From the IMG/VR virus record IMGVR_UViG_3300032268_000832, positions 1 to 64,000 of that record: 64,000 nt of DNA; one strand, 5' to 3'. Shown here piece after piece: positions 1 to 64,000 of the stretch. A program made the position numbers and the translations under genes. Each line of letters begins with the position of its first letter. Positions within the stretch are counted from its first letter, which is position 1. This DNA is from a virus. Below the pieces are notes generated by a model that was not told where the DNA came from, searched no databases, and worked only from the letters and a program-made list of their open reading frames with translations.

Positions 1-22
1 TAATCAATTAAATAATTTTATT

Positions 23-631
23 ATGGAAAACATTTTAGGTGGACTTAAAGTCCTTGAAGGTAAAACTGAAACCAAATCAATCATAGAGGGTGTTTCGAGT
101 GAATTAAATGGAAAATTCACAATGAAACGTGGTAATTTCAGTATTGATTTAACTTACTATGCTCGTTTGTATGAAAAAAGTTTAAACGATAAAACTCAAA
201 TTGTTATAGCGATTGATGATTGGGAAATTCAAGATAGTACAAATGCAATGCTTGGGGATTTACCGATTGACAATGTTGGTTCTTTGCAAACTCAATTAAA
301 AAATAGTGGTTTATCTACACTTGCCAACAAGATAGGTTTTAATAGTGATGAAGAAAAACAAGCGTTATGTGAGGTTATTAAAAACCACAAATATTTTAAA
401 GTGATATTTGGGAAAAATGCAATTCTTTGGGAATCGTTAACTAAAGATGAACAAAAACTAATGGAGTTAAAGTATGTTTGTGAAAACTACGAAACTTGTG
501 GCGATTTTTATAAAAAAGAAATTGGTGCGTTTTATGGTATTAACAAAGACCCTAACGATGAAAATAACTACGATATAGTTATTCCAACACTTGAAATTTG
601 TCAGCAGAAGTTAGCTGAATTAAGTAAATAA
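23..631 (+). CDS. hypothetical protein, 202 aa
   Basis: I do not recognise this family. It is a soluble, charged protein with no signal peptide or membrane segment and an acidic C-terminal half. The start ATG is in the TTATGG context shared with most genes of this arm and follows an AATTAAAT leader; its promoter would lie before the window. A hairpin with a T-rich tail (672-701) ends the transcript. The long open frame and the leader support a real gene; function unknown. Confidence 0.8.
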   Translation: MENILGGLKVLEGKTETKSIIEGVSSELNGKFTMKRGNFSIDLTYYARLYEKSLNDKTQIVIAIDDWEIQDSTNAMLGDLPIDNVGSLQTQLKNSGLSTLANKIGFNSDEEKQALCEVIKNHKYFKVIFGKNAILWESLTKDEQKLMELKYVCENYETCGDFYKKEIGAFYGINKDPNDENNYDIVIPTLEICQQKLAELSK

Positions 632-671
632 TTTATTTCCATTCTATATATTTATTTATTTCTGAAAAAAT

Positions 672-701
672 CGACACTACTATTTGGTAGTGTCGGTTTT
701 A
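672..701 (+). terminator. terminator hairpin fused to a promoter -33 box
   Basis: A perfect 9-bp stem (CGACACTAC 672-680 with GTAGTGTCG 687-695) has a 6-nt loop and is followed by GTTTT. The loop and 3' arm contain TTTGGTAG, the -33 box of the next promoter, so terminator and promoter share bases. Confidence 0.65.
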
Positions 702-713
702 TTCTTACCTTTG
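684..713 (+). promoter_or_regulatory. Bacteroidota-type promoter for the gene at 739
   Basis: TTGGTAG (-33) inside the preceding hairpin and TACCTTTG (-7, 706-713), 26 nt before the ATG at 739. Confidence 0.7.
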
Positions 714-738
714 CACCACCAATTTAAAATAAAATGTT

Positions 739-1038
739 ATGGAACTATTAGTAGAACACATTGAATTAAACCACCCTTTGGCAAATGAGAATAGTACTTA
801 TAATGTCTTTTTAAAAGACAAGAAAGCCAAAAAACCTATCTTTGTTGCAGTTGAGAATAACGGAAAACAAAGACTTGAATTTGAGTTGTCAGGCGACCAT
901 AAATTGATTGCCAAGAATTTTAGAAAAGTAATTTTACAATATAGACTTGGTACTTTTACCGATGAAGACCAAGTAACCCTTGCTGATATTTTTATGTACG
1001 GCAAATTTAACTTATTGATTGACCATAACGTTAATTAA
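739..1038 (+). CDS. hypothetical protein, 99 aa
   Basis: Unrecognised small soluble protein, mixed alpha/beta in appearance, without motifs I can name. It is monocistronic: its own promoter lies upstream and a strong terminator follows at 1057. The ATG sits in the usual TTATGG context. Confidence 0.8.
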   Translation: MELLVEHIELNHPLANENSTYNVFLKDKKAKKPIFVAVENNGKQRLEFELSGDHKLIAKNFRKVILQYRLGTFTDEDQVTLADIFMYGKFNLLIDHNVN

Positions 1039-1056
1039 TTTAATTGGTGTGAACTT

Positions 1057-1082
1057 CCCGCAGAAATGCGGGATTTTCTTTT
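1057..1082 (+). terminator. intrinsic terminator
   Basis: CCCGCA-gaaa-TGCGGG (1057-1072) followed by ATTTTCTTTTT; ends the transcript of the 739 gene. Confidence 0.85.
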
Positions 1083-1104
1083 TATAAAAAAAAATGTTAA
1101 AATT

Positions 1105-1136
1105 TTTGGTAGTGTAAAATAATTGTTATACATTTG
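1105..1136 (+). promoter_or_regulatory. promoter for the gene at 1166
   Basis: TTTGGTAGTG (-33) and TACATTTG (-7, 1129-1136), followed by the GTTAAACCAATTAAATTA variant of the shared leader. Confidence 0.8.
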
Positions 1137-1165
1137 TATCGTTAAACCAATTAAATTATATCGTT

Positions 1166-1489
1166 ATGGATTATGTTAATAAAGTTCTTATTTCACTGAC
1201 CGACAATTATGGGTTTGAGTTTGGTAAGAATTACAAAGTTGTTTCTGACAATGGTCGAGAATTAGAATTTGAGAACGGACAACGTTTCTTCAAAGATAGA
1301 ATTGATTTGCATTTTGGCAAAAACTATTCAGAACTATTTGCCAAAGTAAAATATATTGTTGATACCAAAGAAATAGAAAACCATAAATTGTGTATTGAAA
1401 ATATTAGATTGGATAATAGAGTTATCAATAACAAAAAGAAGTTTGCCGAGAACGATAAGTATATCAACCGACTTAAAAAACTTTTGTAA
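1166..1489 (+). CDS. hypothetical protein, 107 aa
   Basis: Unrecognised. The N-terminal half looks like a small beta-rich fold; the C-terminal half is basic and probably helical, which would suit nucleic-acid binding, but no motif proves it. The start is fixed by the shared leader and TTATGG context. Confidence 0.8.
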   Translation: MDYVNKVLISLTDNYGFEFGKNYKVVSDNGRELEFENGQRFFKDRIDLHFGKNYSELFAKVKYIVDTKEIENHKLCIENIRLDNRVINNKKKFAENDKYINRLKKLL

Positions 1490-1494
1490 ATATA

Positions 1495-1526
1495 TTTGGT
1501 AGTGTAAAATATTTGTTATATCTTTG
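1495..1526 (+). promoter_or_regulatory. promoter for the gene at 1552
   Basis: TTTGGTAGTG and TATCTTTG (1519-1526), leader variant CATAGTTAAACC. An open frame in phase begins earlier (1513), but that lies inside the promoter, so translation should start at 1552. Confidence 0.8.
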
Positions 1527-1551
1527 CATAGTTAAACCAATTAAATTAGTT

Positions 1552-1833
1552 ATGGCACATTCAAAAGAATTAATAGCTTTCAAAAAAAGTTTTGAAACCA
1601 ATACAAATATTAAAGTTTTTGGTGTTGAAGAAAATAGAACTTATTATCATTGGAAACGATTGATATTACCAAGTTTAAATTGTCAGGATATGTTAAAAGT
1701 TTCAAACTACATTTCAAACAATTTTTCAACACCAAATAAATTTACTCACTTACAAGTTTCATTGGGAACATATAATGGTAATTTAACCTTAACTTGTGAT
1801 GTTACATATATTAAAGAATTTATTATTAAATAA
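1552..1833 (+). CDS. hypothetical protein, 93 aa
   Basis: Unrecognised small protein. The ATG at 1552 (TTATGGC) is chosen because it follows the leader; the in-frame upstream extension would translate the promoter itself. No signal peptide, membrane span or motif. The next gene is separated by the TGTACAC element rather than by the common promoter. Confidence 0.75.
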   Translation: MAHSKELIAFKKSFETNTNIKVFGVEENRTYYHWKRLILPSLNCQDMLKVSNYISNNFSTPNKFTHLQVSLGTYNGNLTLTCDVTYIKEFIIK

Positions 1834-1837
1834 CCCA

Positions 1838-1854
1838 GTGTACACATTTGTGTC
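1838..1854 (+). promoter_or_regulatory. TGTACACATTTGTGTC element, copy 1
   Basis: Contains the inverted repeat ACACA-tt-TGTGT followed 4 nt later by ACGTATAACC and then the shared AATTAAATTAAAT leader of the DnaA-like gene. It stands where the common promoter normally stands, so it may be an alternative promoter or operator. Confidence 0.55.
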
Positions 1855-1886
1855 ATACACGTATAACCAATTAAATTAAATGACTT

Positions 1887-2306
1887 ATGTATGAAGTTAA
1901 TGAGATAGTAAAAGATTTAATAAAAACCGAAACAGGTATTGATATAAACGAAACAAGCCGATTAAGACCGATAGTTGAAATACGTTCACTTTATTATAAA
2001 ATAGTAAGGGAATTAGCACCAACACAAAGTTATCATCTTATTGGTAAGAGTGTGAAAAAAGACCACGCAAGCGTTATGTATGGTATTGCACAATTTGAGT
2101 TATATGCCAAGTATAATAAGCGTTTAATGTTACATTATCATAATATTAAAAATGCGTTCCTTAAACTTTATGACCATAACAATATTATTGCTTTGGATAT
2201 GGAAATTCAAATATTGGAGTATAAAATAAAAATGCTTAAAGAAAAAAGACTTGAATTAATTAATGCAACAATATTAGAGAATGGTGTTTCTGAACAGCAA
2301 GGGTAA
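1887..2306 (+). CDS. DnaA domain IV-like DNA-binding protein, 139 aa
   Basis: Residues about 25-72 resemble the C-terminal DNA-binding domain of the initiator DnaA: an R-rich helix, a helix-turn-helix region and the signature K-K-D-H-A-S-V at 57-63, matching the DnaA (R/K)DH(S/T)TV motif that contacts the DnaA box. There is no AAA+ ATPase domain. The tail (about 95-130) is probably coiled coil and could dimerise it. Inference: it may bind DnaA-box-like sites in phage or host DNA, as a replication or regulatory factor or a DnaA antagonist. It is driven from the TGTACAC element rather than the common promoter. Confidence 0.7.
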   Translation: MYEVNEIVKDLIKTETGIDINETSRLRPIVEIRSLYYKIVRELAPTQSYHLIGKSVKKDHASVMYGIAQFELYAKYNKRLMLHYHNIKNAFLKLYDHNNIIALDMEIQILEYKIKMLKEKRLELINATILENGVSEQQG

Positions 2307-2394
2307 GGATTGGTATATTATAAAGGGATATAAAATATGGGCGGAAAGCAAAGAACAAGCCGAACAATTATATGAAAAAATAAAAAATTTTTAA
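2281..2394 (+). CDS. small overlapping hypothetical protein, 37 aa
   Basis: Overlaps the last 26 nt of the DnaA-like gene in another frame. The product has a plausible amphipathic pattern (D-W-Y-I-I-K-G-Y then an E/A/K-rich helix) and ends just before the next promoter. It occupies what would otherwise be a gap. Translation is unproven. Confidence 0.45.
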   Translation: MVFLNSKGKDWYIIKGYKIWAESKEQAEQLYEKIKNF

Positions 2395-2401
2395 TAATAA
2401 A

Positions 2402-2432
2402 TTTGGTATATTAAAAAATTGTTATATATTTG
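2402..2432 (+). promoter_or_regulatory. promoter for the gene at 2463
   Basis: TTTGGTATA and TATATTTG (2425-2432), then the canonical leader CACTCACAAACCAATTAAAT. Confidence 0.85.
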
Positions 2433-2462
2433 CACTCACAAACCAATTAAATTTATTATATT

Positions 2463-2732
2463 ATGACAAGACAATTTACTGAAAGAATTGAATACAAAGG
2501 CACACGCTTTGAATCTAAAGTGGGTGTTGAATTTGACCAAGAAAATTGGAATGAGCTTTGGAATAAGGGTGTTATGAATGAAAACCAAATTGTATTGGCA
2601 AATGATTGGGAAACCACTTTTCCACCAAACAAATGGGGTACAAAGTATTCAAAGTATATGTATAGTGCAACGCTTGACAGATTAAGAGCGTGTACCTTTG
2701 GCGAGTTTTATGGTGGTGGTATCGTTGATTAA
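2463..2732 (+). CDS. hypothetical protein, 89 aa
   Basis: Unrecognised, rich in aromatic residues, with a Gly-rich end. First gene of a run (2463-3437) in which the following three genes lack their own promoters but each repeats the leader core AAATTAAATnnCTTATG before its start, so this looks like a four-gene operon. Confidence 0.75.
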   Translation: MTRQFTERIEYKGTRFESKVGVEFDQENWNELWNKGVMNENQIVLANDWETTFPPNKWGTKYSKYMYSATLDRLRACTFGEFYGGGIVD

Positions 2733-2744
2733 ATTAAATGACTT

Positions 2745-2951
2745 ATGAAACTATTAAAAAAATTAGTCAATTTAAACACTGGGTATTGGCTTGAAACACG
2801 TTTATATCAATACAAAGGTAAACTTGAAATTGGTTATGTTCTTTATCAAGGATATACCATATTTGGAATAAATGGTAAAGATAGAATTAATGTTTATGTT
2901 GATTTAAAAGACGCTAAAGAAGATTTAGAAAAACTTAATTTAACTGATTAA
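2745..2951 (+). CDS. hypothetical protein, 68 aa
   Basis: Unrecognised small protein, 12 nt after the previous stop. No promoter of its own; the AAATTAAATGACTT leader core before the ATG suggests the leader acts in translation as well as transcription. Confidence 0.7.
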   Translation: MKLLKKLVNLNTGYWLETRLYQYKGKLEIGYVLYQGYTIFGINGKDRINVYVDLKDAKEDLEKLNLTD

Positions 2952-2963
2952 ATTTAATAACTT

Positions 2964-3257
2964 ATGAAAAATAAAGAATTTGGGTTAGTATTAGATTTAA
3001 CTTGGTTAGAAACCAATGAAAGTGTGTTTGCAATATTGGAACGATTTGCAATTAATTTTTATCGTTTTGTTAATAACAAACACGAAATTAAATTAAATGA
3101 CGATAAAGATAAATTATGCGAGTTTCTTAAATCAAATAATATTGATTTCACTTGTGAAGTTAGCAGAGCAGATGAAAAAGATTTTTGGGTTTCATTTGAA
3201 TTAAAAGCTGATACCTATTTAGACGTTACAGACCGAATTGAATTAAGAGCAAGATAA
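2964..3257 (+). CDS. hypothetical protein, 97 aa
   Basis: Unrecognised soluble protein, third gene of the operon, again with the leader core (AAATTTAATAACTT) before its ATG. Confidence 0.7.
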   Translation: MKNKEFGLVLDLTWLETNESVFAILERFAINFYRFVNNKHEIKLNDDKDKLCEFLKSNNIDFTCEVSRADEKDFWVSFELKADTYLDVTDRIELRAR

Positions 3258-3269
3258 ATTAAATGGCTT

Positions 3270-3437
3270 ATGTTATACGATGAAAATAACCGAGTTATGA
3301 TTAACTCAATTAGTGAAGTAAACAACGCTAAATATAGAGTATCACTAAAAAGAAAAATTAGAAAATTTATACCTAAAGTATTACATAGTTCAATTAATAA
3401 TTTAAGTACAGAAACTTTAGAAAATATTTCATTTTAA
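3270..3437 (+). CDS. small hypothetical protein, 55 aa
   Basis: Short gene after the same leader core (AAATTAAATGGCTTATG), 12 nt after the preceding stop. The product has a basic central segment (K-R-K-I-R-K-F). The conserved leader and spacing make it likely real. Confidence 0.6.
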   Translation: MLYDENNRVMINSISEVNNAKYRVSLKRKIRKFIPKVLHSSINNLSTETLENISF

Positions 3438-3447
3438 TATAAAAATA

Positions 3448-3478
3448 TTTGGTAGTTTAAAATATTGTTATATCTTTG
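3448..3478 (+). promoter_or_regulatory. promoter for the ankyrin gene
   Basis: TTTGGTAGTTTAAAATATTG and TATCTTTG (3471-3478), canonical leader, ATG at 3509. Confidence 0.85.
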
Positions 3479-3508
3479 CACTCACAAACCAATTAAATTA
3501 AATGTATT

Positions 3509-4006
3509 ATGGAAAATTCAATTTTAAATTACGACTTAACAACATTAAAAAATATTGTTAATAAAAAAAATGTTAATGAAATTATTTTTAAAATTTTTGA
3601 TGACGATAAAAAACCAAATTGGACACCATTAATAAAAGTGGCTACTTTAAAAAAGAAAAGAGAAGAAAATTTAAGATACAATGGGGTTGTTAGTTCGTTT
3701 AATTCTAATGACGATTATAAGTTAGCTAAACTACTTATCAATAGTGGTGCTGATTTAAACTATCAAGATAAAAACGGAAATACCGCTTTGATTTATTGTG
3801 TTTATTATAATAATATTAAATTATTAAAATTATTAATTAAGTCAGGTGCTGATTTGAACATAAAAGATAATAATGGTTCAAGTGCATTAATAATTGCGGG
3901 TTATTCAAATAAATTTAATATTGGCGACATTTTAATTAAGTCAGGTGCTGACCAAAGAATAAAAAATAATAACGGAGATAATTATAGTATCTTTTTAAAT
4001 AAATGA
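3509..4006 (+). CDS. ankyrin-repeat protein, 165 aa
   Basis: Two clear and one degenerate ankyrin repeats with the typical cores (L-L-I-x-S-G-A-D-L-N, D-x-x-G-x-T/S-A-L-I) at about residues 40-85, 88-118 and 121-152. Ankyrin stacks bind other proteins, so an interaction partner, perhaps a host protein, is expected, but which one is unknown. The N-terminal 60 residues are basic and unrecognised. The repeats share near-identical DNA (AAGTCAGGTGCTGA twice), pointing to recent internal duplication. The stop overlaps the next start by 4 nt (ATGA), so the two are translationally coupled. Confidence 0.8.
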   Translation: MENSILNYDLTTLKNIVNKKNVNEIIFKIFDDDKKPNWTPLIKVATLKKKREENLRYNGVVSSFNSNDDYKLAKLLINSGADLNYQDKNGNTALIYCVYYNNIKLLKLLIKSGADLNIKDNNGSSALIIAGYSNKFNIGDILIKSGADQRIKNNNGDNYSIFLNK

Positions 4007-4299
4007 AATACATAGACGATTTAAGTTTCTCAAACATTATCAATTTGATACAAGGAGAAGAAATAAAAGGTGCTGATATTCTAAATAATATCGCACACGA
4101 AATGGAAGAAAATAATAAAATAATTGAAAAACTTGAAAGCGATTTGGCTCGTGCTAAAAGTCGTAAAGGTGTTTTAATTGAAGGTTCTCAAAGAGTATTA
4201 CAACACTTGAAAAAAGAATATCCGTTAGCAGTTCAAAGGAATGGTTACATAGTTGTGGTTACAAAAGAAAAAATATCAATTGAACGCAATGTCTTGTAG
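4003..4299 (+). CDS. hypothetical coiled-coil protein, 98 aa
   Basis: Overlaps the ankyrin gene by ATGA, so the two products may act together. Residues about 30-60 form a probable coiled coil (E-E-N-N-K-I-I-E-K-L-E-S-D-L). A basic region follows. No known family. The gene ends directly against an imperfect palindrome (4300-4445). Confidence 0.7.
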   Translation: MKYIDDLSFSNIINLIQGEEIKGADILNNIAHEMEENNKIIEKLESDLARAKSRKGVLIEGSQRVLQHLKKEYPLAVQRNGYIVVVTKEKISIERNVL

Positions 4300-4302
4300 C
4301 AT

Positions 4303-4441
4303 TACTGCCAACGTTTGATGATTGTATTAGTAGCGTTCTAAAATTACCAAACGTTTCAGATTAAAAATTAGATTACAATAAAACGCAAAACATTAAATTA
4401 TTCACAAACGTAGCTATTGATACAATTATTTGTTAGTAGCT
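4303..4441. repeat. imperfect palindrome, attC-like
   Basis: The outer arms ACTGCCAACGTTTG...ATTGTATTAGTAGCG and CGTAGCTATTGATACAATTATTTGTTAGTAG pair imperfectly. The ends CCAAC and GTTAG resemble the core boxes of an integron attC site. It has no gene and no copy of the common promoter, although the following genes (4461, 4690) need one. Could also be a small palindromic element or a structured RNA. Confidence 0.35.
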
Positions 4442-4460
4442 GTGTTTAAATTCAAAAATT

Positions 4461-4688
4461 ATGGAAAAATCAGCAGTACAATTTTTAGTGATAAAATTAG
4501 AAGAATTAATGTTAAAAAATGACTTCAATGAAATTTCAGATGAAGAATATTTGAAAGAAAAAGAAAATATTTTGATTATATCTAAACATAAAGAAAAAGA
4601 AAATATGATTAACTTTTTAAAGTCAGTTTTTCAACAAGAAAATTTTGATTATGAAAAAGCTTATAACGATTTTTTAAAACAAAAGTAA
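4461..4688 (+). CDS. hypothetical protein, 75 aa
   Basis: Unrecognised, very charged (K/E) and mostly helical. It follows the palindrome at 4303-4441 rather than a promoter, so it may have arrived with that element. One nucleotide separates it from the next gene. Confidence 0.65.
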   Translation: MEKSAVQFLVIKLEELMLKNDFNEISDEEYLKEKENILIISKHKEKENMINFLKSVFQQENFDYEKAYNDFLKQK

Positions 4689-4689
4689 A

Positions 4690-4887
4690 ATGATAAAAGT
4701 AAATTTAAAATTAATTAGTGAATTTCTCCCGTCAAAAGAAGAAGAAATTGAAATTACATTAGCTGAAATTATTGAATTAGCTAAAGAAAAAATAAAAAAT
4801 CAATATGAAAATGATGTTTATAATACTATTATTTATAAAGGATTTTCTTTTACAGATTCATTAAAAGAAAAAGAAGATATAAAATAA
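4690..4887 (+). CDS. hypothetical protein, 65 aa
   Basis: Unrecognised small protein of the beta-then-helix type, cotranscribed with 4461. Its stop lies just before the next promoter. Confidence 0.65.
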   Translation: MIKVNLKLISEFLPSKEEEIEITLAEIIELAKEKIKNQYENDVYNTIIYKGFSFTDSLKEKEDIK

Positions 4888-4894
4888 TTTTTTT

Positions 4895-4919
4895 ATTTCG
4901 GAAATATTTCATATATTTG
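4895..4919 (+). promoter_or_regulatory. divergent copy of the promoter, for 4945
   Basis: TATATTTG (4912-4919) with a weak -33 (TTTCGG) and a different leader (CATAACAATTTAAAAAC) from the other copies in this arm. Confidence 0.6.
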
Positions 4920-4944
4920 CATAACAATTTAAAAACAAATAGAA

Positions 4945-5400
4945 ATGAAACTAATAAAAATGACAGATTATATTTCACAAAAAAGAGATATAATAGACGA
5001 AGAAATGAGTAACGAAGACAGATTAACTATTTTACAATGTATTTTTGATTATAGTAAATTTTTAAAGACACCCTTAAAGTTAGATATGTTTATCCCTTGT
5101 GATGAAAAAATGAACATTTTAAAAAAACCTAAAAACAAAAGTAATTTAGGTAGTGGAAAAACTGATAGCGTTGAATTGTTAAAATACGAAAACAAGTTAA
5201 GAGATTACAGTTTTGCACTATCAAAGGTGTTATTTAAAGATTTTCATTTACACAAAGATGATGAAGATAACTTTAAAAAATGTGTTGCTACTCCTGGTTT
5301 TGTTTTACCATTTGAAGTATTATACACAATGAAAATTGAGGATATAGTTGATAACGATATTAAACTTACAAGTTTCGGACTTGCCACAATACATCAATAA
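4945..5400 (+). CDS. hypothetical protein, 151 aa
   Basis: Unrecognised. Helical N-terminal half, short K/N-rich linker near residues 58-72, then a second helical part. No motif or signal. It has its own divergent promoter and leader. Confidence 0.75.
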   Translation: MKLIKMTDYISQKRDIIDEEMSNEDRLTILQCIFDYSKFLKTPLKLDMFIPCDEKMNILKKPKNKSNLGSGKTDSVELLKYENKLRDYSFALSKVLFKDFHLHKDDEDNFKKCVATPGFVLPFEVLYTMKIEDIVDNDIKLTSFGLATIHQ

Positions 5401-5439
5401 TTTAGTATAGTGTTTGTCGAAAATAAATAAAAAAGTTTT
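5401..5439. repeat. 39-nt direct repeat, copy 1
   Basis: TTTAGTATAGTGTTTGTCGA and the following bases recur at 6941-6979 with one mismatch. Both copies lie immediately upstream of a TTTGGTAG promoter. Confidence 0.75.
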
Positions 5440-5448
5440 TAATAATTG

Positions 5449-5479
5449 TTTGGTAGTTTAATTAATTGTTATATATTTG
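5449..5479 (+). promoter_or_regulatory. promoter for the gene at 5510
   Basis: TTTGGTAG and TATATTTG (5472-5479), canonical leader. Confidence 0.85.
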
Positions 5480-5509
5480 CACTCACAAACCAATTAAATT
5501 TATTTAGTT

Positions 5510-5716
5510 ATGAGCAAATATCAAACAAAAATAGTTGACGCATTAAAAAACGGAGCTAAATTACAATGCACAGAGGGTGCTAATTATAAAACGTGGTTAG
5601 TTTACCCTAATGGTAAAATAGAAAATATTAGACGTGATTCAGCAAATAAAGTTTGTTTAGATTATGAAAATAAATTAGTGTTTGGGTTAAATGAGGGTAT
5701 AAGTTGGAAAAAATAA
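5510..5716 (+). CDS. hypothetical protein, 68 aa
   Basis: Unrecognised small basic protein, probably beta-rich. First of a two-gene unit with 5727. Confidence 0.7.
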   Translation: MSKYQTKIVDALKNGAKLQCTEGANYKTWLVYPNGKIENIRRDSANKVCLDYENKLVFGLNEGISWKK

Positions 5717-5726
5717 TTTTAATAAA

Positions 5727-5933
5727 ATGGAAGTCAAGTTAAAAAATGATGGCGAAAAAACCCCTAAAAGTATTCAAGCTGAAATTGAATTGAATAATAA
5801 AACAGATGATTGGGGTTATTTTAATCTTAAAATAATTGGATATGGAGGGAATGTTACACACGCTAAAATTAACTTAAAATATCAAATAGATGATTTAATT
5901 ACTGAACTACAAAATTTTAAAAATAGTTTATAA
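5727..5933 (+). CDS. hypothetical protein, 68 aa
   Basis: Unrecognised small protein with alternating hydrophobic/charged residues typical of beta strands. Follows 5510 by 10 nt and shares its promoter. Confidence 0.65.
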   Translation: MEVKLKNDGEKTPKSIQAEIELNNKTDDWGYFNLKIIGYGGNVTHAKINLKYQIDDLITELQNFKNSL

Positions 5934-5980
5934 TTTATAATCTATACACACCAATATAGTTAAATTTTCGTTTTTTCAGT

Positions 5981-5990
5981 ATATTTATAT
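5981..5990 (+). promoter_or_regulatory. ATATTTATAA-class box before 6004
   Basis: ATATTTATAT 13 nt before the ATG; the only copy in this arm that directly precedes a gene. Confidence 0.4.
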
Positions 5991-6003
5991 ATAAAAAAAT
6001 AGT

Positions 6004-6264
6004 ATGGAAAACGAAATGAGAAAACACATTGACAAGTTTAATAATTTTATTAAAGAAGATATTATTAATAAAGGGGTTAAAACATCAACTAGGTTAGTTC
6101 AAGTTGATTATGAAGGTAAAAAAATGAACGCTGTTGCTATTGGATACGCATCTGGTCCTTATTTTAAGGAAGTTTATTATTTATTAGACGATATTCAATA
6201 TGATAATAATGATTTTAATAATGTAAAAGAAATTAATGGCTCGGATTTAATTATTGGTAGTTAA
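6004..6264 (+). CDS. hypothetical protein, 86 aa
   Basis: Unrecognised. Unlike its neighbours it is preceded by the ATATTTATAT box typical of the structural arm, so it may be expressed with late genes. No motif seen. Confidence 0.7.
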   Translation: MENEMRKHIDKFNNFIKEDIINKGVKTSTRLVQVDYEGKKMNAVAIGYASGPYFKEVYYLLDDIQYDNNDFNNVKEINGSDLIIGS

Positions 6265-6287
6265 TTTTTTTTGGTATTATATAAATT

Positions 6288-6319
6288 AAATAACCCACTT
6301 AAAAAAAAGTGGGTTATTT
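6288..6319 (+). terminator. terminator hairpin inside the 88-bp repeat
   Basis: Perfect 13-bp stem AAATAACCCACTT/AAGTGGGTTATTT with an A6 loop, directly abutting TTTGGTAT of the next promoter. Confidence 0.75.
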
Positions 6320-6320
6320 A

Positions 6321-6351
6321 TTTGGTATATTAAAATATTGTTATATCTTTG
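6321..6351 (+). promoter_or_regulatory. promoter, 108 nt upstream of 6459
   Basis: TTTGGTATA and TATCTTTG (6344-6351). Elsewhere the ATG follows the -7 box by about 26-35 nt; here the leader is broken after AACCAATTA and the next ATG is 108 nt away, as if something had been inserted. Confidence 0.8.
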
Positions 6352-6429
6352 CACTCACAAACCAATTATAAAAGTACAAAACAGAAAACAAATTAATAAC
6401 CAAAGCCTTAATTGCTACAATATATTGTT

Positions 6430-6723
6430 ATGCATTCGGCTTTTTATCCACAATTATTATGGCAATTAAAATAGATGAATCACAGGAATATTTATTTGAA
6501 AAAAATCAAAATGTATGTGTTGTAGGTAAATTTCCAATCAATGCGACAAGATTATTTGTAACTAAACAAAAGAAAATAATAAAAGGCTATTGCACTTCTT
6601 GGTGGCAAAATGGTGGTCATTTTAAATCTTCTTTTTTGATTCTAAACGAAAGTTGCTCACAAGCTGATGCATAACGTTTTGCGTATAAAAAATCGTTTTA
6701 ATGTTTTTTATACGATGTTATAA
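6430..6723. mobile_element. candidate integron-type gene cassette
   Basis: A GTTATGC box (6430-6436) precedes gene 6459-6674, and GCATAAC lies at its 3' end (6670-6676), followed by an attC-like hairpin: outer boxes ATAAC/GTTAT, an unpaired spacer, an inner stem CGTATAAAAAA/TTTTTTATACG and a short terminal loop (to about 6723). Box order, inner and outer stems and unpaired spacer all fit a folded attC. No integrase is in the window, so this is inference from structure. Confidence 0.4.
6459..6674 (+). CDS. hypothetical protein of candidate cassette, 71 aa
   Basis: Unrecognised. Rich in aromatic residues and with four cysteines. It lies between the GTTATGC and GCATAAC boxes of the candidate gene cassette, and its reading frame ends within GCATAAC. 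Its leader differs from that of every other gene in this arm. These features suggest recent acquisition. Confidence 0.65.
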   Translation: MAIKIDESQEYLFEKNQNVCVVGKFPINATRLFVTKQKKIIKGYCTSWWQNGGHFKSSFLILNESCSQADA

Positions 6724-6986
6724 GATAGTATTTTTTGTGATAAAAGAAGCACCAAATGGTTGCTCAATGTAAAGATACCAACAATAAGGGTAGCGGGTGT
6801 ACAAAAGACCGTTTTAATACTATTTCGTTGGGTTTGGGTGGATGAAACTATAACTGCGGTTGAAACGTACCGTTCACAAAAAATATTTTTTATAACTAAT
6901 ATATGTTATTAATATTTGTTAACATTAATGAAATCAATACTTTAGTATAGTGTTTGTCGAAAATAGATAAAAAAGTTTTCTAAATA
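6675..6986. other. gene-free stretch with inverted repeats
   Basis: About 310 nt without an open frame. It holds the attC-like stem (to 6723), an 11-nt inverted repeat TATTTTTTGTG/CACAAAAAATA (about 6729-6739 and 6876-6886) enclosing some 135 nt of higher GC content, a small ATAAC...GTTAT palindrome near 6893-6911, and the second copy of the 39-nt repeat (6941-6979). It may be an RNA or a remnant of an inserted element. Confidence 0.4.
6941..6979. repeat. 39-nt direct repeat, copy 2
   Basis: One mismatch to 5401-5439; again directly upstream of a promoter. Confidence 0.75.
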
Positions 6987-7017
6987 TTTGGTAGTTTAAA
7001 ATATTGTTATATCTTTG
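6987..7017 (+). promoter_or_regulatory. promoter for the gene at 7047
   Basis: TTTGGTAGTTTAAAATATTG and TATCTTTG (7010-7017), leader variant CATCGTTAAACC. Confidence 0.85.
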
Positions 7018-7046
7018 CATCGTTAAACCAATTAAATTATATCGTT

Positions 7047-7205
7047 ATGAGTTCAAATAAAATGATTAAAAAATTATTATCAATAAATAATAATTATAAT
7101 AAAAAATGGTTAAAATCTTTATCTAAAGATTATTTAAACAAATTACTTATTGATAATATGATTATATCACAAGGTTGTCAAAATAAATTGATGTTAAATT
7201 TTTAA
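7047..7205 (+). CDS. small hypothetical protein, 52 aa
   Basis: Short basic protein after a complete promoter and leader, with ATG in the TTATG context, so expression is likely. No family recognised. It is followed by 7220 after 14 nt. Confidence 0.65.
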   Translation: MSSNKMIKKLLSINNNYNKKWLKSLSKDYLNKLLIDNMIISQGCQNKLMLNF

Positions 7206-7219
7206 TTTTAAAATTAATT

Positions 7220-7630
7220 ATGGCTACAATAGAAAAAAAAGAATTTGCTTTATCACAATTAGCACCTTATTACGCTAACCCAAGCACTTGTGGGTATGAT
7301 AAAGAAAAGAAAACTTGTGAATACCTTACAACCGATGGGCGTATGTGTGTTGCAGGAAAGAATATGATTGAACCTAAAATTGGTTTAGTCAAGGGTATTG
7401 ATGATATACTTGCTGATTTAGACCACGAACAAGAGGGTTTATTTAAACCCGAAGTTGTTGGAATTTTAACATCAGTTGAATGGCGACGTATGCAATGTAT
7501 TCACGATAGTATTGCATTAGAACCAAACGACAAAGTTAGACTTAAAGTAACAATATTGCGATTAAATTTATTCACGATTGAAGAATTTGAGGAACGTGCA
7601 GAATTATTAAAAAATAATTTGGTAGTTTAA
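7220..7630 (+). CDS. hypothetical Cys-containing protein, 136 aa
   Basis: Compact N-terminal region with three Cys in C-G-Y-D...K-T-C...R-M-C-V-A-G-K (about residues 24-47), which could bind metal, followed by a helical C-terminal half. I do not recognise the family. The -33 box of the next promoter lies within its last codons, a sign of tight packing. Confidence 0.75.
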   Translation: MATIEKKEFALSQLAPYYANPSTCGYDKEKKTCEYLTTDGRMCVAGKNMIEPKIGLVKGIDDILADLDHEQEGLFKPEVVGILTSVEWRRMQCIHDSIALEPNDKVRLKVTILRLNLFTIEEFEERAELLKNNLVV

Positions 7631-7648
7631 ATAATTGTTATATCTTTG
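7618..7648 (+). promoter_or_regulatory. promoter for the gene at 7678
   Basis: TTTGGTAGTTTAAATAATTG and TATCTTTG (7641-7648); the -33 box overlaps the end of the upstream gene. Confidence 0.85.
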
Positions 7649-7677
7649 CACTCACAAACCAATTAAATTAAATTGAT

Positions 7678-7956
7678 ATGAATTTAGTAGATAAAAGCGA
7701 ATTAGGAAATATTGAAGAAACTAAAATAATAGAATATAAAAATGGTGTTATTCAAGGTATTAAATTAGTTAGAACTAAAGCAACAGGGGAAGTTAGAACA
7801 CAATATATTGCTTATTTAAAACATAGTGTTTACCCAAGTGGAATTTTACGTTTTGAAACTTGTTTAAATGGTGGTGTTATTACAAACGTAAATCAAGCAA
7901 TTAACCAAGCAAAAATATTTGTTGATTGGAAAACAACAAAAGATTTGGTAAATTAA
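7678..7956 (+). CDS. hypothetical protein, 92 aa
   Basis: Unrecognised, mainly beta in appearance. Start fixed by the shared leader. The last codons supply the TTTGGTA box of the next promoter. Confidence 0.75.
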   Translation: MNLVDKSELGNIEETKIIEYKNGVIQGIKLVRTKATGEVRTQYIAYLKHSVYPSGILRFETCLNGGVITNVNQAINQAKIFVDWKTTKDLVN

Positions 7957-7975
7957 AATAATTGTTATATCTTTG
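7944..7975 (+). promoter_or_regulatory. promoter for the lipoprotein gene
   Basis: TTTGGTAAA within the 3' end of 7678-7956 and TATCTTTG (7968-7975). Confidence 0.85.
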
Positions 7976-8005
7976 CACTCACAAACCAATTAAAACACTT
8001 AAACA

Positions 8006-8221
8006 ATGAAAAAATTAGTAGTATTATTTATCGTTTCAATAACATTCGTTTCTTGTTATTCAACCAAAGAAATTGTTGATGTACCATTAAAAGATGTTTA
8101 CATTCAATATAAAGAAACTAAATATCAAGTGTATAGATGTAGTGATAAATTTAATTATATTCTTAAATTAGACAAAAAAGGTAGATTGATTAGACAACAA
8201 GTTTATCTTGGTATAAAATAA
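8006..8221 (+). CDS. small lipoprotein, 71 aa
   Basis: The N-terminus is a typical type II signal peptide: M-K-K, a hydrophobic core, then lipobox F-V-S-C with the Cys at residue 17 as predicted lipidation site. The mature part is only about 55 residues and unrecognised. Phage lipoproteins are known in superinfection exclusion and lysis control, either of which could apply; the sequence does not decide. Note a second exported protein gene at 10150. Confidence 0.75.
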   Translation: MKKLVVLFIVSITFVSCYSTKEIVDVPLKDVYIQYKETKYQVYRCSDKFNYILKLDKKGRLIRQQVYLGIK

Positions 8222-8238
8222 ATATTTTTATATATTTG
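8208..8238 (+). promoter_or_regulatory. promoter for the gene at 8274
   Basis: TTGGTATA lies in the last codons of the lipoprotein gene; TATATTTG at 8231-8238; canonical leader. Confidence 0.75.
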
Positions 8239-8273
8239 CACTCACAAACCAATTAAATTAAATTAAATGTATT

Positions 8274-8597
8274 ATGGCAGTTACTAATAGATACGCAAAA
8301 AGACTTCTTTTGGTTGATGAACTAATCAAGTTGAAGTATGATGTTTCCCCGAAGAAAATTAGTCCAAGAAAAAAGAGTTATATTATATCGAAAGATAATA
8401 TAATTTATAGAATGGATTTTAATACTGATTGGGTTACAATTAATCAAGACCAAGATAAATTGTATTGCGGAATAAATTTATTGAGTGGTAAAAGAATTGC
8501 TAATTGTATGGATAATCATTTGGTAAAGTTATTTAATGATGTTGTAGGTATTTTATATAATAAAACTAATATTAACGTACCAACAATTATTTTATAA
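8274..8597 (+). CDS. hypothetical protein, 107 aa
   Basis: Unrecognised basic N-terminal half (R-Y-A-K-R, K-K-I-S-P-R-K-K-S), then a more beta-like part. The basic charge would allow nucleic-acid contact, but no fold is evident. Confidence 0.7.
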   Translation: MAVTNRYAKRLLLVDELIKLKYDVSPKKISPRKKSYIISKDNIIYRMDFNTDWVTINQDQDKLYCGINLLSGKRIANCMDNHLVKLFNDVVGILYNKTNINVPTIIL

Positions 8598-8602
8598 AAA
8601 TA

Positions 8603-8634
8603 TTTGTGAGTGTAAATTATTTGTTATATATTTG
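8603..8634 (+). promoter_or_regulatory. promoter for the 25-aa membrane peptide
   Basis: TTTGTGAGTG and TATATTTG (8627-8634); shortened leader (CACTCACAAACTAAATT). Confidence 0.75.
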
Positions 8635-8663
8635 CACTCACAAACTAAATTATTCAGTTATAT

Positions 8664-8741
8664 ATGAAAACTAAAAAAATTAAATGGCACAAATATTTTA
8701 TTGTTGCCTTTGGTATATGGTTAATAAATTTATTATCATAG
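8664..8741 (+). CDS. single-span membrane micropeptide, 25 aa
   Basis: K-rich start followed by a hydrophobic stretch (F-I-V-A-F-G-I-W-L-I-N-L-L) long enough for one membrane span. It has its own full promoter. Small phage membrane peptides often act on the host envelope; the target here is unknown. Confidence 0.5.
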   Translation: MKTKKIKWHKYFIVAFGIWLINLLS

Positions 8742-8757
8742 TGTACACATTTGTGTC
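8741..8757 (+). promoter_or_regulatory. TGTACACATTTGTGTC element, copy 2
   Basis: Begins at the stop codon of the micropeptide; followed after 4 nt by ACGCGTAGTAC and AATTAAATTA. Upstream of gene 8826. Confidence 0.55.
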
Positions 8758-8825
8758 TATTACGCGTAGTACTCATTAAATTAAATTATATGACAACGAT
8801 ATATAAACCAACAAATTAAAAAAAA

Positions 8826-9152
8826 ATGAAAGTATTAACAGCAGAATTAGTAGCATCGAATAAAAGAGAACGAATCTCTGGCGGTGTCTACATTGAATTT
8901 GAAACAACTGAAAATGTGAAAAAAGATGACTACTTTAAAGTAAAAGTAGAAGACTTTAGTTATGATTTTCAAGCAAATGGAGTAAAAGTAGAAGGGGATA
9001 AATTGAAAGTAACAGCAAGAGAAGTTGGATATTGGGCACAAAAACTTGACAGAAAGGGCGTTGATTTGAGATTAGTTATCGGAAGCGATGTAATTGCTGT
9101 TACTGATGAATCAGAAAAGTCTAAAATATACGAAAGGTCTTGTTGGTGTTAA
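8826..9152 (+). CDS. hypothetical protein, 108 aa
   Basis: Unrecognised acidic-to-neutral protein, probably beta-rich, ending C-W-C. The ATG follows A9 rather than the TTATG leader. A nine-codon open frame (near 8790) lies in the leader and could be an attenuating peptide, but this is speculative. Confidence 0.7.
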   Translation: MKVLTAELVASNKRERISGGVYIEFETTENVKKDDYFKVKVEDFSYDFQANGVKVEGDKLKVTAREVGYWAQKLDRKGVDLRLVIGSDVIAVTDESEKSKIYERSCWC

Positions 9153-9165
9153 CAAATGTATTTAA

Positions 9166-9198
9166 TTATGGTAAAGTAAAATAATTGTTATATCTTTG
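9166..9198 (+). promoter_or_regulatory. promoter for the gene at 9230
   Basis: TATGGTAAAG (variant -33) and TATCTTTG (9191-9198), leader with CACAAAACC. Confidence 0.8.
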
Positions 9199-9229
9199 CA
9201 CTCACAAAACCAATTAAATTTATTCAGTT

Positions 9230-9610
9230 ATGATAATACAAATAAAACAATACAAATATGAGAAGACCGAAACGTCTTCAATGGATTTAGAGTTGCCAGA
9301 AGAAACGACTTATTTTTTTGAAACTCACGTTAGACGTTCAATAAGAATTAAACCCATATTCACAACGTGGAACAAGGTACGATACGACAAAGAAGAAGAA
9401 TTGTATTATTTTGAGGTTACTTGTGTTTATTTGTCTTCTAAATGTAAGATTGAGAAGTTTAGAGTTAATTTAGACGATTTCAAAAAAGATAAAGAGGTAA
9501 TTCAAAAGGATAACTTTTTAAATGCGTGGGTTAATGATTGGTTTGACAAGCGAACCAAAGAGCAGTTTGATGTTGATTTGAAAATAGCTATTGATAAAAT
9601 AAATGAATAA
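9230..9610 (+). CDS. hypothetical protein, 126 aa
   Basis: Unrecognised; alternating hydrophobic segments and many aromatic/charged residues. No export signal or motif. Monocistronic. Confidence 0.75.
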   Translation: MIIQIKQYKYEKTETSSMDLELPEETTYFFETHVRRSIRIKPIFTTWNKVRYDKEEELYYFEVTCVYLSSKCKIEKFRVNLDDFKKDKEVIQKDNFLNAWVNDWFDKRTKEQFDVDLKIAIDKINE

Positions 9611-9613
9611 TTA

Positions 9614-9645
9614 TTTGGTAAAGTAAAATAATTGTTATATCTTTG
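9614..9645 (+). promoter_or_regulatory. promoter for the gene at 9677
   Basis: TTTGGTAAAGTAAAATAATTG and TATCTTTG (9638-9645); nearly identical to the preceding copy. Confidence 0.85.
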
Positions 9646-9676
9646 CACTCACAAAACCAATTAAATTTATTGTATT

Positions 9677-10066
9677 ATGAAAATCAATTTAGTAGAAGTA
9701 CCAAGACCAATGGTAAGCAGTTTTATGATGTTTGCTGAACCTGACTTAAATTTATTAAGAGAAACCAAAACAATAAGAGTTTCTTTTCATCACATTACCA
9801 AAACAAGAATTTCAACAAGTATTCAGTTTGGAGAATATTGTGTTAAAGCCAATAAATTTATTGACGGATATAAAATGCACAAAGACGTACAATGGAATCA
9901 TTTTAGTAGCGGACAACAAACAAGCCATTATTTTGTTAAATCAAAAAAACAAAATTATGATGTTTATAAAGAGTTTGTCATTAAATTAATTGAGAGCGTA
10001 ATAAAAGATAATTTCAAAATGGAATTAGACGAAATTACCATTAATTTGGAACAAAGAGAATTTTAA
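9677..10066 (+). CDS. hypothetical protein, 129 aa
   Basis: Unrecognised soluble protein with own promoter. The C-terminal 40 residues appear helical then beta. No diagnostic motif. Confidence 0.75.
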   Translation: MKINLVEVPRPMVSSFMMFAEPDLNLLRETKTIRVSFHHITKTRISTSIQFGEYCVKANKFIDGYKMHKDVQWNHFSSGQQTSHYFVKSKKQNYDVYKEFVIKLIESVIKDNFKMELDEITINLEQREF

Positions 10067-10080
10067 CAAAATTTTAACAT

Positions 10081-10104
10081 TTTCCCACTTGTATTAGTGG
10101 GAAA
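10081..10104 (+). terminator. hairpin overlapping the -33 box
   Basis: Perfect 9-bp stem TTTCCCACT/AGTGGGAAA with loop TGTATT. The -33 TTG (10089-10091) lies at the loop. No long T run follows, so it may be a terminator or an operator. Confidence 0.5.
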
Positions 10105-10118
10105 TTGTTTTACCTTTG
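10089..10118 (+). promoter_or_regulatory. promoter for the exported protein gene 10150
   Basis: TTGTATTAG in the hairpin loop and TACCTTTG (10111-10118), 31 nt before the ATG. Confidence 0.75.
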
Positions 10119-10149
10119 CACTCACAAAACCAATTAAATTTATTGAATT

Positions 10150-10614
10150 ATGAAAAAAGTATTATTAGTATCAGTATTATTTTTAGTTTCTACATTAACA
10201 TTTTCACAATGTTATAGAAGTAAAAGAAATTACGATAGAGAAAGTCATTTTGGACTTGTTGCTAACATCGGTACACTTAAATCATTAGGTGGCGAAATTT
10301 ACGTTAAATTTAATAACCATATAATCGGTGGCGGTTATGCAGGGGAAATTAATGGTGCTAAAGTGGTATCAGAAGAATTTAAAAACGAAACACTATATTT
10401 AACCTATGGTTATCAATATGAAAAATATACCTTTGGTGTTAGATATGGTAAACAAAATAAAGCAAGTTGGATTGATACAACTACAAAAGAAGTAACTCCT
10501 TATTCAACAATGGTTGGCGGTTATATGGGTTACAATTTTACGAATAAAGTTGCTATTAATTTAGGTTACGATACATTTAGCCAAGTAACAATAGGTATTG
10601 TTATGGGGTTATAA
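10150..10614 (+). CDS. exported beta-rich, outer-membrane-like protein, 154 aa
   Basis: A classical signal peptide (M-K-K, hydrophobic core, cleavage after T-F-S before Q, as common in Flavobacteria) is followed by about 130 residues of short alternating strands rich in Gly, Tyr and Phe (Y-G-Y-Q-Y-E-K-Y, G-G-Y-M-G-Y-N-F), the look of a small outer-membrane beta-barrel. The last residue is Leu after G, not the usual aromatic. Inference: it may sit in the host outer membrane and block receptors or adsorption by other phages. A soluble periplasmic protein is the alternative. Confidence 0.7.
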   Translation: MKKVLLVSVLFLVSTLTFSQCYRSKRNYDRESHFGLVANIGTLKSLGGEIYVKFNNHIIGGGYAGEINGAKVVSEEFKNETLYLTYGYQYEKYTFGVRYGKQNKASWIDTTTKEVTPYSTMVGGYMGYNFTNKVAINLGYDTFSQVTIGIVMGL

Positions 10615-10662
10615 ACAATAAAATTAATATCCATAATGTTAATTTGATTTAAAGTTGATTTG

Positions 10663-10702
10663 AATAAGGGTTGTTAAATTTAACAATCCTTATTTTTTTT
10701 TT
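10663..10702 (+). terminator. intrinsic terminator
   Basis: AATAAGG-g-TTGTTAAA/TTTAACAA-t-CCTTATT stem followed by about ten T. Confidence 0.8.
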
Positions 10703-10711
10703 TAGTATTTG

Positions 10712-10742
10712 TTTGGTATATTAAAATATTGTTATATATTTG
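10712..10742 (+). promoter_or_regulatory. promoter for the gene at 10776
   Basis: TTTGGTATATTAAAATATTG and TATATTTG (10735-10742), leader variant with AATAACC. Confidence 0.85.
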
Positions 10743-10775
10743 CATAGAATTAATAACCAATTAAATTAAATCATT

Positions 10776-11033
10776 ATGGGACACGAACAATTATTTAACG
10801 CATCAGAGCAACAACTTGCAGATTTTTGTCAAGCAAACATTAACAACAAAATGCAGTTAACACTCAAAGGACAAGGCAATTTTAAACACATTTCAGCAGT
10901 AGGATTGAATATTTGTTGTGTAAGTGTTAGAATGCTCGGGAAAGATAGTTATTATTACTTTGGTTGTATTAGAGCGCATATATATAACGAACTATTATAT
11001 AAGTTTGACCATAGACATAAACGCAGAAGTTAA
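10776..11033 (+). CDS. hypothetical protein, 85 aa
   Basis: Unrecognised; Cys-Cys pair at about residues 47-48 and a basic C-terminus (H-R-H-K-R-R). The stop overlaps the first base of the second 88-bp repeat. Confidence 0.7.
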   Translation: MGHEQLFNASEQQLADFCQANINNKMQLTLKGQGNFKHISAVGLNICCVSVRMLGKDSYYYFGCIRAHIYNELLYKFDHRHKRRS

Positions 11034-11039
11034 TAAATT

Positions 11040-11071
11040 AAATAACCCACTTAAAAAAAAGTGGGTTATTT
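11040..11071 (+). terminator. terminator hairpin in the second 88-bp repeat
   Basis: 13-bp perfect stem, A6 loop, abutting the next -33 box. Confidence 0.75.
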
Positions 11072-11072
11072 A

Positions 11073-11103
11073 TTTGGTATATTAAAATATTGTTATATCT
11101 TTG
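11073..11103 (+). promoter_or_regulatory. promoter for the gene at 11133
   Basis: TTTGGTATA and TATCTTTG (11096-11103). Confidence 0.85.
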
Positions 11104-11132
11104 CACTCACAAACCAATTAAATTATTTAGTT

Positions 11133-11261
11133 ATGAAATCAATTTCAGTTTCTTTTTACGCTAAAACTTCTGACAACAAAGAAGTTAAATTAGAACAAAA
11201 TCCGTTTGTTGAAGTGTATCTTAAAACACCAAAAGAAACAACCCTTATTTGTGTTAATTAA
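11133..11261 (+). CDS. small hypothetical protein, 42 aa
   Basis: Start chosen at 11133 (TTATGAAA after the leader); an in-frame extension upstream would lie in the promoter. Beta-like, no family. Next gene follows with the leader core only. Confidence 0.6.
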   Translation: MKSISVSFYAKTSDNKEVKLEQNPFVEVYLKTPKETTLICVN

Positions 11262-11281
11262 CCCAATAAATTAAATGACTT

Positions 11282-11548
11282 ATGAATGTAGATAATAAAC
11301 TAATAGCAGAATTTTTAGGTTACTCACAACCGCACCCTGATTATCCTGATACAACATATTGGTATAAAAAAGACTTTCCACCACTTACAATATTATCTTT
11401 TGACACTGATTGGAATTGGTTAATACAAGTAGTAAAAAAGATTGAGAGTTTGAACAAATTAGATAGTGTATTAATAAACACTGACATCAAAGAAGTTTAC
11501 AACGCTTGTGTAGAATTTATTAAGTGGTATAACGAACAACCTAAATAA
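11282..11548 (+). CDS. hypothetical protein, 88 aa
   Basis: Unrecognised, Trp/Tyr-rich N-terminal part, then helices. Preceded by AAATTAAATGACTTATG without a promoter, so cotranscribed with 11133. It resembles small proteins that recur in phages, but I cannot name a family. Confidence 0.7.
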   Translation: MNVDNKLIAEFLGYSQPHPDYPDTTYWYKKDFPPLTILSFDTDWNWLIQVVKKIESLNKLDSVLINTDIKEVYNACVEFIKWYNEQPK

Positions 11549-11559
11549 ATTAAATCACT

Positions 11560-11631
11560 ATGAAAAAATTAATTATTATAAAAGCAGTTATATTACTTGT
11601 AGTGATACTATTAATCTATCTTTTAAGATAA
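11560..11631 (+). CDS. single-span membrane micropeptide, 23 aa
   Basis: M-K-K-L then an almost wholly hydrophobic stretch (I, V, L, A) ending L-L-R: one membrane span. Preceded by the leader core AAATTAAATCACTATG. Third gene of the 11133 operon. Comparable to the peptide at 8664. Confidence 0.5.
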   Translation: MKKLIIIKAVILLVVILLIYLLR

Positions 11632-11636
11632 GGTTA

Positions 11637-11652
11637 TGTACACATTTGTGTC
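11637..11652 (+). promoter_or_regulatory. TGTACACATTTGTGTC element, copy 3
   Basis: Followed after 4 nt by ACGTATATAACC and the shared leader of the 11687 gene, as in copy 1. Confidence 0.55.
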
Positions 11653-11686
11653 TATTACGTATATAACCAATTAAATTTAATGAATT

Positions 11687-11977
11687 ATGTCAGAATTAGT
11701 AACCAATAGCACCACAGATAATAAATTGATGTGGAGAGTAAATACACCTCAATTACTTAAAGAAATTATGCAAAATAATGAAGTGGCAATATTATCAAAA
11801 CCACTTGAAATATTTGCTACAATACTTGCAGAAGTAGGGGAAAGAGCAAGTGAATTAAATGACCCTAAATTAAACGCTCTTATGTGTCGTTTGGCAATAT
11901 ATGAAGTTGCAGACCCATACGACAAAGAATATAATTCAGAGTTAACCAATGATACAATAAAAAAAGGATACCAATAA
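11687..11977 (+). CDS. hypothetical protein, 96 aa
   Basis: Mostly helical, acidic, unrecognised. Expressed from the TGTACAC element. A strong terminator follows. Confidence 0.75.
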   Translation: MSELVTNSTTDNKLMWRVNTPQLLKEIMQNNEVAILSKPLEIFATILAEVGERASELNDPKLNALMCRLAIYEVADPYDKEYNSELTNDTIKKGYQ

Positions 11978-12008
11978 ATTAAACCACAACCAACACAACA
12001 ACCAAGAA

Positions 12009-12032
12009 ACGCCCCAAAAGGGCGTTTTTTTA
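12009..12032 (+). terminator. intrinsic terminator
   Basis: ACGCCC-caaaa-GGGCGT followed by T6AT. Confidence 0.85.
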
Positions 12033-12106
12033 TTGTTTAAAGCGTTTTTATTCAAAAATGGTATATTGATACCAAAATTAATTAAACGTGCCTTAAAACG
12101 TATGTA

Positions 12107-12122
12107 TGTACACTTTTGTGTC
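12107..12122 (+). promoter_or_regulatory. TGTACACTTTTGTGTC element, copy 4
   Basis: One mismatch to the others. It precedes no gene but is 20 nt before the tandem repeats; a CACGTG palindrome (12130-12135) takes the place of ACGTAT. Confidence 0.5.
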
Positions 12123-12141
12123 AGCGCCCACGTGCAAGGCA

Positions 12142-12269
12142 AATAAATTAAACCTCGTGAATAAATTAAACCTCGTGAATAAATTAAACCTCGTGAATAA
12201 ATTAAACCTGATGAATTAAACCTGATGAATTAAACCTGATGAATTAAACCTGATGAATTAAACCTGATG
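12142..12269. repeat. tandem 18-bp and 14-bp repeats
   Basis: Four 18-bp units AATAAATTAAACCTCGTG (the fourth ending GATG) are followed by four 14-bp units AATTAAACCTGATG. No spacers. The AATTAAA core echoes the gene leaders. The arrangement resembles replication iterons. Confidence 0.85.
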
Positions 12270-12328
12270 AATAAATTTATTTAGTTATTGCAGCATAAAA
12301 TAATAAATAAATAAATTTATTATCACGT

Positions 12329-12538
12329 ATGCGTGTAGCGTGTGTATGTGTGTGTATGTATGCGTGTAGCGTGTGTATGTGTGTGTATGTATGTGCGTAG
12401 CGTGTGTATGTGTGTGTATGCGTGTGTATGCGTGTGTATGCGTGTGTATGCGTGTGTATGCGTGTGTATGTGTGTGTATGCGTGTGTATGCGTGTGTGCG
12501 TAGCGTGTGTGCGTAGCGTGTGTGTGCGTATGCGTGTT
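12329..12538. repeat. GT-rich alternating purine-pyrimidine tract
   Basis: Two 31-bp units plus one of 30 bp (12329-12420), then 10-bp units CGTGTGTATG. From 12400 to 12502 purines and pyrimidines alternate without a break (103 bp), the pattern that favours Z-DNA; elsewhere only the TAGCG steps break it. It is not coding. Confidence 0.85.
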
Positions 12539-12590
12539 GATTATTATTAAATTAATAACACTAAAAAAAAATTTAAAGTTTTTTATCTTT

Positions 12591-12623
12591 TTTGTTGTAT
12601 ATTAAATTTATTTTATATCTTTG
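12591..12623 (+). promoter_or_regulatory. promoter for the gene at 12675
   Basis: TTTGTTG and TATCTTTG (12616-12623), with a longer, different leader (52 nt to the ATG). Confidence 0.7.
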
Positions 12624-12674
12624 CGGTGTTCAAAAAGAACGAAATTAAATTTTTAATCATTAAATTCTTACATT

Positions 12675-13235
12675 ATGGAAAATCAAGTTTTAAGAGTTAC
12701 AGAATTAGAGTTAAGCGAAATTTTAAAAAATTTCAAAGTTGTTAAGGGTATGGCGGTTTTTGGTACTATCTTCCAAACTACTATACCAAAAGCGTTAGTA
12801 AAAGATAGAATTACAAAAGAAAAAAACCCTTTTGCGGTTATTCAAAAGCAAAGTAAAGTAAGTTGTATTTTTAACGCTGATTACGAAAAGCAAGTTGTTA
12901 ATCAATTAAAGCGTGAAGATAAACCCGAAACTGATTACCACAAAGGTAATGCGGTTATGGAATTAGAATTTTTTGGTAATAATGACTTTTTTTGTAGAAA
13001 TGTAAAAAATCAAAAATCGGTTGTTAGATACCGACCAAATGACAATGTTAAACCTACTACGGAATATTTTGCTGATGATAAAAAAGTAAGTTTTGAACAA
13101 GTTAAAAATTTGTTGCCTGAAACAAGTAAAGCGACAAATCAAGGTACTGAAAGAGAAATTTTATGGCGAACAATTTATCTTTCAAACATAAACGAAATAA
13201 CGATAAATAAAGTTAAGTATATCGTTATAAGATAA
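12675..13235 (+). CDS. hypothetical protein, 186 aa
   Basis: Soluble, basic N-terminal two thirds, no recognisable family; possibly a beta-rich nucleic-acid-associated protein, but this is only an impression. It sits alone between the repeat locus and the C-rich tract, so a role at that locus (replication or its control) is possible. Own promoter and terminator. Confidence 0.75.
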   Translation: MENQVLRVTELELSEILKNFKVVKGMAVFGTIFQTTIPKALVKDRITKEKNPFAVIQKQSKVSCIFNADYEKQVVNQLKREDKPETDYHKGNAVMELEFFGNNDFFCRNVKNQKSVVRYRPNDNVKPTTEYFADDKKVSFEQVKNLLPETSKATNQGTEREILWRTIYLSNINEITINKVKYIVIR

Positions 13236-13242
13236 TAAATTT

Positions 13243-13274
13243 AATAAGGGCTAAATTTTAGCCCTTATTTTTTG
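13243..13274 (+). terminator. intrinsic terminator
   Basis: AATAAGGGCTAAA/TTTAGCCCTTATT stem followed by T6. Confidence 0.85.
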
Positions 13275-13432
13275 CCCTATAATTAAATGTTAAATTTATG
13301 TTAAAATTTATATTATTATTTGTATATCTAATTTATTTTACAGCAACTCAAATAAAGCGTTTTAAACAACTTTGTTTAATTCTGGACACGATATACCTTT
13401 TTACAAAGATAATTCAATACAAGCAAAATACA

Positions 13433-13480
13433 CCCCCTATACACCCCCCTACACCCCCTTCCTCGTTACCCCCCTTCCCC
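13433..13480 (-). other. potential G-quadruplex (G runs on minus strand)
   Basis: Five runs of four to six C on the + strand, separated by 2-10 nt, give consecutive G4-G6 runs on the minus strand with loops TGTA and TGTATA. In a genome this AT-rich such a block is not expected by chance. Confidence 0.7.
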
Positions 13481-13663
13481 TACGTTACCCATGCCGAGCC
13501 AAAGGTGGGGCATGATGATGTTCGCGAAATTTTTCCTGGAAATTTTTTTAGATGAAAAAAAGGGACCTATATAAGATTTTTTTTTTCTGGGGAATTTTTC
13601 GACTTAAAAAAAGAACACCCCTTTTTTCAAAAAAATTTTTTTAGGAATTTTTTGGGGTAAAAA

Positions 13664-13696
13664 AAAGAGGCACCATATTAGCACCTCTTTCTTAGA
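13664..13696 (-). terminator. terminator of the minus-strand gene 13701
   Basis: On the minus strand AAAGAGG...CCTCTTT is followed by a run of eight T. Confidence 0.65.
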
Positions 13697-13700
13697 AAAA

Positions 13701-14333
13701 TTATTTAGGGTTTATTTTATTTTCTAGATTATAGTAGTAAGTGTTTTCGTCACCTTTTTTAATTGTCCATCTATCTGACACTGATTCGCAGCACCATTCT
13801 TTATCATCCACCATCCAATCTGGTTTTTCTGGAAATGGTTTAGTTACGAACGACATATCTTTCCACATTAGTCTATTGTTTGGTTGTAGGGCAAAGTTAC
13901 CGTTATCTAATTTGATTAGGTGAGCTGCTTTGTATTGTGTTGGTTCGTTAGAGTATGGGTTGTCATACCAATCAAATGTCATTATATAGTTACCCCATTC
14001 ATTTGTTCCGTCTTTGAATACTACTTTTACTCTAGATTGCAATAGATAATCATAAACGGTACAAGTTACATCGTAACCGAAGCAGTCCCATAATTGAAGA
14101 TGGTCCAAGGTCATTTTAGGTGTTTCTTCTTTCCATGCTAGCATATGGATAGGGACTCTTGACCTAACGGCGCCTTCTTCTGTCATTACGTGAAAGGTAA
14201 GTGCTTTACCGCCTACAGATTGCGCACCAAATATAATTACGTCTTGCATACCTTGTCTTCCATCATGTTGGTACATGTGTTCGATTCTCATCTTAGCATA
14301 GAAGTGTGGTATTGTAACATTTAATGTGGCCAT
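13701..14333 (-). CDS. conserved phage protein of unknown function, 210 aa
   Basis: Begins with a beta-rich N-terminal half (residues 1-60: N-V-T-I-P-H-F-Y-A-K-M-R-I-E-H, then I-F-G...A-L-T-F-H-V-M, V-P-I-H-M-L-A-W-K) that I associate, from memory only, with a family of unknown function seen in other large marine and freshwater phages. A Cys-Cys pair lies near residue 181. It is cotranscribed with the tagged gene 14337 (3-nt gap), so it could be late. No enzymatic motif. Confidence 0.75.
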   Translation of the reverse strand: MATLNVTIPHFYAKMRIEHMYQHDGRQGMQDVIIFGAQSVGGKALTFHVMTEEGAVRSRVPIHMLAWKEETPKMTLDHLQLWDCFGYDVTCTVYDYLLQSRVKVVFKDGTNEWGNYIMTFDWYDNPYSNEPTQYKAAHLIKLDNGNFALQPNNRLMWKDMSFVTKPFPEKPDWMVDDKEWCCESVSDRWTIKKGDENTYYYNLENKINPK

Positions 14334-14336
14334 GTG

Positions 14337-14666
14337 TTATTTGGTTTTGTTTTTAATGATTAGTTCACCGAGCACTTCGAGTCTACCCACTTCTTTTTGG
14401 AATTGTGTTTGGGACATATCCAGAGATATTTTGTTGTAAGTTTCGTTGTATTCTTTTATGGCTTGTTCTATATCAAACTTTCCGTCTATGGCTTTTTTGT
14501 AATAAGCTGGTTTTACGTTAAAGTGGTTATATGTTAGCATTGCGTCGCCGCCTTTTTCTTTTGCGTTTGCTATTATTTTTTCGGCGCCAGCAAGTCTATT
14601 CTTTGCGAAGTCTTTATCGTCGAATACAAAATTTTCTCTAAGCAGTTGTTTTATGGTATGTTTCAT
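14337..14666 (-). CDS. tagged putative internal head protein, 109 aa
   Basis: The N-terminus I-K-Q-L-L-R-E (residues 5-11) is the tag found on many proteins here; cleavage after Glu11 would fit the T4-type (I/L)-x-E consensus. The rest is helical, Lys-rich and unrecognised. Transcribed from a near-palindromic ATATTTATAA box shared with the divergent tagged gene 14715. Inferred role: packaged in the head and injected. Confidence 0.75.
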   Translation of the reverse strand: MKHTIKQLLRENFVFDDKDFAKNRLAGAEKIIANAKEKGGDAMLTYNHFNVKPAYYKKAIDGKFDIEQAIKEYNETYNKISLDMSQTQFQKEVGRLEVLGELIIKNKTK

Positions 14667-14686
14667 ATTTTTTAATGTTTTAAATT

Positions 14687-14700
14687 ATATTTATAAATAC
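14687..14700. promoter_or_regulatory. divergent ATATTTATAA box
   Basis: ATATTTATAAATAC reads TATTTATAAATA on both strands, 18 nt before the + gene 14715 and about 21 nt before the - gene 14337-14666. Confidence 0.5.
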
Positions 14701-14714
14701 ATAAAAAAAGTAAA

Positions 14715-16301
14715 ATGAATACAAACATACGCAATATACTTAGAGAGGGACTTATTGTAGAGGCTTCAAAGAAAGATATTCTCATTAACAAGATTGGGTG
14801 GGATGAGGAGTCGGCTGATATACTTGATAGACTTTGTGGTCCGTTAAGTGTTTGGATGGGCAACAAGATTATTGAATACAAGGTAGAAGACTATGGGGAA
14901 TTTCCTGATGGTACTTCACCTCAAGACATAAAGAAGGTTATAATGGATACTCTTAACGGTGAAAGATTTGTCAACAGAAATCGTCAACAACTTACATCCA
15001 TCATGGACTGGATTCGTGTTGGTCTTAACGGCAACTTGGGTGAAAATAAAAATTTATCTTTTTGGGATTTATACAAAGCATCTGAGAAATGGCATGATGA
15101 ATTGGAAGTTGGTGCTGGTGATATTAACTATATTGAAGAGAATCCTATTATACTTGACTTTAGAGATGCTAACGGCAATGGATTTTATTGGGCTGATTTG
15201 GAAACATCAAGTTCAAAAGAGGAATGTAATCGTATGGGACATTGTGGTACTAGTAGCGCTGGTAGGATTTATTCTCTTAGACAAGTCACACAATTAAATG
15301 AAAAGTATAAGCTTAACAAGTCTGTGTTGACTGCTGCTATTGGTACCGATGGCATAGTGTATCAGATGAAGGGTGGAAAGAATAGCAAGCCTGAAGAAAA
15401 GTATCATCAGTATATTTATCCGTTGTTATTCTTAAAGAATGGTGATGATTATTTTATCAAGGGGTTTGGTAGTGAATATGATAGTGCTAGTGACTTTAAG
15501 TTGACTGATTTTAGTGATGATGTTATTGGTGAGATATTTGCTAAGCGTCCTGAGTTGTTTAACAAGAGAAGTCTTAAGAAGAAATTATTTGCTTTGGGTC
15601 TTATTCCTGAATTGCCTGAGGAGTATGTTAACATTGAGATTGCTGTTGATAATATTGAAAGATATGTAGACAGTAATTATTCTGATGTTATTAAGAGTGT
15701 GTTGAGTGGTGATGATTATGACTTATGGGATAATTATGATGCTGATTGGAAGAGTGCATTGGAGTATCATGTTAATAATGAGAGTACAGTTGAGATAATA
15801 AATGTATTAAGGGAGATGGCGGCAAAGAATGGTGTTGAATTTGATGATAGTATGAGTCTTGAGGAAATGATTGAGGAGTATGATGAGGACCAAGAGGTTA
15901 TAAACGCGATTCAGTTATCTGTCAACGATGCTGAGCGTGATGATTATATTAGTTACATATACAAACAATTAAAAAGTTCGCTTGAGGAATATGGTGGTGT
16001 TGAGAAGTTGGATGATACTGGTGTTAGCATGCGTGTTGATTTGGGCAAACTGATTGATGAATTGGAGGATGATGTTTATGAAGAGATAGCTGACAATTGT
16101 AATGATGATAGTGATTGTATATTTAATGAGATGGTTTCTGATAGTTGGATTGATAAACCTGATTTTTATTTGGATGATAGATATATTCCTGATGTTAGTG
16201 AGGAATATTTTAATGAGTTGTTACAAGAAAGACTTGGTGAGATAAGTTTAAATGAAAGCAAGGCTTTTATAAAGAATATGCTTAGAGAGAATTTTAAATA
16301 A
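14715..16301 (+). CDS. tagged WC/HC-domain protein, putative head cargo, 528 aa
   Basis: Carries tags at both ends: I-R-N-I-L-R-E near residues 5-11 and I-K-N-M-L-R-E just before the C-terminus. The region around residues 160-250 (C...M-G-H-C-G-T with Cys177, then short strands) aligns in position and pattern with the W-C-I-T region of 18439 (Cys178) and with W-C-T-A in 28314. The C-terminal 200 residues are strongly acidic. Function unknown. Double tagging and the ATATTTATAA box suggest a late, virion-internal protein. A bidirectional terminator follows. Confidence 0.8.
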   Translation: MNTNIRNILREGLIVEASKKDILINKIGWDEESADILDRLCGPLSVWMGNKIIEYKVEDYGEFPDGTSPQDIKKVIMDTLNGERFVNRNRQQLTSIMDWIRVGLNGNLGENKNLSFWDLYKASEKWHDELEVGAGDINYIEENPIILDFRDANGNGFYWADLETSSSKEECNRMGHCGTSSAGRIYSLRQVTQLNEKYKLNKSVLTAAIGTDGIVYQMKGGKNSKPEEKYHQYIYPLLFLKNGDDYFIKGFGSEYDSASDFKLTDFSDDVIGEIFAKRPELFNKRSLKKKLFALGLIPELPEEYVNIEIAVDNIERYVDSNYSDVIKSVLSGDDYDLWDNYDADWKSALEYHVNNESTVEIINVLREMAAKNGVEFDDSMSLEEMIEEYDEDQEVINAIQLSVNDAERDDYISYIYKQLKSSLEEYGGVEKLDDTGVSMRVDLGKLIDELEDDVYEEIADNCNDDSDCIFNEMVSDSWIDKPDFYLDDRYIPDVSEEYFNELLQERLGEISLNESKAFIKNMLRENFK

Positions 16302-16303
16302 AA

Positions 16304-16326
16304 AAAGGGCCAAATGGCCCTTTATT
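16304..16326. terminator. bidirectional terminator
   Basis: AAAGGGCC-aaat-GGCCCTTT with A-rich and T-rich flanks between convergent genes. Confidence 0.85.
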
Positions 16327-16327
16327 T

Positions 16328-17779
16328 TTATATGAATAATTTTTTTCTTAGTGATTCTTTTATTTGTTGTTTTTGTATTATTTCTTTGTAGTCTTTTTCC
16401 ACACCTAGAAGGTTTGCTATTTCATCTGGTGAGACATGGTTACCGTGTGATGGGTTACCCATTGATTCGTCAAGTGTTTTAATTTTTCTATTTACGTAAT
16501 CGATAAGATAGTTAACCACGTTAGATACGGTTTCAAATACCTTTACCATATTTTCTTTATTTCCACCCCACATGATTGTATAGTTAAGACTTGTTGTTTT
16601 TACGTCGAATCCGAACGCGTACATAAACATCCATGCTGATAGTTCTGCTTGTTGTTCGATTGTTTGGTGGGTGATACCTCTACCGATAAAGAACTTAGAA
16701 GTTTCGTCACCTTTGCTTGATAGGTATTTTTGGTGAAGTAATTCGTGAGTAATTTCGTGTGCTAGTGTTTTTGTAAGACCTACATCGTTTCCTTCGCTTC
16801 TAAGAAGTTTTATGATACCGCTACCGCTTGAACCTCTTGCGCCATCAAGGTCATCGATAAGTTCTGTTTTGATTCCTTTTTCATCACAGAAGTCCATTAG
16901 TGATTGGTATATTGGTCTAACTTCCTCAGATATAAGATTATCTTCATACCATTTGATATCTTTTCTTGCATCTTTTGCTTTTTCGATATAGTCTTCGGTA
17001 CCTTCAATTTGTTTTGTATCGGATACGTCGTATACTGGTGCGAATTTGAATTTAGATGTTAGTGAGTAGCCTCTAAGTTCTTTATCTAGTCTTATTTTTT
17101 CATTAGGTGTAAGTTCTTCGTATGAATTTTTATTTACTGATTTAATAAAGTTTTGTTTTATTATTTCAGCCTTATCTTTTGATATTTTATTGTTAACACC
17201 TTGTGGTGCCCATACCATTAGGGGTTTAGCATTTTCATTAACGGTTCTGTTGTATTTTTCAAGCCAGTTCTTTTTGCTATTAACGATTGAAGCTTTTGGG
17301 TTTTGGATTAGGATAAGGATTGTATTTCCGAATGTAAATTCATAACCTTGAGCAGCTTTAAAAGCGATTATTTTTCCCATTGTTTCTTTGAATTGTTCAT
17401 CGTTTTCAATGTTAACAAGCATTTCTTTGAAAGACGCCAATTTTTCTTTGATATCTTCTTCCTCTTGTTTGGTTAAGCTAAGGTCTGGGTTTGCTGATGG
17501 TTCATTTTCAGAAATATTTTTAATCATTTCGTCAATATCAAACGGCAAGTTTTGTGCTTGTTTAATTTCTTTAAGAGCTGGTTTGATGAGTTTTTCTATT
17601 GTTTCTTGTTCATTTTTCCCTAAGAACCAGAACCAAAATTTATTTGGGTTGTTCCATTTTGCGTTCTTTGATTTAAGAATTTCTTTATAAGGAAATACGT
17701 CACCAGTTATGTATACTATTGGGTATTCTCCAGTTTGTGTTTTTAACTTTGTTTTAAAAAGTTTGATTTCATTTGCCAT
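16328..17779 (-). CDS. ArdC-like antirestriction / zinc metallopeptidase, tagged, 483 aa
   Basis: Three parts are visible. Residues 10-60 are a small beta domain with a W/F-rich end (K-F-W-F-W-F) seen next to ArdC-type proteins. Residues about 115-250 resemble the ArdC N-terminal ssDNA-binding domain (G-N-T-I-L-I-L-I-Q-N-P-K-A, then a W and an M-V-W-A-P strand). Residues 335-400 form a zincin peptidase with H-E-I-T-H at 341-345 and a downstream E-x-x-A-E (about 376-380). The C-terminus I-K-E-S-L-R-K-K-L-F-I resembles the tag. ArdC proteins protect incoming DNA from restriction; together with the tag this suggests injection with the genome. Antirestriction is inferred from family, not shown. 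Confidence 0.75.
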   Translation of the reverse strand: MANEIKLFKTKLKTQTGEYPIVYITGDVFPYKEILKSKNAKWNNPNKFWFWFLGKNEQETIEKLIKPALKEIKQAQNLPFDIDEMIKNISENEPSANPDLSLTKQEEEDIKEKLASFKEMLVNIENDEQFKETMGKIIAFKAAQGYEFTFGNTILILIQNPKASIVNSKKNWLEKYNRTVNENAKPLMVWAPQGVNNKISKDKAEIIKQNFIKSVNKNSYEELTPNEKIRLDKELRGYSLTSKFKFAPVYDVSDTKQIEGTEDYIEKAKDARKDIKWYEDNLISEEVRPIYQSLMDFCDEKGIKTELIDDLDGARGSSGSGIIKLLRSEGNDVGLTKTLAHEITHELLHQKYLSSKGDETSKFFIGRGITHQTIEQQAELSAWMFMYAFGFDVKTTSLNYTIMWGGNKENMVKVFETVSNVVNYLIDYVNRKIKTLDESMGNPSHGNHVSPDEIANLLGVEKDYKEIIQKQQIKESLRKKLFI

Positions 17780-17794
17780 AATAAATCTTTTTTA

Positions 17795-17804
17795 TGATAA
17801 ATAT
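17795..17804 (-). promoter_or_regulatory. ATATTTATCA box for 16328-17779
   Basis: On the minus strand, 15 nt before the ATG at 17779. Confidence 0.45.
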
Positions 17805-17805
17805 A

Positions 17806-17815
17806 ATATTTATGA
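17806..17815 (+). promoter_or_regulatory. ATATTTATGA box for 17834
   Basis: Adjacent to the divergent minus-strand copy; 18 nt before the ATG. Confidence 0.45.
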
Positions 17816-17833
17816 ATAAAAGAGACCAATTAT

Positions 17834-18436
17834 ATGAAAAATATCATTAAAAAATTGCTTAGAGAACAATTTGTAAGCGAAGAAAGGTATTCAAATGACA
17901 TACGAAAATTCTTAGACCAAGACCCAAAACGCATGACTACTGGTACTGCGTATTACATATCATCTATGGATACTTATATGAATAAGACGATAACGGATAA
18001 ATTTGGCAATAAGGTACCAAATCCAATGTATGGTAAGATATTCAAACATACTAGATTTATATTTGGTTGGAGGGATACGTTTGAGAGAGCTATGAAGCGA
18101 ATTAACCCTAACTATGTTGTTGGGGCTAAGAGTGGTAACTATAAGCCAGTTGATGGTTATGATATGCTTGAGGAAGGTAAGAATGGGTTATATTTCCCAA
18201 TTATTCCAACTGGGACTGAGTATGTGTATGTAATTTGCAATGGCCCATGTAGAGTTGCTGATAAGAATGAAGTTAAACCATTTTTTAAAGAAACCAATAA
18301 GTCTTATTGGTCAGAAGAAGGTAAAGCACCTTTTAGACAGTTGATAGTTGATAGAGCGGTTAAGATAACTGGTGGTGGTCATGAGTGGATAAATGATAAA
18401 TTAAAGTCTAAATGGCTTGGAATTGGAAATGTATAA
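17834..18436 (+). CDS. tagged putative internal head protein, 200 aa
   Basis: N-terminal tag M-K-N-I-I-K-K-L-L-R-E with predicted cleavage after Glu11. The rest is a basic, aromatic-rich globular protein (F-I-F-G-W-R-D, G-G-G-H-E-W near the end) of no family I know. The 2-nt gap to the next tagged gene implies one transcript. Confidence 0.75.
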   Translation: MKNIIKKLLREQFVSEERYSNDIRKFLDQDPKRMTTGTAYYISSMDTYMNKTITDKFGNKVPNPMYGKIFKHTRFIFGWRDTFERAMKRINPNYVVGAKSGNYKPVDGYDMLEEGKNGLYFPIIPTGTEYVYVICNGPCRVADKNEVKPFFKETNKSYWSEEGKAPFRQLIVDRAVKITGGGHEWINDKLKSKWLGIGNV

Positions 18437-18438
18437 TT

Positions 18439-20619
18439 ATGAATAGTATAATAAAAAAATTACTTAGAGAATCGTTGGTTGTTGAATTTTATGGCAAAAG
18501 GGTTATTGAACCCATAACAAAAAGATTTAACGATTCTTCTGATGATATGATAAACAAATTGGGTATTGCTTTTTTGTTTAGGTCATTCTTCGGCGACATC
18601 ATGCAATATAAAACCAAAGAACAATTTGAGCAAACATTCAACAAATGGTATGATGGAATATTGAAAGAAATGATAAAAACCAAGGATTTTCCAGATAACA
18701 AAGATTTAGCCAAAAAATACTTAGACGCTTATATAAACAACATAGTTTCTATGGGTGACGCAGCAAGACCATTTTCATTTAAAGACTTAGAGAAAACACT
18801 AGTCGATTTGGTTAACAACAATCGTTGGATTTCAGATGAGGAAGTTAGTACTGGTGCTACGATATACAAACCTAATCAAGAGGATATAATGTATGAGGAT
18901 GACGAAGTCCTTATATTAAACACTGATACCAAGGCTAAATGTGTAAGATATGGTATGGGTGAAACTTGGTGTATAACCAAAGCTGATGCTAATTATTATA
19001 ACACGTATAGACTTAGCTATGGTGCCACACCTTATTTTGTGTTGCAAAAGAATGTTAATGGTGATGAGCACAAGTTGGTTATATTGAATTATGGTGGTCG
19101 TGATGCGTATGCTATTGCTGATAGAAGCAACACTGGTGAAAGAAGTGGTGGTCAACGTGACGCAATGTCTTGGTATGATATAGAGCAACAGTTACCTAAT
19201 TTACAAGGGCTTGAAGAATATTTCCCATATAGAGAGATTACTGATGACGAACGTCAGTATTCTGAATTGTTGGATAAGCTTAAAAATAATTTTATTGCTG
19301 ATGACTTACAAGAACTTATAGATAGATATACTGGAAAATTGGTTATAAACGGTTCGCCTATTACCTCTGGTGATTTTATTAGAGATTTAGCAGCAAATAG
19401 AATGGCATTTAACTTAGAGCAATTAAAGAGTCTAAGAAAAGAAACTATGGATAGTCTTATTGAGGCTGGGTATTTTGTGAATTTATATTACGACACAAAA
19501 TTATATGAGGAAGTGTTATCACCATCTCAAATAAATCGTATTATAAAATTAAAGATTGATAGCAACAAGGTACTTGAGGATGTTTTTTATCAATTTATGA
19601 CACCAGATGCTCTTAAAAAGTACATGATGTTAAGAATAAATGGTCACAACAATGGGGCGAATGATAATTGGAATAGTGGTATTAATGAAAGACCATTAGA
19701 CTACGATGAAGTTAACCTAATTAAAAAAATATTACCAGAAGCTAAAATAAATGCAAACAGATATGATTTTTCTAAAGAATATGATGCATTTTTAGGGTTA
19801 GTTGTTGACCCTAGTGTTATTAAAAACCCAGAAGTTAAAGAAAACTTAAATAAATTTTCAAAGTATCAAATACAACTCTTAATAAACACCAACCCTGATT
19901 TAACTAAATACTTAGTTAGGTTAGATAATTTTAAAGAAATACAAGATTGGCAATTGGCTAATATGTTAGAAGTTAACCCAAAACTTTATAAAGTGATACT
20001 TGACTCTTTACCAGAAGAAAGAAAACAAGAATTGTTAGAAAGATTACAATTTACTGAAATATTACCTTTTTTAATTAGGGATAAATATATCACAATAGAC
20101 ACTGAAGAGGAATTTAAAAAACTTAGATTTTCTCTTTTATACGATGGTAAAGGTAAGGCTTTTGTTTATAAACCAGAATTGTTAAGATTTATTACTAGTA
20201 GCTACGATTTAGAAAAATTGTTAATACAACAACCAACATTGTTTAAATACTTAGGTGATAAAATAGACATGCTAGCTGATTATGATTTAAAAGACATTAT
20301 AGTGAAAAACCCAAAAACCTTAAACTATATACCTGAGGAGCGTCTTGACGCTATGGGTGAGTATAGAATATACAGTATGATATATAGTAAACCAATACTT
20401 GCTCGTCAGTTATATCATAAGATTGGAATAAATTATATTATTGATTTGATTAAATCAGTTCCTAAGGTAATTCAATACTTACCAGATTCTGTACTTAGAC
20501 AATTGGATAAATATGATATGGTTAGTATCTTATACAAAAAAGAGTTGTATCCTTATATGGAACCAATTATTGACAAGTACATACCAGATGATAAAGATTA
20601 TATCTTAGATAGAATGTAA
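18439..20619 (+). CDS. tagged WC-domain protein with helical repeats, 726 aa
   Basis: Start placed at 18439 so that the protein begins with the tag (M-N-S-I-I-K-K-L-L-R-E); a longer in-frame start at 18412 would bury it. A domain at about residues 160-260 carries C-V-R-Y-G-M-G-E-T-W-C-I-T (Cys178) followed by strands ending I-A-D-R-S-N, similar in plan to 14715 and 28314. From about residue 430 on, repeats of about 35 residues (L-I-x-x-N-P-x-L-x-K-Y-L type) suggest an alpha solenoid. Role unknown; inferred to be packaged and injected. Terminator at 20627. Confidence 0.8.
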   Translation: MNSIIKKLLRESLVVEFYGKRVIEPITKRFNDSSDDMINKLGIAFLFRSFFGDIMQYKTKEQFEQTFNKWYDGILKEMIKTKDFPDNKDLAKKYLDAYINNIVSMGDAARPFSFKDLEKTLVDLVNNNRWISDEEVSTGATIYKPNQEDIMYEDDEVLILNTDTKAKCVRYGMGETWCITKADANYYNTYRLSYGATPYFVLQKNVNGDEHKLVILNYGGRDAYAIADRSNTGERSGGQRDAMSWYDIEQQLPNLQGLEEYFPYREITDDERQYSELLDKLKNNFIADDLQELIDRYTGKLVINGSPITSGDFIRDLAANRMAFNLEQLKSLRKETMDSLIEAGYFVNLYYDTKLYEEVLSPSQINRIIKLKIDSNKVLEDVFYQFMTPDALKKYMMLRINGHNNGANDNWNSGINERPLDYDEVNLIKKILPEAKINANRYDFSKEYDAFLGLVVDPSVIKNPEVKENLNKFSKYQIQLLINTNPDLTKYLVRLDNFKEIQDWQLANMLEVNPKLYKVILDSLPEERKQELLERLQFTEILPFLIRDKYITIDTEEEFKKLRFSLLYDGKGKAFVYKPELLRFITSSYDLEKLLIQQPTLFKYLGDKIDMLADYDLKDIIVKNPKTLNYIPEERLDAMGEYRIYSMIYSKPILARQLYHKIGINYIIDLIKSVPKVIQYLPDSVLRQLDKYDMVSILYKKELYPYMEPIIDKYIPDDKDYILDRM

Positions 20620-20626
20620 ATAAATA

Positions 20627-20655
20627 AATGCTCACAAAAAAGTGAGCATTTTTAT
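20627..20655 (+). terminator. intrinsic terminator
   Basis: AATGCTCAC/GTGAGCATT with an A6 loop, then TTTTTATTT. Confidence 0.85.
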
Positions 20656-20686
20656 TTGCATTGGAATAAATAAGTTAGTATCTTTG
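20655..20686 (+). promoter_or_regulatory. host-type promoter for the PcfJ-like gene
   Basis: TTTG (20655-20658), 20 nt, TATCTTTG (20679-20686), but without the shared leader. Confidence 0.75.
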
Positions 20687-20714
20687 TAAACATAACTAAA
20701 AAAAAACATAAATA

Positions 20715-21950
20715 ATGGGAAGACAAATTAACAAAGAAAAAGTCCTTGAAGAAAAGGGTGAGGTTAAACAATACACGTTATTTCAAGAAAATAGGTCACC
20801 TAAATTAGATTGGTTGTTGGATGTTTATAAGAAAGACCCTTACAAGGCGCGCGTTTTGTATTTTAATAACATTGGGTCTTTTTATTTAGAGCGAAAAGTT
20901 TGTTTTGAAAGGACAGATGGTAGTTTTGAAATTTGCAATTTTAGAAGAACATTTGGCATGACAAAAACCAATAGAATTTATTCTAGAGAAAAGAAAATTA
21001 ATTCGTTGATTTACAAAAACAAAAAGTTTTATTTTAAAAATGGTTCGTCTATTAAACACGCTATGTATGTTGATGTTGCATATCATTTTAATTTTGCCTT
21101 AAATTTTTTACAGACAAAATTTACGTGGATTAGAAATATAAAAGAGAATAAGTATTGTCATAACATTTCATTTTCATCAATTATGACGTATAAATTATTC
21201 AACGCGGATAAAATAATGAAACATTTATATAAGGCACCAACATCTGTAATTAAAACGTTGACCACTGAATATGAACAAAAATCATCTGGCTATGGTTATA
21301 TTTCAAAATTTGAATGGAAAAGAATTAGCCCATATTTAATAAACATTGAAAATTTGAAAACAGAATTTTTTACAAATCATTTGTTTAGGGACACGATTGA
21401 AATGGCGATTAAGTTAGACAAAAAAATTAACTGTTCATGGTCTGATAAAAGACTTAAACATGAACACGATACATGGGCTAAAGAACTACGAAAAATAATG
21501 CTTGAGTTTGAACCAGTGATTGAATTAAACCCTCACAGAATATTTGAAGACTTTGAAAAGTTTACTGGATACAAAATGCTTAGAACCAATCATGATTTGA
21601 TTGAGGAAGGACATAGACAAGACCATTGTGTTGCTGGTTATGGTAGTTCAGTATCAAATGGTTATTGTGGAATTTATCAAGTTAGCGGATACACACTTGA
21701 GGTTAGTTACAGACAAGATTATGGTATTGGTATTAAATCAAACAATCAAAAAACATTACACTATTCTCAGTTAAGAGGTTATAAAAATTGCTCAGCACCT
21801 AAAGAATTAGATGACACTGTTAAATCTTACATTGAAGCATTTAACACTAAATATAATTTTGATGAGTATGAAAAATACTTAAAACAACAAGAAAATACTG
21901 TTCAAGCAGTGTTTAGAGAAATAGAAGAAGTAAATTATCTTCCATTTTAA
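20715..21950 (+). CDS. PcfJ-like protein, 411 aa
   Basis: The C-terminal third matches the PcfJ-like family: E-G-H-R-Q-D-H-C-V-A-G-Y (Cys305), a T-L-E-V strand and Q-L-R-G-Y-K-N-C. The family is common in phages and conjugative elements, function unknown. The H-C-V centre and the strands after it recall the W-C/H-C domains of the tagged proteins. It has no tag and is driven by a host-type promoter, so it is probably made early and not packaged. Confidence 0.75.
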   Translation: MGRQINKEKVLEEKGEVKQYTLFQENRSPKLDWLLDVYKKDPYKARVLYFNNIGSFYLERKVCFERTDGSFEICNFRRTFGMTKTNRIYSREKKINSLIYKNKKFYFKNGSSIKHAMYVDVAYHFNFALNFLQTKFTWIRNIKENKYCHNISFSSIMTYKLFNADKIMKHLYKAPTSVIKTLTTEYEQKSSGYGYISKFEWKRISPYLINIENLKTEFFTNHLFRDTIEMAIKLDKKINCSWSDKRLKHEHDTWAKELRKIMLEFEPVIELNPHRIFEDFEKFTGYKMLRTNHDLIEEGHRQDHCVAGYGSSVSNGYCGIYQVSGYTLEVSYRQDYGIGIKSNNQKTLHYSQLRGYKNCSAPKELDDTVKSYIEAFNTKYNFDEYEKYLKQQENTVQAVFREIEEVNYLPF

Positions 21951-21955
21951 ATAAT

Positions 21956-21984
21956 AAAGGGACCCAATCAGGTCCCTTTTTTTT
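21956..21984. terminator. bidirectional terminator
   Basis: AAAGGGACC-caatca-GGTCCCTTT followed by T9 region, between convergent genes. Confidence 0.85.
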
Positions 21985-22838
21985 TATGTGTTTTCTTGTA
22001 TTGACATTATTTGGTCGTAAGACTTAGAATTTATATCGTTTAATACTTCCATATATGGTGTACGTCTAAGCACTTTAAACACTAGATTTTCTAGTGAATA
22101 TTCACCACCGCTTTCAAGACCGCTTTTTCTATATTTTTTTATTTTGTCTTTAAGTTCTTGTGACTTATCTAAGGCTCTTTGGTAATCACCTTCAGTGTAT
22201 ATTTTTTTGATATCTTTAAGTTTATCAAAAAAAGATAATGCTTTCTTTTTTATTATATTTCTATTTATCTTAAGTTTTTCTTTTTCAGGTTTAAGGAGCC
22301 ATTTATTTCTTTTGACAGAATATACCGCGTTAGCAGAAAGAGTTTCTCTAATGTCTTGTAAATACAATTCTACGTCATATCCTTTGATAGTTATATCATG
22401 ATTCTTATTCCAAAGGTTTTTATAAGAGTCAAATAATTGTTTTATAAATTCTTCTTTGGTATCGATTGTTTCAAAATCAACAATTACATGTAAATCAACG
22501 TCAGAGTATTTTGACCAATTGTAGTTGGCAAGACTACCAGTGAATATAACATCTTTAATCACAAGTTTTTCTGGGCTTTTTAATCCATCAAAAAATTCTT
22601 GTGCTATAAGCATAAGCTGGTCGCTGATATCTTTTCTTAATTCTTCTTTATCCCAGAATTCTGGGTTAAGTGAAGGTTTCAATTGAAAACTATCTAGAAC
22701 TTCTTTTGGGATTTTTAAATCTTTGGTGATAGTATCTCCCAATGCGTTTGCAGCCTCTTCCAATTCATCAAGTTTTTCTGATGCTGGGGTAAGGTTATAG
22801 TTTTCTATTATGATATTTTTTTTGAAAAATAATTTCAT
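21984..22838 (-). CDS. nucleotidyltransferase-fold protein, 284 aa
   Basis: Contains the NTase signature T-G-S-L-A-N-Y-N-W-S-K-Y-S-D-V-D-L-H-V (about residues 100-118): G-S followed by the D-x-D metal-binding pair, and a further acidic strand V-E-L-Y-L. The fold is used by antibiotic- and tRNA-nucleotidyltransferases and toxin systems; substrate unknown. The N-terminus F-F-K-K-N-I-I-I-E-N ends in an I-x-E that may be a divergent tag. Preceded on its strand by ATATTTATGA. Confidence 0.75.
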   Translation of the reverse strand: MKLFFKKNIIIENYNLTPASEKLDELEEAANALGDTITKDLKIPKEVLDSFQLKPSLNPEFWDKEELRKDISDQLMLIAQEFFDGLKSPEKLVIKDVIFTGSLANYNWSKYSDVDLHVIVDFETIDTKEEFIKQLFDSYKNLWNKNHDITIKGYDVELYLQDIRETLSANAVYSVKRNKWLLKPEKEKLKINRNIIKKKALSFFDKLKDIKKIYTEGDYQRALDKSQELKDKIKKYRKSGLESGGEYSLENLVFKVLRRTPYMEVLNDINSKSYDQIMSIQENT

Positions 22839-22853
22839 TTAACGTGTATTTTA

Positions 22854-22863
22854 TCATAAATAT
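22854..22863 (-). promoter_or_regulatory. ATATTTATGA box for the NTase gene
   Basis: 15 nt before the ATG on the minus strand. Confidence 0.45.
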
Positions 22864-22889
22864 TTAGTATTATAGTAAAAAAGTAAATT

Positions 22890-23237
22890 ATGGTAGAAAA
22901 ATACATTATTGACGAAAAAAATTATTGTGGTGAGTGTCCAGAATGCAAAGCATCTTGGGATAAGGGTGAAGCAATAAATCTTGTTCCAGAAAAAACAGCT
23001 AGAGAAGTTTATGGTTGGTCATCGGAAAACCAAAAACACATAAGCAAACTAATCAAGATTGAACCTACTGAATCACAAGCATGGGAAGGAATGAACACAC
23101 ATTTCCAATGCCCTGAGTGTTTTATATCATGGGATGCTATTACTGGTGACAGAACAGAGAAATACAAACTGATGACAGTTGATAACGAGGTGATGAAAAA
23201 ATTTATGGATAAATTAAAAAATAATAACAAAGGGTAA
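22890..23237 (+). CDS. zinc-ribbon protein, 115 aa
   Basis: Two C-x-x-C knuckles (C-G-E-C-P-E-C near residues 11-17 and C-P-E-C near 71-74) make a zinc ribbon likely, each followed by a similar S-W-D segment. Probably nucleic-acid or protein binding. First of a + strand run with the glycosyltransferase. Confidence 0.7.
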   Translation: MVEKYIIDEKNYCGECPECKASWDKGEAINLVPEKTAREVYGWSSENQKHISKLIKIEPTESQAWEGMNTHFQCPECFISWDAITGDRTEKYKLMTVDNEVMKKFMDKLKNNNKG

Positions 23238-23244
23238 TTAGTTA

Positions 23245-23254
23245 ATATTTATTA
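23245..23254 (+). promoter_or_regulatory. ATATTTATTA box 2 nt before the ATG of 23257
   Basis: The box is followed only by GT before the ATG; if it is a -10 element the transcript would be leaderless. Confidence 0.35.
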
Positions 23255-23256
23255 GT

Positions 23257-23961
23257 ATGGGAATACTAGTATCAATTATTATACCATGTAAGAACGAAGA
23301 AGCTTATATTGGTAAACTGTTGGATAGTTTGGTTTTACAAAATCTAACAAACATTTATGAGATTATAATAGCTGACGCTGGGTCAACTGATTCAACGCTA
23401 TCTATAATCGACAATTACAAAGATAAACTTCATAATTTAAAAGTGATTGGCGGTAGTTTACCTAGTATTGGTAGAAACTTAGGTGCCATGGCTGCCAAGG
23501 GTGATATATTGTTGTTTATTGATTCTGATGTTTATTTTAAAGACAATAATATAATAAATCATTCATTTAGAAGGTTTAGAAAAAACAAATCTGAGTTATT
23601 GGGTTGTATGTTAAATATTGAGAATGACTTTTTTGTTAGGTTAATTTATTTTTTATGTAATGGTGTTATCAGGTTGTCAAAGTTAGATAAACCATTTGTT
23701 GTTGGGTCTTATTTTATGATTAACAAAGATAAGTTTTTTAAGCTTGGTGGTTTTGATGAGGATTTGATGCATTGTGAAGATTATTTTCTTAGTAAAGAAA
23801 TTAACCCTAAAAAGTTTAGTGTTGTAAATAAGTATGTTTATACTGACAATAGACGATTTAAAAAAATGGGTTATTTAAAAATGGTTACGTATTTTATTAA
23901 AAATATATTCAAAAAAAACGATAAAGATTATTTTAAAAAAGATATTGGTTATTGGTTATGA
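23257..23961 (+). CDS. family 2 glycosyltransferase, 234 aa
   Basis: GT-A fold signature: V-S-I-I-I-P-C-K-N-E-E near the start, A-D-A-G-S-T-D-S, and the metal-binding D-S-D (I-D-S-D-V-Y) near residue 90. A likely acceptor-site region E-D-Y-F follows near residue 171. These enzymes move a sugar from a nucleotide donor. It overlaps the phosphoesterase gene by ATGA, so the two are coupled. Possible use: altering host surface glycans or phage-made glycolipid. No membrane segment is obvious. Confidence 0.85.
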   Translation: MGILVSIIIPCKNEEAYIGKLLDSLVLQNLTNIYEIIIADAGSTDSTLSIIDNYKDKLHNLKVIGGSLPSIGRNLGAMAAKGDILLFIDSDVYFKDNNIINHSFRRFRKNKSELLGCMLNIENDFFVRLIYFLCNGVIRLSKLDKPFVVGSYFMINKDKFFKLGGFDEDLMHCEDYFLSKEINPKKFSVVNKYVYTDNRRFKKMGYLKMVTYFIKNIFKKNDKDYFKKDIGYWL

Positions 23962-24677
23962 AATGTAGAACTATTATAATATCAGACATTCATTTGGGTT
24001 CACAATATTCTAGAGCCAAAGAAGTTACAGAATTTTTAACAAAAAATTCAGCGGAGACAATTATTCTTAATGGTGATATTATTGATGGTTGGGCTTTGAA
24101 GCGTGGTGGTATTTGGACCGATGAACACATGAAGTGTATTCGAAAATTAATGAAGTTATCAAAGAGTTCGACAGTTTATTGGATAAGAGGTAACCATGAT
24201 GATTTCCTACACGATTTCATTCCATTTGATTTTGGTAAGATAATGTTAAGAGAGAGCTTGTTTCATATAGGTTTAGATGGAAACAAATATTTGGTTTTGC
24301 ATGGTGATATTTTTGATGTTTTTGTTGATAAGATGGGATGGTTGGCTAAGATTGGTTCCGTTGGATATGACATGACTCTTTGGTTAAACAAATGGTATAA
24401 CAAATACAGAGCATACCGAGGATTACCATATTTTTCATTATCACAAAAAATAAAAGCCAGTGTAAAAACGGCAACAAATTTTATTGGTGATTTTGAAAAT
24501 CACATGGTAACACACGCTAGGTCGCTTGAATGTGATGGTGTTATATGTGGTCATATACACAAAGCTGAGATTAGAGATATTGACGGAATGGTATACATGA
24601 ATTCTGGTGATTGGGTTGAATCAAACACAGCTTTAGTTGAAACTCAAAAAGGTAAATGGAAAATAGTTAACTTTTAG
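23958..24677 (+). CDS. LpxH-like metallophosphoesterase, 239 aa
   Basis: Calcineurin-like motifs in order: S-D-I-H-L-G near the start, G-D-I-I-D-G-W, R-G-N-H-D-D, H-G-D, and G-H-I-H-K-A near residue 195. This set with the G-W after the second motif fits the UDP-2,3-diacylglucosamine hydrolase-like (COG2908) branch that acts in lipid A synthesis. The ATG at 23958 overlaps the previous stop; a TTG two codons upstream is less likely. With the glycosyltransferase it suggests envelope modification. Confidence 0.8.
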   Translation: MKCRTIIISDIHLGSQYSRAKEVTEFLTKNSAETIILNGDIIDGWALKRGGIWTDEHMKCIRKLMKLSKSSTVYWIRGNHDDFLHDFIPFDFGKIMLRESLFHIGLDGNKYLVLHGDIFDVFVDKMGWLAKIGSVGYDMTLWLNKWYNKYRAYRGLPYFSLSQKIKASVKTATNFIGDFENHMVTHARSLECDGVICGHIHKAEIRDIDGMVYMNSGDWVESNTALVETQKGKWKIVNF

Positions 24678-25314
24678 ATTTTGGTGGTCTTTTGGACTTA
24701 GATGACTTGGCAGCCTTAAGCACATTGTTTATCTTAGCTTTTGGGTGTAATTTTTTCTTTTTTGGTTTATCGTCAGTTGTTTTCTTTTTCTTCTTCTTTT
24801 TTGGTATTGTATTTTCGAAGATTCTTTCTTTGAACCCAGACAAGTCTATGTTATATGGTTCCTGTGAAAGCATTGATATATCTAATATCCATTGATGTTT
24901 AGAAAGTAGTTTATGTTTATCAAACGATTCGACAATGTGTTTTTGAATTTGTGATTGAGTCCATTTGTTAACCTTGGCCAATTGTCTGTAACAAATATCT
25001 ACTTTACCGATTGCGATTGACCTACCGATGTGTTTAACCATATGACACTTTGGGCACAACGAAATAAGGCCAGTTAGTTTTTGGGTAAGAGTTTCTTCAT
25101 CGTATTGCCATATTTCATGACATTCTACGTTATGGTTGTATCCTTGGTTTTTACCAGTGTCACCACAAATTTCACATTTATTGTTTGCGTTTGCGTAGGA
25201 TATTTTTCTTATTTTATCCCAATCAGAGGTTGACAGGCATGTTCTCACATTGGAGAAGTGACAAGTCTTAGGGACAAGTTCTATTGTTAGTTTTGGGTTA
25301 GATTTTACGGACAT
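24667..25314 (-). CDS. HNH endonuclease-like protein, 215 aa
   Basis: Shows C-E-I-C-G...N-H-N-V-E-C-H-E-I-W (about residues 47-69) and L-C-P-K-C-H-M-V-K-H (about 91-100): the two Cys pairs and His of an HNH nuclease. The C-terminal 50 residues are a Lys/Pro-rich DNA-binding-like tail. It overlaps the next minus-strand nuclease gene by 17 nt and converges with 23958 (11-nt overlap). May cut host DNA or act in packaging or homing. Confidence 0.75.
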   Translation of the reverse strand: MSVKSNPKLTIELVPKTCHFSNVRTCLSTSDWDKIRKISYANANNKCEICGDTGKNQGYNHNVECHEIWQYDEETLTQKLTGLISLCPKCHMVKHIGRSIAIGKVDICYRQLAKVNKWTQSQIQKHIVESFDKHKLLSKHQWILDISMLSQEPYNIDLSGFKERIFENTIPKKKKKKKTTDDKPKKKKLHPKAKINNVLKAAKSSKSKRPPKSKS

Positions 25315-25750
25315 GAAAATATTGTTTGAAATCTTTTCTTTTTATTAGGTAACCATGAGTTTCGCTACCGATATCACCAGCGTTATAAAATTTTGGGAAA
25401 TCATGTTTTTTTATGAGTTCTTTTAAGTCTTTTGATTTAATAAACCATAATTCACCTAAGTATAAAAAATAAGTCACAAACCAATCGGCTTGTGTTACAC
25501 TAATTCCAGAAATTTTACCTCTAGATTGAAATTCTATAAAAATGTTACCAGTATCAAACAGTGGTGCACATTTTACATCGGTTTTAACTTCGTAAGTTAT
25601 TTCTTTATTGTTATTAGACATTTTGACGTCATAACGATTATCTTTATTTGAATCAACAAATGTTGAACCTTTTGTAATTAAGTATTCAGTAAGTATTTCT
25701 TCACCTTCGTTACCTAATTTTAAATCTTTAATAAAATTTAAATTTGCCAT
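25298..25750 (-). CDS. PD-(D/E)XK nuclease-like protein, 150 aa
   Basis: The order G-N-E-G-E-E (helix with Glu), R-Y-D-V and Y-E-V-K-T-D (residues about 13-60) is the active-site pattern of the PD-(D/E)XK superfamily: Asp, then E-x-K. A later G-N-I-F-I-E and S-R-G-K-I-S-G-I support the family seen in phage and restriction-like endonucleases. Coupled to the HNH gene, so both may degrade DNA together. Confidence 0.7.
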   Translation of the reverse strand: MANLNFIKDLKLGNEGEEILTEYLITKGSTFVDSNKDNRYDVKMSNNNKEITYEVKTDVKCAPLFDTGNIFIEFQSRGKISGISVTQADWFVTYFLYLGELWFIKSKDLKELIKKHDFPKFYNAGDIGSETHGYLIKRKDFKQYFHVRKI

Positions 25751-25792
25751 ATCTTTTATACAATAATAAGTAAAATATTTTAATAAGTCAAA

Positions 25793-26038
25793 TTAAAATT
25801 TAAGATATTGTGAGATTAAATTAGTTGTTTCTAAGTTGTTAAAACCAAATACAATTTCTAATGTTGATATCATTTCTTTTTTTAAATAAACTTTATCGTT
25901 TTGATTTGATAGCATATAGGTTTTTCCATTATCAAATATGATAGCTCTTTTAAATTTACCATTGTATTTTATCCTTTGTACCGCGTAGTTTCTATTTAAA
26001 TACTTTTGGATTAATTCTAAATCTTTTTCTGTTATCAT
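25793..26038 (-). CDS. hypothetical protein, 81 aa
   Basis: Unrecognised; basic centre and helical ends. Leads the minus-strand run 26038-24667. I see no convincing promoter box directly upstream. Confidence 0.65.
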   Translation of the reverse strand: MITEKDLELIQKYLNRNYAVQRIKYNGKFKRAIIFDNGKTYMLSNQNDKVYLKKEMISTLEIVFGFNNLETTNLISQYLKF

Positions 26039-26056
26039 ATTTTTTAATTATAAATA

Positions 26057-26087
26057 TTGTTTAATTGGGTAATAAGTAGTATCTTTG
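26057..26087 (+). promoter_or_regulatory. host-type promoter for 26101
   Basis: TTG, 20 nt, TATCTTTG (26080-26087), then A-rich leader. Confidence 0.75.
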
Positions 26088-26100
26088 TAAAAAAAAAATA

Positions 26101-26421
26101 ATGTCTAAGATTGATAATTACATAATTTTATCTATTGCTGAAAAAACATATGAGCAATTTAAAAAAACTAATTACATGACTTATTCTAGTTTTTGTAAAA
26201 AAATGAGTTTTTCTGTTAATTCAAATACGTTATCACAAAAAGAAAAAATTTTTATTTGTGATATAATAGATGAAATTGAATTAATTTATGGGTTAAAACC
26301 TTTGAATATTTGGGATTATATAAATTATTATTTTAATTTAGATGTTGAAGGGTTTGGTGATTATTACAAGTATTTAAAAACAATGGAAACTAACTATCCG
26401 TTATTGTTTATTGATAAATAG
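26101..26421 (+). CDS. hypothetical protein, 106 aa
   Basis: Helical, aromatic-rich, unrecognised. Host-type promoter suggests early expression. Its 3' end overlaps the convergent gene 26408 by 14 nt. Confidence 0.7.
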   Translation: MSKIDNYIILSIAEKTYEQFKKTNYMTYSSFCKKMSFSVNSNTLSQKEKIFICDIIDEIELIYGLKPLNIWDYINYYFNLDVEGFGDYYKYLKTMETNYPLLFIDK

Positions 26422-26662
26422 GTATTGGTTTTATTTTACCTTCATTATATTCTGTTTTTTTAAATTCCATAAATTTAATCACAGTTTTAGTGATAAATTC
26501 AATAGTATACGGAGGACAAAATATTTCTGCAACTATTTTAATAACTATGTCAATAGCTGTCTTACGACTTCTTTTTTGACCAACACAATATAAGTAAATA
26601 GCTGGGTGTTCGTCAATTAATTCGTAATGTAAAAATTTGTATAAAATTATTTCGTCTGACAT
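26408..26662 (-). CDS. hypothetical protein, 84 aa
   Basis: Unrecognised, convergent with and overlapping 26101. Contains a central helix and single Cys residues; no motif. Confidence 0.6.
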   Translation of the reverse strand: MSDEIILYKFLHYELIDEHPAIYLYCVGQKRSRKTAIDIVIKIVAEIFCPPYTIEFITKTVIKFMEFKKTEYNEGKIKPIPIYQ

Positions 26663-26684
26663 TTATTTTTGGGTATTTAAAATT

Positions 26685-26694
26685 ATATTTATAA
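26685..26694 (+). promoter_or_regulatory. ATATTTATAA box before thioredoxin
   Basis: 27 nt before the ATG at 26722; the reverse strand reads TATAAATAT upstream of 26662. Confidence 0.45.
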
Positions 26695-26721
26695 CTATAA
26701 CAAATTTTTAAAAATAAGTAA

Positions 26722-27039
26722 ATGGCTTTAGAATTAAATGAAAATAACGTTGAAGAGGCGTTGAAAACAAAAAAGATAACAGTTTTAGATTTCTGGGCAC
26801 CATGGTGCGGACCTTGTAGAATGCTTGGGCCGATTATTGATGAATTAAATACCGATAACGCTGATAAAGATGTTACTGTAGCAAAAATTAATGTTGAAGA
26901 AAATCAATCTTTAGCAGTAAAATATGGTGTTAGAGGTATCCCTACTGTTGTAATCTTTAAAGATGGTGAAGAACAAACTAGAAAAGTTGGTGTTGCATCG
27001 AAATCAGAATTTCAAACAATCATTGATGGGTTGTTGTAA
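26722..27039 (+). CDS. trxA: thioredoxin, 105 aa
   Basis: Full-length thioredoxin with the active site W-A-P-W-C-G-P-C-R-M (Cys33 and Cys36 or nearby) and the cis-proline G-I-P-T-V. It is a dithiol reductant in the cytoplasm; in phages it can feed ribonucleotide reductase or serve as a polymerase processivity factor. No ribonucleotide reductase is in the window. Own ATATTTATAA box and terminator, so a single-gene unit. Confidence 0.95.
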   Translation: MALELNENNVEEALKTKKITVLDFWAPWCGPCRMLGPIIDELNTDNADKDVTVAKINVEENQSLAVKYGVRGIPTVVIFKDGEEQTRKVGVASKSEFQTIIDGLL

Positions 27040-27060
27040 TTTTTAGTTATGTTATGTTAA

Positions 27061-27088
27061 AAAGGTTCGGTTTTCCGAACCTTTTTTG
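27061..27088 (+). terminator. intrinsic terminator
   Basis: AAAGGTTCGG-tttt-CCGAACCTTT followed by T3GTTTT. Confidence 0.9.
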
Positions 27089-27097
27089 TTTTATAAA

Positions 27098-27107
27098 ATA
27101 TTTATAA
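27098..27107 (+). promoter_or_regulatory. ATATTTATAA box 2 nt before the ATG of 27110
   Basis: Same ATATTTATAAgtATG geometry as at 57716. Confidence 0.4.
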
Positions 27108-27109
27108 GT

Positions 27110-27451
27110 ATGAAAACAAAATTAATAATTACGGAATCGCAATTTAATAAAGTTAAATCTATTTTGGCTGAAAACACTATGCACGCTAGAATGGTAAAAG
27201 AAATGAAAGACTTTTTAAATGCAAACTACACCCCAACTGAAAATTATGTTCGCGAGGGTGGTGAGTATTTTGGTAAAACAATGTTTAAAGTTAACGCTGA
27301 TGAAGAGTTAATCTCAGCTAAACAACTTTATGAATACATGCTTTATAAATACGGTCTTAGTGAATCATTCACCCAACAAGTTATAAAAGATTGGGTTTCT
27401 GGTAAAATTAGTGAGGATAATATGTTATCTAAACATGTACCTATGCGATAG
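27110..27451 (+). CDS. hypothetical protein with tag-like N-terminus, 113 aa
   Basis: Start at 27110; an in-frame extension to 27086 would overlap the preceding terminator. The N-terminus K-L-I-I-T-E-S-Q-F-N-K-V-K-S-I-L-A-E-N is a divergent form of the tag ending in L-A-E. Remainder helical, unrecognised. It is followed 2 nt later by the tagged gene 27454. Confidence 0.7.
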   Translation: MKTKLIITESQFNKVKSILAENTMHARMVKEMKDFLNANYTPTENYVREGGEYFGKTMFKVNADEELISAKQLYEYMLYKYGLSESFTQQVIKDWVSGKISEDNMLSKHVPMR

Positions 27452-27453
27452 TT

Positions 27454-27777
27454 ATGGACCTCAAACCTAAAATACGAAAAATATTAAGAGAACACTACGG
27501 TGAATTTGAAACGTATCTAGAACACAAATACGAAGAAGTTTTGACTGAAAATTTAATCACTGGTTCAACAATAGTAAAAGAAGCTTGGGCAACTTACAAT
27601 CAAGTAGTTTTAGAATTAAAAAACAGTATAAAAAATACTTTAAAATTAAAAGAACTACAATATAAATTAACCGATAACTCAAACCCAAAAGACATGTGTA
27701 TAGAAGTTATTTCTGATATAAAAGACATGTCTCCAGAGCTAAAAAGACTCTATGAAAAGATAAAAAATCTGTATTGA
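27454..27777 (+). CDS. tagged small protein, 107 aa (paralogue of 27923)
   Basis: N-terminal P-K-I-R-K-I-L-R-E (tag, Glu13). The C-terminal half (L-K-E-L-Q-Y-K-L-T-D-N-S-N-P-K-D) aligns with L-K-E-I-K-Y-R-M-T-D-G-E-N-P-N-E of the next gene, so the two are paralogues, only this one with a clear tag. Function unknown. Confidence 0.7.
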   Translation: MDLKPKIRKILREHYGEFETYLEHKYEEVLTENLITGSTIVKEAWATYNQVVLELKNSIKNTLKLKELQYKLTDNSNPKDMCIEVISDIKDMSPELKRLYEKIKNLY

Positions 27778-27882
27778 TTTGGTTATCAATATTTTATGTA
27801 ACGTATTGATTTTCAATATGTTATAATCTAAATATTTTTTAATAGATAATTTCTATTGTTAGGTCTAACTGTAATGTTTAAG

Positions 27883-27892
27883 ATATTTATAA
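27883..27892 (+). promoter_or_regulatory. ATATTTATAA box for 27923
   Basis: 30 nt before the ATG; a short hairpin (ACgTATTG/CAATAtGT) lies upstream near 27800. Confidence 0.45.
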
Positions 27893-27922
27893 TTAAATAA
27901 CATTTTTAAATTTTGTAGATTG

Positions 27923-28261
27923 ATGGGCGTTAATATTTTTTTAAATACTACATGTCAAACTAAGAGAACTAGGTTAGACAAATTGTATTACGAGCACGTT
28001 AATTGTTTATTAAATGATTTAAACGAAGAGGACGAAATAAAGTGGGAAACTTATGGGTTAATTATAGATAGCTTACTAAATCAAGGGCACAATAATGTTT
28101 TAAAAGAGATTAAGTATAGAATGACAGATGGTGAAAACCCAAATGAAATTATCTTAGACTTAATACAAAGACATTCAGATACAGTTGATGGGATGATTTG
28201 GTTTTTAAAGAGAAGGGTTGAGGAATACTTAGAAGATGATTTTTTTAAAAAATTTTTTTAA
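27923..28261 (+). CDS. hypothetical protein, 112 aa (paralogue of 27454)
   Basis: ATG at 27923 preferred to the TTG directly before it. Shares the K-Y-R-M-T-D-G-E-N-P-N-E-I region with 27454 but lacks a readable tag. Helical, unrecognised, with an acidic then Phe/Lys-rich C-terminus. Confidence 0.65.
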   Translation: MGVNIFLNTTCQTKRTRLDKLYYEHVNCLLNDLNEEDEIKWETYGLIIDSLLNQGHNNVLKEIKYRMTDGENPNEIILDLIQRHSDTVDGMIWFLKRRVEEYLEDDFFKKFF

Positions 28262-28265
28262 ATTA

Positions 28266-28296
28266 TTGCTTTATTCAATTATTTTTAGTATGTTTG
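28266..28296 (+). promoter_or_regulatory. host-type promoter for 28314
   Basis: TTG, 20 nt, TATGTTTG (28289-28296). Confidence 0.7.
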
Positions 28297-28313
28297 TATA
28301 TTAAAGTATAAAT

Positions 28314-29708
28314 ATGGAAAAAGGTTTAACGGATAGATTAGTGTTTTTAGCTGAAACATTTGATGTTTTTGATTGTTCTTCAGATGAACTTCAAAAAAAG
28401 ATTAGTGGTTTTGAAAAAGAAAACTATGAAGTTCAGACAGTTTATTATGAGCAAAATGTAATTGCGTTGGTTTCATCAAAGGTAAACAACAAAGACCGTA
28501 TCATTAAGAAAGTTAGTGTTTGTATGGATGTTTTTTCTGAAATGATTGCTGCTGACCCAACTAAAAATAAGATGTATGTTCAGTGGATGCTTAACATGTT
28601 TTCTCGTTTTATGAAAGATGTTAAATCACAAGTTTATGGTATTAGGTTAGTTGGTGAAGATTTACCTCAAGCTGAGATGTATTTAAAGTTATTTGAAGAT
28701 AACAAAAGAAAGAAAAAATTTAAAGATTTATGTCTTGGTAGCTATTCATTGAAAGGTATAACGGACCCTACTGATATTAACCAATACAAATCTCTTTCAC
28801 AATTATTTGATTCGGTTGACCCGTTCATTGAAAGAGATGCTAGTGTAATTGAAAGAACCATTATGAAGTATGTAGATTTAGGTAAAGCGTATATTCCTGT
28901 TAAAGACAGAAAATTTACAGTTTATGTTCCTTTGACTTTAGACGCTTCAGTTGTGTTTGCAAAACACGCTAACTGGTGTACAGCTAGGGAAGGTAATGGT
29001 ATGTTTAAAAGTTATACAGAATCATACAAAACACCAGATGGTAAAAAATCTAAGTTATATGTTATCATAAACAACAAATTTTTTAGTGGGGAGTCAGATG
29101 AAATTTTTCAAGTTCATTTTGAGACAAACCAATTAAAAGATAGAAAAAATAGTCAAAACGTTACAATTTTTGAAAACGTTATGGCTGAAAGTGAAGGGGT
29201 TGCAAATTTTTTTAAAGAAGAGTTGTTAGTTTTAGCTAAGAATAAAAAAACAGTAAAACAAAATACGTATTTAGATTATTTATTAAAATTTGGTTTTGCC
29301 GAATCATTATTTGAATTATTGGAAGAAGATACACCTATTATTAAATTTATGGACCGAGAAATACCTAGAATCCCAAATGTTTCTAAATTTAAAAATTTGG
29401 ACCAGATAATTATTACTGGTGCTAAATTACAAGAGTTAGACCCTTCTGTTGGTGAATTAACTAAATTATCTATGTTAGTGTTAGCAAATAATAAATTAAT
29501 TTCTTTGCCAAGTGAGATTGGTAGTTTAAAGAATTTAGAGTTTTTAAATTTAAAAGGAAACAATATTAAATCGATACCTAATGAGATTTCTAATTTAGAT
29601 AAATCCAAAGGTGGTTCGTTATATCGCATAGTTGTTGATAAAAACGATATAGGAGATGAAAATTATAAAAAACTAAAAGAGTTGTTACCAACAACTAATT
29701 TTAATTAA
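28314..29708 (+). CDS. WCTA-domain and leucine-rich-repeat protein, 464 aa
   Basis: Residues about 205-300 hold A-K-H-A-N-W-C-T-A-R-E-G (Cys222) followed by strands K-L-Y-V-I-I and I-F-Q-V-H-F, the same plan as in 14715 and 18439. Residues about 370-450 are three to four leucine-rich repeats (L-x-x-L-x-L-x-x-N-x-L/I-x-x-L/I-P), a protein-binding module. No tag, and a host-type promoter, so it is likely an early cytoplasmic relative of the packaged proteins. Function unknown. Confidence 0.8.
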   Translation: MEKGLTDRLVFLAETFDVFDCSSDELQKKISGFEKENYEVQTVYYEQNVIALVSSKVNNKDRIIKKVSVCMDVFSEMIAADPTKNKMYVQWMLNMFSRFMKDVKSQVYGIRLVGEDLPQAEMYLKLFEDNKRKKKFKDLCLGSYSLKGITDPTDINQYKSLSQLFDSVDPFIERDASVIERTIMKYVDLGKAYIPVKDRKFTVYVPLTLDASVVFAKHANWCTAREGNGMFKSYTESYKTPDGKKSKLYVIINNKFFSGESDEIFQVHFETNQLKDRKNSQNVTIFENVMAESEGVANFFKEELLVLAKNKKTVKQNTYLDYLLKFGFAESLFELLEEDTPIIKFMDREIPRIPNVSKFKNLDQIIITGAKLQELDPSVGELTKLSMLVLANNKLISLPSEIGSLKNLEFLNLKGNNIKSIPNEISNLDKSKGGSLYRIVVDKNDIGDENYKKLKELLPTTNFN

Positions 29709-29711
29709 AAT

Positions 29712-29742
29712 AATAAGGCTCCATTAATGGGGCCTTATTTAT
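29712..29742 (+). terminator. intrinsic terminator
   Basis: AATAAGGCtCC/GGgGCCTTATT stem with T-rich tail. Confidence 0.75.
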
Positions 29743-29766
29743 TATAACACATAAAAAATAAATGTT

Positions 29767-30297
29767 ATGGAATGGAAAAGAAATGGCAAGTTAATTGAAG
29801 AAAGTTTAGTAGATTACTTGGAAAAATTATTTGACGAACAGTTAGAAAAAAACAAAATGCTTAAAGTTTCAATTGGAACTGATTCACAAAAACTAAGTAA
29901 AACACTTTATAAGTTTGCTACCGTTATACTTATTTCAACTAGTGAAGATTTAGGTGGTGGTGTTATCGTTGGTCGTGGTGGTATGATTATCGCTTCAACT
30001 TATACACACGATTTCATGAAAAAAGGTGACGATGCTAGATTAAGAGATAAAGAATTAGTAAACGAAAGAATGGTTTTTGAGGTAGGGAAATCAATTGAAG
30101 TAGCAACACAAGTTGCTGAGTTATTAGATTTATATGAAATCCCTTTGGAAATTCACGCGGATATTAATCCAAACCCAAAACACGACTCAAATAAAGCTTT
30201 GCAGTCAGCAGTTGGTTACATTTTAGGTATGGGTTATGAATTTAAAATAAAACCAGAAGCATGGGCAGCCTCAACAGCGGCTGACAGAAAATGTTAA
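29767..30297 (+). CDS. RNase H-like YkuK/DUF458 family protein, 176 aa
   Basis: V-S-I-G-T-D-S-Q near residue 38 and H-A-D-I-N-P near 131 give two of the acidic residues of an RNase H fold, and the layout through to the C-terminal G-Y-I-L-G-M-G-Y-E-F matches the YkuK (DUF458) family. The activity of that family is not established; an RNA/DNA-hybrid nuclease is the usual guess. Single gene. Confidence 0.75.
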   Translation: MEWKRNGKLIEESLVDYLEKLFDEQLEKNKMLKVSIGTDSQKLSKTLYKFATVILISTSEDLGGGVIVGRGGMIIASTYTHDFMKKGDDARLRDKELVNERMVFEVGKSIEVATQVAELLDLYEIPLEIHADINPNPKHDSNKALQSAVGYILGMGYEFKIKPEAWAASTAADRKC

Positions 30298-30310
30298 ATT
30301 TATATTATTA

Positions 30311-30342
30311 TTTGTTTTTTTACATAAATGTTAGTATATTTA
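30311..30342 (+). promoter_or_regulatory. near-consensus host-type promoter for 30359
   Basis: TTTG, 20 nt, TATATTTA (last G replaced by A). Confidence 0.5.
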
Positions 30343-30358
30343 CATAAAAAGAAATCTT

Positions 30359-30520
30359 ATGGCTCGTTACGCATTAAAAACTAAAAATGGTGAAGTTATT
30401 AACACAATTAACGCTGATAACCAAACAACAGCAGCAGAATTATTTGCTGAAATTAAAAAAATTAACACTGAAGATTTGTTAAATATCTATGATGTTGATA
30501 TTTTTATTGGGGTAAAATAG
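30359..30520 (+). CDS. small hypothetical protein, 53 aa
   Basis: Begins M-A-R-Y-A-L-K-T-K-N-G-E and has a beta-beta-helix-beta pattern. Well-formed start region with a promoter-like sequence. Function unknown. Confidence 0.65.
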   Translation: MARYALKTKNGEVINTINADNQTTAAELFAEIKKINTEDLLNIYDVDIFIGVK

Positions 30521-30539
30521 TTTTTTTTTATTTTTTGAT

Positions 30540-30549
30540 ATATTTATTA
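30540..30549 (+). promoter_or_regulatory. ATATTTATTA box for 30582
   Basis: 32 nt before the ATG. Confidence 0.4.
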
Positions 30550-30581
30550 GTAAATAAGATTTTATTTTAAACCAAATAGAC

Positions 30582-30785
30582 ATGTCAAACACTAAAAAAA
30601 CTGTTAAAATCAAAGAATCTCACCTTGTTGATTTAATCGACAACATTGTTAATGAAGCTGTTGCTGTAAAAAAACAAGAGTGGATTAATGAACAAGCTAA
30701 AAAACAAAGTGAATCAAGCAAATTAATGGAAGCAAAAATTGCTAAATTAGAAAAAGCTGTTAGAAGACTTACTGAAGGTAGATAA
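30582..30785 (+). CDS. small coiled-coil protein, 67 aa
   Basis: N-terminal basic strand and I-K-E-S-H-L-V-D-L-I helix, then a Lys/Glu coiled coil (about 30-65). It may be structural. A weak hairpin follows (30811-30845). Confidence 0.65.
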   Translation: MSNTKKTVKIKESHLVDLIDNIVNEAVAVKKQEWINEQAKKQSESSKLMEAKIAKLEKAVRRLTEGR

Positions 30786-30810
30786 TTAAAAACTATCTAA
30801 ATTAAAAAAA

Positions 30811-30845
30811 ATAAGACTGGAACATATATGTTCTGGTCTTTTGTT
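30811..30845 (+). terminator. probable terminator
   Basis: AAGAC..GAACA-tata-TGTTC..GTCTT followed by TTGTTTTTT. Confidence 0.7.
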
Positions 30846-30861
30846 TTTTATACTTATTGAT

Positions 30862-30871
30862 ATATTTATCT
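30862..30871 (+). promoter_or_regulatory. ATATTTATCT box for 30884
   Basis: 12 nt before the ATG. Confidence 0.4.
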
Positions 30872-30883
30872 TAAAAAGGTTTT

Positions 30884-31573
30884 ATGCAAAAAGTTATCGA
30901 AAAAATGGTAAAAACTCAAACACCATTAACATCATGTGTAATAAGAGATGAATATATTTCAGCTAGTGAAATTGCTTTTGATTGTATTTTTGATGGTACT
31001 TCAAAATTTTATCCATGGGAATTACCTAAATCATTACCAAAAGAATTTAAAATAGGTGTTATCGTTGGGTCTAGCGGTAGTGGTAAATCAACTATGTTAA
31101 AACATTTTGGTTTAGAGCAATCACCAGAATGGAATCCAGAAAAATCAATCATATCACATTTTGATTCACCAGAAGACGGTATAAAAAAACTAAGTTCAGT
31201 TGGTCTTAATTCTGTACCTTCATGGTATAAACCTTATCATGTTTTATCCAACGGTGAAAAGTTTAGAGCTGATTTAGCTAGAAAAATAAAATCTAATTCT
31301 GTAATTGATGAATACACTAGTGTTGTTGACAGAAATGTTGCTAAGGCTGCTAGCGTATCTTTATCTAGATATGTTAAGGATAATGGTATCCAGAATGTTG
31401 TATTGTCAACGTGTCATAGGGATATATTAGAATGGCTTGAACCTGATTGGGTGATTGATACAGATAGTGGTGAGCTAATCGACGGTTTTTTTTTGCCCGA
31501 CCAGAAATCAAACTTGACGTATATCGCGCAAACAATGATAGTTGGAGAATGTTTAGCGACCATCACTATTTAG
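30884..31573 (+). CDS. ABC-type ATPase part of an ATPase/GNAT protein, 229 aa
   Basis: Walker A G-S-S-G-S-G-K-S-T at about residues 65-73, the ABC signature L-S-N-G-E-K-F-R-A-D near 125, and Walker B S-V-I-D-E-Y-T near 143, with an H-loop C-H-R-D near 178. In COG2401 this ATPase is fused to a GNAT acetyltransferase. Here the frame closes at 31573, but a -1 shift at T9 (31486-31494) joins it to the GNAT frame and makes a 361-residue fusion. The last 27 residues of the unshifted frame do not look conserved. No transmembrane part; not a transporter. Confidence 0.8.
   Translation: MQKVIEKMVKTQTPLTSCVIRDEYISASEIAFDCIFDGTSKFYPWELPKSLPKEFKIGVIVGSSGSGKSTMLKHFGLEQSPEWNPEKSIISHFDSPEDGIKKLSSVGLNSVPSWYKPYHVLSNGEKFRADLARKIKSNSVIDEYTSVVDRNVAKAASVSLSRYVKDNGIQNVVLSTCHRDILEWLEPDWVIDTDSGELIDGFFLPDQKSNLTYIAQTMIVGECLATITI
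31486..31494 (+). other. T9 slippery run, candidate -1 frameshift site
   Basis: In the zero frame it reads ggT TTT TTT TTg, containing the heptamer T_TTT_TTT. Shifting back one base continues as F-F-F-A-R-P-E-I-K-L-D-V-Y-R and runs into the GNAT domain without a stop. A homopolymer length error would give the same picture. Confidence 0.6.
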
Positions 31574-31968
31574 ATTCTAAAGTAAATAAAGCCGCTAGGT
31601 TTTATGTTGGAATCTGGGATGGAAATGTTGTTGCTTTTGGCGCGGCCATAACTATGCCTAGTGGTACAATTAAAAACGCGTGGAGGGGTCATAGAACGGT
31701 TGTGTTGCCAGATTTTCAAGGGATGGGTATAGGTGTTCGTTTTTCAGATATAATAGCGCAAATCCACTTAAATGAAGGTCATAGATATTTTTCTAGAACT
31801 GCGCACCCGCGCATGGGAGAATATAGGGAGAAATCACAGCTATGGAAACCTACCAGCAAGAACAAAAAATTAAGAACCGATGTTAAACATGAGAACGTGT
31901 ATAACAATCATTTTGCGGATAATAGACGAGTTTGTTATAGTCACGAATATATTGGTTTAAAAACCTAA
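31549..31968 (+). CDS. GNAT acetyltransferase part of the ATPase/GNAT protein, 139 aa
   Basis: From the first ATG the product has F-S-D-H-H-Y-L...A-F-G-A-A and the acetyl-CoA loop R-T-V-V-L-P-D-F-Q-G-M-G-I-G (about residues 50-63). The frame is open back to 31474 and the residues encoded before this ATG (R-P-E-I-K-L-D-V-Y-R-A-N-N-D-S-W-R) look like normal family sequence, so the ATG is probably internal and the true product is the frameshift fusion with 30884. Confidence 0.75.
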   Translation: MFSDHHYLDSKVNKAARFYVGIWDGNVVAFGAAITMPSGTIKNAWRGHRTVVLPDFQGMGIGVRFSDIIAQIHLNEGHRYFSRTAHPRMGEYREKSQLWKPTSKNKKLRTDVKHENVYNNHFADNRRVCYSHEYIGLKT

Positions 31969-32250
31969 GTTTTCTCTAATAAGTTTTTTAATTAATTTTT
32001 TTTGAGATTCTTTTAAATCTTTTTCCGCGTCTTTTTCCATTTTTTCAAGCCTGTCATAATAATCAGGGAATTCTGTAATGTGGTCCATAGCAATTTCTTT
32101 TGCTTTTTCTTTATCGTCGGTATGCTCCGATTCAATTTTAACCCCTTTTTTTAATTGTGCTTGTATTTTTTCAACAGATACATCGAATTTGTCGGCAATG
32201 TTTTGTAGTGACATGTTATCTGATTTACCGCCTTTAATTGTATTTTTCAT
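31957..32250 (-). CDS. DUF5661-like protein with C-terminal tag, 97 aa
   Basis: The middle (H-T-D-D-K-E-K-A-K-E-I-A-M-D-H-I-T-E-F-P-D-Y-Y) matches the DUF5661 pattern, often seen in phage proteins. The C-terminus K-K-L-I-K-K-L-I-R-E-N-L-G-F is the tag in reverse position. Start at 32250, 2 nt after the upstream stop; an earlier in-frame start exists inside the upstream gene. Inferred virion cargo or structural. Confidence 0.75.
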   Translation of the reverse strand: MKNTIKGGKSDNMSLQNIADKFDVSVEKIQAQLKKGVKIESEHTDDKEKAKEIAMDHITEFPDYYDRLEKMEKDAEKDLKESQKKLIKKLIRENLGF

Positions 32251-32252
32251 AA

Positions 32253-33020
32253 TTATACATAATCTTCTGGGTGGATTCTTCCCCATTTTCTCATTATTAT
32301 TCCAGCCAACGCGTTAGCTTCATTTTCAATAGGACTACCATCAGCACCATCTTTTTCTGTATCAGTTAAACGGCCATCTAAATTTTGTTTGTGGTGTACA
32401 AGCTCGTGTGCAATTGAACGCATTATGTCAATTTTAGCTCTATCCTTAACGTATACTTTAATTCTGCGGTCACTATTGTGATAATAAGCAGTTGTTTTAA
32501 GGTCTGGTGTTTTTTCAAAGGCTAATTCAACTGTTATATCATCATCAATACCTAACAATTTTTTTGCAAAGTTTACAAAATCAGACATGCTTAACACGTC
32601 TTCTTTTTCTTTGGTCATTAAAGACTCTCTAAGTAGAGCTTTAATTATTGGTTTAAAATCTTCTTTCATACCTAGTGTTTTTGGGTAACGAATCATAGTA
32701 TCGGTATATTCATAATTTTTATTATAACCCTTATTCATTTTGAATCCGAATTTTTTATAAAATTGAACCAACACGTTAACGCTTACACCGTCAATATTAT
32801 CTGGTGTCAATGTTATTATTTTCATGTTTGCATCTGCATATCTAATCAAATCATCCATAACTTTGGTACCAATTTTAAGGTTATTACCATAGTTGTTTTT
32901 TTGATATCTATATTCTGGTTTAACTTTAATCATAGATAACCTTAGACTAGTTTTAGTTTCACTAATATCTAAGTCTGATAAATATTCACCATATTTTTCT
33001 AATAATTCATTTTCTATCAT
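32253..33020 (-). CDS. GNAT - tag - zinc metallopeptidase fusion, 255 aa
   Basis: Residues 25-115 form a GNAT-like acetyltransferase (K-V-K-P-E-Y-R, G-T-K-V-M-D-D-L, F-Y-K-K-F-G-F). Residues 122-135 are the tag (F-K-P-I-I-K-A-L-L-R-E-S) with L-R-E ending at Glu132. Residues 155-255 are a peptidase with H-E-L-V-H at 205-209 and a downstream E-N-E-A (232-235) as third ligand. Cleavage by the prohead protease at the internal tag would release two enzymes. Start at 33020, 2 nt after an ATATTTATAT box; an earlier in-frame start lies in the terminator. Confidence 0.8.
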   Translation of the reverse strand: MIENELLEKYGEYLSDLDISETKTSLRLSMIKVKPEYRYQKNNYGNNLKIGTKVMDDLIRYADANMKIITLTPDNIDGVSVNVLVQFYKKFGFKMNKGYNKNYEYTDTMIRYPKTLGMKEDFKPIIKALLRESLMTKEKEDVLSMSDFVNFAKKLLGIDDDITVELAFEKTPDLKTTAYYHNSDRRIKVYVKDRAKIDIMRSIAHELVHHKQNLDGRLTDTEKDGADGSPIENEANALAGIIMRKWGRIHPEDYV

Positions 33021-33022
33021 AC

Positions 33023-33032
33023 ATATAAATAT
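33023..33032 (-). promoter_or_regulatory. ATATTTATAT box 2 nt before the ATG at 33020
   Basis: Minus strand; same gt-ATG spacing as at 27098 and 57716. Confidence 0.4.
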
Positions 33033-33060
33033 AAAAAAAACCCACAAAATTTGTGGGTTT
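33033..33060 (-). terminator. terminator of the ClpC-like gene
   Basis: AAACCCACAAA/TTTGTGGGTTT, followed on the minus strand by T-rich sequence. Confidence 0.75.
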
Positions 33061-33068
33061 AATTAAAA

Positions 33069-35570
33069 TTACGATTTTTTTGTTTTTTTAGGTTTTTCTA
33101 TTACAAGACTTTCTTGTTCTTTAGAATAAACAATCTTGATTGTATCACCTTCCTCAAACACTTCAGTAAGAATTTCATCGGCTACTAAGTCTTCAACATA
33201 ATGTTGAATCGCTCTGTTTAGCGGTCTAGCACCATACTCTTCGTCATAACCTTCTTTTGCTATAAAATCTAGAGCGCTATCAGAAATGTCTAAGTTAAAT
33301 TTCAATTCAGCTAAACGACTTTCTAAGTGTTTAATCTCAACATTGATAATTTCTCTAATATTTTCTTTTGAAAGAGAATTGAAAATGATAGCTTCGTCTA
33401 TACGGTTAAGAAATTCTGGTTTAAATTTCTTTTTAAGTGCTTTATCAATGATTGCTCTAGATTTAGCTTCTTCATTAAAAGCTGTTGAACCAGTATCAAA
33501 CCCCATAGTCTTACCAAAAGAGTTTGCCTCTTTAACACCGATGTTAGATGTCATAATGATAAGAGCATTTTTAAAGTTAACCTTACGTCCAAGACCATCA
33601 GTTAAATGACCTTCATCAAGTAATTGTAACAATAAGTTAAACACATCATCGTGAGCTTTTTCAATCTCATCAAATAAGATTACACAGTGTGGTTTACGTC
33701 TAACTTTTTCAGTTAACTGACCACCTTGGTCATAACCAACGTAACCTGGTGGTGGACCAACCAATCTAGACACAGAGTGTTTCTCCATGTATTCTGACAT
33801 ATCAACTCTAACAAGAGCATCAGCATCACCATAAACATGTTCGGCTAGCAATTTAGCAAGAAGTGTTTTACCAACACCTGTAGGGCCTAAGAAAATAAAT
33901 GAACCAACAGGTTTGTTTTTATCTTTGATACCAATTCTATTACGTTTGATTGCCTTAACAACTTTAACAACAGCATCGTCTTGACCGATTACTTTACCAC
34001 TCAATTCTTTGTCCATATTCATAAGACGTTTACTTTCTTGAGTTGAAATTTTGTTAAGTGGAATACCAGTCATCATAGAAACAACCTCAGAGATTAAATC
34101 AACACCAACTTCAGTTACTTTAACATCTAGACTTGTTTGCCAATCAACCATAGCTTTTTCTAAACTATCGGTAATTTCTTTTTCTTTATCGCGAAGTTTT
34201 GCAGCTTCTTCATATTGTTGTTTTTTTACGACTTCTGCTTTTTTCTCGTTTATAAGTTTTTTCTCTTCCTCAAGTTCTTTAATAACATCAGGTTTTTCAA
34301 CTGAAATATTAGTAGTAGCACCAGCTTCATCCAAAACATCGATAGCTTTGTCTGGCATTGCTCTATCCATAATGTATCTAGCTGATAATTTAACGCATTC
34401 TTCTATTGCTTCTTCAGTATATTTAACTTTGTGATGTTTTTCATACTTCTCTTTGATGTTCATCAAAATAGTTTTAGTTTGCTCTAAGGTTGGTTCTTCA
34501 ACTAGAACTTGTTGAAAACGTCTAGTTAACGCACCGTCTTTTTCAATGTTTTCTCGATATTCATCAAGTGTTGTAGCACCAATGATTTGTATTTCACCTC
34601 TAGCCAAAGCTGGTTTGAAAATATTAGACGCGTCTAAAGAACCGCTTGAGTTTCCAGCACCTACGATTGTATGTAACTCATCAATGAACAATACAATATC
34701 TGGATTGGCTTTACATTCTTCTAATATGGCTTTCATTCTCTCTTCAAATTGTCCACGATATTTTGTACCAGCAACAATTGAAGCTAAATCTAACATGTAT
34801 ATTTTTTTACCTGTTAGTGTTCTTGGAGCGTTACCCTCAAAAATAAGTTGGGCAAGTCCCTCTACTATGGCAGTTTTTCCAACACCAGGTTCACCAATAA
34901 GGACTGGATTGTTTTTCTTTCTTCTAGATAAAATTTGAGATACACGTTTTATCTCAATTTCTCTACCAACCACTGGGTCCACTTGTTCGTTTTCAACAGC
35001 CTTAGAGATATCTCTACAGAAATTATCTAAAACTGGTGTTTTTGTTTTTGAATCTTTGTTTTTAGGTTTTCTAAAAGATTCATTTTCATCATTTTCATCA
35101 TTGCTAAAAGCACTGTTTTTGTGTTCGAATTTGTCCATATTTGTAACGGTTTTTAAAAATTTGTTGTATGTTATACCAATTTCAGATAACATTTTAATTA
35201 ACGGTAATTTAGAGTCTAAAATACTAAGCATTACATGTGTCGTATCTATGTAGGTATCATTTAGTTTATCACAATGTTTGTCTAAGTTTTTGATTATAAC
35301 TTTCATTTCATCAGAAAATGGTAGACTTTTTCTGTTTGTACCTATTCTAGGGGTCAAGTCACTTTTTCTAACAAAATCAGATACTTTATCGTATACATCA
35401 AAAGTATCCACATTCATAATGTTTAACGCTCTAACACATTCGTTATCGTTGTCTATCATCATAGATAGAATCACATGTTCTGGTTTAATTTTATTATCAT
35501 CATGGTCTTTAGCTTCTCTAATGGCTTGATTCATGATAATTTTAACTTTTGGGTCTATTCTTCTATCCAT
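33069..35570 (-). CDS. clpC: ClpC-like AAA+ unfoldase, 833 aa
   Basis: Complete class I Clp ATPase: an N-terminal repeat domain (about 1-140), the first AAA+ with G-E-P-G-V-G-K-T and D-E-L-H-T, a short middle with a UVR-like E-E-A-A-K-L-R-D-K-E, and the second AAA+ with G-P-T-G-V-G-K-T and D-E-I-E-K-A. The short middle fits ClpC rather than ClpB. In the second AAA+ a K-T-M-G-F loop sits where ClpC carries its V-G-F ClpP-docking tripeptide, so it may feed host ClpP. No phage ClpP is in the window. Host-type promoter, hence probably early. Confidence 0.9.
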   Translation of the reverse strand: MDRRIDPKVKIIMNQAIREAKDHDDNKIKPEHVILSMMIDNDNECVRALNIMNVDTFDVYDKVSDFVRKSDLTPRIGTNRKSLPFSDEMKVIIKNLDKHCDKLNDTYIDTTHVMLSILDSKLPLIKMLSEIGITYNKFLKTVTNMDKFEHKNSAFSNDENDENESFRKPKNKDSKTKTPVLDNFCRDISKAVENEQVDPVVGREIEIKRVSQILSRRKKNNPVLIGEPGVGKTAIVEGLAQLIFEGNAPRTLTGKKIYMLDLASIVAGTKYRGQFEERMKAILEECKANPDIVLFIDELHTIVGAGNSSGSLDASNIFKPALARGEIQIIGATTLDEYRENIEKDGALTRRFQQVLVEEPTLEQTKTILMNIKEKYEKHHKVKYTEEAIEECVKLSARYIMDRAMPDKAIDVLDEAGATTNISVEKPDVIKELEEEKKLINEKKAEVVKKQQYEEAAKLRDKEKEITDSLEKAMVDWQTSLDVKVTEVGVDLISEVVSMMTGIPLNKISTQESKRLMNMDKELSGKVIGQDDAVVKVVKAIKRNRIGIKDKNKPVGSFIFLGPTGVGKTLLAKLLAEHVYGDADALVRVDMSEYMEKHSVSRLVGPPPGYVGYDQGGQLTEKVRRKPHCVILFDEIEKAHDDVFNLLLQLLDEGHLTDGLGRKVNFKNALIIMTSNIGVKEANSFGKTMGFDTGSTAFNEEAKSRAIIDKALKKKFKPEFLNRIDEAIIFNSLSKENIREIINVEIKHLESRLAELKFNLDISDSALDFIAKEGYDEEYGARPLNRAIQHYVEDLVADEILTEVFEEGDTIKIVYSKEQESLVIEKPKKTKKS

Positions 35571-35589
35571 CGGTTATTTCTTTTTTTTG

Positions 35590-35619
35590 CAAATATACGA
35601 AAATATTTTTAAATAGCAA
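35590..35619 (-). promoter_or_regulatory. host-type promoter for the clpC-like gene
   Basis: On the minus strand TTG, 19 nt, TATATTTG (35597-35590), 20 nt before the ATG. Confidence 0.75.
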
Positions 35620-35625
35620 TATTGA

Positions 35626-35652
35626 TTGTTTAGAAAATTATTAGTATATTTG
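35626..35652 (+). promoter_or_regulatory. host-type promoter for 35669
   Basis: TTG and TATATTTG (35645-35652), spacing 16; divergent from the clpC promoter. Confidence 0.65.
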
Positions 35653-35668
35653 TACAAAACAAAAAATT

Positions 35669-35890
35669 ATGATACCTACAGCACCTAAATTTGGAAAAGT
35701 TGAATTACTGGTTAAGACTGGCGGGGATGGTAGAACAAACATTACATTCGATGATTGTGGTCTTATGATTACAGGTGATTATATAATAGTAATCTTAGAC
35801 GAAAAAGATGAGTTAAACCACACCCTTACTAGTACTGGTAAAATTTTTCAACTAAAAGATATTGATTCTTATAAAACACATGCAAAATAA
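35669..35890 (+). CDS. hypothetical protein, 73 aa
   Basis: Small beta-rich protein, unrecognised. First of a + strand set (35669-38569) that ends with thymidylate synthase. Confidence 0.7.
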   Translation: MIPTAPKFGKVELLVKTGGDGRTNITFDDCGLMITGDYIIVILDEKDELNHTLTSTGKIFQLKDIDSYKTHAK

Positions 35891-35912
35891 CAATTATTAA
35901 ATAAAACAAATT

Positions 35913-36380
35913 ATGCTTTTAAAAAAACAAGAAAACAACAATGTAACTAAGGCTATTTATAGTTCTTCTAATATCTGCGCATCGACGTATGATAAAACTT
36001 CAAAAGACCTAACAATTATTTTTAACAACGGTGGTCAATACAGATACTCAAACGTTTCTGAAACCGACTACACTCGTTTTGAATTAGCAGATAGTCAAGG
36101 GGTTATTTTTAATTCTCATATTAAAAAACATGACTTTGAAAAAATGGATAAAGTTGACCCTAGTGCAATCTTATTGGAAGTAACTGAATTAAAAGACGCT
36201 GAGAAAAAGATAAAAGCGCAGTATGTTACAAATTCAATGATAACAGCTATCAATGCAGTTTCTGTTTATTACGAAAAAACTGAAAGTATCGACCCAGCGT
36301 TGTATGCTAAAATGAAGTCAGCTATGGATGACTATGAAAAAATAACAGCATCAGCTGCTGCTTCTATAGTTAACGACTAA
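35913..36380 (+). CDS. KTSC-domain protein, 155 aa
   Basis: Residues about 15-80 match the KTSC domain: Y-S-S-S-N-I...Y-D...L-T-I-I-F-N-N-G-G-Q-Y-R-Y-S-N-V and A-D-S-Q-G-V-I-F-N-S-H-I-K. The domain is common in phages; its role is unclear (suggested nucleic-acid or protein binding). A helical C-terminal half is added. Confidence 0.75.
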   Translation: MLLKKQENNNVTKAIYSSSNICASTYDKTSKDLTIIFNNGGQYRYSNVSETDYTRFELADSQGVIFNSHIKKHDFEKMDKVDPSAILLEVTELKDAEKKIKAQYVTNSMITAINAVSVYYEKTESIDPALYAKMKSAMDDYEKITASAAASIVND

Positions 36381-36382
36381 CT

Positions 36383-36808
36383 ATGGAAATTACAAACCAA
36401 ACAACAATAAAGGATGTCGAAAGATGTCCTTTTATTGGTATTGTAGATTCGCCAATGTTTATGCATTTTGAACTTGATGAAGTTAGTAATTACGACCCAT
36501 TTTCATTACATAAAGTTAGTAGAGTTGTGATGAACTCTAAACCCATACAAATATTTACATTTAGAGGTAATTATAGAGATTTAGTTACAAACACTCAAGG
36601 TAAGGGCGGTATGGTTTATTTCTACCCAACAGTTGATGGTAAAATAGTTCATAGAGATTGTGATGGTGAGTATGTACGAATGGCTCAAGTTAAACTAACC
36701 AATTATGCTTTCAATCGAAAAGTTTATGAAAATGTTAGACAAGTTTTTGAACCAGAAATTGTTGAAAACCCACAAAAGAATTACAAATACATTTTAATTA
36801 GAAGATAA
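36383..36808 (+). CDS. hypothetical protein, 141 aa
   Basis: Unrecognised, beta-rich, single-domain. Starts 2 nt after the KTSC gene and overlaps the next start by 1 nt, so part of one operon. Confidence 0.7.
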   Translation: MEITNQTTIKDVERCPFIGIVDSPMFMHFELDEVSNYDPFSLHKVSRVVMNSKPIQIFTFRGNYRDLVTNTQGKGGMVYFYPTVDGKIVHRDCDGEYVRMAQVKLTNYAFNRKVYENVRQVFEPEIVENPQKNYKYILIRR

Positions 36809-37086
36809 TGAAAAACAAAGACTATAAAAAATTAAGCCTTCTAAACTATGAAGGTGATGTGCTTAAAGCATATCACATTCCAACAGCTAACATTTTTCTA
36901 ATCGTTGATGACCATGGACACATTGTGGAATCTTGTACTAAGAAACAATTAATAGATTTTATTGAAGGGAGAAAAGAAATTACAACAAGTTACGGTAAGA
37001 CTTATAATTTTACCAAAGAACATGATAACGCTAAAAAATCACAAGAAGAAATTAACGAATTTTTAAGTTTACAAAAAGATGAGTAG
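36808..37086 (+). CDS. hypothetical protein, 92 aa
   Basis: Unrecognised; beta-rich N-terminal part with D-D-H-G-H, helical C-terminus. Overlaps both neighbours slightly, as expected in a compact operon. Confidence 0.7.
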   Translation: MKNKDYKKLSLLNYEGDVLKAYHIPTANIFLIVDDHGHIVESCTKKQLIDFIEGRKEITTSYGKTYNFTKEHDNAKKSQEEINEFLSLQKDE

Positions 37087-37228
37087 TGAAGTAAACCTAA
37101 TAGATGATGATTTATGGGATTATTACAGTGGGTTACCAAATCCAATGTGGTATCAACACATTAAAGAATTAGAAGATGAAGAAGAAGATACAAGTAATAG
37201 TAATGATACTACAGCTGCTACTGAATAA
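37079..37228 (+). CDS. small acidic protein, 49 aa
   Basis: Overlaps the previous gene by 8 nt. Composition D/E/T-rich with W-D-Y-Y and P-M-W-Y-Q. No family. It fills the interval before thymidylate synthase and is in operon position. Confidence 0.6.
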   Translation: MSSEVNLIDDDLWDYYSGLPNPMWYQHIKELEDEEEDTSNSNDTTAATE

Positions 37229-37252
37229 AATAAAACGTAAAAGAAAAAGCAT

Positions 37253-38569
37253 ATGGGATTTATGAACAAACTAGATAAAGATTACACAGACCTTCTTCAA
37301 GACATTCTTGATAACGGTACTGCTAAATCTGACCGTACTGGAACTGGAACGATATCAGTATTCGGAAGACAAATACGTCACAATATGAAAGACGGTTTTC
37401 CTTTACTTACAACCAAGAAAATGCCATTTAAAACAATTGTAACAGAACTTCTTTGGTTCTTACGAGGTGATACAAATATTAAGTATTTGGTTGATAATAA
37501 TTGTCATATTTGGGATGGTGATGCTTATAAGAACTATTTGAATGTCGTTATGTTTGAAAAACCTGACTACTTACACGAAAAATATGGGCATCTTAATATG
37601 AGTGTAAAAAAAGAAGGTGATAAGTATTTACCATTTACCCAAGAAGAATTTATCAACAAAATCAAAACAGATGATAATTTCGCTAAGACATGGGGTGATT
37701 TAGGTCCAATTTATGGTAAGCAATGGAGAGGTTGGAATGGTGTAGATAAAGAAGCATTTTTCAATTCAGATAATTTGGATGAAAGAAATAAAGATGCAAG
37801 ACACAGTATGTTCTATAAAGAATCTGAAATAGACCAACTTGAGGATGCAATTCAATTACTTAAAACTGACCCAGATTCGAGACGTAATAGAGTTTCTGCT
37901 TGGAATGCAGGTGAAATCAAAAACATGGTATTACCTCCATGCCACACCGACTTTCAGTTTTATACAAGAGAGTTGAGTAGACAAGAAAGAAGTGAATACT
38001 ATTACAAACATGGTAATAGTGAAGGTATAGTAGAAGGAAGTTTAGATAGGCCAATATGGAAAGATGATGAAACTGCCCACAAATGGTATAATGAAAGAAG
38101 CGTACCAACCAGAGCAATCTCTTTAATGTGGAATCAACGTTCAGTAGATACATTCTTAGGTTTACCATTCAACATTGCTTCTTATGGATTGTTATTAGAA
38201 ATAATAGCAAAAGAAGTTAACATGGTTCCTGACCAGTTGATTGGTAATTTAGGAGATGTTCATTTATATTCAAATCATATTGAACAAGCTAAAGAACAGA
38301 TTGGTAGAGAATTTACTGAAGAGGAAATATTAGAACATTTACAACAATCAGGTATGGATGCTTTAAAGCATGAACCTAGAATGGAACACATTTCTAAATT
38401 ACCTAAGCGAACAAGAGAACCCTTTCCGTTGCCAAAATTAGTTATGAACCCAATATTTTTAGCAAACTTAGAACATAAAGGATTTGATGAAGCTATAAAT
38501 GGAGAGGTTAATTTTCAAGTAGAAAATTATCAATCACATCCAACAATTAAAGCACCTTTGTCCAACTAG
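37253..38569 (+). CDS. thyA: thymidylate synthase, enlarged, 438 aa
   Basis: Makes dTMP from dUMP with methylene-tetrahydrofolate. Key features: the N-terminal S-D-R-T-G-T-G-T-I-S-V-F-G, phosphate-binding S-R-R-N-R, catalytic Cys in L-P-P-C-H, P-F-N-I-A-S-Y (the Asn specifies dUMP, whereas dCMP hydroxymethylases have Asp), and H-L-Y-S-N-H. At 438 residues it is far longer than the usual 260-320; the excess lies in insertions around residues 95-200 and 235-280. Confidence 0.93.
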   Translation: MGFMNKLDKDYTDLLQDILDNGTAKSDRTGTGTISVFGRQIRHNMKDGFPLLTTKKMPFKTIVTELLWFLRGDTNIKYLVDNNCHIWDGDAYKNYLNVVMFEKPDYLHEKYGHLNMSVKKEGDKYLPFTQEEFINKIKTDDNFAKTWGDLGPIYGKQWRGWNGVDKEAFFNSDNLDERNKDARHSMFYKESEIDQLEDAIQLLKTDPDSRRNRVSAWNAGEIKNMVLPPCHTDFQFYTRELSRQERSEYYYKHGNSEGIVEGSLDRPIWKDDETAHKWYNERSVPTRAISLMWNQRSVDTFLGLPFNIASYGLLLEIIAKEVNMVPDQLIGNLGDVHLYSNHIEQAKEQIGREFTEEEILEHLQQSGMDALKHEPRMEHISKLPKRTREPFPLPKLVMNPIFLANLEHKGFDEAINGEVNFQVENYQSHPTIKAPLSN

Positions 38570-38574
38570 CATGA

Positions 38575-38584
38575 TATTTATTTA
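38575..38584 (+). promoter_or_regulatory. ATATTTATTT box for 38597
   Basis: Lies inside an inverted repeat CATGATA...TATCATG whose 3' arm holds the start codon, 12 nt before the ATG. Confidence 0.4.
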
Positions 38585-38596
38585 TAAAATAGTATC

Positions 38597-39097
38597 ATGT
38601 TTGAAGCGATTAAAAATCTTAGCCCAGCACATAGATTTCAAGCCTTTCTGGTTGTTGTTATCTTATCAACATTAACATCAATAGCAACAGCTTATATGTC
38701 TACAGATGATTGTAGTGGATTAGCTGGTCAGTATAATGTTCTTATTAAAAATTATACGGAAACGTTATCTTTAAATAATCAGTTGGTATCTGATAATAAT
38801 CAGAAGCAAAAGGATTTTATGTTGATTAAGAAAATGCTTGATAGTCTTGATGGGTTGGAACCAGAGATTGTAAAAACAACAACTATGAGTTCTAAAACAG
38901 AACCTAAAGTTATTAAACAACACCATTCTATTGTGACTAACGATACTATAGTTGTTGCAGCTTATAGACCAGAAGTTGTTGAAACACATAAAACTAAAAC
39001 TATAAATACTGAAACAACGATTACAAAAATGAGCGATAAACACAAAAAACTCTTAGGTAGTGTTTATAATGTTATAAATAAACATCAAAAACAATAA
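38597..39097 (+). CDS. membrane-anchored protein, possible spanin-like, 166 aa
   Basis: One hydrophobic segment at about residues 14-33 is followed by a Thr/Lys-rich helical ectodomain with coiled-coil potential (about 45-80). The N-in topology and length fit an inner-membrane spanin, but no lipoprotein partner gene is adjacent. Other membrane roles are equally possible. Confidence 0.6.
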   Translation: MFEAIKNLSPAHRFQAFLVVVILSTLTSIATAYMSTDDCSGLAGQYNVLIKNYTETLSLNNQLVSDNNQKQKDFMLIKKMLDSLDGLEPEIVKTTTMSSKTEPKVIKQHHSIVTNDTIVVAAYRPEVVETHKTKTINTETTITKMSDKHKKLLGSVYNVINKHQKQ

Positions 39098-39103
39098 AAT
39101 AAA

Positions 39104-39124
39104 AGCATCTTCGGATGTTTTTTT
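39104..39124 (+). terminator. intrinsic terminator with UUCG loop
   Basis: GCATC-ttcg-GATGT followed by T6. Confidence 0.8.
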
Positions 39125-39134
39125 GTTTTAAGCA

Positions 39135-39144
39135 ATATTTATAA
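39135..39144 (+). promoter_or_regulatory. ATATTTATAA box for 39156
   Basis: 11 nt before the ATG; starts the tail/fibre-like gene group. Confidence 0.5.
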
Positions 39145-39155
39145 TAAAAAGTATA

Positions 39156-39518
39156 ATGGCAATAAATAACGATATAAGTAATTTTATAATACCAGCACAA
39201 TACGCTGGTTTATATGATTTAGTCTATACTAGTGTTGATGGAGGGCCAACGGGTTGTAATATAAACATAAACGGCGTTAATGTACAAATGGGTAGTGGTT
39301 CTACTATTGAAATTTTAGTTAGAACCGTTAGTGGCGGTGCTGGATGTTATTTATATGGTGATTACCCTGACGTTAGTGGTGGTATTAACACACCTTTTAT
39401 CTCAAACCCAATTCAAATAATGGTAGACGCGTTTAAAAATAGAGTTTCTAATGATGGTGGTACTTTTGTTTCAGAAACATGTTTAATAACAGAATTAACA
39501 AATTTAAACAACATTTAA
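39156..39518 (+). CDS. small beta-rich virion-type protein, 120 aa (paralogue of 41094)
   Basis: Shares its plan with 41094: an N-N-D start, a G-C-N-I-N-I-N-G-V turn, V-G/M-G-S-G-S-T-I-E-I strands and S-G-G-A-G-C-Y-L-Y-G-D. Such Gly/Ser-rich beta proteins flanking fibre genes are often virion decorations, but this is inferred from position. Confidence 0.65.
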   Translation: MAINNDISNFIIPAQYAGLYDLVYTSVDGGPTGCNININGVNVQMGSGSTIEILVRTVSGGAGCYLYGDYPDVSGGINTPFISNPIQIMVDAFKNRVSNDGGTFVSETCLITELTNLNNI

Positions 39519-39520
39519 TT

Positions 39521-40732
39521 ATGAGTATATTAGATAAAGCTACCTTGTTGGTAACACCAAACGCATATAAAACATCAAAAATATATAGTATTATACCTTC
39601 AGATGGTAGTGGTGATTTTACATTTTCTAGAGCTAGTGGTGCAACTATAATTAATTCAACAGGACAATATGAAATTGTTGGTACTAACATGCCTAGGATT
39701 GATTATGATTTTTCAGGTGGTTGTCCTACAATATTATTAGAACCACAAAGAACAAATCTATTTAGAGATTCAGAACCATCTACAACACCAGTAGCAGGTA
39801 CTATTAGTGGTGTCACTTTTAGTGCAAATGATTGGGGTATTGGTTTAAATGGTAAAGTAACATTTACTGGTAATTCAATACAAGCAACATATTATAATGC
39901 AGCTTCGATTGCCGCTGGTAATTCAATAACTATGAGTTTTATAGCTAAAAGAACGGACGGTCAAGAAGTTAGGTTTGGTTCTGGACTTGACAACGATATA
40001 TATGTTAGTATGCAAAATACAGCTGGTATAGGTAGTATTAGCAAAACATATTTAGGAAACAATTTATGGTATTGTAGTGCTACTAGAACATCTAATGGAG
40101 CTAGTACTAGTTATGGTCCTATTAAACAAACAACAAACGATAATACTGCGGTTGAAGTAAGCGCAATTATGCTGGTAACTAACGGTACTGGTGCCGCTTC
40201 TGCAAATACAGTTACATTAAGACCAGAATCTTATATTAAAACTACTGGTTCTACTGTAACTAAAGCAACTGAATCAATGGTAGATGTTATTAGTGGTTTT
40301 ACAGGTGGTGCAGCTGGTGGGTCATGGTATTTAAAAATAAATAATAACATAGCACAACATAGAGTCGCTACTGGTGGTGCTATTTGGGTTGGAACCAATT
40401 CTGGGTCGTCAGCTACTGGTGATTCAATACGTTTTGTAAATGATGGTACGAATGCTAGGTTAAGATTAACTAAAGTTCTAAATAGTGGTACACCAACAAC
40501 ACTATTAACCACAAGCGCCGACACTTTAAGTGCGGTAATGACTTGGGATGGTACTAATTTAAATGTGTTTACCAATGGGTCTAAAGTAGTAACTAATTCG
40601 GCTTTTTCTGGTTCTACATCATTAAATTATTTAGTTGGTAATGGTACTGATGTTCCTAAATATATAAAAACAATGGCTATATTTCCAATACCATTAACTG
40701 ATGAAGAAGCAATATCTTTAACAAATATATAA
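39521..40732 (+). CDS. putative tail fibre / receptor-binding-type protein, 403 aa
   Basis: Start at ATG 39521. The N-terminal 90 residues have F-S-R-A-S-G-A-T-I-I-N, P-R-I-D-Y-D and I-L-L-E-P-Q-R-T-N-L, a segment I associate with phage tail proteins that carry a lectin-like domain. The rest is a Thr/Ser/Asn-rich beta sandwich resembling concanavalin-type folds. Placed between the paralogues 39156 and 41094. Likely adhesive virion protein. Confidence 0.7.
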   Translation: MSILDKATLLVTPNAYKTSKIYSIIPSDGSGDFTFSRASGATIINSTGQYEIVGTNMPRIDYDFSGGCPTILLEPQRTNLFRDSEPSTTPVAGTISGVTFSANDWGIGLNGKVTFTGNSIQATYYNAASIAAGNSITMSFIAKRTDGQEVRFGSGLDNDIYVSMQNTAGIGSISKTYLGNNLWYCSATRTSNGASTSYGPIKQTTNDNTAVEVSAIMLVTNGTGAASANTVTLRPESYIKTTGSTVTKATESMVDVISGFTGGAAGGSWYLKINNNIAQHRVATGGAIWVGTNSGSSATGDSIRFVNDGTNARLRLTKVLNSGTPTTLLTTSADTLSAVMTWDGTNLNVFTNGSKVVTNSAFSGSTSLNYLVGNGTDVPKYIKTMAIFPIPLTDEEAISLTNI

Positions 40733-40733
40733 T

Positions 40734-41030
40734 ATGAAAGCATATAAATTAAAATATGAAAATAGTGAATCAGCTATGGCTGATTTTATTAACAAGGGTA
40801 TTTACATTAACACTAATGACGGTTTAGTTTATGGTGAAGGTGTATGTGCAGTTGTTGCCATTGGTTTAATAACTTTAACTGATGGTGTTTATGATAATGA
40901 AGGTAATGAGGTAACACCACCAACATACATTGATGGTTATCATTACGATGTGTTAAGCGAAATTGATTTTAATTTTGGTGACACAGAAATATTCCCTAAA
41001 AACCCAGTTCATGGTTTTTACGGATTCTAA
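40734..41030 (+). CDS. hypothetical protein, 98 aa
   Basis: Directly follows the fibre-like gene (1-nt gap). Small, beta-rich, unrecognised; may be a fibre accessory or chaperone, by position only. Confidence 0.6.
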   Translation: MKAYKLKYENSESAMADFINKGIYINTNDGLVYGEGVCAVVAIGLITLTDGVYDNEGNEVTPPTYIDGYHYDVLSEIDFNFGDTEIFPKNPVHGFYGF

Positions 41031-41069
41031 TATATTTTTAATAATATTAGAATAAATGAAAAAATAATT

Positions 41070-41079
41070 ATATTTATAA
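41070..41079 (+). promoter_or_regulatory. ATATTTATAA box for 41094
   Basis: 14 nt before the ATG. Confidence 0.5.
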
Positions 41080-41093
41080 GTAAAAGAAAAATT

Positions 41094-41339
41094 ATGCCAA
41101 GAAATAACGATGTATATAGTATAATAGTACCCGCATTATCTGCAAATACAACAGCTCACACGTATACTACAATATATGGTGGTTCAGCTGGTTGTACTGC
41201 AACAATTAATGGTATTTCTGTTAGTGTTGGGGCGTCATCGTCAATTACTATAACAATAAGAACCATAAGTGGTGGTTCTGGTTGTTTTTTATTAGGCGAT
41301 AATCAGAACGTATATTTAGGTTCGCCTAATTTACCATAA
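41094..41339 (+). CDS. small beta-rich virion-type protein, 81 aa (paralogue of 39156)
   Basis: Same order of segments as 39156 (G-C-T-A-T-I-N-G-I, S-S-S-I-T-I-T-I-R-T-I-S-G-G-S-G-C) but shorter at the C-terminus. Own ATATTTATAA box, so independently expressed. Confidence 0.65.
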   Translation: MPRNNDVYSIIVPALSANTTAHTYTTIYGGSAGCTATINGISVSVGASSSITITIRTISGGSGCFLLGDNQNVYLGSPNLP

Positions 41340-41381
41340 AAAAAAAAAATAATTTAATAAAACAAAAGAAAAAATAAAACT

Positions 41382-42494
41382 ATGGACAAAAATTTTAAAA
41401 TTAATCCAATAGGTCTTAAAGGTAACGAAATTAACGAACGTATGAGACAACTTATGGGTGTTACACCTATTAACGAGGGTTTATCTCGCTCAACAGTTGA
41501 GTTAACAAAACTTGGACCAGATGGTAAGTCATACGGTATTGTTAGAGAAAATCACGAATATTATATCAAAGTATCTGATAAAACTTCAAATTTAACTGTT
41601 GAAGATTTTAAGTATATTGGTGGTTTACAAAATAAAAAACAAGAAGCTTACCCATCATACGCTAAAGCTACTAAACATTTAAACTTAAGATTTAACTCTA
41701 TTTGTGAGTCTTACGATATTGTTAATACATTTAATGTATTTGTTGATGATAAATTATTATCAGAAGGTGTAGCTAAAGAAGCTACAAAACACATTACAGA
41801 TACCAAAGGTAAAGACTTAGACGCTAAGGCTAAAGAAGAAGGTGGTGATAATTTGGCTGGTAAAAAAGTTATGGATGAAATGGAAGAAGTAACACTTACT
41901 GAAGATGAGTTAGCTATTGATGCAATGCTTAATGAAATGGAAGAATTAGATGAAGAAGAATCTAAAGACAACCCATGGGCTATTTGTACTGCTAGTGTTG
42001 GTCGTAAAGACAAAGAAAAATACGAAGCGTGTGTTAGAGACGTTAAAAAAGAAAAAGGTATCAAAGAAGAATTAAAAGGTAACCAATCAAAAATCGATGC
42101 CAATAAAAACGGTAAAATTGATGGTGAGGATTTTAAAATACTTAAAAAAGGTAAAGTTAAAGAAAATTTTGGTGTAGAACCAGAACAAGAACCAACAACT
42201 GATGAGTTAATGGATAGATTAGATAATATGTCAGCAGCTGAATTTATTGAATTATTAGGTGATGCTGGTAAAGATGTTATGAGATTTGCTAAAAGAAAAA
42301 TTGAAGCTGGGACTAAATTTATGTTAAATAAAATGGGTCACGAAGTTGATGAAGCTAAAGATTTCCCTGATTTAACAGGTGATGGTAAAGTAACTAGAGC
42401 TGATATTTTAAAAGGTAGAGGTGTTGATTTAGATGAAGAAATGACTATTGAGGAAATTCAAGAAGCTATTGCTGATTTAAAAAAAAAACTTTAA
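41382..42494 (+). CDS. head-associated protein with EF-hand-like loops, 370 aa
   Basis: The N-terminus (L-K-G-N-E-I-N-E-R-M-R-Q-L-M-G-V-T-P-I-N-E-G) has (I)-N-E-G sites like prohead-protease targets. W-A-I-C-T-A-S-V (about residue 206) is a motif seen in phage head-associated proteins. Two EF-hand-like calcium loops follow: D-A-N-K-N-G-K-I-D near 238 and D-L-T-G-D-G-K-V near 342. The frame closes right after A10 (42479-42488); a -1 shift there continues into 42521, giving an 887-residue fusion. Confidence 0.75.
   Translation: MDKNFKINPIGLKGNEINERMRQLMGVTPINEGLSRSTVELTKLGPDGKSYGIVRENHEYYIKVSDKTSNLTVEDFKYIGGLQNKKQEAYPSYAKATKHLNLRFNSICESYDIVNTFNVFVDDKLLSEGVAKEATKHITDTKGKDLDAKAKEEGGDNLAGKKVMDEMEEVTLTEDELAIDAMLNEMEELDEEESKDNPWAICTASVGRKDKEKYEACVRDVKKEKGIKEELKGNQSKIDANKNGKIDGEDFKILKKGKVKENFGVEPEQEPTTDELMDRLDNMSAAEFIELLGDAGKDVMRFAKRKIEAGTKFMLNKMGHEVDEAKDFPDLTGDGKVTRADILKGRGVDLDEEMTIEEIQEAIADLKKKL
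42479..42488 (+). other. A10 slippery run, candidate -1 frameshift site
   Basis: Zero frame reads ttA AAA AAA AAA ctt taa. Slipping back one base gives K-K-K-T-L-T-E-G-K-K-Y-K-L-K-L-D and then the Pro/Ala-rich start of the next frame, with no stop. That frame has no ATG for 170 nt, and an upstream TGA at 42473 closes it. Confidence 0.55.
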
Positions 42495-42520
42495 CTGAAG
42501 GTAAAAAATACAAACTGAAG

Positions 42521-44044
42521 TTGGACAATCCAGCGCCAGCGGCTCCTGCCGTTCCTGCGCCTGCTCCAGCTGAACCAATAACAGAACCAGCTGATGACGC
42601 TGGTTTTGGCGATTTTGGTGGTGATGAAACACCAGCAGAAGAACCAGCAAATGATATGTCATTTGAAAAAGAACCTTTTGATGCTGGTGTTGATGCTGAC
42701 GAGGAAACGGACCCTAAAAAATTTATTGAGCAATTGAGTGGTAAGTTAGGTCAATCTTTAAGACAATATACCAAGGACCAAGGTCAACCAGATTTTGAGT
42801 TGGAAAAATTTGCTATTAATTCAGTTATTTCGGCAACACATACAGCTGAAATGGATGAAGAAGATAAAAACGATATTATTAAAAAGATAAATAAATCAGG
42901 TGAAAATGACGCACAAGATTTTGATGGTGACAATCAAGGTGATGCCGATGGTGGAGACAATTCTATCGGTGGACCCGATAACGGGGATGGTGATTCTGAT
43001 GAGCTTGATTTTTCATCAGATGAAGAAGTTAAAGAAAATGATTTCCATATTTATGAACGCGAAGATTTATTCTTAAAAAACCCAAAGAAAAATAATATGT
43101 TTCAACCAAATTCAAATGACATCTTAGATGAAATGAAACCATGTTGGTCAGGGTATAAACAAGTTGGAACGAAGGAAAAAGGTGGAAAAGAAGTACCTAA
43201 TTGTGTTGCTGTAAATGAAAATATTGGTGAATCAAACAATTATATGTTCTGGCAAAACCTTAAAACTATTGTACATGCAGGTTCTGAATTGTTAAATATG
43301 GATAAAAATTCGTTGGACGCTTTATTATCTGATGGACATGGTTGGGCGCTTGACCACATTGCAACTTCAGCAGACGATGTTGAGGAAGTATACCATTTTG
43401 CTGAAGGTGCTTTAAATGAAAGACATGAAGATTCTGGAGAAGAGATGGATTATTCAAAATGGTCAGAACCTATGAAATTAAACAAACCAGTTCAAGTTTC
43501 TAAAGATTTAGCATACCATCTTGCAAATAACATGGCATTGGGGGAATCTATTTTTAGATATGGTTCAGAGAAATTTCAAACACTTTTAAAAGAAGTTACA
43601 CAATTAAAAAATAAGGGTTTAATTGAGCTTAATGAGAATGACCAATTTATCGTTGAAGATTATGACAATGGTTTTATTGTTATTAACGAAAATAGAGTTA
43701 AATTAAATACGATATTTGAAGACTTTGATTCTGAAACTTTAAACGAAGCTGAGTATCAAGGTAAAAAAGTAGAAATAGGTAAACCTAAACGTGGTGGTTC
43801 TAAAAAATTCTATGTTTATGTAAGAAACCCTAAGACGGGTAAAGTTAAAAAAGTATCTTTCGGAGCTAAATCGGGTGGTGGTAATTTAGCAGTTAAATTA
43901 AAAGACCCTAAGGCTAGAAAAGCGTTTGCTGATAGACATAATTGTAAAACTAAAAACGATAAAACAAAACCAGGGTACTGGGCGTGTAGACTTCCAAGAT
44001 ACGCTAAATTATTAGGTTTATCTGGTGGTGGTACATGGTGGTAA
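42521..44044 (+). CDS. head-associated protein, probably the shifted half of 41382, 507 aa
   Basis: The only usable start is TTG at 42521 (open back to 42476), so production by -1 shift from 41382 is more likely. A Pro/Ala linker (1-30) leads to acidic segments, then M-K-P-C-W-S-G-Y (about 205) and a C-terminal basic domain with R-H-N-C...G-Y-W-A-C-R-L-P, typical of phage head-module proteins. L-N-E-A (about 407) may be a protease site. The next gene starts within its last codons. Confidence 0.7.
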   Translation: MDNPAPAAPAVPAPAPAEPITEPADDAGFGDFGGDETPAEEPANDMSFEKEPFDAGVDADEETDPKKFIEQLSGKLGQSLRQYTKDQGQPDFELEKFAINSVISATHTAEMDEEDKNDIIKKINKSGENDAQDFDGDNQGDADGGDNSIGGPDNGDGDSDELDFSSDEEVKENDFHIYEREDLFLKNPKKNNMFQPNSNDILDEMKPCWSGYKQVGTKEKGGKEVPNCVAVNENIGESNNYMFWQNLKTIVHAGSELLNMDKNSLDALLSDGHGWALDHIATSADDVEEVYHFAEGALNERHEDSGEEMDYSKWSEPMKLNKPVQVSKDLAYHLANNMALGESIFRYGSEKFQTLLKEVTQLKNKGLIELNENDQFIVEDYDNGFIVINENRVKLNTIFEDFDSETLNEAEYQGKKVEIGKPKRGGSKKFYVYVRNPKTGKVKKVSFGAKSGGGNLAVKLKDPKARKAFADRHNCKTKNDKTKPGYWACRLPRYAKLLGLSGGGTWW

Positions 44045-44982
44045 AATTTATGAATATGAAACCATATAAAGAAACAGAAAACGGAAACATTATAAGACGT
44101 ACATTTTCAGATAACATACCTGAAAGTGAGTTGGTGTGGCATAGAGACCATGAGGATAGAGTTGTTCTACCACTTAATGAAAATAATTGGATGGTTCAAT
44201 TTGATAACGAATTACCAATGAAGTTAAATGTTGGTGAAGAATTTTTTATACCTAAAGAAACATTTCATAGAGTTATTAAGGGTTCTGGTGAATTGCAAGT
44301 TGAAATTATAAAAACTGATTTTGACGAAGTTATCGAAGAAGGTGAGAAAAAAGCTAAAAGAGACGCTTGTTATCATAAAGTAAGAGCTAGATATGATGTA
44401 TGGCCATCAGCTTATGCTTCTGGTGCTCTTGTTAAGTGTCGTAAGGTTGGCGCTGCTAACTGGGGTAACAAATCGAATGAGGGTGAAGAAAATTTAGATG
44501 AACTGGAAGTTTATGAAGCAAAAAAAACTGATTTTTCAAAAGAAAAATCACAAGGTCTTCATGGATGGTTTTCTAGAAAAGGTGGTGAAGGTTCTAGTGG
44601 TTGGGTTGATTGTAACACATGCAGAAAAGACCCTGATACTGGTAGAAAGAAATGTAAACCATGTGGTAGACAAGATGGTGAAAAAAGAAAGTATCCTGCA
44701 TGTCGCCCAACACCATCATCTTGTGGGACAAGAGGTAAAGGTAAAAAATGGGGTAAAAAAAGTACTAATGAAGGGTTGAATATATCAGAAAAATTTAGTA
44801 TATTTGATAAAAATGAAATTAAGATGAGATTACACGAAACTTTTAACTATGAAGAACCGTTAGTATTACCAGCGGAACCTAAAACAAAACCCAAAGAATC
44901 ACCTATGATTCAACCGTCTAGACGTAATAAACCTTTCTTACCAGAAAGAGAATCACAACCAGACCCAAAAGCTGAAGAATAA
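44035..44982 (+). CDS. cupin and Cys-rich (DUF5872-like) protein, 315 aa
   Basis: Residues about 10-90 resemble a small cupin (W-H-R-D, P-K-E-T-F-H-R-V-I-K-G). Then D-A-C-Y-H-K-V-R-A-R-Y-D-V-W-P-S-A-Y-A-S (about 108-127) and a Cys-rich part (C-N-T-C-R-K, C-K-P-C-G-R, Y-P-A-C-R-P-T, about 190-240) known from phage proteins. C-terminus has M-R-L-H-E. ATG at 44035 or 44050. Role in the head is inferred from position. Confidence 0.7.
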   Translation: MVVKFMNMKPYKETENGNIIRRTFSDNIPESELVWHRDHEDRVVLPLNENNWMVQFDNELPMKLNVGEEFFIPKETFHRVIKGSGELQVEIIKTDFDEVIEEGEKKAKRDACYHKVRARYDVWPSAYASGALVKCRKVGAANWGNKSNEGEENLDELEVYEAKKTDFSKEKSQGLHGWFSRKGGEGSSGWVDCNTCRKDPDTGRKKCKPCGRQDGEKRKYPACRPTPSSCGTRGKGKKWGKKSTNEGLNISEKFSIFDKNEIKMRLHETFNYEEPLVLPAEPKTKPKESPMIQPSRRNKPFLPERESQPDPKAEE

Positions 44983-45395
44983 TGGAAGAATTATATTTGA
45001 TATATGTGAACTATGTGGGTAAAGATTATAAGGGAGATTACCTTTATGAATTTATATTTTCTGACACTACAGAAGATATAGATGGTGATGAGTGGGATAC
45101 ATACCCAGCTTCTGGAAGACCACAACCACCGCATGATTCTTTTATAAAAAAAGTTGGTAGACTTGAATCTGAGTTAAAATTAGATGTGATACAAAATAGT
45201 GACACATTTGCAGTTTGGGACGCTATTGATGGTGTAGTTGCTTTGGCTTGGGAAAATATTGACGATTATGACACGTATCCAGAAAAAAGAATTTGTTTTA
45301 AATTTGGTGAAGATTTATCTGAAGTTGAAGATAAATTATACGAAAAAGACCTAATATTGAATTATAATATAAACAAACATGAACACAAAAAATAA
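44982..45395 (+). CDS. hypothetical protein, 137 aa
   Basis: Acidic, mixed alpha/beta, unrecognised. TAATG overlap with the gene before and 17-nt overlap with the one after place it in the head operon. Confidence 0.7.
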   Translation: MEELYLIYVNYVGKDYKGDYLYEFIFSDTTEDIDGDEWDTYPASGRPQPPHDSFIKKVGRLESELKLDVIQNSDTFAVWDAIDGVVALAWENIDDYDTYPEKRICFKFGEDLSEVEDKLYEKDLILNYNINKHEHKK

Positions 45396-46323
45396 ATTAA
45401 AAGAAGCCACATATATTGTCGCATCACCTAATGATGCTCAGACAATGGCTGGTACTAATAAATTAAAAAAAGACGACACTGTTATTATTGATAAAGCAGC
45501 GTCTGCTAAAAGTGCATCTTCAGCTTTGGTTGGTGAAATTGACAATGTAATTCAACCTCAAGATAGAGCAACGATAAAGTACTTATCAAATGTAAAAGAT
45601 GCTGAATCTGGACAAATAGCTCAACCGTTTAACCTTGGTGATAAAAAATACCAAATGGTAAGAGGTATAACACCAGATAAAAATGTAGTCATGGGTGTTT
45701 ATTGTTTTGATGAATTAAATGAAGATGGAAGTAACATGATTTACCATGTTGATGAATTTGAAAGTAAAATAGCTAGACCAATGCTTGAAATGGAAAAATT
45801 AACAACTGAAAGTGAAAATAAAAGCACTGAACCTGAAAGTCTTAACTTAGGTGAATTTAAACATTTTATTGTAAACGAAAAAACTGGTAAATTTAAAAAA
45901 TTTAAAACAATTCCAGAATTGGCCGCTACTACTATGCTTGAAGATGAGCGATATATGGGGTTACATGAATTTAAAAAATTTTTTGAAGGTAGAGTGTTTG
46001 GTACACCTAAGAAAAAAGAGTTAAGTGAAGTTGGATTGACTGGCCAAGAAAGTGATGAAGAAATGACTATTAAAGCTAAAAAATTAATGGGTCTTATTCA
46101 AAAAAGAATTCCAGCAACTATCATAGAGAGTATTAAAACAAACAAGTTGGCACAAAGAGAAGTTATTGCTGCATTTGCTGAAATGATTGGAGTTCCTAGA
46201 AATGGACTTACTGGATTAGTCCAAGGTATTAAAGATTTAGCTAAAACTGGTTCACAACCACAACAGCAACCAGTTATGGAAAATAGAGTAATAAAAACTA
46301 TAAAGAAAAAAGACATAAAGTAA
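45379..46323 (+). CDS. putative head-module protein, 314 aa
   Basis: Starts N-K-L-K-E-A, an L-x-E/A site fitting prohead-protease cleavage after Glu9. Contains a beta region (Y-Q-M-V-R-G-I-T-P) and a helical, Lys-rich end. Unrecognised family. Co-transcribed with terminase-proximal genes. Confidence 0.65.
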   Translation: MNTKNKLKEATYIVASPNDAQTMAGTNKLKKDDTVIIDKAASAKSASSALVGEIDNVIQPQDRATIKYLSNVKDAESGQIAQPFNLGDKKYQMVRGITPDKNVVMGVYCFDELNEDGSNMIYHVDEFESKIARPMLEMEKLTTESENKSTEPESLNLGEFKHFIVNEKTGKFKKFKTIPELAATTMLEDERYMGLHEFKKFFEGRVFGTPKKKELSEVGLTGQESDEEMTIKAKKLMGLIQKRIPATIIESIKTNKLAQREVIAAFAEMIGVPRNGLTGLVQGIKDLAKTGSQPQQQPVMENRVIKTIKKKDIK

Positions 46324-46326
46324 TAT

Positions 46327-47595
46327 ATGAGCAATTACAGAAAAATAGCTGAACAAGCATTATTAAAATCACTAAACAGAAACAAATCAAAATTAAATGA
46401 AGGTGTTGTTTATGGTGATAATATAACAGAAAGAATGCACCCACAGTTAGAACAAGAATTAGCTGAAAGAAAACACTCGTTAGGTAAACACCCAGCTATA
46501 CCTGAGGGTGATGAAAATAACTTTGAACAAAAGATAATGGGTAAACGTTTCAGTGAAGTTGTTAACCGTTATAAACGCGCATTTGATGTTGATGAAATTG
46601 ATAACACTAAATTAATGTCACAAATGATGCCAATGGTTCACGAAACAATGGTTTTGGAAACTAAACACAAAAAAAACTTAGAAAAATTGGCTGAGAAAAT
46701 GATTCGCGATGAGTATGATATGCCAGAAGATATTGTTGAAATAAGAGCTACTTTGTCACCTAAGATTTCGTTAGAGGGTACTAAAAAACACCCAACACCT
46801 AAATCTAATGATTTTCAATTTGAAAGCCATGAAGATATGGTAAACGCAAAAGGTGAAATTTATAAAAGAAGATTTTTAAACGCAATGATTCAAGGTGCCG
46901 CGAAAAAAACAAATCATATGTTTCATATGGTTGATGATGAATTAACTAACATGGACCCAAGATTATTGAATCGTTATTCAAAGGTTATGTCGGCGGCTGA
47001 TTATATGTATTATGTTATACCTAAGATGGATAACGGTACCAGTGGTGGTGTTGTTAAGGTAACCTTCCCAACCGCTGATAACCCTAAGGCTGTTATTGAA
47101 GCTGAAGCTATGATTTTCCCAGTACTTATTCATGAACTAGTTAAAGGTGTTATGGAATTGTTATCAGCACATGGTTTACCTAAAGATAAAAAGTTAGGTG
47201 ATTATGTTGTTGATAAGGCAGATTTCTTATCAGCTGAACCATGGGATATGAGAATTGGACCAGCATTGTGGGATAGATTTACAGATTGTATTGATGCTGA
47301 CGATTTTAATTTAAAACATCAATTGTACATGGAGTTAGCTTCTATGCCAGTAAATGAATTCAATGAAAATATGAGAGAAATTTTAGCTGGTACAAACAAG
47401 GGTAAAAAAATGGTAAAAGAAATTATGAGTAGTGTTAAACAAGAACTACAAGAAGAAGAATTTGATAACGCTATGAATGAGTTAAATTCTAAAGAAGATA
47501 AAGAATATTACACATTAGATGAAATAATGTTTGGTAACGATATTGAACTGGATGAGGACGATGATGATGTCTTCAATAGTGATGATTTATTCTAA
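46327..47595 (+). CDS. putative head-module protein, 422 aa
   Basis: N-terminal basic helix with K-L-N-E-G near residue 26 (possible protease site). Largely helical with a central strand region (V-V-K-V-T-F-P-T, E-A-M-I-F-P-V-L). Strongly acidic C-terminus. Its place before the terminase suggests a core or small-terminase-related role, but no motif supports either. Confidence 0.7.
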   Translation: MSNYRKIAEQALLKSLNRNKSKLNEGVVYGDNITERMHPQLEQELAERKHSLGKHPAIPEGDENNFEQKIMGKRFSEVVNRYKRAFDVDEIDNTKLMSQMMPMVHETMVLETKHKKNLEKLAEKMIRDEYDMPEDIVEIRATLSPKISLEGTKKHPTPKSNDFQFESHEDMVNAKGEIYKRRFLNAMIQGAAKKTNHMFHMVDDELTNMDPRLLNRYSKVMSAADYMYYVIPKMDNGTSGGVVKVTFPTADNPKAVIEAEAMIFPVLIHELVKGVMELLSAHGLPKDKKLGDYVVDKADFLSAEPWDMRIGPALWDRFTDCIDADDFNLKHQLYMELASMPVNEFNENMREILAGTNKGKKMVKEIMSSVKQELQEEEFDNAMNELNSKEDKEYYTLDEIMFGNDIELDEDDDDVFNSDDLF

Positions 47596-47596
47596 G

Positions 47597-47624
47597 ATAA
47601 GGGGCTTTTAGCCCCTTATTTATT
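47597..47624 (+). terminator. intrinsic terminator
   Basis: ATAAGGGGC-tttta-GCCCCTTAT then TTATTTT; closes the upstream head operon. Confidence 0.85.
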
Positions 47625-47653
47625 TTAAAACCTTTATTTTACTTGATTTCAGC

Positions 47654-47663
47654 ATATTTATAA
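47654..47663 (+). promoter_or_regulatory. ATATTTATAA box for the terminase gene
   Basis: 16 nt before the ATG at 47680. Confidence 0.55.
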
Positions 47664-47679
47664 TATAAAAAGAAGAAAT

Positions 47680-49455
47680 ATGCTAACAGCACAAGAAATA
47701 TTTAAAGAGTATTCTAAATGTCTTATGAATCCAGTTTATGCGATTGAGAATTATTTAGAAACTTTTGATAAAACACAAGAAGGATTTGTACCTTTTAAAT
47801 TATTCCCTAGACAAAAGGAAATTATAGGTGCATATGAAAAACATAGATTTAATTTAGTTACTAAACCTCGACAAGCTGGTGTTTCGACTACAACCGCTGC
47901 TTATATGGCGATTAAAGTTGGTTGGGCTGATGAAGATAACCCAGAAGCTGTTTTGATTATTGCTAATAAGCAAGAATTAGCTTTTGAGTTTTTAGCTAAA
48001 ATTAAAGACTTTTTATCTCAATTACCTAGATGGGTTTGGGGTCACGAATACTACGGAAACCCTAAAAATGATGGTAAAACAATTTTCCTTACTGATTCTA
48101 AAAAAGAAATTAGATTACCTAATGGTAGTCGTGTTAAAGCAGTTGCAACATCTAAAGATGCCTTGCGTGGTTTTACACCTACGTTTCTTATTATGGATGA
48201 GGCTGCCTATATTGACAATGGTGCCGAAGTATTTGGTGCCGCTCTTACGGCATTAGGTACTGGGGGTAGAGCAACACTTATTTCTACACCTAACGGAATG
48301 GATTCTTTATATTTCAAAACTTACGACCAAGCTAAAACAAAAAAGAACAACTTTAATATCATTGAAATGAAATGGTATGAGGATTTGCGTTATAATAAAG
48401 ATTTAAGGTGGGTTAAGGGTGACGATGTAGAAAAAGAATTATATTTTTCATTTGAGTCTTACACAGCTAGGATTGAAGATGGGTGGAAACCTACATCTAC
48501 ATGGTACGAGCAAATGTGTATGGGTATGAACAATGATGCGCGTATGATTGCTCAAGAGCTTGATGTTTCATTTATAGGTTCTGGGGGTAATGTAATTAGT
48601 GAAGAATATATAGGTTTTCATGAAAAAAACAATGTGATTGAACCTAAGATTACTATGGGTCTTGAAAATGAAATATGGATTTGGGAAGAACCACAAGCTG
48701 GTCATCAATATATAATGGGTGTCGATGTATCTAGAGGTGATGGTGAAGATAGTTCTACGATAGTTATAATTGATTTCACTACTATGGAACAAGTCATGGA
48801 ATATCAAGGTAAAATACAACCAGATTTATTAGCTCAAATAGCAGAAGAATACGGTGAGTTATATGAAGCATATACTGTTGTCGATGTAACTGGAGGTATG
48901 GGTGTTTCAACTGTTCTTAAATTGTTGGAATTTAATTATAAGCGTTTGCATTATGATGACGCTAGTGGTAAAATATTATCAGCTAGACAAAGAGAATTAA
49001 CTAGTTATAATCAAAAGGATAAAATCCCAGGATTCCACGCCACAAATGTTCGTTTACCTATGATTTCAAATTTAGAATATAAAATTAGAACCAATGCTAT
49101 TAAAATTCGTTCTAGTAGACTTATTTCTGAAATGAAAACGTTTATTTATAAAAATGGTAGACCAGACCACATGGAAGGTTATCATGATGATTTACTTATG
49201 TCGTTAGCGATGTGTTTATGGGTTATGGAACATTCGTTTAAAAAATTAGAAAGACTAGAAAAACAAAATAAAGCAATTTTAAATAGTTGGTTGAATGGAG
49301 CTACTTCAAGTAGTTTACCTACCGTAACAGAAAGAGACCAAAATACTGGTGTTGTGACAAAAGTAGTTAACACTAACCACCCAGCTTATAAAAACGTTCA
49401 AGACCCTAGAGGTCAATATTCGTGGTTATTTTCTAAACCAGCAAATATGAGGTAA
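47680..49455 (+). CDS. terL: terminase large subunit (T4 gp17-like), 591 aa
   Basis: Packaging motor and headful nuclease. The ATPase has a Walker A-like T-K-P-R-Q-A-G-V-S-T-T (61-71), Walker B F-L-I-M-D-E-A-A (169-176) and coupling motif L-I-S-T-P-N-G (200-206). The RNase H-type nuclease has G-V-D-V-S-R-G-D-G-E-D-S-S-T (about residue 347) and a later D-D-L-L-M-S pair of Asp. Length and domain order match gp17. Own ATATTTATAA box after a strong terminator, so a late unit with the portal. Confidence 0.95.
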   Translation: MLTAQEIFKEYSKCLMNPVYAIENYLETFDKTQEGFVPFKLFPRQKEIIGAYEKHRFNLVTKPRQAGVSTTTAAYMAIKVGWADEDNPEAVLIIANKQELAFEFLAKIKDFLSQLPRWVWGHEYYGNPKNDGKTIFLTDSKKEIRLPNGSRVKAVATSKDALRGFTPTFLIMDEAAYIDNGAEVFGAALTALGTGGRATLISTPNGMDSLYFKTYDQAKTKKNNFNIIEMKWYEDLRYNKDLRWVKGDDVEKELYFSFESYTARIEDGWKPTSTWYEQMCMGMNNDARMIAQELDVSFIGSGGNVISEEYIGFHEKNNVIEPKITMGLENEIWIWEEPQAGHQYIMGVDVSRGDGEDSSTIVIIDFTTMEQVMEYQGKIQPDLLAQIAEEYGELYEAYTVVDVTGGMGVSTVLKLLEFNYKRLHYDDASGKILSARQRELTSYNQKDKIPGFHATNVRLPMISNLEYKIRTNAIKIRSSRLISEMKTFIYKNGRPDHMEGYHDDLLMSLAMCLWVMEHSFKKLERLEKQNKAILNSWLNGATSSSLPTVTERDQNTGVVTKVVNTNHPAYKNVQDPRGQYSWLFSKPANMR

Positions 49456-49504
49456 TAACTATTTAATTTTACAATAAATTTAATATATTAAAATAAAAAA
49501 TACT

Positions 49505-51577
49505 ATGGCAAAAGATAATTTAACAATATTTCAAAAATTAAACAGAGTTGTTAACCCTGATTATAATCCACCACAAAAACAAACAACACAAAGATTTAAT
49601 TTGGGTGGTAATGAATTGCTTAAAACTACTAGCAAACAAGAATATGAAACAGCAAAATTACAAGCTCAACAAAATAAGTATTTACAAAGTACTTGGAAAC
49701 GTGTTGAAAATGGTTTGTTTCAACAATCTATAAATTACGAAACTACACGTGTTGGTTCTTACGCTGATTTTGAAGCCATGGAATTTTACCCAACAATCGC
49801 AGCCGCTTTAGACGTAATGATGGAAGAATCAACTACTGTTAATGACAGAGGTAGAGTTCTTAACATTTATTCTGATAGTAAGCGTGTTAAGGGTATCCTT
49901 GAAGATTTATTCTTTAACCGTTTGGATTTACATACTACATTACCTATGTGGACAAGAAATACATGTAAATACGGTGATAATTTTGTTTATTTGAATATCA
50001 ACGATAGACAAGGTATTATTTCCGCAAAACAAATGCCTAACTACGAGATAGAACGTAGAGAAGCTGGTTTATATGATTTAGTTAGCGGTAGAGAATATTC
50101 TGACGACCAATCTGAAAATAGAGATAGAGTTAAATTTTACTGGAGAGGGCGAGACGTTGAATTTAATTCATGGCAAATTGCACATTTTCGTTTGTTAGGT
50201 GATGACAGACGTTTACCATACGGTACCAGTGTTTTAGAGAAAGCTAGACGTATTTGGAAACAACTTATCTTATCTGAAGATTCAATGCTTGTATATCGTG
50301 TTACTAGAGCACCAGAAAGACGTGTTTATAAAATATATGTAGGTAACATTGATGACGCTGATGTTGAACAATATGTAAACGCTATTGCTGATAGATTTAA
50401 GCGTATGCCAATTGTTGACCCTCAAACTGGTCAAATTGATTTAAGATATAATCAGCTTTCTAATGACCAAGATTTCTTTATCCCAGTTAGGGATGAAAGC
50501 GCACCTAACCCAATTGATACGTTGCCTGGAGCTTCAAACTTAGACCAAATTGCAGATATTGAATACTTACAGAGAAATTTATTTACAGCGTTGCGAGTAC
50601 CGAAACCATTTTTAGGTTTCGAAGAAGCAACTGGAGAGGGTAAAAATCTTGCTTTACAAGATATTCGTTTTTCGAGAACAATTAACCGTATTCAACAATC
50701 TATGTTACAAGAACTAAATAAATTAGCAATTATTCATTTATTCTTATTAGGTTTTGAAGATGATTTAGATAACTTTACACTTACGTTAAATAACCCATCC
50801 ACACAAGCTGAAATGCTTAAGGTTGAACATATGCAGGTAAAAGTTTCACTAGTTAAAGATTCTGTATCTGATATTGGTAACGGATTTGGTGTTATGTCAT
50901 GGACTAGAGCTCATAGAGATATATTGGGTTGGTCTGACGATGAAATTAAACAAGATTTACTAGAACAACGAATGGAAAAAGCAGCATCCGCTGAATTACA
51001 AAATACATCAGCTGTTATTAAACATACTGGTATGTTTGACGCTGTTGATAAAATATATGGTGATTACCAAGCAGCTCTTAAAGGTGCTCAAGGTGGTGAT
51101 GAAGCTGGCGCTGAAGGCGGCGGTGGAGGTGGTAGCTTTGGAGGCGGCGGTGGAGGCGGCTTCGGAGGTGGTGGTCTAGGTGGTGAAGATTTAGACTTTG
51201 GAGCAGAAGCTGGTGGTGAAGACGCAGAAGCTGGTGGTGACACAGGTGATTTTGGAGCAGAAGCTGGTGCAGAAGAACCTGCGGCTGGAGCTGAGACAAC
51301 ACCTGATGCTGGTACAACACCTGAAACACCAGAAGCTTTATCGGAATCATTAAATAAAACACAAAAACTTTTAAGTGAACAAAAAATAAAATTAGAAAAT
51401 CAATTAAAAGTAAGGGCTGAAAAATATCAAAAAAGATTTGTTGATGTGTTGGTAGAGTCGGTTAAAAAAAATGACAAAGAACATGATGTTAGAGTTAAAA
51501 TTTACGATAAAAACGTAAAGATTAACGAAGATGTTAATAATATGATAAATGACATAAATAAAATGTTAGATGAATAA
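49505..51577 (+). CDS. portal protein (T4 gp20-like), 690 aa
   Basis: Forms the dodecameric ring for DNA entry. Recognisable features are R-V-T-R-A-P-E-R-R-V-Y-K-I-Y-V-G near residue 265 and Y-L-Q-R-N-L-F-T-A-L-R-V-P-K-P-F-L-G-F near 360, typical of gp20. The C-terminal extension (about 530-620) is Gly/Glu/Ala-rich with poly-Gly tracts, then a coiled coil. T4 gp20 is about 524 residues, so this tail is an addition. Confidence 0.93.
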   Translation: MAKDNLTIFQKLNRVVNPDYNPPQKQTTQRFNLGGNELLKTTSKQEYETAKLQAQQNKYLQSTWKRVENGLFQQSINYETTRVGSYADFEAMEFYPTIAAALDVMMEESTTVNDRGRVLNIYSDSKRVKGILEDLFFNRLDLHTTLPMWTRNTCKYGDNFVYLNINDRQGIISAKQMPNYEIERREAGLYDLVSGREYSDDQSENRDRVKFYWRGRDVEFNSWQIAHFRLLGDDRRLPYGTSVLEKARRIWKQLILSEDSMLVYRVTRAPERRVYKIYVGNIDDADVEQYVNAIADRFKRMPIVDPQTGQIDLRYNQLSNDQDFFIPVRDESAPNPIDTLPGASNLDQIADIEYLQRNLFTALRVPKPFLGFEEATGEGKNLALQDIRFSRTINRIQQSMLQELNKLAIIHLFLLGFEDDLDNFTLTLNNPSTQAEMLKVEHMQVKVSLVKDSVSDIGNGFGVMSWTRAHRDILGWSDDEIKQDLLEQRMEKAASAELQNTSAVIKHTGMFDAVDKIYGDYQAALKGAQGGDEAGAEGGGGGGSFGGGGGGGFGGGGLGGEDLDFGAEAGGEDAEAGGDTGDFGAEAGAEEPAAGAETTPDAGTTPETPEALSESLNKTQKLLSEQKIKLENQLKVRAEKYQKRFVDVLVESVKKNDKEHDVRVKIYDKNVKINEDVNNMINDINKMLDE

Positions 51578-51597
51578 GCTTTTTGCTTAAATCTACC

Positions 51598-51607
51598 ATA
51601 TTTATTA
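51598..51607 (+). promoter_or_regulatory. ATATTTATTA box for 51622
   Basis: 14 nt before the ATG. Confidence 0.45.
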
Positions 51608-51621
51608 ATAAAAAATTAGTT

Positions 51622-52404
51622 ATGCAAAATTTTGGAAAAATAAAAAACGCTTTTAGTGAAATAATTGCAGAAGGGATAGTTTCAAACGATGAATCTAAAA
51701 AGATACTCTTCAAAAAATATATAAAAACACTTAGAGAAAACAAAGCGTTAAAAACACAATTTTTGGTTTACGAAAATATCGAAAATAAAATTGAATCTAA
51801 TAGAGAAAAAGCTACAGAATTTGTTAAAGAAAATATAGCTTTATTAAACCAATTTTCAAAAAAAGAATTACAAGAAGCTAATTTAAAGTTAGCTAAACCA
51901 ATTTTATTTGAAGATAGTTCTGTGATTTCTAATGATACTGAAAAGTTACATGAGGATATTTCTAAATTAATTTTTACCGAAAGAAGTCCTAAGAATATTG
52001 ATACTATAATTGAAGCTATTTCAGATATTGTTGATTACATTCTTGCAAATAAAGAAAAAGTGGTAACAGAATCTTATGGTGTTCCAAATAGTATGTTAAG
52101 TTCTATTCTTGTTGAAAAATATAATGAGAAATATAGTGAATCAATAACTGAAACTGAAAAAGAAGTTATTACTGTTTTAATTGAATCTACTGATGAAGAG
52201 AAAATAGAAGTGTATTCAAAAATATCTAGAGAATGTATTGATTTAATTGATAATAAATTAACAGAATCGGATTTAGAAACAAAAGACAAATTGTTACGTG
52301 TTAAAGATAAATTATTAAGAGACAAAGTGGAGTTAAATGAAGATTTTTCTAAAAACATATCTAAATTAGTTAGTTTAAAATTAACTTTAAATAACGATAA
52401 CTAA
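51622..52404 (+). CDS. putative prohead core protein, 260 aa
   Basis: ATG at 51622 chosen over a TTG at 51583 that would extend the protein through the ATATTTATTA box. The N-terminus I-K-N-A-F-S-E-I-I-A-E-G ends in I-A-E, the same cleavage consensus as T4 internal proteins. Highly helical, Glu/Lys-rich, as expected of scaffold/core proteins. Position after the portal corresponds to T4 gp67/gp68. Confidence 0.65.
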   Translation: MQNFGKIKNAFSEIIAEGIVSNDESKKILFKKYIKTLRENKALKTQFLVYENIENKIESNREKATEFVKENIALLNQFSKKELQEANLKLAKPILFEDSSVISNDTEKLHEDISKLIFTERSPKNIDTIIEAISDIVDYILANKEKVVTESYGVPNSMLSSILVEKYNEKYSESITETEKEVITVLIESTDEEKIEVYSKISRECIDLIDNKLTESDLETKDKLLRVKDKLLRDKVELNEDFSKNISKLVSLKLTLNNDN

Positions 52405-52415
52405 ACATAAAAAGT

Positions 52416-52640
52416 ATGGGCGAGTTTCAAATGTCACCAAGTGAGAATATCTTAAAATTAAGAAAATTAACAGAAGAAATTTGTAATATAGAACCATCTG
52501 GGGACTGTGTTATTGAAAAATTGAGAACCGCAATTAAGAACGGTACTGAGGATATTTTATCTTCAAAAACGGAAAGAACAAAATTAAAATATTACGAAAA
52601 AATGTTTTCAGAAATTAAAACAATTATAAGCGAAAATTAA
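52416..52640 (+). CDS. hypothetical small head-module protein, 74 aa
   Basis: Helical protein of unknown family between core protein and membrane protein genes; 11-nt spacing to each neighbour. Confidence 0.65.
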   Translation: MGEFQMSPSENILKLRKLTEEICNIEPSGDCVIEKLRTAIKNGTEDILSSKTERTKLKYYEKMFSEIKTIISEN

Positions 52641-52651
52641 TTAAAAATAAA

Positions 52652-52993
52652 ATGGCAGAAAATAAAGATACTTGGGCTGATTATAGTAAATTGGTGTTGA
52701 AAGAATTGGAGCGTTTGAATGAGAACCATGAAAAAATGCGTACTGATTTTGATAGTAGACTAAACGAGATGAATCTTAAATTAAACGATGTTAAGGGTAT
52801 TGAGAAATCTGTTAATCAAAACACCGATTGGATTCAAAAAGTTAATGAAATTTGGTCTCCAACTCAAATGAAAGAAGCTAAAGACGAATTATATAGACAA
52901 AAAAATCGTTGGGTCGCTGCAATTGCTATTATGTCTTTTATTCAAATTATTGTTGGTATTATAATATCGATTTGGGGTAAAATGGGGCATTAA
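52652..52993 (+). CDS. coiled-coil protein with C-terminal membrane anchor, 113 aa
   Basis: Coiled-coil N-terminal 80 residues, then a hydrophobic segment at about 90-108 (V-A-A-I-A-I-M-S-F-I-Q-I-I-V-G-I-I-I) and a short cytoplasmic or external tail. Could anchor prohead assembly to the membrane or act in lysis. Unrecognised. Confidence 0.65.
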   Translation: MAENKDTWADYSKLVLKELERLNENHEKMRTDFDSRLNEMNLKLNDVKGIEKSVNQNTDWIQKVNEIWSPTQMKEAKDELYRQKNRWVAAIAIMSFIQIIVGIIISIWGKMGH

Positions 52994-53002
52994 GATGTGG
53001 TA

Positions 53003-53033
53003 TTGACTTTTACCAGGTGTTTCATTATATTTG
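53003..53033 (+). promoter_or_regulatory. host-type promoter for 53049 inside the head operon
   Basis: TTGAC (-33), 20 nt, TATATTTG (53026-53033), 15 nt before the ATG. Confidence 0.7.
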
Positions 53034-53048
53034 TATTAAAATACGAAT

Positions 53049-53534
53049 ATGAAATCAGGTAAACAAATTAAAGTCCAAGACCAACAAAATTATAACATAA
53101 CTTACGGTTGTGTAGATAATAAAAACCCTAAATCAATATATGTAAATATTACAGCGTGGTTAGAACCATTATCAGAAAACGAAGAAGATTATAATAAGAT
53201 TATAAAAAATCTTAATAAAAAAATTAGACAAAACCTTTATAATTTTTTATCTTCAGATAAATCAACAATTTTTTTAAAAGATAAGACTATTGTTGATTTA
53301 GATTTAAGAGAATCTGGTATTAAATTTGGGAAGAGGAGTTTCATGAGTTGTGAAATAACTTTATTTCAAAATGGTGAAATTTCCATAAATTCAGAATTAA
53401 TGAAACAAAATTTAAACAACGTTTCTTCTTTAATAATAGATAGAACATTTAATGAAGATAAGGACTTTAGATTCCATAAAAAAAAAATAATCAAATTTAA
53501 ACCCAGCAGTTGCTGGGTTTTTTTATTTAATTAA
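53049..53534 (+). CDS. hypothetical protein, 161 aa
   Basis: Unrecognised, beta/alpha, no motif. Unlike its neighbours it has a host-type promoter. Its last codons (P-S-S-C-W-V-F-L) are encoded by the terminator hairpin. Between the core protein and protease genes, but perhaps expressed at another time. Confidence 0.7.
   Translation: MKSGKQIKVQDQQNYNITYGCVDNKNPKSIYVNITAWLEPLSENEEDYNKIIKNLNKKIRQNLYNFLSSDKSTIFLKDKTIVDLDLRESGIKFGKRSFMSCEITLFQNGEISINSELMKQNLNNVSSLIIDRTFNEDKDFRFHKKKIIKFKPSSCWVFLFN
53500..53527 (+). terminator. terminator overlapping the 3' end of 53049
   Basis: AACCCAGCA-gt-TGCTGGGTT followed by T7; lies within the coding end. Confidence 0.8.
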
Positions 53535-53535
53535 C

Positions 53536-53545
53536 ATATTTATAT
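53536..53545 (+). promoter_or_regulatory. ATATTTATAT box for the prohead protease
   Basis: 17 nt before the ATG. Confidence 0.5.
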
Positions 53546-53562
53546 CTATAAGAGTTTAAACT

Positions 53563-54288
53563 ATGGATATAAATTATAAAAATTTTAAGATATTAAAAAG
53601 AGGTGAAACTGGTTGGGGTGGCCTTATAGAGCATGACGCTGGTTATATATCACCTGATGAACCTAGAAACCAACCTTTCATAAACGAAATAAAAAAATTA
53701 GATACTGGAAATAAATTAGCCATTGTTGAACCTTTGATTGTTTATGTAGTGCTTCAAAAATACGGAATCCTAAACCGTAACGGTAGAGTATACCCAGAAG
53801 CTATTCTAAAATCACAAGACAAATTATACCAACAAGCCATAAAAGAGCGTAGAGCTGTAGGTGAATTAGACCACCCAGAATCTTCTATTATCGCTGGCGA
53901 TAGAATTTCACACAATATTATTGAAACTTGGTGGGAAGGTCATACACTTATGGGTAAGATGGAAATCTTAATGACACCAGGTTTTATAAACTACGGTATT
54001 GTATCAACCAAAGGTGATGAAGTAGCAAATTTATTAAGAAACAGAATTAAAATTGGTGTTTCTTCTAGAGGTGTAGGTTCATTAAAAGAAGGTAAAAACG
54101 GTGAACAAATTGTGCAAGACGATTTTGAAATAATTTGTTGGGATGTGGTTACAGCTCCATCAACACCAGATGCATGGATTGGTCGTAGTGCTGAAGAAAT
54201 GAGACCTTATGTTGAAAACGTAGAAGTTAAAAAACCAATTATAAAAGAAAATTTTAACGATAACTTAGATAAATTTTTATTAGAATAA
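53563..54288 (+). CDS. prohead protease (T4 gp21-like), 241 aa
   Basis: Serine protease that trims scaffold, capsid and internal proteins during head maturation. G-E-L-D-H-P-E-S-S gives the likely catalytic His104 and G-V-S-S-R-G the catalytic Ser (167/168); both contexts are those of the gp21-type assemblin fold. N-G-R-V-Y-P is also typical. The T4 enzyme cleaves after (I/L)-x-E, which is how the L-R-E tags, the L-T-E site in the capsid protein and I-A-E in 51622 would be processed. Confidence 0.9.
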   Translation: MDINYKNFKILKRGETGWGGLIEHDAGYISPDEPRNQPFINEIKKLDTGNKLAIVEPLIVYVVLQKYGILNRNGRVYPEAILKSQDKLYQQAIKERRAVGELDHPESSIIAGDRISHNIIETWWEGHTLMGKMEILMTPGFINYGIVSTKGDEVANLLRNRIKIGVSSRGVGSLKEGKNGEQIVQDDFEIICWDVVTAPSTPDAWIGRSAEEMRPYVENVEVKKPIIKENFNDNLDKFLLE

Positions 54289-54340
54289 AAATATTTATTT
54301 ATTTTTTTTAATCAAAAATTGATTTTTGTTAAAAACACGC

Positions 54341-54350
54341 ATATTTATTA
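54341..54350 (+). promoter_or_regulatory. ATATTTATTA box for the scaffold gene
   Basis: 58 nt before the ATG; the leader also holds a 7-codon open frame (M-G-S-N-S-C-Y). Confidence 0.45.
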
Positions 54351-54408
54351 ACAAATGGGGTCAAACTCATGTTATTAATTTAATAAAAAAAACTTAATTA
54401 AAAAACAA

Positions 54409-55647
54409 ATGGCAGATAAAAAATCTATACTTGAAGAAGCACTTTTAGATATTAACCATATCAAAAATGCTCTTAATGCCAATACCAAAGAAATACTTCG
54501 TTCTGTTGCGAAAGAAGAAATTAACGGTGTTGTGAAAGAGTCTCTAGAAGAAGAGGCTTATGAAGAAGAAGACTTAGGTGGACCAATGGATGACATGGGT
54601 GCGCCAAGCGAAGAAGAAGGTGATATTGAAGTTGGAGGTTTTGAAGACGAAGAAGGTCTTGAAGACGAAATGGGAATGGATGATATTGAATCATCAGACG
54701 AACTTGATATGACTGGAGCATCAGATGATGAAGTTATTGCTATTTACAAAAAAATGAGTGGTGATGATGAAATCGAAATTGTTGGCGATGAATTACGCTT
54801 AAACATTAGCGAACCAGGAGAATATGTAGTTAAACTTAACGGTGCTGACAACATGGGTGGTGAAGACGAAGAAGATGAATTAGAATTAGAACCAGCTGAC
54901 GATATGTTAGGTGATGATGAAGAAGATTTAGATATCGACATCGAAGACACTGATGAAGAAGGTGACGAAGAAGATTTTGACTATGAAATCGAAATGGGTG
55001 ACGAAGATGAGTCTGAAGAAGACGAAGAATCTGACGAATTCGAAGCTGGTGAAGAAGAAGAAGAAGAAGAAGAAGAATCTGAAGAAGAAGAAGAAGAATT
55101 GGAAGAATCTTTAGGTTACACTAGAGGTTATGCTGGTAGACAAGGTGCTAGAAAAAGTGGTGCTGCTCATTTACCAAAACCAAAAGCTGAAAGTGTAAAC
55201 GAAACAGTTATGGCAAAAAAATTAGTTTCTGAAACTGCTAAAAGATATAATAGCTTATTAACTGAAGCTACTAAACTTAAAGCTGAAAATGTTGAATTTA
55301 GAAAAGCTCTTAAAGAGTTTAGAACTAAATTAGTAGAAACAGTCGTTTTCAACAGCAATTTAACTTACGTAACTAAATTGTTTATGGAGCACTCAACTAC
55401 AAAAGGTGAAAAAGATTCAATCCTTAAAAGATTTGATGATGTAACTAGCCTTAAAGAATCAAAAAAACTTTATAGAACTATTGCGAATGAATTGGAAGAT
55501 AGAAAACCAATTTCAGAATCTTTAGAAAATAAAATAATTAAAGAAGCTACTAGTGGTGTTTCAAAACAAATTGTAGAAAACACTGCATATGTAGACCCTT
55601 CAACAAAGAGAATCATGGATTTGATTAGCAGAGTTGAAAAAAGATAA
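54409..55647 (+). CDS. acidic scaffold/prohead core protein (T4 gp22-like), 412 aa
   Basis: Immediately between protease and capsid genes, the gp22 position. Residues about 45-235 are extremely Asp/Glu-rich (long E runs), followed by a basic hinge and a helical C-terminus with L-E-D-R-K and K-R. S-I-L-E-E near the start may be cut. Scaffolds fill the prohead and are degraded by the protease. The acidic region may be repeat-expanded. Confidence 0.75.
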   Translation: MADKKSILEEALLDINHIKNALNANTKEILRSVAKEEINGVVKESLEEEAYEEEDLGGPMDDMGAPSEEEGDIEVGGFEDEEGLEDEMGMDDIESSDELDMTGASDDEVIAIYKKMSGDDEIEIVGDELRLNISEPGEYVVKLNGADNMGGEDEEDELELEPADDMLGDDEEDLDIDIEDTDEEGDEEDFDYEIEMGDEDESEEDEESDEFEAGEEEEEEEEESEEEEEELEESLGYTRGYAGRQGARKSGAAHLPKPKAESVNETVMAKKLVSETAKRYNSLLTEATKLKAENVEFRKALKEFRTKLVETVVFNSNLTYVTKLFMEHSTTKGEKDSILKRFDDVTSLKESKKLYRTIANELEDRKPISESLENKIIKEATSGVSKQIVENTAYVDPSTKRIMDLISRVEKR

Positions 55648-55680
55648 TAATAATAAAACAAAATAAAAACTTAAAAAACT

Positions 55681-57510
55681 ATGTCACATTTATTGACTTC
55701 AGGACAAGTTGGTAACATCGGATTAAACCACATGAAGGCTATCCGTTTGGAAACACAACAAAAATGGGATTCTTTAGGGTTCTTAGACGGACTTAAAGGC
55801 CATGTAAAAGAAAATATCGCTCAGTTATATGAAAACCAAGCTTCTAGCTTGTTAACTGAAGCTACTACAGCTAATTCATCAGGTTCTTTCGAAACTGTTG
55901 TATTCCCAATTGTAAGAAGAGTTTTCTCTAAATTATTAGCTAATGACGTTGTATCTGTACAAGCTATGAACATGCCAATCGGTAAATTGTTCTTCTTTGT
56001 GCCGTTAACTTCAGAGCGTGTAAACGCTTCTGGTCAAGGTGGTGACCCATATGTTGACGGTGCTCAATATTCTGCTCACACTTCATTTGCAAATTACGGT
56101 TTACCTTCATGTGTTCAAACAACTGATGGTTGCGCTGTAACTCAGTGGATGGGTAAAAACTTATACGATTTATTCTACAATGATGGTTTGTTTGATAACT
56201 CTAAAGGTACGCTTACTATTAACACTGTATCTAATTTAAAAGTATATACATTATTAACTGGTGGTACTTTCTCAATAGTAACTGGTGGTTCAACTGTATT
56301 ACCAATCGCTGCTGATGGTTCAGTTAGAAACGTAATTGTTGCTCTTTCTGGTTTCTCAGCTGGTGCTGGTACTAATGGTAGAGAAGTATTGACAGGTCCT
56401 GATGGAAACGCTATGGATACTGAATCATTCTTAGCTTCATTAAAAGTTGTTGCTCCTGCTACATTATTAGATAGAGATGGTAACGCTGTTATCGGTATTG
56501 GTCAAGAAGTTCCTTTTAGACTTGTTACTCAAAGATATGGTGTTGGTATCGTAACTGGTCCAAACGTTGTTACCGATGGTAACGGTGTATGTTGGTTAGA
56601 ATTAGATTTAACTCACCCAGTTGGAACAACTGCTGTTGCTGGTGCTGCTGCTGCTGGTACAGCTACTTACGATGGTTATGTTGGTGCTTCTGCAACTACA
56701 TTTAGTTCATTCTCTGCTTTTACAGCTGCTTACGCTACTTATGCTAGTTTAGAGTTCGAAACAGAAATGGGTGAAGTATCATTCAGACTTGATGAAGTTG
56801 TTGTTTCTGTAGAAGAAAGAAAATTAAGAGCTACATGGTCTCCAGAGTTAGCGCAAGACGTTAGTGCATTCCACAACATCGACGCTGAAGCTGAATTAAC
56901 TGCAATGCTTTCTGAGCAAGTTGCTGCTGAAATTGACCGTGAAATCCTTAGAGATTTACGTAAAGCTGCTGCATGGCAATTACGTTGGGATTACAATGGA
57001 TGGAGAAAAGCTTCTTCTGCTGCGAGCCCATATACTCAAAAAGAGTGGAACCAAACTTTAATTACTAAATTAAACCAAATTTCAGCTCAAATCCATAAAT
57101 CTACACTTAGAGGTGGTGCTAACTTCATCGTTGTATCTTCAGAGATTTCTGCAATCTTCGACGATTTAGAATACTTCCACGTGTCAGACGCTAACCCAGA
57201 GCAAGACCAATACAACATGGGTATTGAGAGAATCGGTTCATTAGGTGGTAGATATCAAGTATATCGTGACCCATATGCACCAGCATACTCAATCATCATC
57301 GGTCACAAAGGGAAATCATTATTGGATACTGGATACATCTACGCTCCGTATGTGCCATTACAGTTGACTCCAACAATGTATAACCCATTCAACTTCGCTC
57401 CAGTGAAAGGTATCATGACTCGTTACGCTAAAAAAGTGGTTAACAACAGATTCTACGGACACTTGAGAGTTGACGGTGTACAAACATTCAACATCAACGA
57501 ATTAAGATAA
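55681..57510 (+). CDS. major capsid protein (T4 gp23-like), 609 aa
   Basis: HK97-type capsid subunit. The N-terminus has a 60-residue prosegment ending S-L-L-T-E, with A following: cleavage after Glu60 fits (I/L)-x-E as in T4 gp23. Then the conserved F-P-I-V-R-R-V-F and L-F-F-F-V-P, and near the C-terminus I-M-T-R-Y-A-K-K. It is longer than T4 gp23 (521) with an Ala/Gly/Thr-rich insertion (about 160-350). Codons are more C-ending than neighbouring genes, as expected for a highly expressed protein. Confidence 0.93.
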   Translation: MSHLLTSGQVGNIGLNHMKAIRLETQQKWDSLGFLDGLKGHVKENIAQLYENQASSLLTEATTANSSGSFETVVFPIVRRVFSKLLANDVVSVQAMNMPIGKLFFFVPLTSERVNASGQGGDPYVDGAQYSAHTSFANYGLPSCVQTTDGCAVTQWMGKNLYDLFYNDGLFDNSKGTLTINTVSNLKVYTLLTGGTFSIVTGGSTVLPIAADGSVRNVIVALSGFSAGAGTNGREVLTGPDGNAMDTESFLASLKVVAPATLLDRDGNAVIGIGQEVPFRLVTQRYGVGIVTGPNVVTDGNGVCWLELDLTHPVGTTAVAGAAAAGTATYDGYVGASATTFSSFSAFTAAYATYASLEFETEMGEVSFRLDEVVVSVEERKLRATWSPELAQDVSAFHNIDAEAELTAMLSEQVAAEIDREILRDLRKAAAWQLRWDYNGWRKASSAASPYTQKEWNQTLITKLNQISAQIHKSTLRGGANFIVVSSEISAIFDDLEYFHVSDANPEQDQYNMGIERIGSLGGRYQVYRDPYAPAYSIIIGHKGKSLLDTGYIYAPYVPLQLTPTMYNPFNFAPVKGIMTRYAKKVVNNRFYGHLRVDGVQTFNINELR

Positions 57511-57527
57511 TCATAATCTTATATAAA

Positions 57528-57562
57528 TTTAAAAAAGGCTACCATTACGGTGGCCTTTTTTA
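57528..57562. terminator. bidirectional terminator
   Basis: AAAAAGGCtACC-attac-GGTgGCCTTTTT between convergent genes. Confidence 0.85.
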
Positions 57563-57564
57563 TT

Positions 57565-57672
57565 TTATGATAATTTATTAATTTCAGCTCGTATAGCAGT
57601 GCCTAATAATGTATCATTTGGTGTTGATTTAACCAGTTCAATAATTTTTTCTAAAAGTTCTTTATTTTCCAT
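57565..57672 (-). CDS. minus-strand micro-gene, 35 aa
   Basis: Short helical protein (M-E-N-K-E-L-L-E-K-I-I-E-L-V) with a good host-type promoter of its own (57685-57716) and a shared terminator. It is antisense to nothing and lies in the gap between capsid and tagged genes. No family. Confidence 0.55.
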   Translation of the reverse strand: MENKELLEKIIELVKSTPNDTLLGTAIRAEINKLS

Positions 57673-57684
57673 ATTTTTTTTTTA

Positions 57685-57716
57685 CAAAGATACTAATTTT
57701 TTTATTAATTTGCAAA
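57685..57716 (-). promoter_or_regulatory. host-type promoter for the 35-aa gene
   Basis: On the minus strand TTTG, 20 nt, TATCTTTG; touches the divergent ATATTTATAA box of 57728. Confidence 0.7.
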
Positions 57717-57725
57717 TATTTATAA
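57716..57725 (+). promoter_or_regulatory. ATATTTATAA box 2 nt before the ATG of 57728
   Basis: Followed by gtATG. Confidence 0.45.
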
Positions 57726-57727
57726 GT

Positions 57728-58489
57728 ATGAAAAAATTAATAAAAAAGTTAATTAGAGAAAGTTTAGAAGACATCGCTGGTTTTACAAACATAACACCAG
57801 AGGAACGCAAAGAAATCGATAGAAGATATAAAGAGTTTGTTTTATCTGATACTGAAAGCGCTGTTAAAGCTAAAAAACAACTTGACCATTACAATAAGGT
57901 AATAAGCGACCCAAAATTTGCCAACCAAGAATGGATTCCAAAAGCTTTTAAAGACCAAATTAGTGCATTACAAAATACAATTAATGCTGCTAAAAATAGA
58001 GATAGAAAAGCTGTGTATCATGAAATAGCTAGAAATTATTTATCATGGAAAAGATATGAAGATGATATAGTTAAAGCTAGAGAGTCTAGAACCTTTGGTA
58101 AAGAAGACATTATAAACCTATTTGTAGACGCTTTAGAAGGAGGTTCTAACTATTGGTATGAGATACGTCATTTACCTAACGAAGTTCGCTATAAAGCCAA
58201 GGAAATGGGTCAATCAGTATCTGAAGCTATAGGTGAGTATATTCTTAAAGGTGGTTATGTTCAATTTTATGATGCTGAAGAAGAATATGACGAAGATGAT
58301 TATACTGAAACACATTCAGATAATGGATTGTTGGGTACAGTAGATATGGATTCAATTCTAGAAGCAATAACAATAATAAAAAGAGATTACCCAGATGTTT
58401 GGGAAAATATACTTGATGAGCAATACGATGCAAACGATGCTGATATATTTTTACAATTATGCGTTATGGGTGATGTAGTATTTGGTTAA
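57728..58489 (+). CDS. tagged putative internal head protein, 253 aa
   Basis: N-terminal tag M-K-K-L-I-K-K-L-I-R-E, cleavage after Glu11 expected. Start at 57728, not the earlier GTG in frame at 57599. The remainder is helical and charged, with an acidic segment near 175-185; unrecognised. Runs directly into the secreted nuclease gene (1-nt gap). Confidence 0.75.
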   Translation: MKKLIKKLIRESLEDIAGFTNITPEERKEIDRRYKEFVLSDTESAVKAKKQLDHYNKVISDPKFANQEWIPKAFKDQISALQNTINAAKNRDRKAVYHEIARNYLSWKRYEDDIVKARESRTFGKEDIINLFVDALEGGSNYWYEIRHLPNEVRYKAKEMGQSVSEAIGEYILKGGYVQFYDAEEEYDEDDYTETHSDNGLLGTVDMDSILEAITIIKRDYPDVWENILDEQYDANDADIFLQLCVMGDVVFG

Positions 58490-58490
58490 T

Positions 58491-59135
58491 ATGAAAAAAA
58501 TATTTTTAATAATAACATTGTTCATGACAATGAACGTGTTTTCACAAACAGTTACAACAGATAATAAACTAATAATACCTCACGGGGACATTACGTTGTA
58601 TTTAACGAAAGATACATGTGCTTTGTTATCTAAACATGTTTTAAAGTATTCGAGCTTTCTAAAGCTTGATAAAGAGCGTGATAATCGTTGGTTTCAAGAT
58701 ACGTATAAGGGTAGATATTATAAAGACGCATATTTGAAAACTGGATATGATATTGGTCATCTAACACCGTCGCACATTACATCTTATGATAACGAATTAA
58801 ACCATATGTCTTTTAGCTTGTTCAATGCAGCGCCACAGTTGGCTGGATTTAACAGAGGTAAATGGGCCCAGATGGAAGGAGATGTTGAACGCATAATATC
58901 TGATAACAAACAAGATGTTGTTATTATTACTGGTGTTATATACGACCCAAACAACATAAGGTTTATGGGTAAATCTAGAATTCCTATACCATCAGCATTT
59001 TTTAAGGTTTTATTCATGAACGGTAAAACACAATGTTGGGTTGGTTCAAATATTAATGGTTTGATAGTGACTATTACTTTAAAGGATTTAAACGAATTAT
59101 TCAAAAAGAACAAAATGAATTTAACAATACAATAA
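58491..59135 (+). CDS. secreted DNA/RNA non-specific endonuclease, 214 aa
   Basis: Signal peptide ending V-F-S before Q (residues 1-18). The NUC-type active site is D-I-G-H-L-T-P (87-93; family usually D-R-G-H), with the metal-binding Asn in L-F-N-A-A-P-Q (Asn112) and F-N-R-G-K-W. Substrate is DNA and/or RNA without sequence preference, acting in the periplasm or outside. The Arg-to-Ile change in the motif is unusual. Sandwiched between two tagged genes. Could destroy DNA of co-infecting phages or scavenge nucleotides. Confidence 0.85.
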   Translation: MKKIFLIITLFMTMNVFSQTVTTDNKLIIPHGDITLYLTKDTCALLSKHVLKYSSFLKLDKERDNRWFQDTYKGRYYKDAYLKTGYDIGHLTPSHITSYDNELNHMSFSLFNAAPQLAGFNRGKWAQMEGDVERIISDNKQDVVIITGVIYDPNNIRFMGKSRIPIPSAFFKVLFMNGKTQCWVGSNINGLIVTITLKDLNELFKKNKMNLTIQ

Positions 59136-59657
59136 ATGAAAAATTTGATTAAACAATTACTTCGAGAAAATCTTTTAAGCGAGGTTAGTGATGATATTTA
59201 TGAAATAATTAGAACCCAATACCCTAATGCTAGAATTATGATGGAAGCTAGAGGTTCTGTTGATGGTGATAAGATAATATATAAACCTAAACAACAACCT
59301 GATAAACCTATGGCTAAACCTTTTGGATTATGGTATTCTATAGGTACTGAATGGATTGATTGGGTAAGAATGGAAATGCCACAATGGGAACGTGACCACG
59401 CATTTCTTTTGGATATTGATGATAGTAGATTATTAAAAATTAATACTTATGAAGATTTAAAATTATTTAATGAAGAATATGTTATTGATAATTATTATGT
59501 TGATTGGAAAAGAGTTAGTGAAAAATATGGTGGTATAGAAATAGTACCATATATTTATGAAGCTAGATATGAAATGCTTTGGTATTATACGTGGGATGTA
59601 GCTTCTGGTTGTATATGGGCACCTAATATGCTTAAAAAATCAAAATTAATACAATAA
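59136..59657 (+). CDS. tagged protein, possible ADP-ribosyltransferase-like, 173 aa
   Basis: Tag M-K-N-L-I-K-Q-L-L-R-E at the start. Residues 60-170 include F-G-L-W-Y-S-I-G-T-E-W, D-W-K-R-V, G-G-I-E-I-V-P-Y and W-D-V-A-S-G-C-I-W, a pattern of a compact enzyme-like domain. I find it reminiscent of ADP-ribosyltransferase-type folds, which T4 packages as Alt, but no motif proves this. Confidence 0.6.
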   Translation: MKNLIKQLLRENLLSEVSDDIYEIIRTQYPNARIMMEARGSVDGDKIIYKPKQQPDKPMAKPFGLWYSIGTEWIDWVRMEMPQWERDHAFLLDIDDSRLLKINTYEDLKLFNEEYVIDNYYVDWKRVSEKYGGIEIVPYIYEARYEMLWYYTWDVASGCIWAPNMLKKSKLIQ

Positions 59658-59680
59658 AAAAGGGCCATATGGCCCTTTTT
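59657..59680. terminator. bidirectional terminator
   Basis: AAAAAGGGCC-atat-GGCCCTTTTT between convergent genes. Confidence 0.9.
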
Positions 59681-59709
59681 ATATATACGTTAACTCGATT
59701 AATTATTTA

Positions 59710-60618
59710 TTATGCTTTTGTACCGCAACTAGCACAGAACTTGTGTCCTTTACCTAATTTGGCACCACAGTTTGTGCAATATCTTTTTACATTGATATCT
59801 TCAACTGTGTTAACTTTTTGAGATACTGGAAGCAACTTAGCTTCAATAGTATAAAAAGCAAAATATTCAAAATCTTTATTTACTGTTTTGAATTTTTGGT
59901 CAGAATCAGAACCTTCTTCAACTCTACCAGTTTCAATTGATTTAGATTTCTTAGCAACCCCTTTAGTTAGATTTAAAGGTGTTTCAACACTTTTTTCAGT
60001 TTGCATCCAATCCATCGTTGCTGAACCGTCATGTACGCTTGAACTATAAAACGCGCTAGTTGATAAATTACTACTACCTCCAATGATTGTGTTAGTGGTT
60101 GTGAAGGTGTTAGTTATTGGTGTAGTTGAACCATAAACGTAACCACCAGTGTTAGTGTTATCGTAACGGATAATACCTTGGTCGTAGTTTTGTCCACCCC
60201 AGATATCTCTAGTACCACCAATTCTTAATATTGGGTTTCTTGGTCTAGGTTTTGACTCTCTGTAAAATTGAACCTTGAAATCACCATTATTTACTATTGC
60301 TTCTTTCACTTCTTGAGTGTTAGCTACTTCGTATGTGTCGAATAAGAATTTTTTGGCAACGTCTAAGTATCTATCTAAGAATACACGTTGACCTGGGCTC
60401 AATACAAGACCACCCTGTGAGATAACATTTCCGTTAAGTGTAATTTTAGCAAGTACAGATTCCGTAGTTGGATTGAAAAGTTCAATCTGGAACTCTTGCC
60501 CTTTTTGTAAATAATAAGTTGGCAAATCACCTTCTTTTTTGTAAAGTTTAACTCTACTTTTGTTCACAGCAATGTTTGCTGTTGGCATTTTTGGTGCCAC
60601 ATAGTTTAATTGTTTCAT
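59710..60618 (-). CDS. zinc-ribbon protein, probably virion-associated, 302 aa
   Basis: N-terminal 150 residues are beta-rich (Y-Y-L-Q-K-G-Q-E-F-Q-I-E-L-F-N-P). A Thr/Ser/Asn-rich linker follows, and the C-terminus is a zinc ribbon, C-T-N-C-G-A...F-C-A-S-C-G. Such ends bind zinc in small proteins. The ATATTTATAT box is 108 nt upstream, giving a long leader with an AACTC/GAGTT stem. Function unknown. Confidence 0.7.
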   Translation of the reverse strand: MKQLNYVAPKMPTANIAVNKSRVKLYKKEGDLPTYYLQKGQEFQIELFNPTTESVLAKITLNGNVISQGGLVLSPGQRVFLDRYLDVAKKFLFDTYEVANTQEVKEAIVNNGDFKVQFYRESKPRPRNPILRIGGTRDIWGGQNYDQGIIRYDNTNTGGYVYGSTTPITNTFTTTNTIIGGSSNLSTSAFYSSSVHDGSATMDWMQTEKSVETPLNLTKGVAKKSKSIETGRVEEGSDSDQKFKTVNKDFEYFAFYTIEAKLLPVSQKVNTVEDINVKRYCTNCGAKLGKGHKFCASCGTKA

Positions 60619-60725
60619 TTTTAATTAACTTTTAATTTTTGTTATTATTGTACCAATTTCTTTATTGCCTAGACAACTCTAAAGCCTATTAAGACTCGAA
60701 ACCAATACGTGAGTTAACGTATATA

Positions 60726-60735
60726 ATATAAATAT
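60726..60735 (-). promoter_or_regulatory. ATATTTATAT box for 59710-60618
   Basis: Minus strand; 108 nt before the ATG. Confidence 0.35.
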
Positions 60736-60764
60736 AATAATTTTTTTTTTATTTGTCAATACTT

Positions 60765-61103
60765 TTATTGAAAATCTGAACCCATTTCACATAATGTTGA
60801 TTGGATTTGGTGCCAATAAGTATCAGCTTCATCTGGCATTGAATCCCCAGACATACCATATTGTTTTATTTCACCATCAATTTCAATTTGTTCGTTTTTT
60901 AAATTTTTCAAAGGCGCGTAAATTCTTTTCATTACTTTTGTCTTTGTCGCTTCATCCATATCTTTTGTGGCAGCTTTTACATATCTAATTGCTTCGGTGT
61001 ATGAACCTATAGTCATTTTATTACATAGTGATTCCATCGCTGAATTCATTTCTTGACCATCAATAAGTTCCTCTCTTAGTAATTTTTTTATAAATTTTTT
61101 CAT
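60765..61103 (-). CDS. tagged putative internal protein, 112 aa
   Basis: Tag M-K-K-F-I-K-K-L-L-R-E, then helical, Met-rich protein. It overlaps the end of 61103 by 1 nt, so shares its transcript. Confidence 0.7.
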   Translation of the reverse strand: MKKFIKKLLREELIDGQEMNSAMESLCNKMTIGSYTEAIRYVKAATKDMDEATKTKVMKRIYAPLKNLKNEQIEIDGEIKQYGMSGDSMPDEADTYWHQIQSTLCEMGSDFQ

Positions 61104-62509
61104 TATTGTCCTTTTCTTAATTCTACTTGATTAACAATATTAAATTGACAAACATTTTTAAGTGTTGTTACTTCTAAATTTGATGTTGCTAATACATCTA
61201 AGTAATATGTGTTAGGGATAAGACTAGGTGTGTCCAATAAGAAATAATAATAATTATTGGCCATTTCTACAGGTTGAAAATCAATCACTGTTAATTCAGC
61301 ACCACCTTCTTTTACATATAATCTATATTGTAAGTTATCGATATATTGTGTTTGTTCTACTGTATATGGTATTCTAGCAGAAACAATAACCCTTCTAACG
61401 TCACCTCTTAATATGTTCTCTTGGTTTCTAACACCGCTTATATTTACAGCAACTTTTTTAGGTAACATATCGTTGGTTCCTATATTATAATATTCAAAAG
61501 AGGATTTAACTACAAAATCTAATGATAATTCTGGTCTAGAAACTCCGTTAATTACAACATTTTTCCAAACATCATTAAACATTGTTTCTACATTTCCACT
61601 ATTAGTAGGTACAATTATATCAATACTATACACACCCTTCGTAACATGGTTAACATCTGAAGAAGTATAAGCGCTAAATAAATTACCATTACTATCGTAT
61701 ACATCTACATTAGGTATTTGGTCTAAATTTGTTGGGTTTCCGCCAATATTTACGTAAAGATATAGTTTGTTATTCTTATCTAAGAAAAAGTTGTTTCTAT
61801 CGTCTTTAATGTGGTTCTCATAAGTTGTTTCAATATATGGTTCGTAGAATGTTTGCGTGTTGTTAGTAAAGAAACCAACATATTGAAGTGCCGTTGTGTT
61901 TAAAAGTTCGTAACCTCTAGCAAACGCAATCCCTAAACCATAGTTCGTATTACCAGTTAACACACCATTAACATAATCAGTAATGTCCATTTCAATATTT
62001 TCATTACCCTTGTCAAAATGTTGTGTTGTTACTGTGATACTAGAAGGTGAACCAGAATAAACACCAGTACCGCCACTCCAATTAAAACCTGTTTTTGGGT
62101 TAACCCAGTTTGATGGTCCTGTTGAGTACAGATAATCACCGCTAGTTAATATTGGAACTTCGTAATCATAACCAACACCGTTATCCCAATCTTGGTTTAT
62201 TTTAAAGAGTATTAAGTCAAACGAAGTAGCTCTATCTTTGGCAGCCATAGTACCGTTTAATAACCCAGTATCAAAAGATGCAGTGTTTGTAAGTCTAAGT
62301 GTATGTTTTAATTTCGATAAATCAGTATAAGTACCACCAGTGTACAACTGTTTTAAATTAGTTTCATCAAAATGAAATAAAAATCTGCTATATTTTTCAA
62401 TACCATCATAACCACCATAAAACAATTCAGTAACAGGATTTAAACCTGTGTTTGCTATTGTATTACTGATTATAGTATTATTTTTGTCGAAATATGTACG
62501 TATTACCAT
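61103..62509 (-). CDS. putative virion structural (tail/baseplate) protein, 468 aa
   Basis: Entirely beta-rich, with repeated domains: a DNRLRE-like N-terminal part (F-L-F-H-F-D...L-R-L-T-N-T), then immunoglobulin-like strands. No enzyme motif. Location beside the gp5-like gene suggests a baseplate or neck component. Confidence 0.65.
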   Translation of the reverse strand: MVIRTYFDKNNTIISNTIANTGLNPVTELFYGGYDGIEKYSRFLFHFDETNLKQLYTGGTYTDLSKLKHTLRLTNTASFDTGLLNGTMAAKDRATSFDLILFKINQDWDNGVGYDYEVPILTSGDYLYSTGPSNWVNPKTGFNWSGGTGVYSGSPSSITVTTQHFDKGNENIEMDITDYVNGVLTGNTNYGLGIAFARGYELLNTTALQYVGFFTNNTQTFYEPYIETTYENHIKDDRNNFFLDKNNKLYLYVNIGGNPTNLDQIPNVDVYDSNGNLFSAYTSSDVNHVTKGVYSIDIIVPTNSGNVETMFNDVWKNVVINGVSRPELSLDFVVKSSFEYYNIGTNDMLPKKVAVNISGVRNQENILRGDVRRVIVSARIPYTVEQTQYIDNLQYRLYVKEGGAELTVIDFQPVEMANNYYYFLLDTPSLIPNTYYLDVLATSNLEVTTLKNVCQFNIVNQVELRKGQ

Positions 62510-62521
62510 GTTTTGTTTTTA

Positions 62522-62531
62522 TTATAAATAT
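62522..62531 (-). promoter_or_regulatory. ATATTTATAA box for 61103-62509
   Basis: Minus strand, 12 nt before the ATG. Confidence 0.5.
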
Positions 62532-62548
62532 CACAAAACTTAATAAAA

Positions 62549-63550
62549 TTAATTGATTCTAATGTTTTTAGATAACATAGTTTCTTCAAGTTTGGCAGCG
62601 TTCTTTTGAAATTCAAAAACAGCTTGTTTATTACCATCTATTGTTAAATCAGTTGGTGGTTTACCGTTACCGTTATGTACGTGTGATAAGAAAGCTTCTT
62701 TAAGTAAAATAAGGTATTGTAATAACACGTCGCCAAATGGTAATTGATGAGCGGTGGTTAATATTTTTTCCAATTCATCTGTTGATATTAAATCAACGTT
62801 ATTTGTAGTGTTAAAATTAGGTGAACCACCATGAGTTATAAAATTTATTTTATTTGATACGATATTGGTTACGCTACCTACTCTATCAGAAACTTCAGTT
62901 TCAGTTAATTTTGGTAAATTAACTTTGTTTTTGATTTGAATATAAGCTTGAGTTTCCGTATTAAATTTAATAGGGTAAGGGTTTGTTTGTGTGATTTGAG
63001 ACTCCACAAATTTACCAGCTCTAATAACTATTTCATTATCTTTTTGTGTGATGTCTGTATTGTATCTACCTTGAATTGAAATATCGTTTGGGTTCGGGAA
63101 AACACCTTTTAATTCAGGAATATTAGCTGGTGTAACGTTTGGTGCCACTGGACCAAAGGTAAACCCAGCCAACGCAGTTGTTCTGGCAGAATCAAAACTA
63201 AGTTTATTTAACTGAGAAATAATTGGCCCGATATATAAACGGTCAGCGCTTTCTTTTTGTTTGTTTAGTAAAAAGATTAACACCATTTCACCCACTTTAG
63301 GTTTTATTGATAAGTGTTTTGGTAATAAAGGTAAACACCATGGTAAAGCGTCATATCCACTAACACCTTCACCTAATAACTCGTCATCACCACCAGTTGT
63401 GACTGAACCTTTTACCCAAACTTTAACTCTATCTAAACCCAAAGGGTCATCAACGGCCATAACCTCACCAAATTTTAAATATTGAAAATTTAATGGGTCG
63501 TTGTCGTTGTTTTTTACACCTCTAGTTAATCTATTACTACCTTCTAACAT
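62549..63550 (-). CDS. baseplate spike protein, gp5 OB-fold type, 333 aa
   Basis: Residues about 20-110 have the gp5/VgrG OB pattern: F-G-E-V-M-A-V-D-D-P-L-G-L-D-R-V-K-V-W-V...L-P-W-C-L-P-L-L-P followed by K-V-G-E-M-V-L-I-F. There is no lysozyme domain, so unlike T4 gp5 it lacks the cell-wall cutting part. The C-terminal part is not a clear beta-helix. Confidence 0.75.
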   Translation of the reverse strand: MLEGSNRLTRGVKNNDNDPLNFQYLKFGEVMAVDDPLGLDRVKVWVKGSVTTGGDDELLGEGVSGYDALPWCLPLLPKHLSIKPKVGEMVLIFLLNKQKESADRLYIGPIISQLNKLSFDSARTTALAGFTFGPVAPNVTPANIPELKGVFPNPNDISIQGRYNTDITQKDNEIVIRAGKFVESQITQTNPYPIKFNTETQAYIQIKNKVNLPKLTETEVSDRVGSVTNIVSNKINFITHGGSPNFNTTNNVDLISTDELEKILTTAHQLPFGDVLLQYLILLKEAFLSHVHNGNGKPPTDLTIDGNKQAVFEFQKNAAKLEETMLSKNIRIN

Positions 63551-63732
63551 TAAGCTTCGTTTTTAAGTCTTTTTAAAATAATTTTATTAGCACTTTCAAA
63601 TCGTTTTTCAATTTCGATTAATTTATCGTAATCTTGAACCATTTTTAATTTTAAAGCTTCATAATCAGCTTCCATTTGTTTTATTTCAAACAAGATTTCA
63701 TTGTTTGATTTTTCTTCTAAATCTTCATTCAT
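63550..63732 (-). CDS. small coiled-coil protein, 60 aa
   Basis: Heptad-like Glu/Lys/Leu protein, nearly all coiled coil. Overlaps the gp5-like start by 1 nt. Possibly a baseplate accessory. Confidence 0.65.
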   Translation of the reverse strand: MNEDLEEKSNNEILFEIKQMEADYEALKLKMVQDYDKLIEIEKRFESANKIILKRLKNEA

Positions 63733-63736
63733 AATA

Positions 63737-64000
63737 TTATCTAATTATTCCATTACCAATACCCATAGTTGTTGTAACACCTTGTATTAATACTGGCGCA
63801 CCTAAGTTTCCAATACCCACACCCATTATACCAACTCCAGGTGGGATGACAACATTAACAACACTTTCGGTTAATATGGCATTTATTATTTCCTCACATT
63901 GAATCGCTAACATAGCTTCAGAAGTGTTTGGACCGTCAGCAAAAACATCACCAACAACTAAACCAGCTTCTGATTGTCTAGAGATAATTCTAGAAGCAAT
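63737..64000 (-). CDS. partial virion-type protein (N-terminus beyond window)
   Basis: Open frame of 87 residues up to the window edge ending in a Gly/Val/Ile-rich tail (G-I-M-G-V-G-I-G-N-L-G-A). It lies 4 nt before the next gene of the minus-strand operon. Family not recognised. Confidence 0.65.
   Translation of the reverse strand: MASRIISRQSEAGLVVGDVFADGPNTSEAMLAIQCEEIINAILTESVVNVVIPPGVGIMGVGIGNLGAPVLIQGVTTTMGIGNGIIR

Follow-up and report, generated by a model that had tools for sequence, protein, structure and literature searches.

The closest described counterparts of the locus analysed here are the intergenic minisatellites and simple-sequence repeats of bacteria and phages, which, like its 10-bp units, are non-coding, arranged head to tail and variable in layout and copy number among relatives. 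Other known systems resemble it in part: Z-forming (GT)n tracts possess a long alternation made up mostly of TG steps, phase-variation repeats are slippage-prone tandem repeats near a promoter, and the iteron arrays of replication origins are direct repeats next to A/T-rich DNA. Compared to known minisatellites, the present tract is unusually long and near-perfectly alternating in an AT-rich phage, and it is situated upstream of a promoter and not inside one. All the same, it is a genuine and conspicuous repeat that belongs to an ordinary class, and its relatives offer a clean natural set for comparison.

The window, i.e. the whole stretch of DNA that was analysed, comprises bases 1-64000 of a 306,463-bp virus record (G000, IMGVR_UViG_3300032268_000832) and has a G+C content of 30%; counts concerning the uniqueness of the tract use the whole record. 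The large terminase of this phage is T4-like, with about 30% identity to homologues of Microcystis and Flavobacterium phages, and its genes are equipped with Bacteroidota-type promoters (TTG-N-TAnnTTTG; for the TTG ... TAnnTTTG consensus of the sigma-ABfr type, see PMC6847099). The host is presumably a member of the Bacteroidota. Bases 1-13,235 contain small rightward genes, many of which have their own promoter, and appear to constitute an early-type region. The locus was compared with related contigs, among which G001 (IMGVR_UViG_3300042564_005059), G002 (IMGVR_UViG_3300017917_003637), G003 (IMGVR_UViG_3300046002_008519) and G004 (IMGVR_UViG_3300028666_000043); presence and absence of the tract were called in G000-G004, the contig of G005 ending too early for such a call. 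The end of the early-type region is organized as follows:

12004..12035, + strand: intrinsic terminator ending the upstream operon (AACGCCCCAAAAGGGCGTTTTTTT), kept in G001, G002 and G003
12089..12141, + strand: conserved stem-loop with the 15-bp early-region element GTACACTTTTGTGTC (12108-12122)
12142..12277, + strand: separate tandem array upstream of the GT tract, 3.8 copies of AATAAATTAAACCTCGTG followed by 5.2 copies of AATTAAACCTGATG
12324..12537, + strand: GT-rich tandem tract of 214 bp with core unit GTATGCGTGT, units nearly identical
12538..12591, + strand: A/T-tract linker leading from the GT tract to the promoter, with a length of 52-54 bp in three genomes
12592..12623, + strand: Bacteroidota-type promoter TTGTTGTATATTAAATTTATTTTATATCTTTG matching the consensus (-33 TTG, -7 TAnnTTTG)
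12675..13235, + strand: 186-aa gene, last of the early region, 91% identical in G001 and 46% in G004

The promoter downstream of the tract has both elements of the sigma-ABfr type (TTG ... TAnnTTTG). The 186-aa protein gave no family match in Pfam or PHROGs and a poor structure model (pLDDT 53), and an Rfam search of 1-16 kb found no RNA family. Among deposited phages no match was obtained for this protein, the tract region or the conserved element downstream of it, the low-complexity filter of BLAST possibly masking the tract.

The preliminary description, made from the sequence only, had reported a GT-rich tract at 12329-12538, devoid of a coding role and unlike the AT-rich genome. These observations were borne out, with the tract placed at 12324-12537: the 210 bp originally described contain 85 G, 84 T, 22 A and 19 C, against 30% G+C in the window, and no ORF of at least 60 aa covers the tract. 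It is present once in the 306,463-bp record. Tandem Repeats Finder assigns it a period of 10, 16.4 copies and a score of 221, the top score in the window, and its head-to-tail units thus fall within the 6-100 bp of minisatellites. Nine successive 10-mers starting at 12406 read GTATG(C/T)GTGT, and a 31-bp block is found in near-duplicate at 12338 and 12369. Differences between the 10-mers are transitions throughout, so that the alternation of purines and pyrimidines is preserved; it is interrupted at GTA|GCG as sole break point, yielding the following runs:

12324-12337, 12338-12368, 12369-12399, 12400-12502, 12503-12515 and 12516-12537, + strand: alternating purine-pyrimidine runs of successively 14, 31, 31, 103, 13 and 22 nt

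Of the "103 alternating steps" counted earlier, the unbroken run of 103 nt (12400-12502) stands, while the steps number 102. By chance, the longest run is expected to have a mean length of 15 nt and a maximum of 20 nt (100 first-order Markov simulations of 64 kb each).

Orthologous tracts occur in two relatives. In G001, a tract of about 250 bp at the same site consists of GTATGCGTGTAACGTGT units of 15-19 bp and a pure GT stretch, and the adjoining gene is 91% identical to the 186-aa gene of the window despite the differing tract. In G003 the tract measures about 90 bp and has the same core; it immediately follows a terminator and precedes the promoter of the last early gene. The three tracts have GTATGCGTGT(A/G)CGTGT in common, which is probably the ancestral unit, and differ in copy number and layout. 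In G002 the locus is present without the tract, a tandem AACGTTTCTTT being found at the tract position, and its last gene is of the G003 type (61% identical). Likewise, the 46% homologue of the 186-aa gene in G004 has a bare promoter and no tract. An exact 29-nt piece of the tract recurs in a single further viral contig, which is unrelated and G+C-rich and contains about three units.

We weighed these comparisons against the possibility that the tract is an assembly artefact or a contaminant. The record is an assembly from a public collection of uncultivated viruses, and since repeats are often misassembled the exact copy number may be wrong. Two other assemblies, however, hold orthologous but non-identical tracts with conserved flanks, so assembly collapse or contamination, which the preliminary description named as grounds for dismissing the tract, is scarcely credible.

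At one and the same locus, the tandem structure thus differs in copy number and layout between three phages (214, ~250 and ~90 bp) and is absent from two relatives, G002 and G004. The explanation to which we give roughly even chances of being correct is that of a slippage-driven minisatellite upstream of the last early promoter, with at most a mild effect on the phage. The starting point would have been a short GTATGCGTGT(A/G)CGTGT seed ahead of the promoter that serves the last early gene; this seed would have been copied repeatedly through replication slippage or unequal exchange, and the tract rebuilt lineage by lineage. Since its position is kept, its unit layout is not and the tract is sometimes missing, fast turnover by slippage or unequal exchange is suggested as the cause of its growth. 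The site seems prone to repeats, because a different array lies just upstream (repeats of AATAAATTAAACC, rearranged in G001 and absent from G003) and because the tandem AACGTTTCTTT occurs there in G002. As G002 and G004 have the locus without the tract, it is dispensable; any effect would be mild, the tract acting as an upstream spacer or locally absorbing the negative supercoils behind the promoter, without the phage depending on its sequence. If this neutral reading is right, the locus is a well-documented case of rapid repeat turnover in a phage. Early-gene leaders were considered as a source of the tract and rejected; G001:77501 shares 12 nt of the G001 unit and other leaders 6-9 nt, which is suggestive.

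Three observations do not sit easily with a minisatellite. A neutral tract with a G+C content near 50% would be expected to approach the 30% of the genome, yet three phages retain it. The distance between tract and promoter is constant within 2 bp, the first promoter TTG following the tract end at 52 bp in G000, 54 bp in G001 and 53 bp in G003. Finally, the 10-mer differences in the window are all transitions that keep the alternation, although alternation-breaking changes do exist in G001 and G003 (GTGGGCG, GTCTGGGCG). Both the unchanging distance to the promoter and the survival of a tract with 50% G+C in a genome with 30% make a function conceivable. The linker and promoter of G000, G001 and G003 align better than shuffled sequences. 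In line with a minisatellite, the tract keeps its place between terminator and promoter although in G003 an unrelated gene follows: the last early gene differs by lineage, being either the 186-aa gene (window 12675-13235) or an unrelated 204-aa protein (L038:7196-7810), and BLASTP found no homology between this gene in the window and its counterpart in position in G003. This gene is exchanged between lineages, whereas the promoter region and the downstream element stay.

The same promoter distance bears on phase variation by slippage, which the preliminary description had suggested. In the usual sense this is not supported: the tract is non-coding and ends 52-54 bp before the -33 TTG, and, in contrast to phase-variation repeats, it alters neither a reading frame nor the spacing between the -33 and -7 elements. 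Another way to account for the constant distance and for the core common to three genomes is a putative array to which a DNA-binding protein of the phage or the host would bind, recognising a GTATGCGTGTA core and acting on the promoter 52-54 bp downstream. Such an array would serve as an upstream activating or silencing region, with sites one helical turn apart in the window, where the 10-bp unit would bring the copies onto one face of the helix. The tract further holds 10 of the 18 GTATGCG heptamers of the 306-kb genome, and 12 nt of the G001 unit (TATGCGTGTAAC) recur once in a G001 early-gene leader. Given that unit spacing varies from 10 bp in the window to 15-19 bp in G001 and that two relatives have no array, we regard this explanation, although compatible with the data, as unlikely.

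Strong Z-DNA potential was also claimed for the tract, and on paper this holds. Its perfect alternation over 103 nt far exceeds the 15-20 nt reached by chance, and a simple two-state estimate, with a mean cost of about 1.43 kcal per dinucleotide, predicts a flip of 30-102 bp once the superhelical density reaches about -0.04 to -0.07, the value varying with the size of the domain. The junction cost in this estimate was checked in PMC3024258; the dinucleotide energies and a supercoiled domain of the phage DNA are assumed. By this estimate a B-Z flip would be within reach. The tract could then turn into Z-DNA under the negative supercoiling behind RNA polymerase and buffer torsional stress between the preceding operon and the last early promoter, directly upstream of which it sits; its single-strand folding is weaker than that of shuffled sequences, which indicates that hairpins are not the point. 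Against this, the TA step in each 10 bp raises the cost, and AT steps are poor Z-formers (PMC3024258); in G001 the alternation is broken about once per unit, with transversion breaks in both G001 and G003. Compared by sequence with (GT)n tracts, the window tract likewise deviates by its TA step every 10 bp and its phase breaks at GTA|GCG. With the tract also missing in two relatives, it is not required for any superhelical control such as the preliminary description had proposed, and torsional buffering as its role, though compatible with the data, is rather unlikely.

A broader proposal, which we put forward tentatively and consider somewhat improbable, is that a family of large Bacteroidota phages keeps re-growing a Z-prone GTATGCGTGT array on the upstream side of the last early promoter, at a fixed distance of 52-54 bp. 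The array would be a control element, acting through topology or protein binding, and would stay with the promoter while the gene is exchanged. Near-perfect Z-prone tracts that occur naturally at a constant promoter distance, with close relatives that have or lack them, would constitute a ready test of their effect on transcription in bacteria.

An origin function had equally been put forward. The tract might serve replication, as an origin or, in the recombination-dependent mode, as a site where strands pair preferentially: it is GT-rich and adjoins an A/T-rich linker, the phage has a T4-like terminase, and lineages have swapped the gene that directly follows. RecA prefers GT-rich DNA as a substrate, and T4-like phages replicate in a recombination-dependent way. 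No evidence for an origin was obtained, however, as the GC skew shows no inflection or change of sign at the site. In contrast to iteron arrays, the tract has no conserved unit spacing (units of 10 bp in the window and of 15-19 bp in G001) and is missing from two relatives. Since a conserved element 950 bp downstream is also a better candidate, this role is highly improbable for the tract.

The downstream element comprises the following features:

window 13273-13660: conserved non-coding element directly following the last early gene's terminator
13454-13490, - strand: G-quadruplex motif in this element, about 950 bp downstream of the tract

It consists of a C-rich stretch, followed by CATGATGATGTTCGC(G/A)AAATTTTT and then by AAATTTTTCTGGGAAATTTTT-like repeats. 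No other G-quadruplex motif was found in the 306 kb, and each of the six related contigs has one at the same place; between the window and G001, much of the element is more similar than the neighbouring gene. A search of the genome contigs with the element found nothing. It is a stronger candidate for a conserved DNA structure than the GT tract and a candidate origin, packaging or transcription-boundary element.

A GTATGCG-rich site upstream of a DUF932-like gene in G001-G003 was considered as a second copy of the tract and rejected, as it forms strong stem-loops after a stop codon:

L025:8905-8995, L038:9578-9705 and L002:4140-4170: stem-loops upstream of the DUF932-like gene

These reach a z of about -4 in G001, G002 and G003, whereas the fold of the window tract is poorer than that of its shuffled versions, and at least one apparent compensatory change between G002 and G003 was noted by eye. 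The stem-loops are probably terminator-like, and the GTATGCG they have in common with the tract may be due to coincidence or to a common sequence origin; it is given no weight in the argument on the tract. An alignment search of the genome contigs for the DUF932-like gene found nothing.

The 15-bp element of the stem-loop upstream of the tract, GTACAC(A/T)TTTGTGTC, is an ACAC-loop-GTGT palindrome with 17 matches in G000-G003. Its window copies (1840, 8743, 11638 and 12108) are confined to the early-type region, and the element is mostly located between cistrons, about 40-50 nt ahead of start codons. The single degenerate copy is G001:91648, which has two changes.

At least 14 otherwise different proteins of the phage share an N-terminal tag of MKxxIK(Q/K)LLRE(N/G/A/S)-like residues:

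window 14666 (- strand), 14715, 17834, 18439, 27454, 32669 (- strand), 59136 and 61103 (- strand): proteins with the N-terminal tag
record 200514, 201709, 203675, 212249, 213762 and 239202: further proteins with the N-terminal tag

The internal head proteins of T4 carry a capsid-targeting signal, and by analogy the tag could possibly be such a signal.
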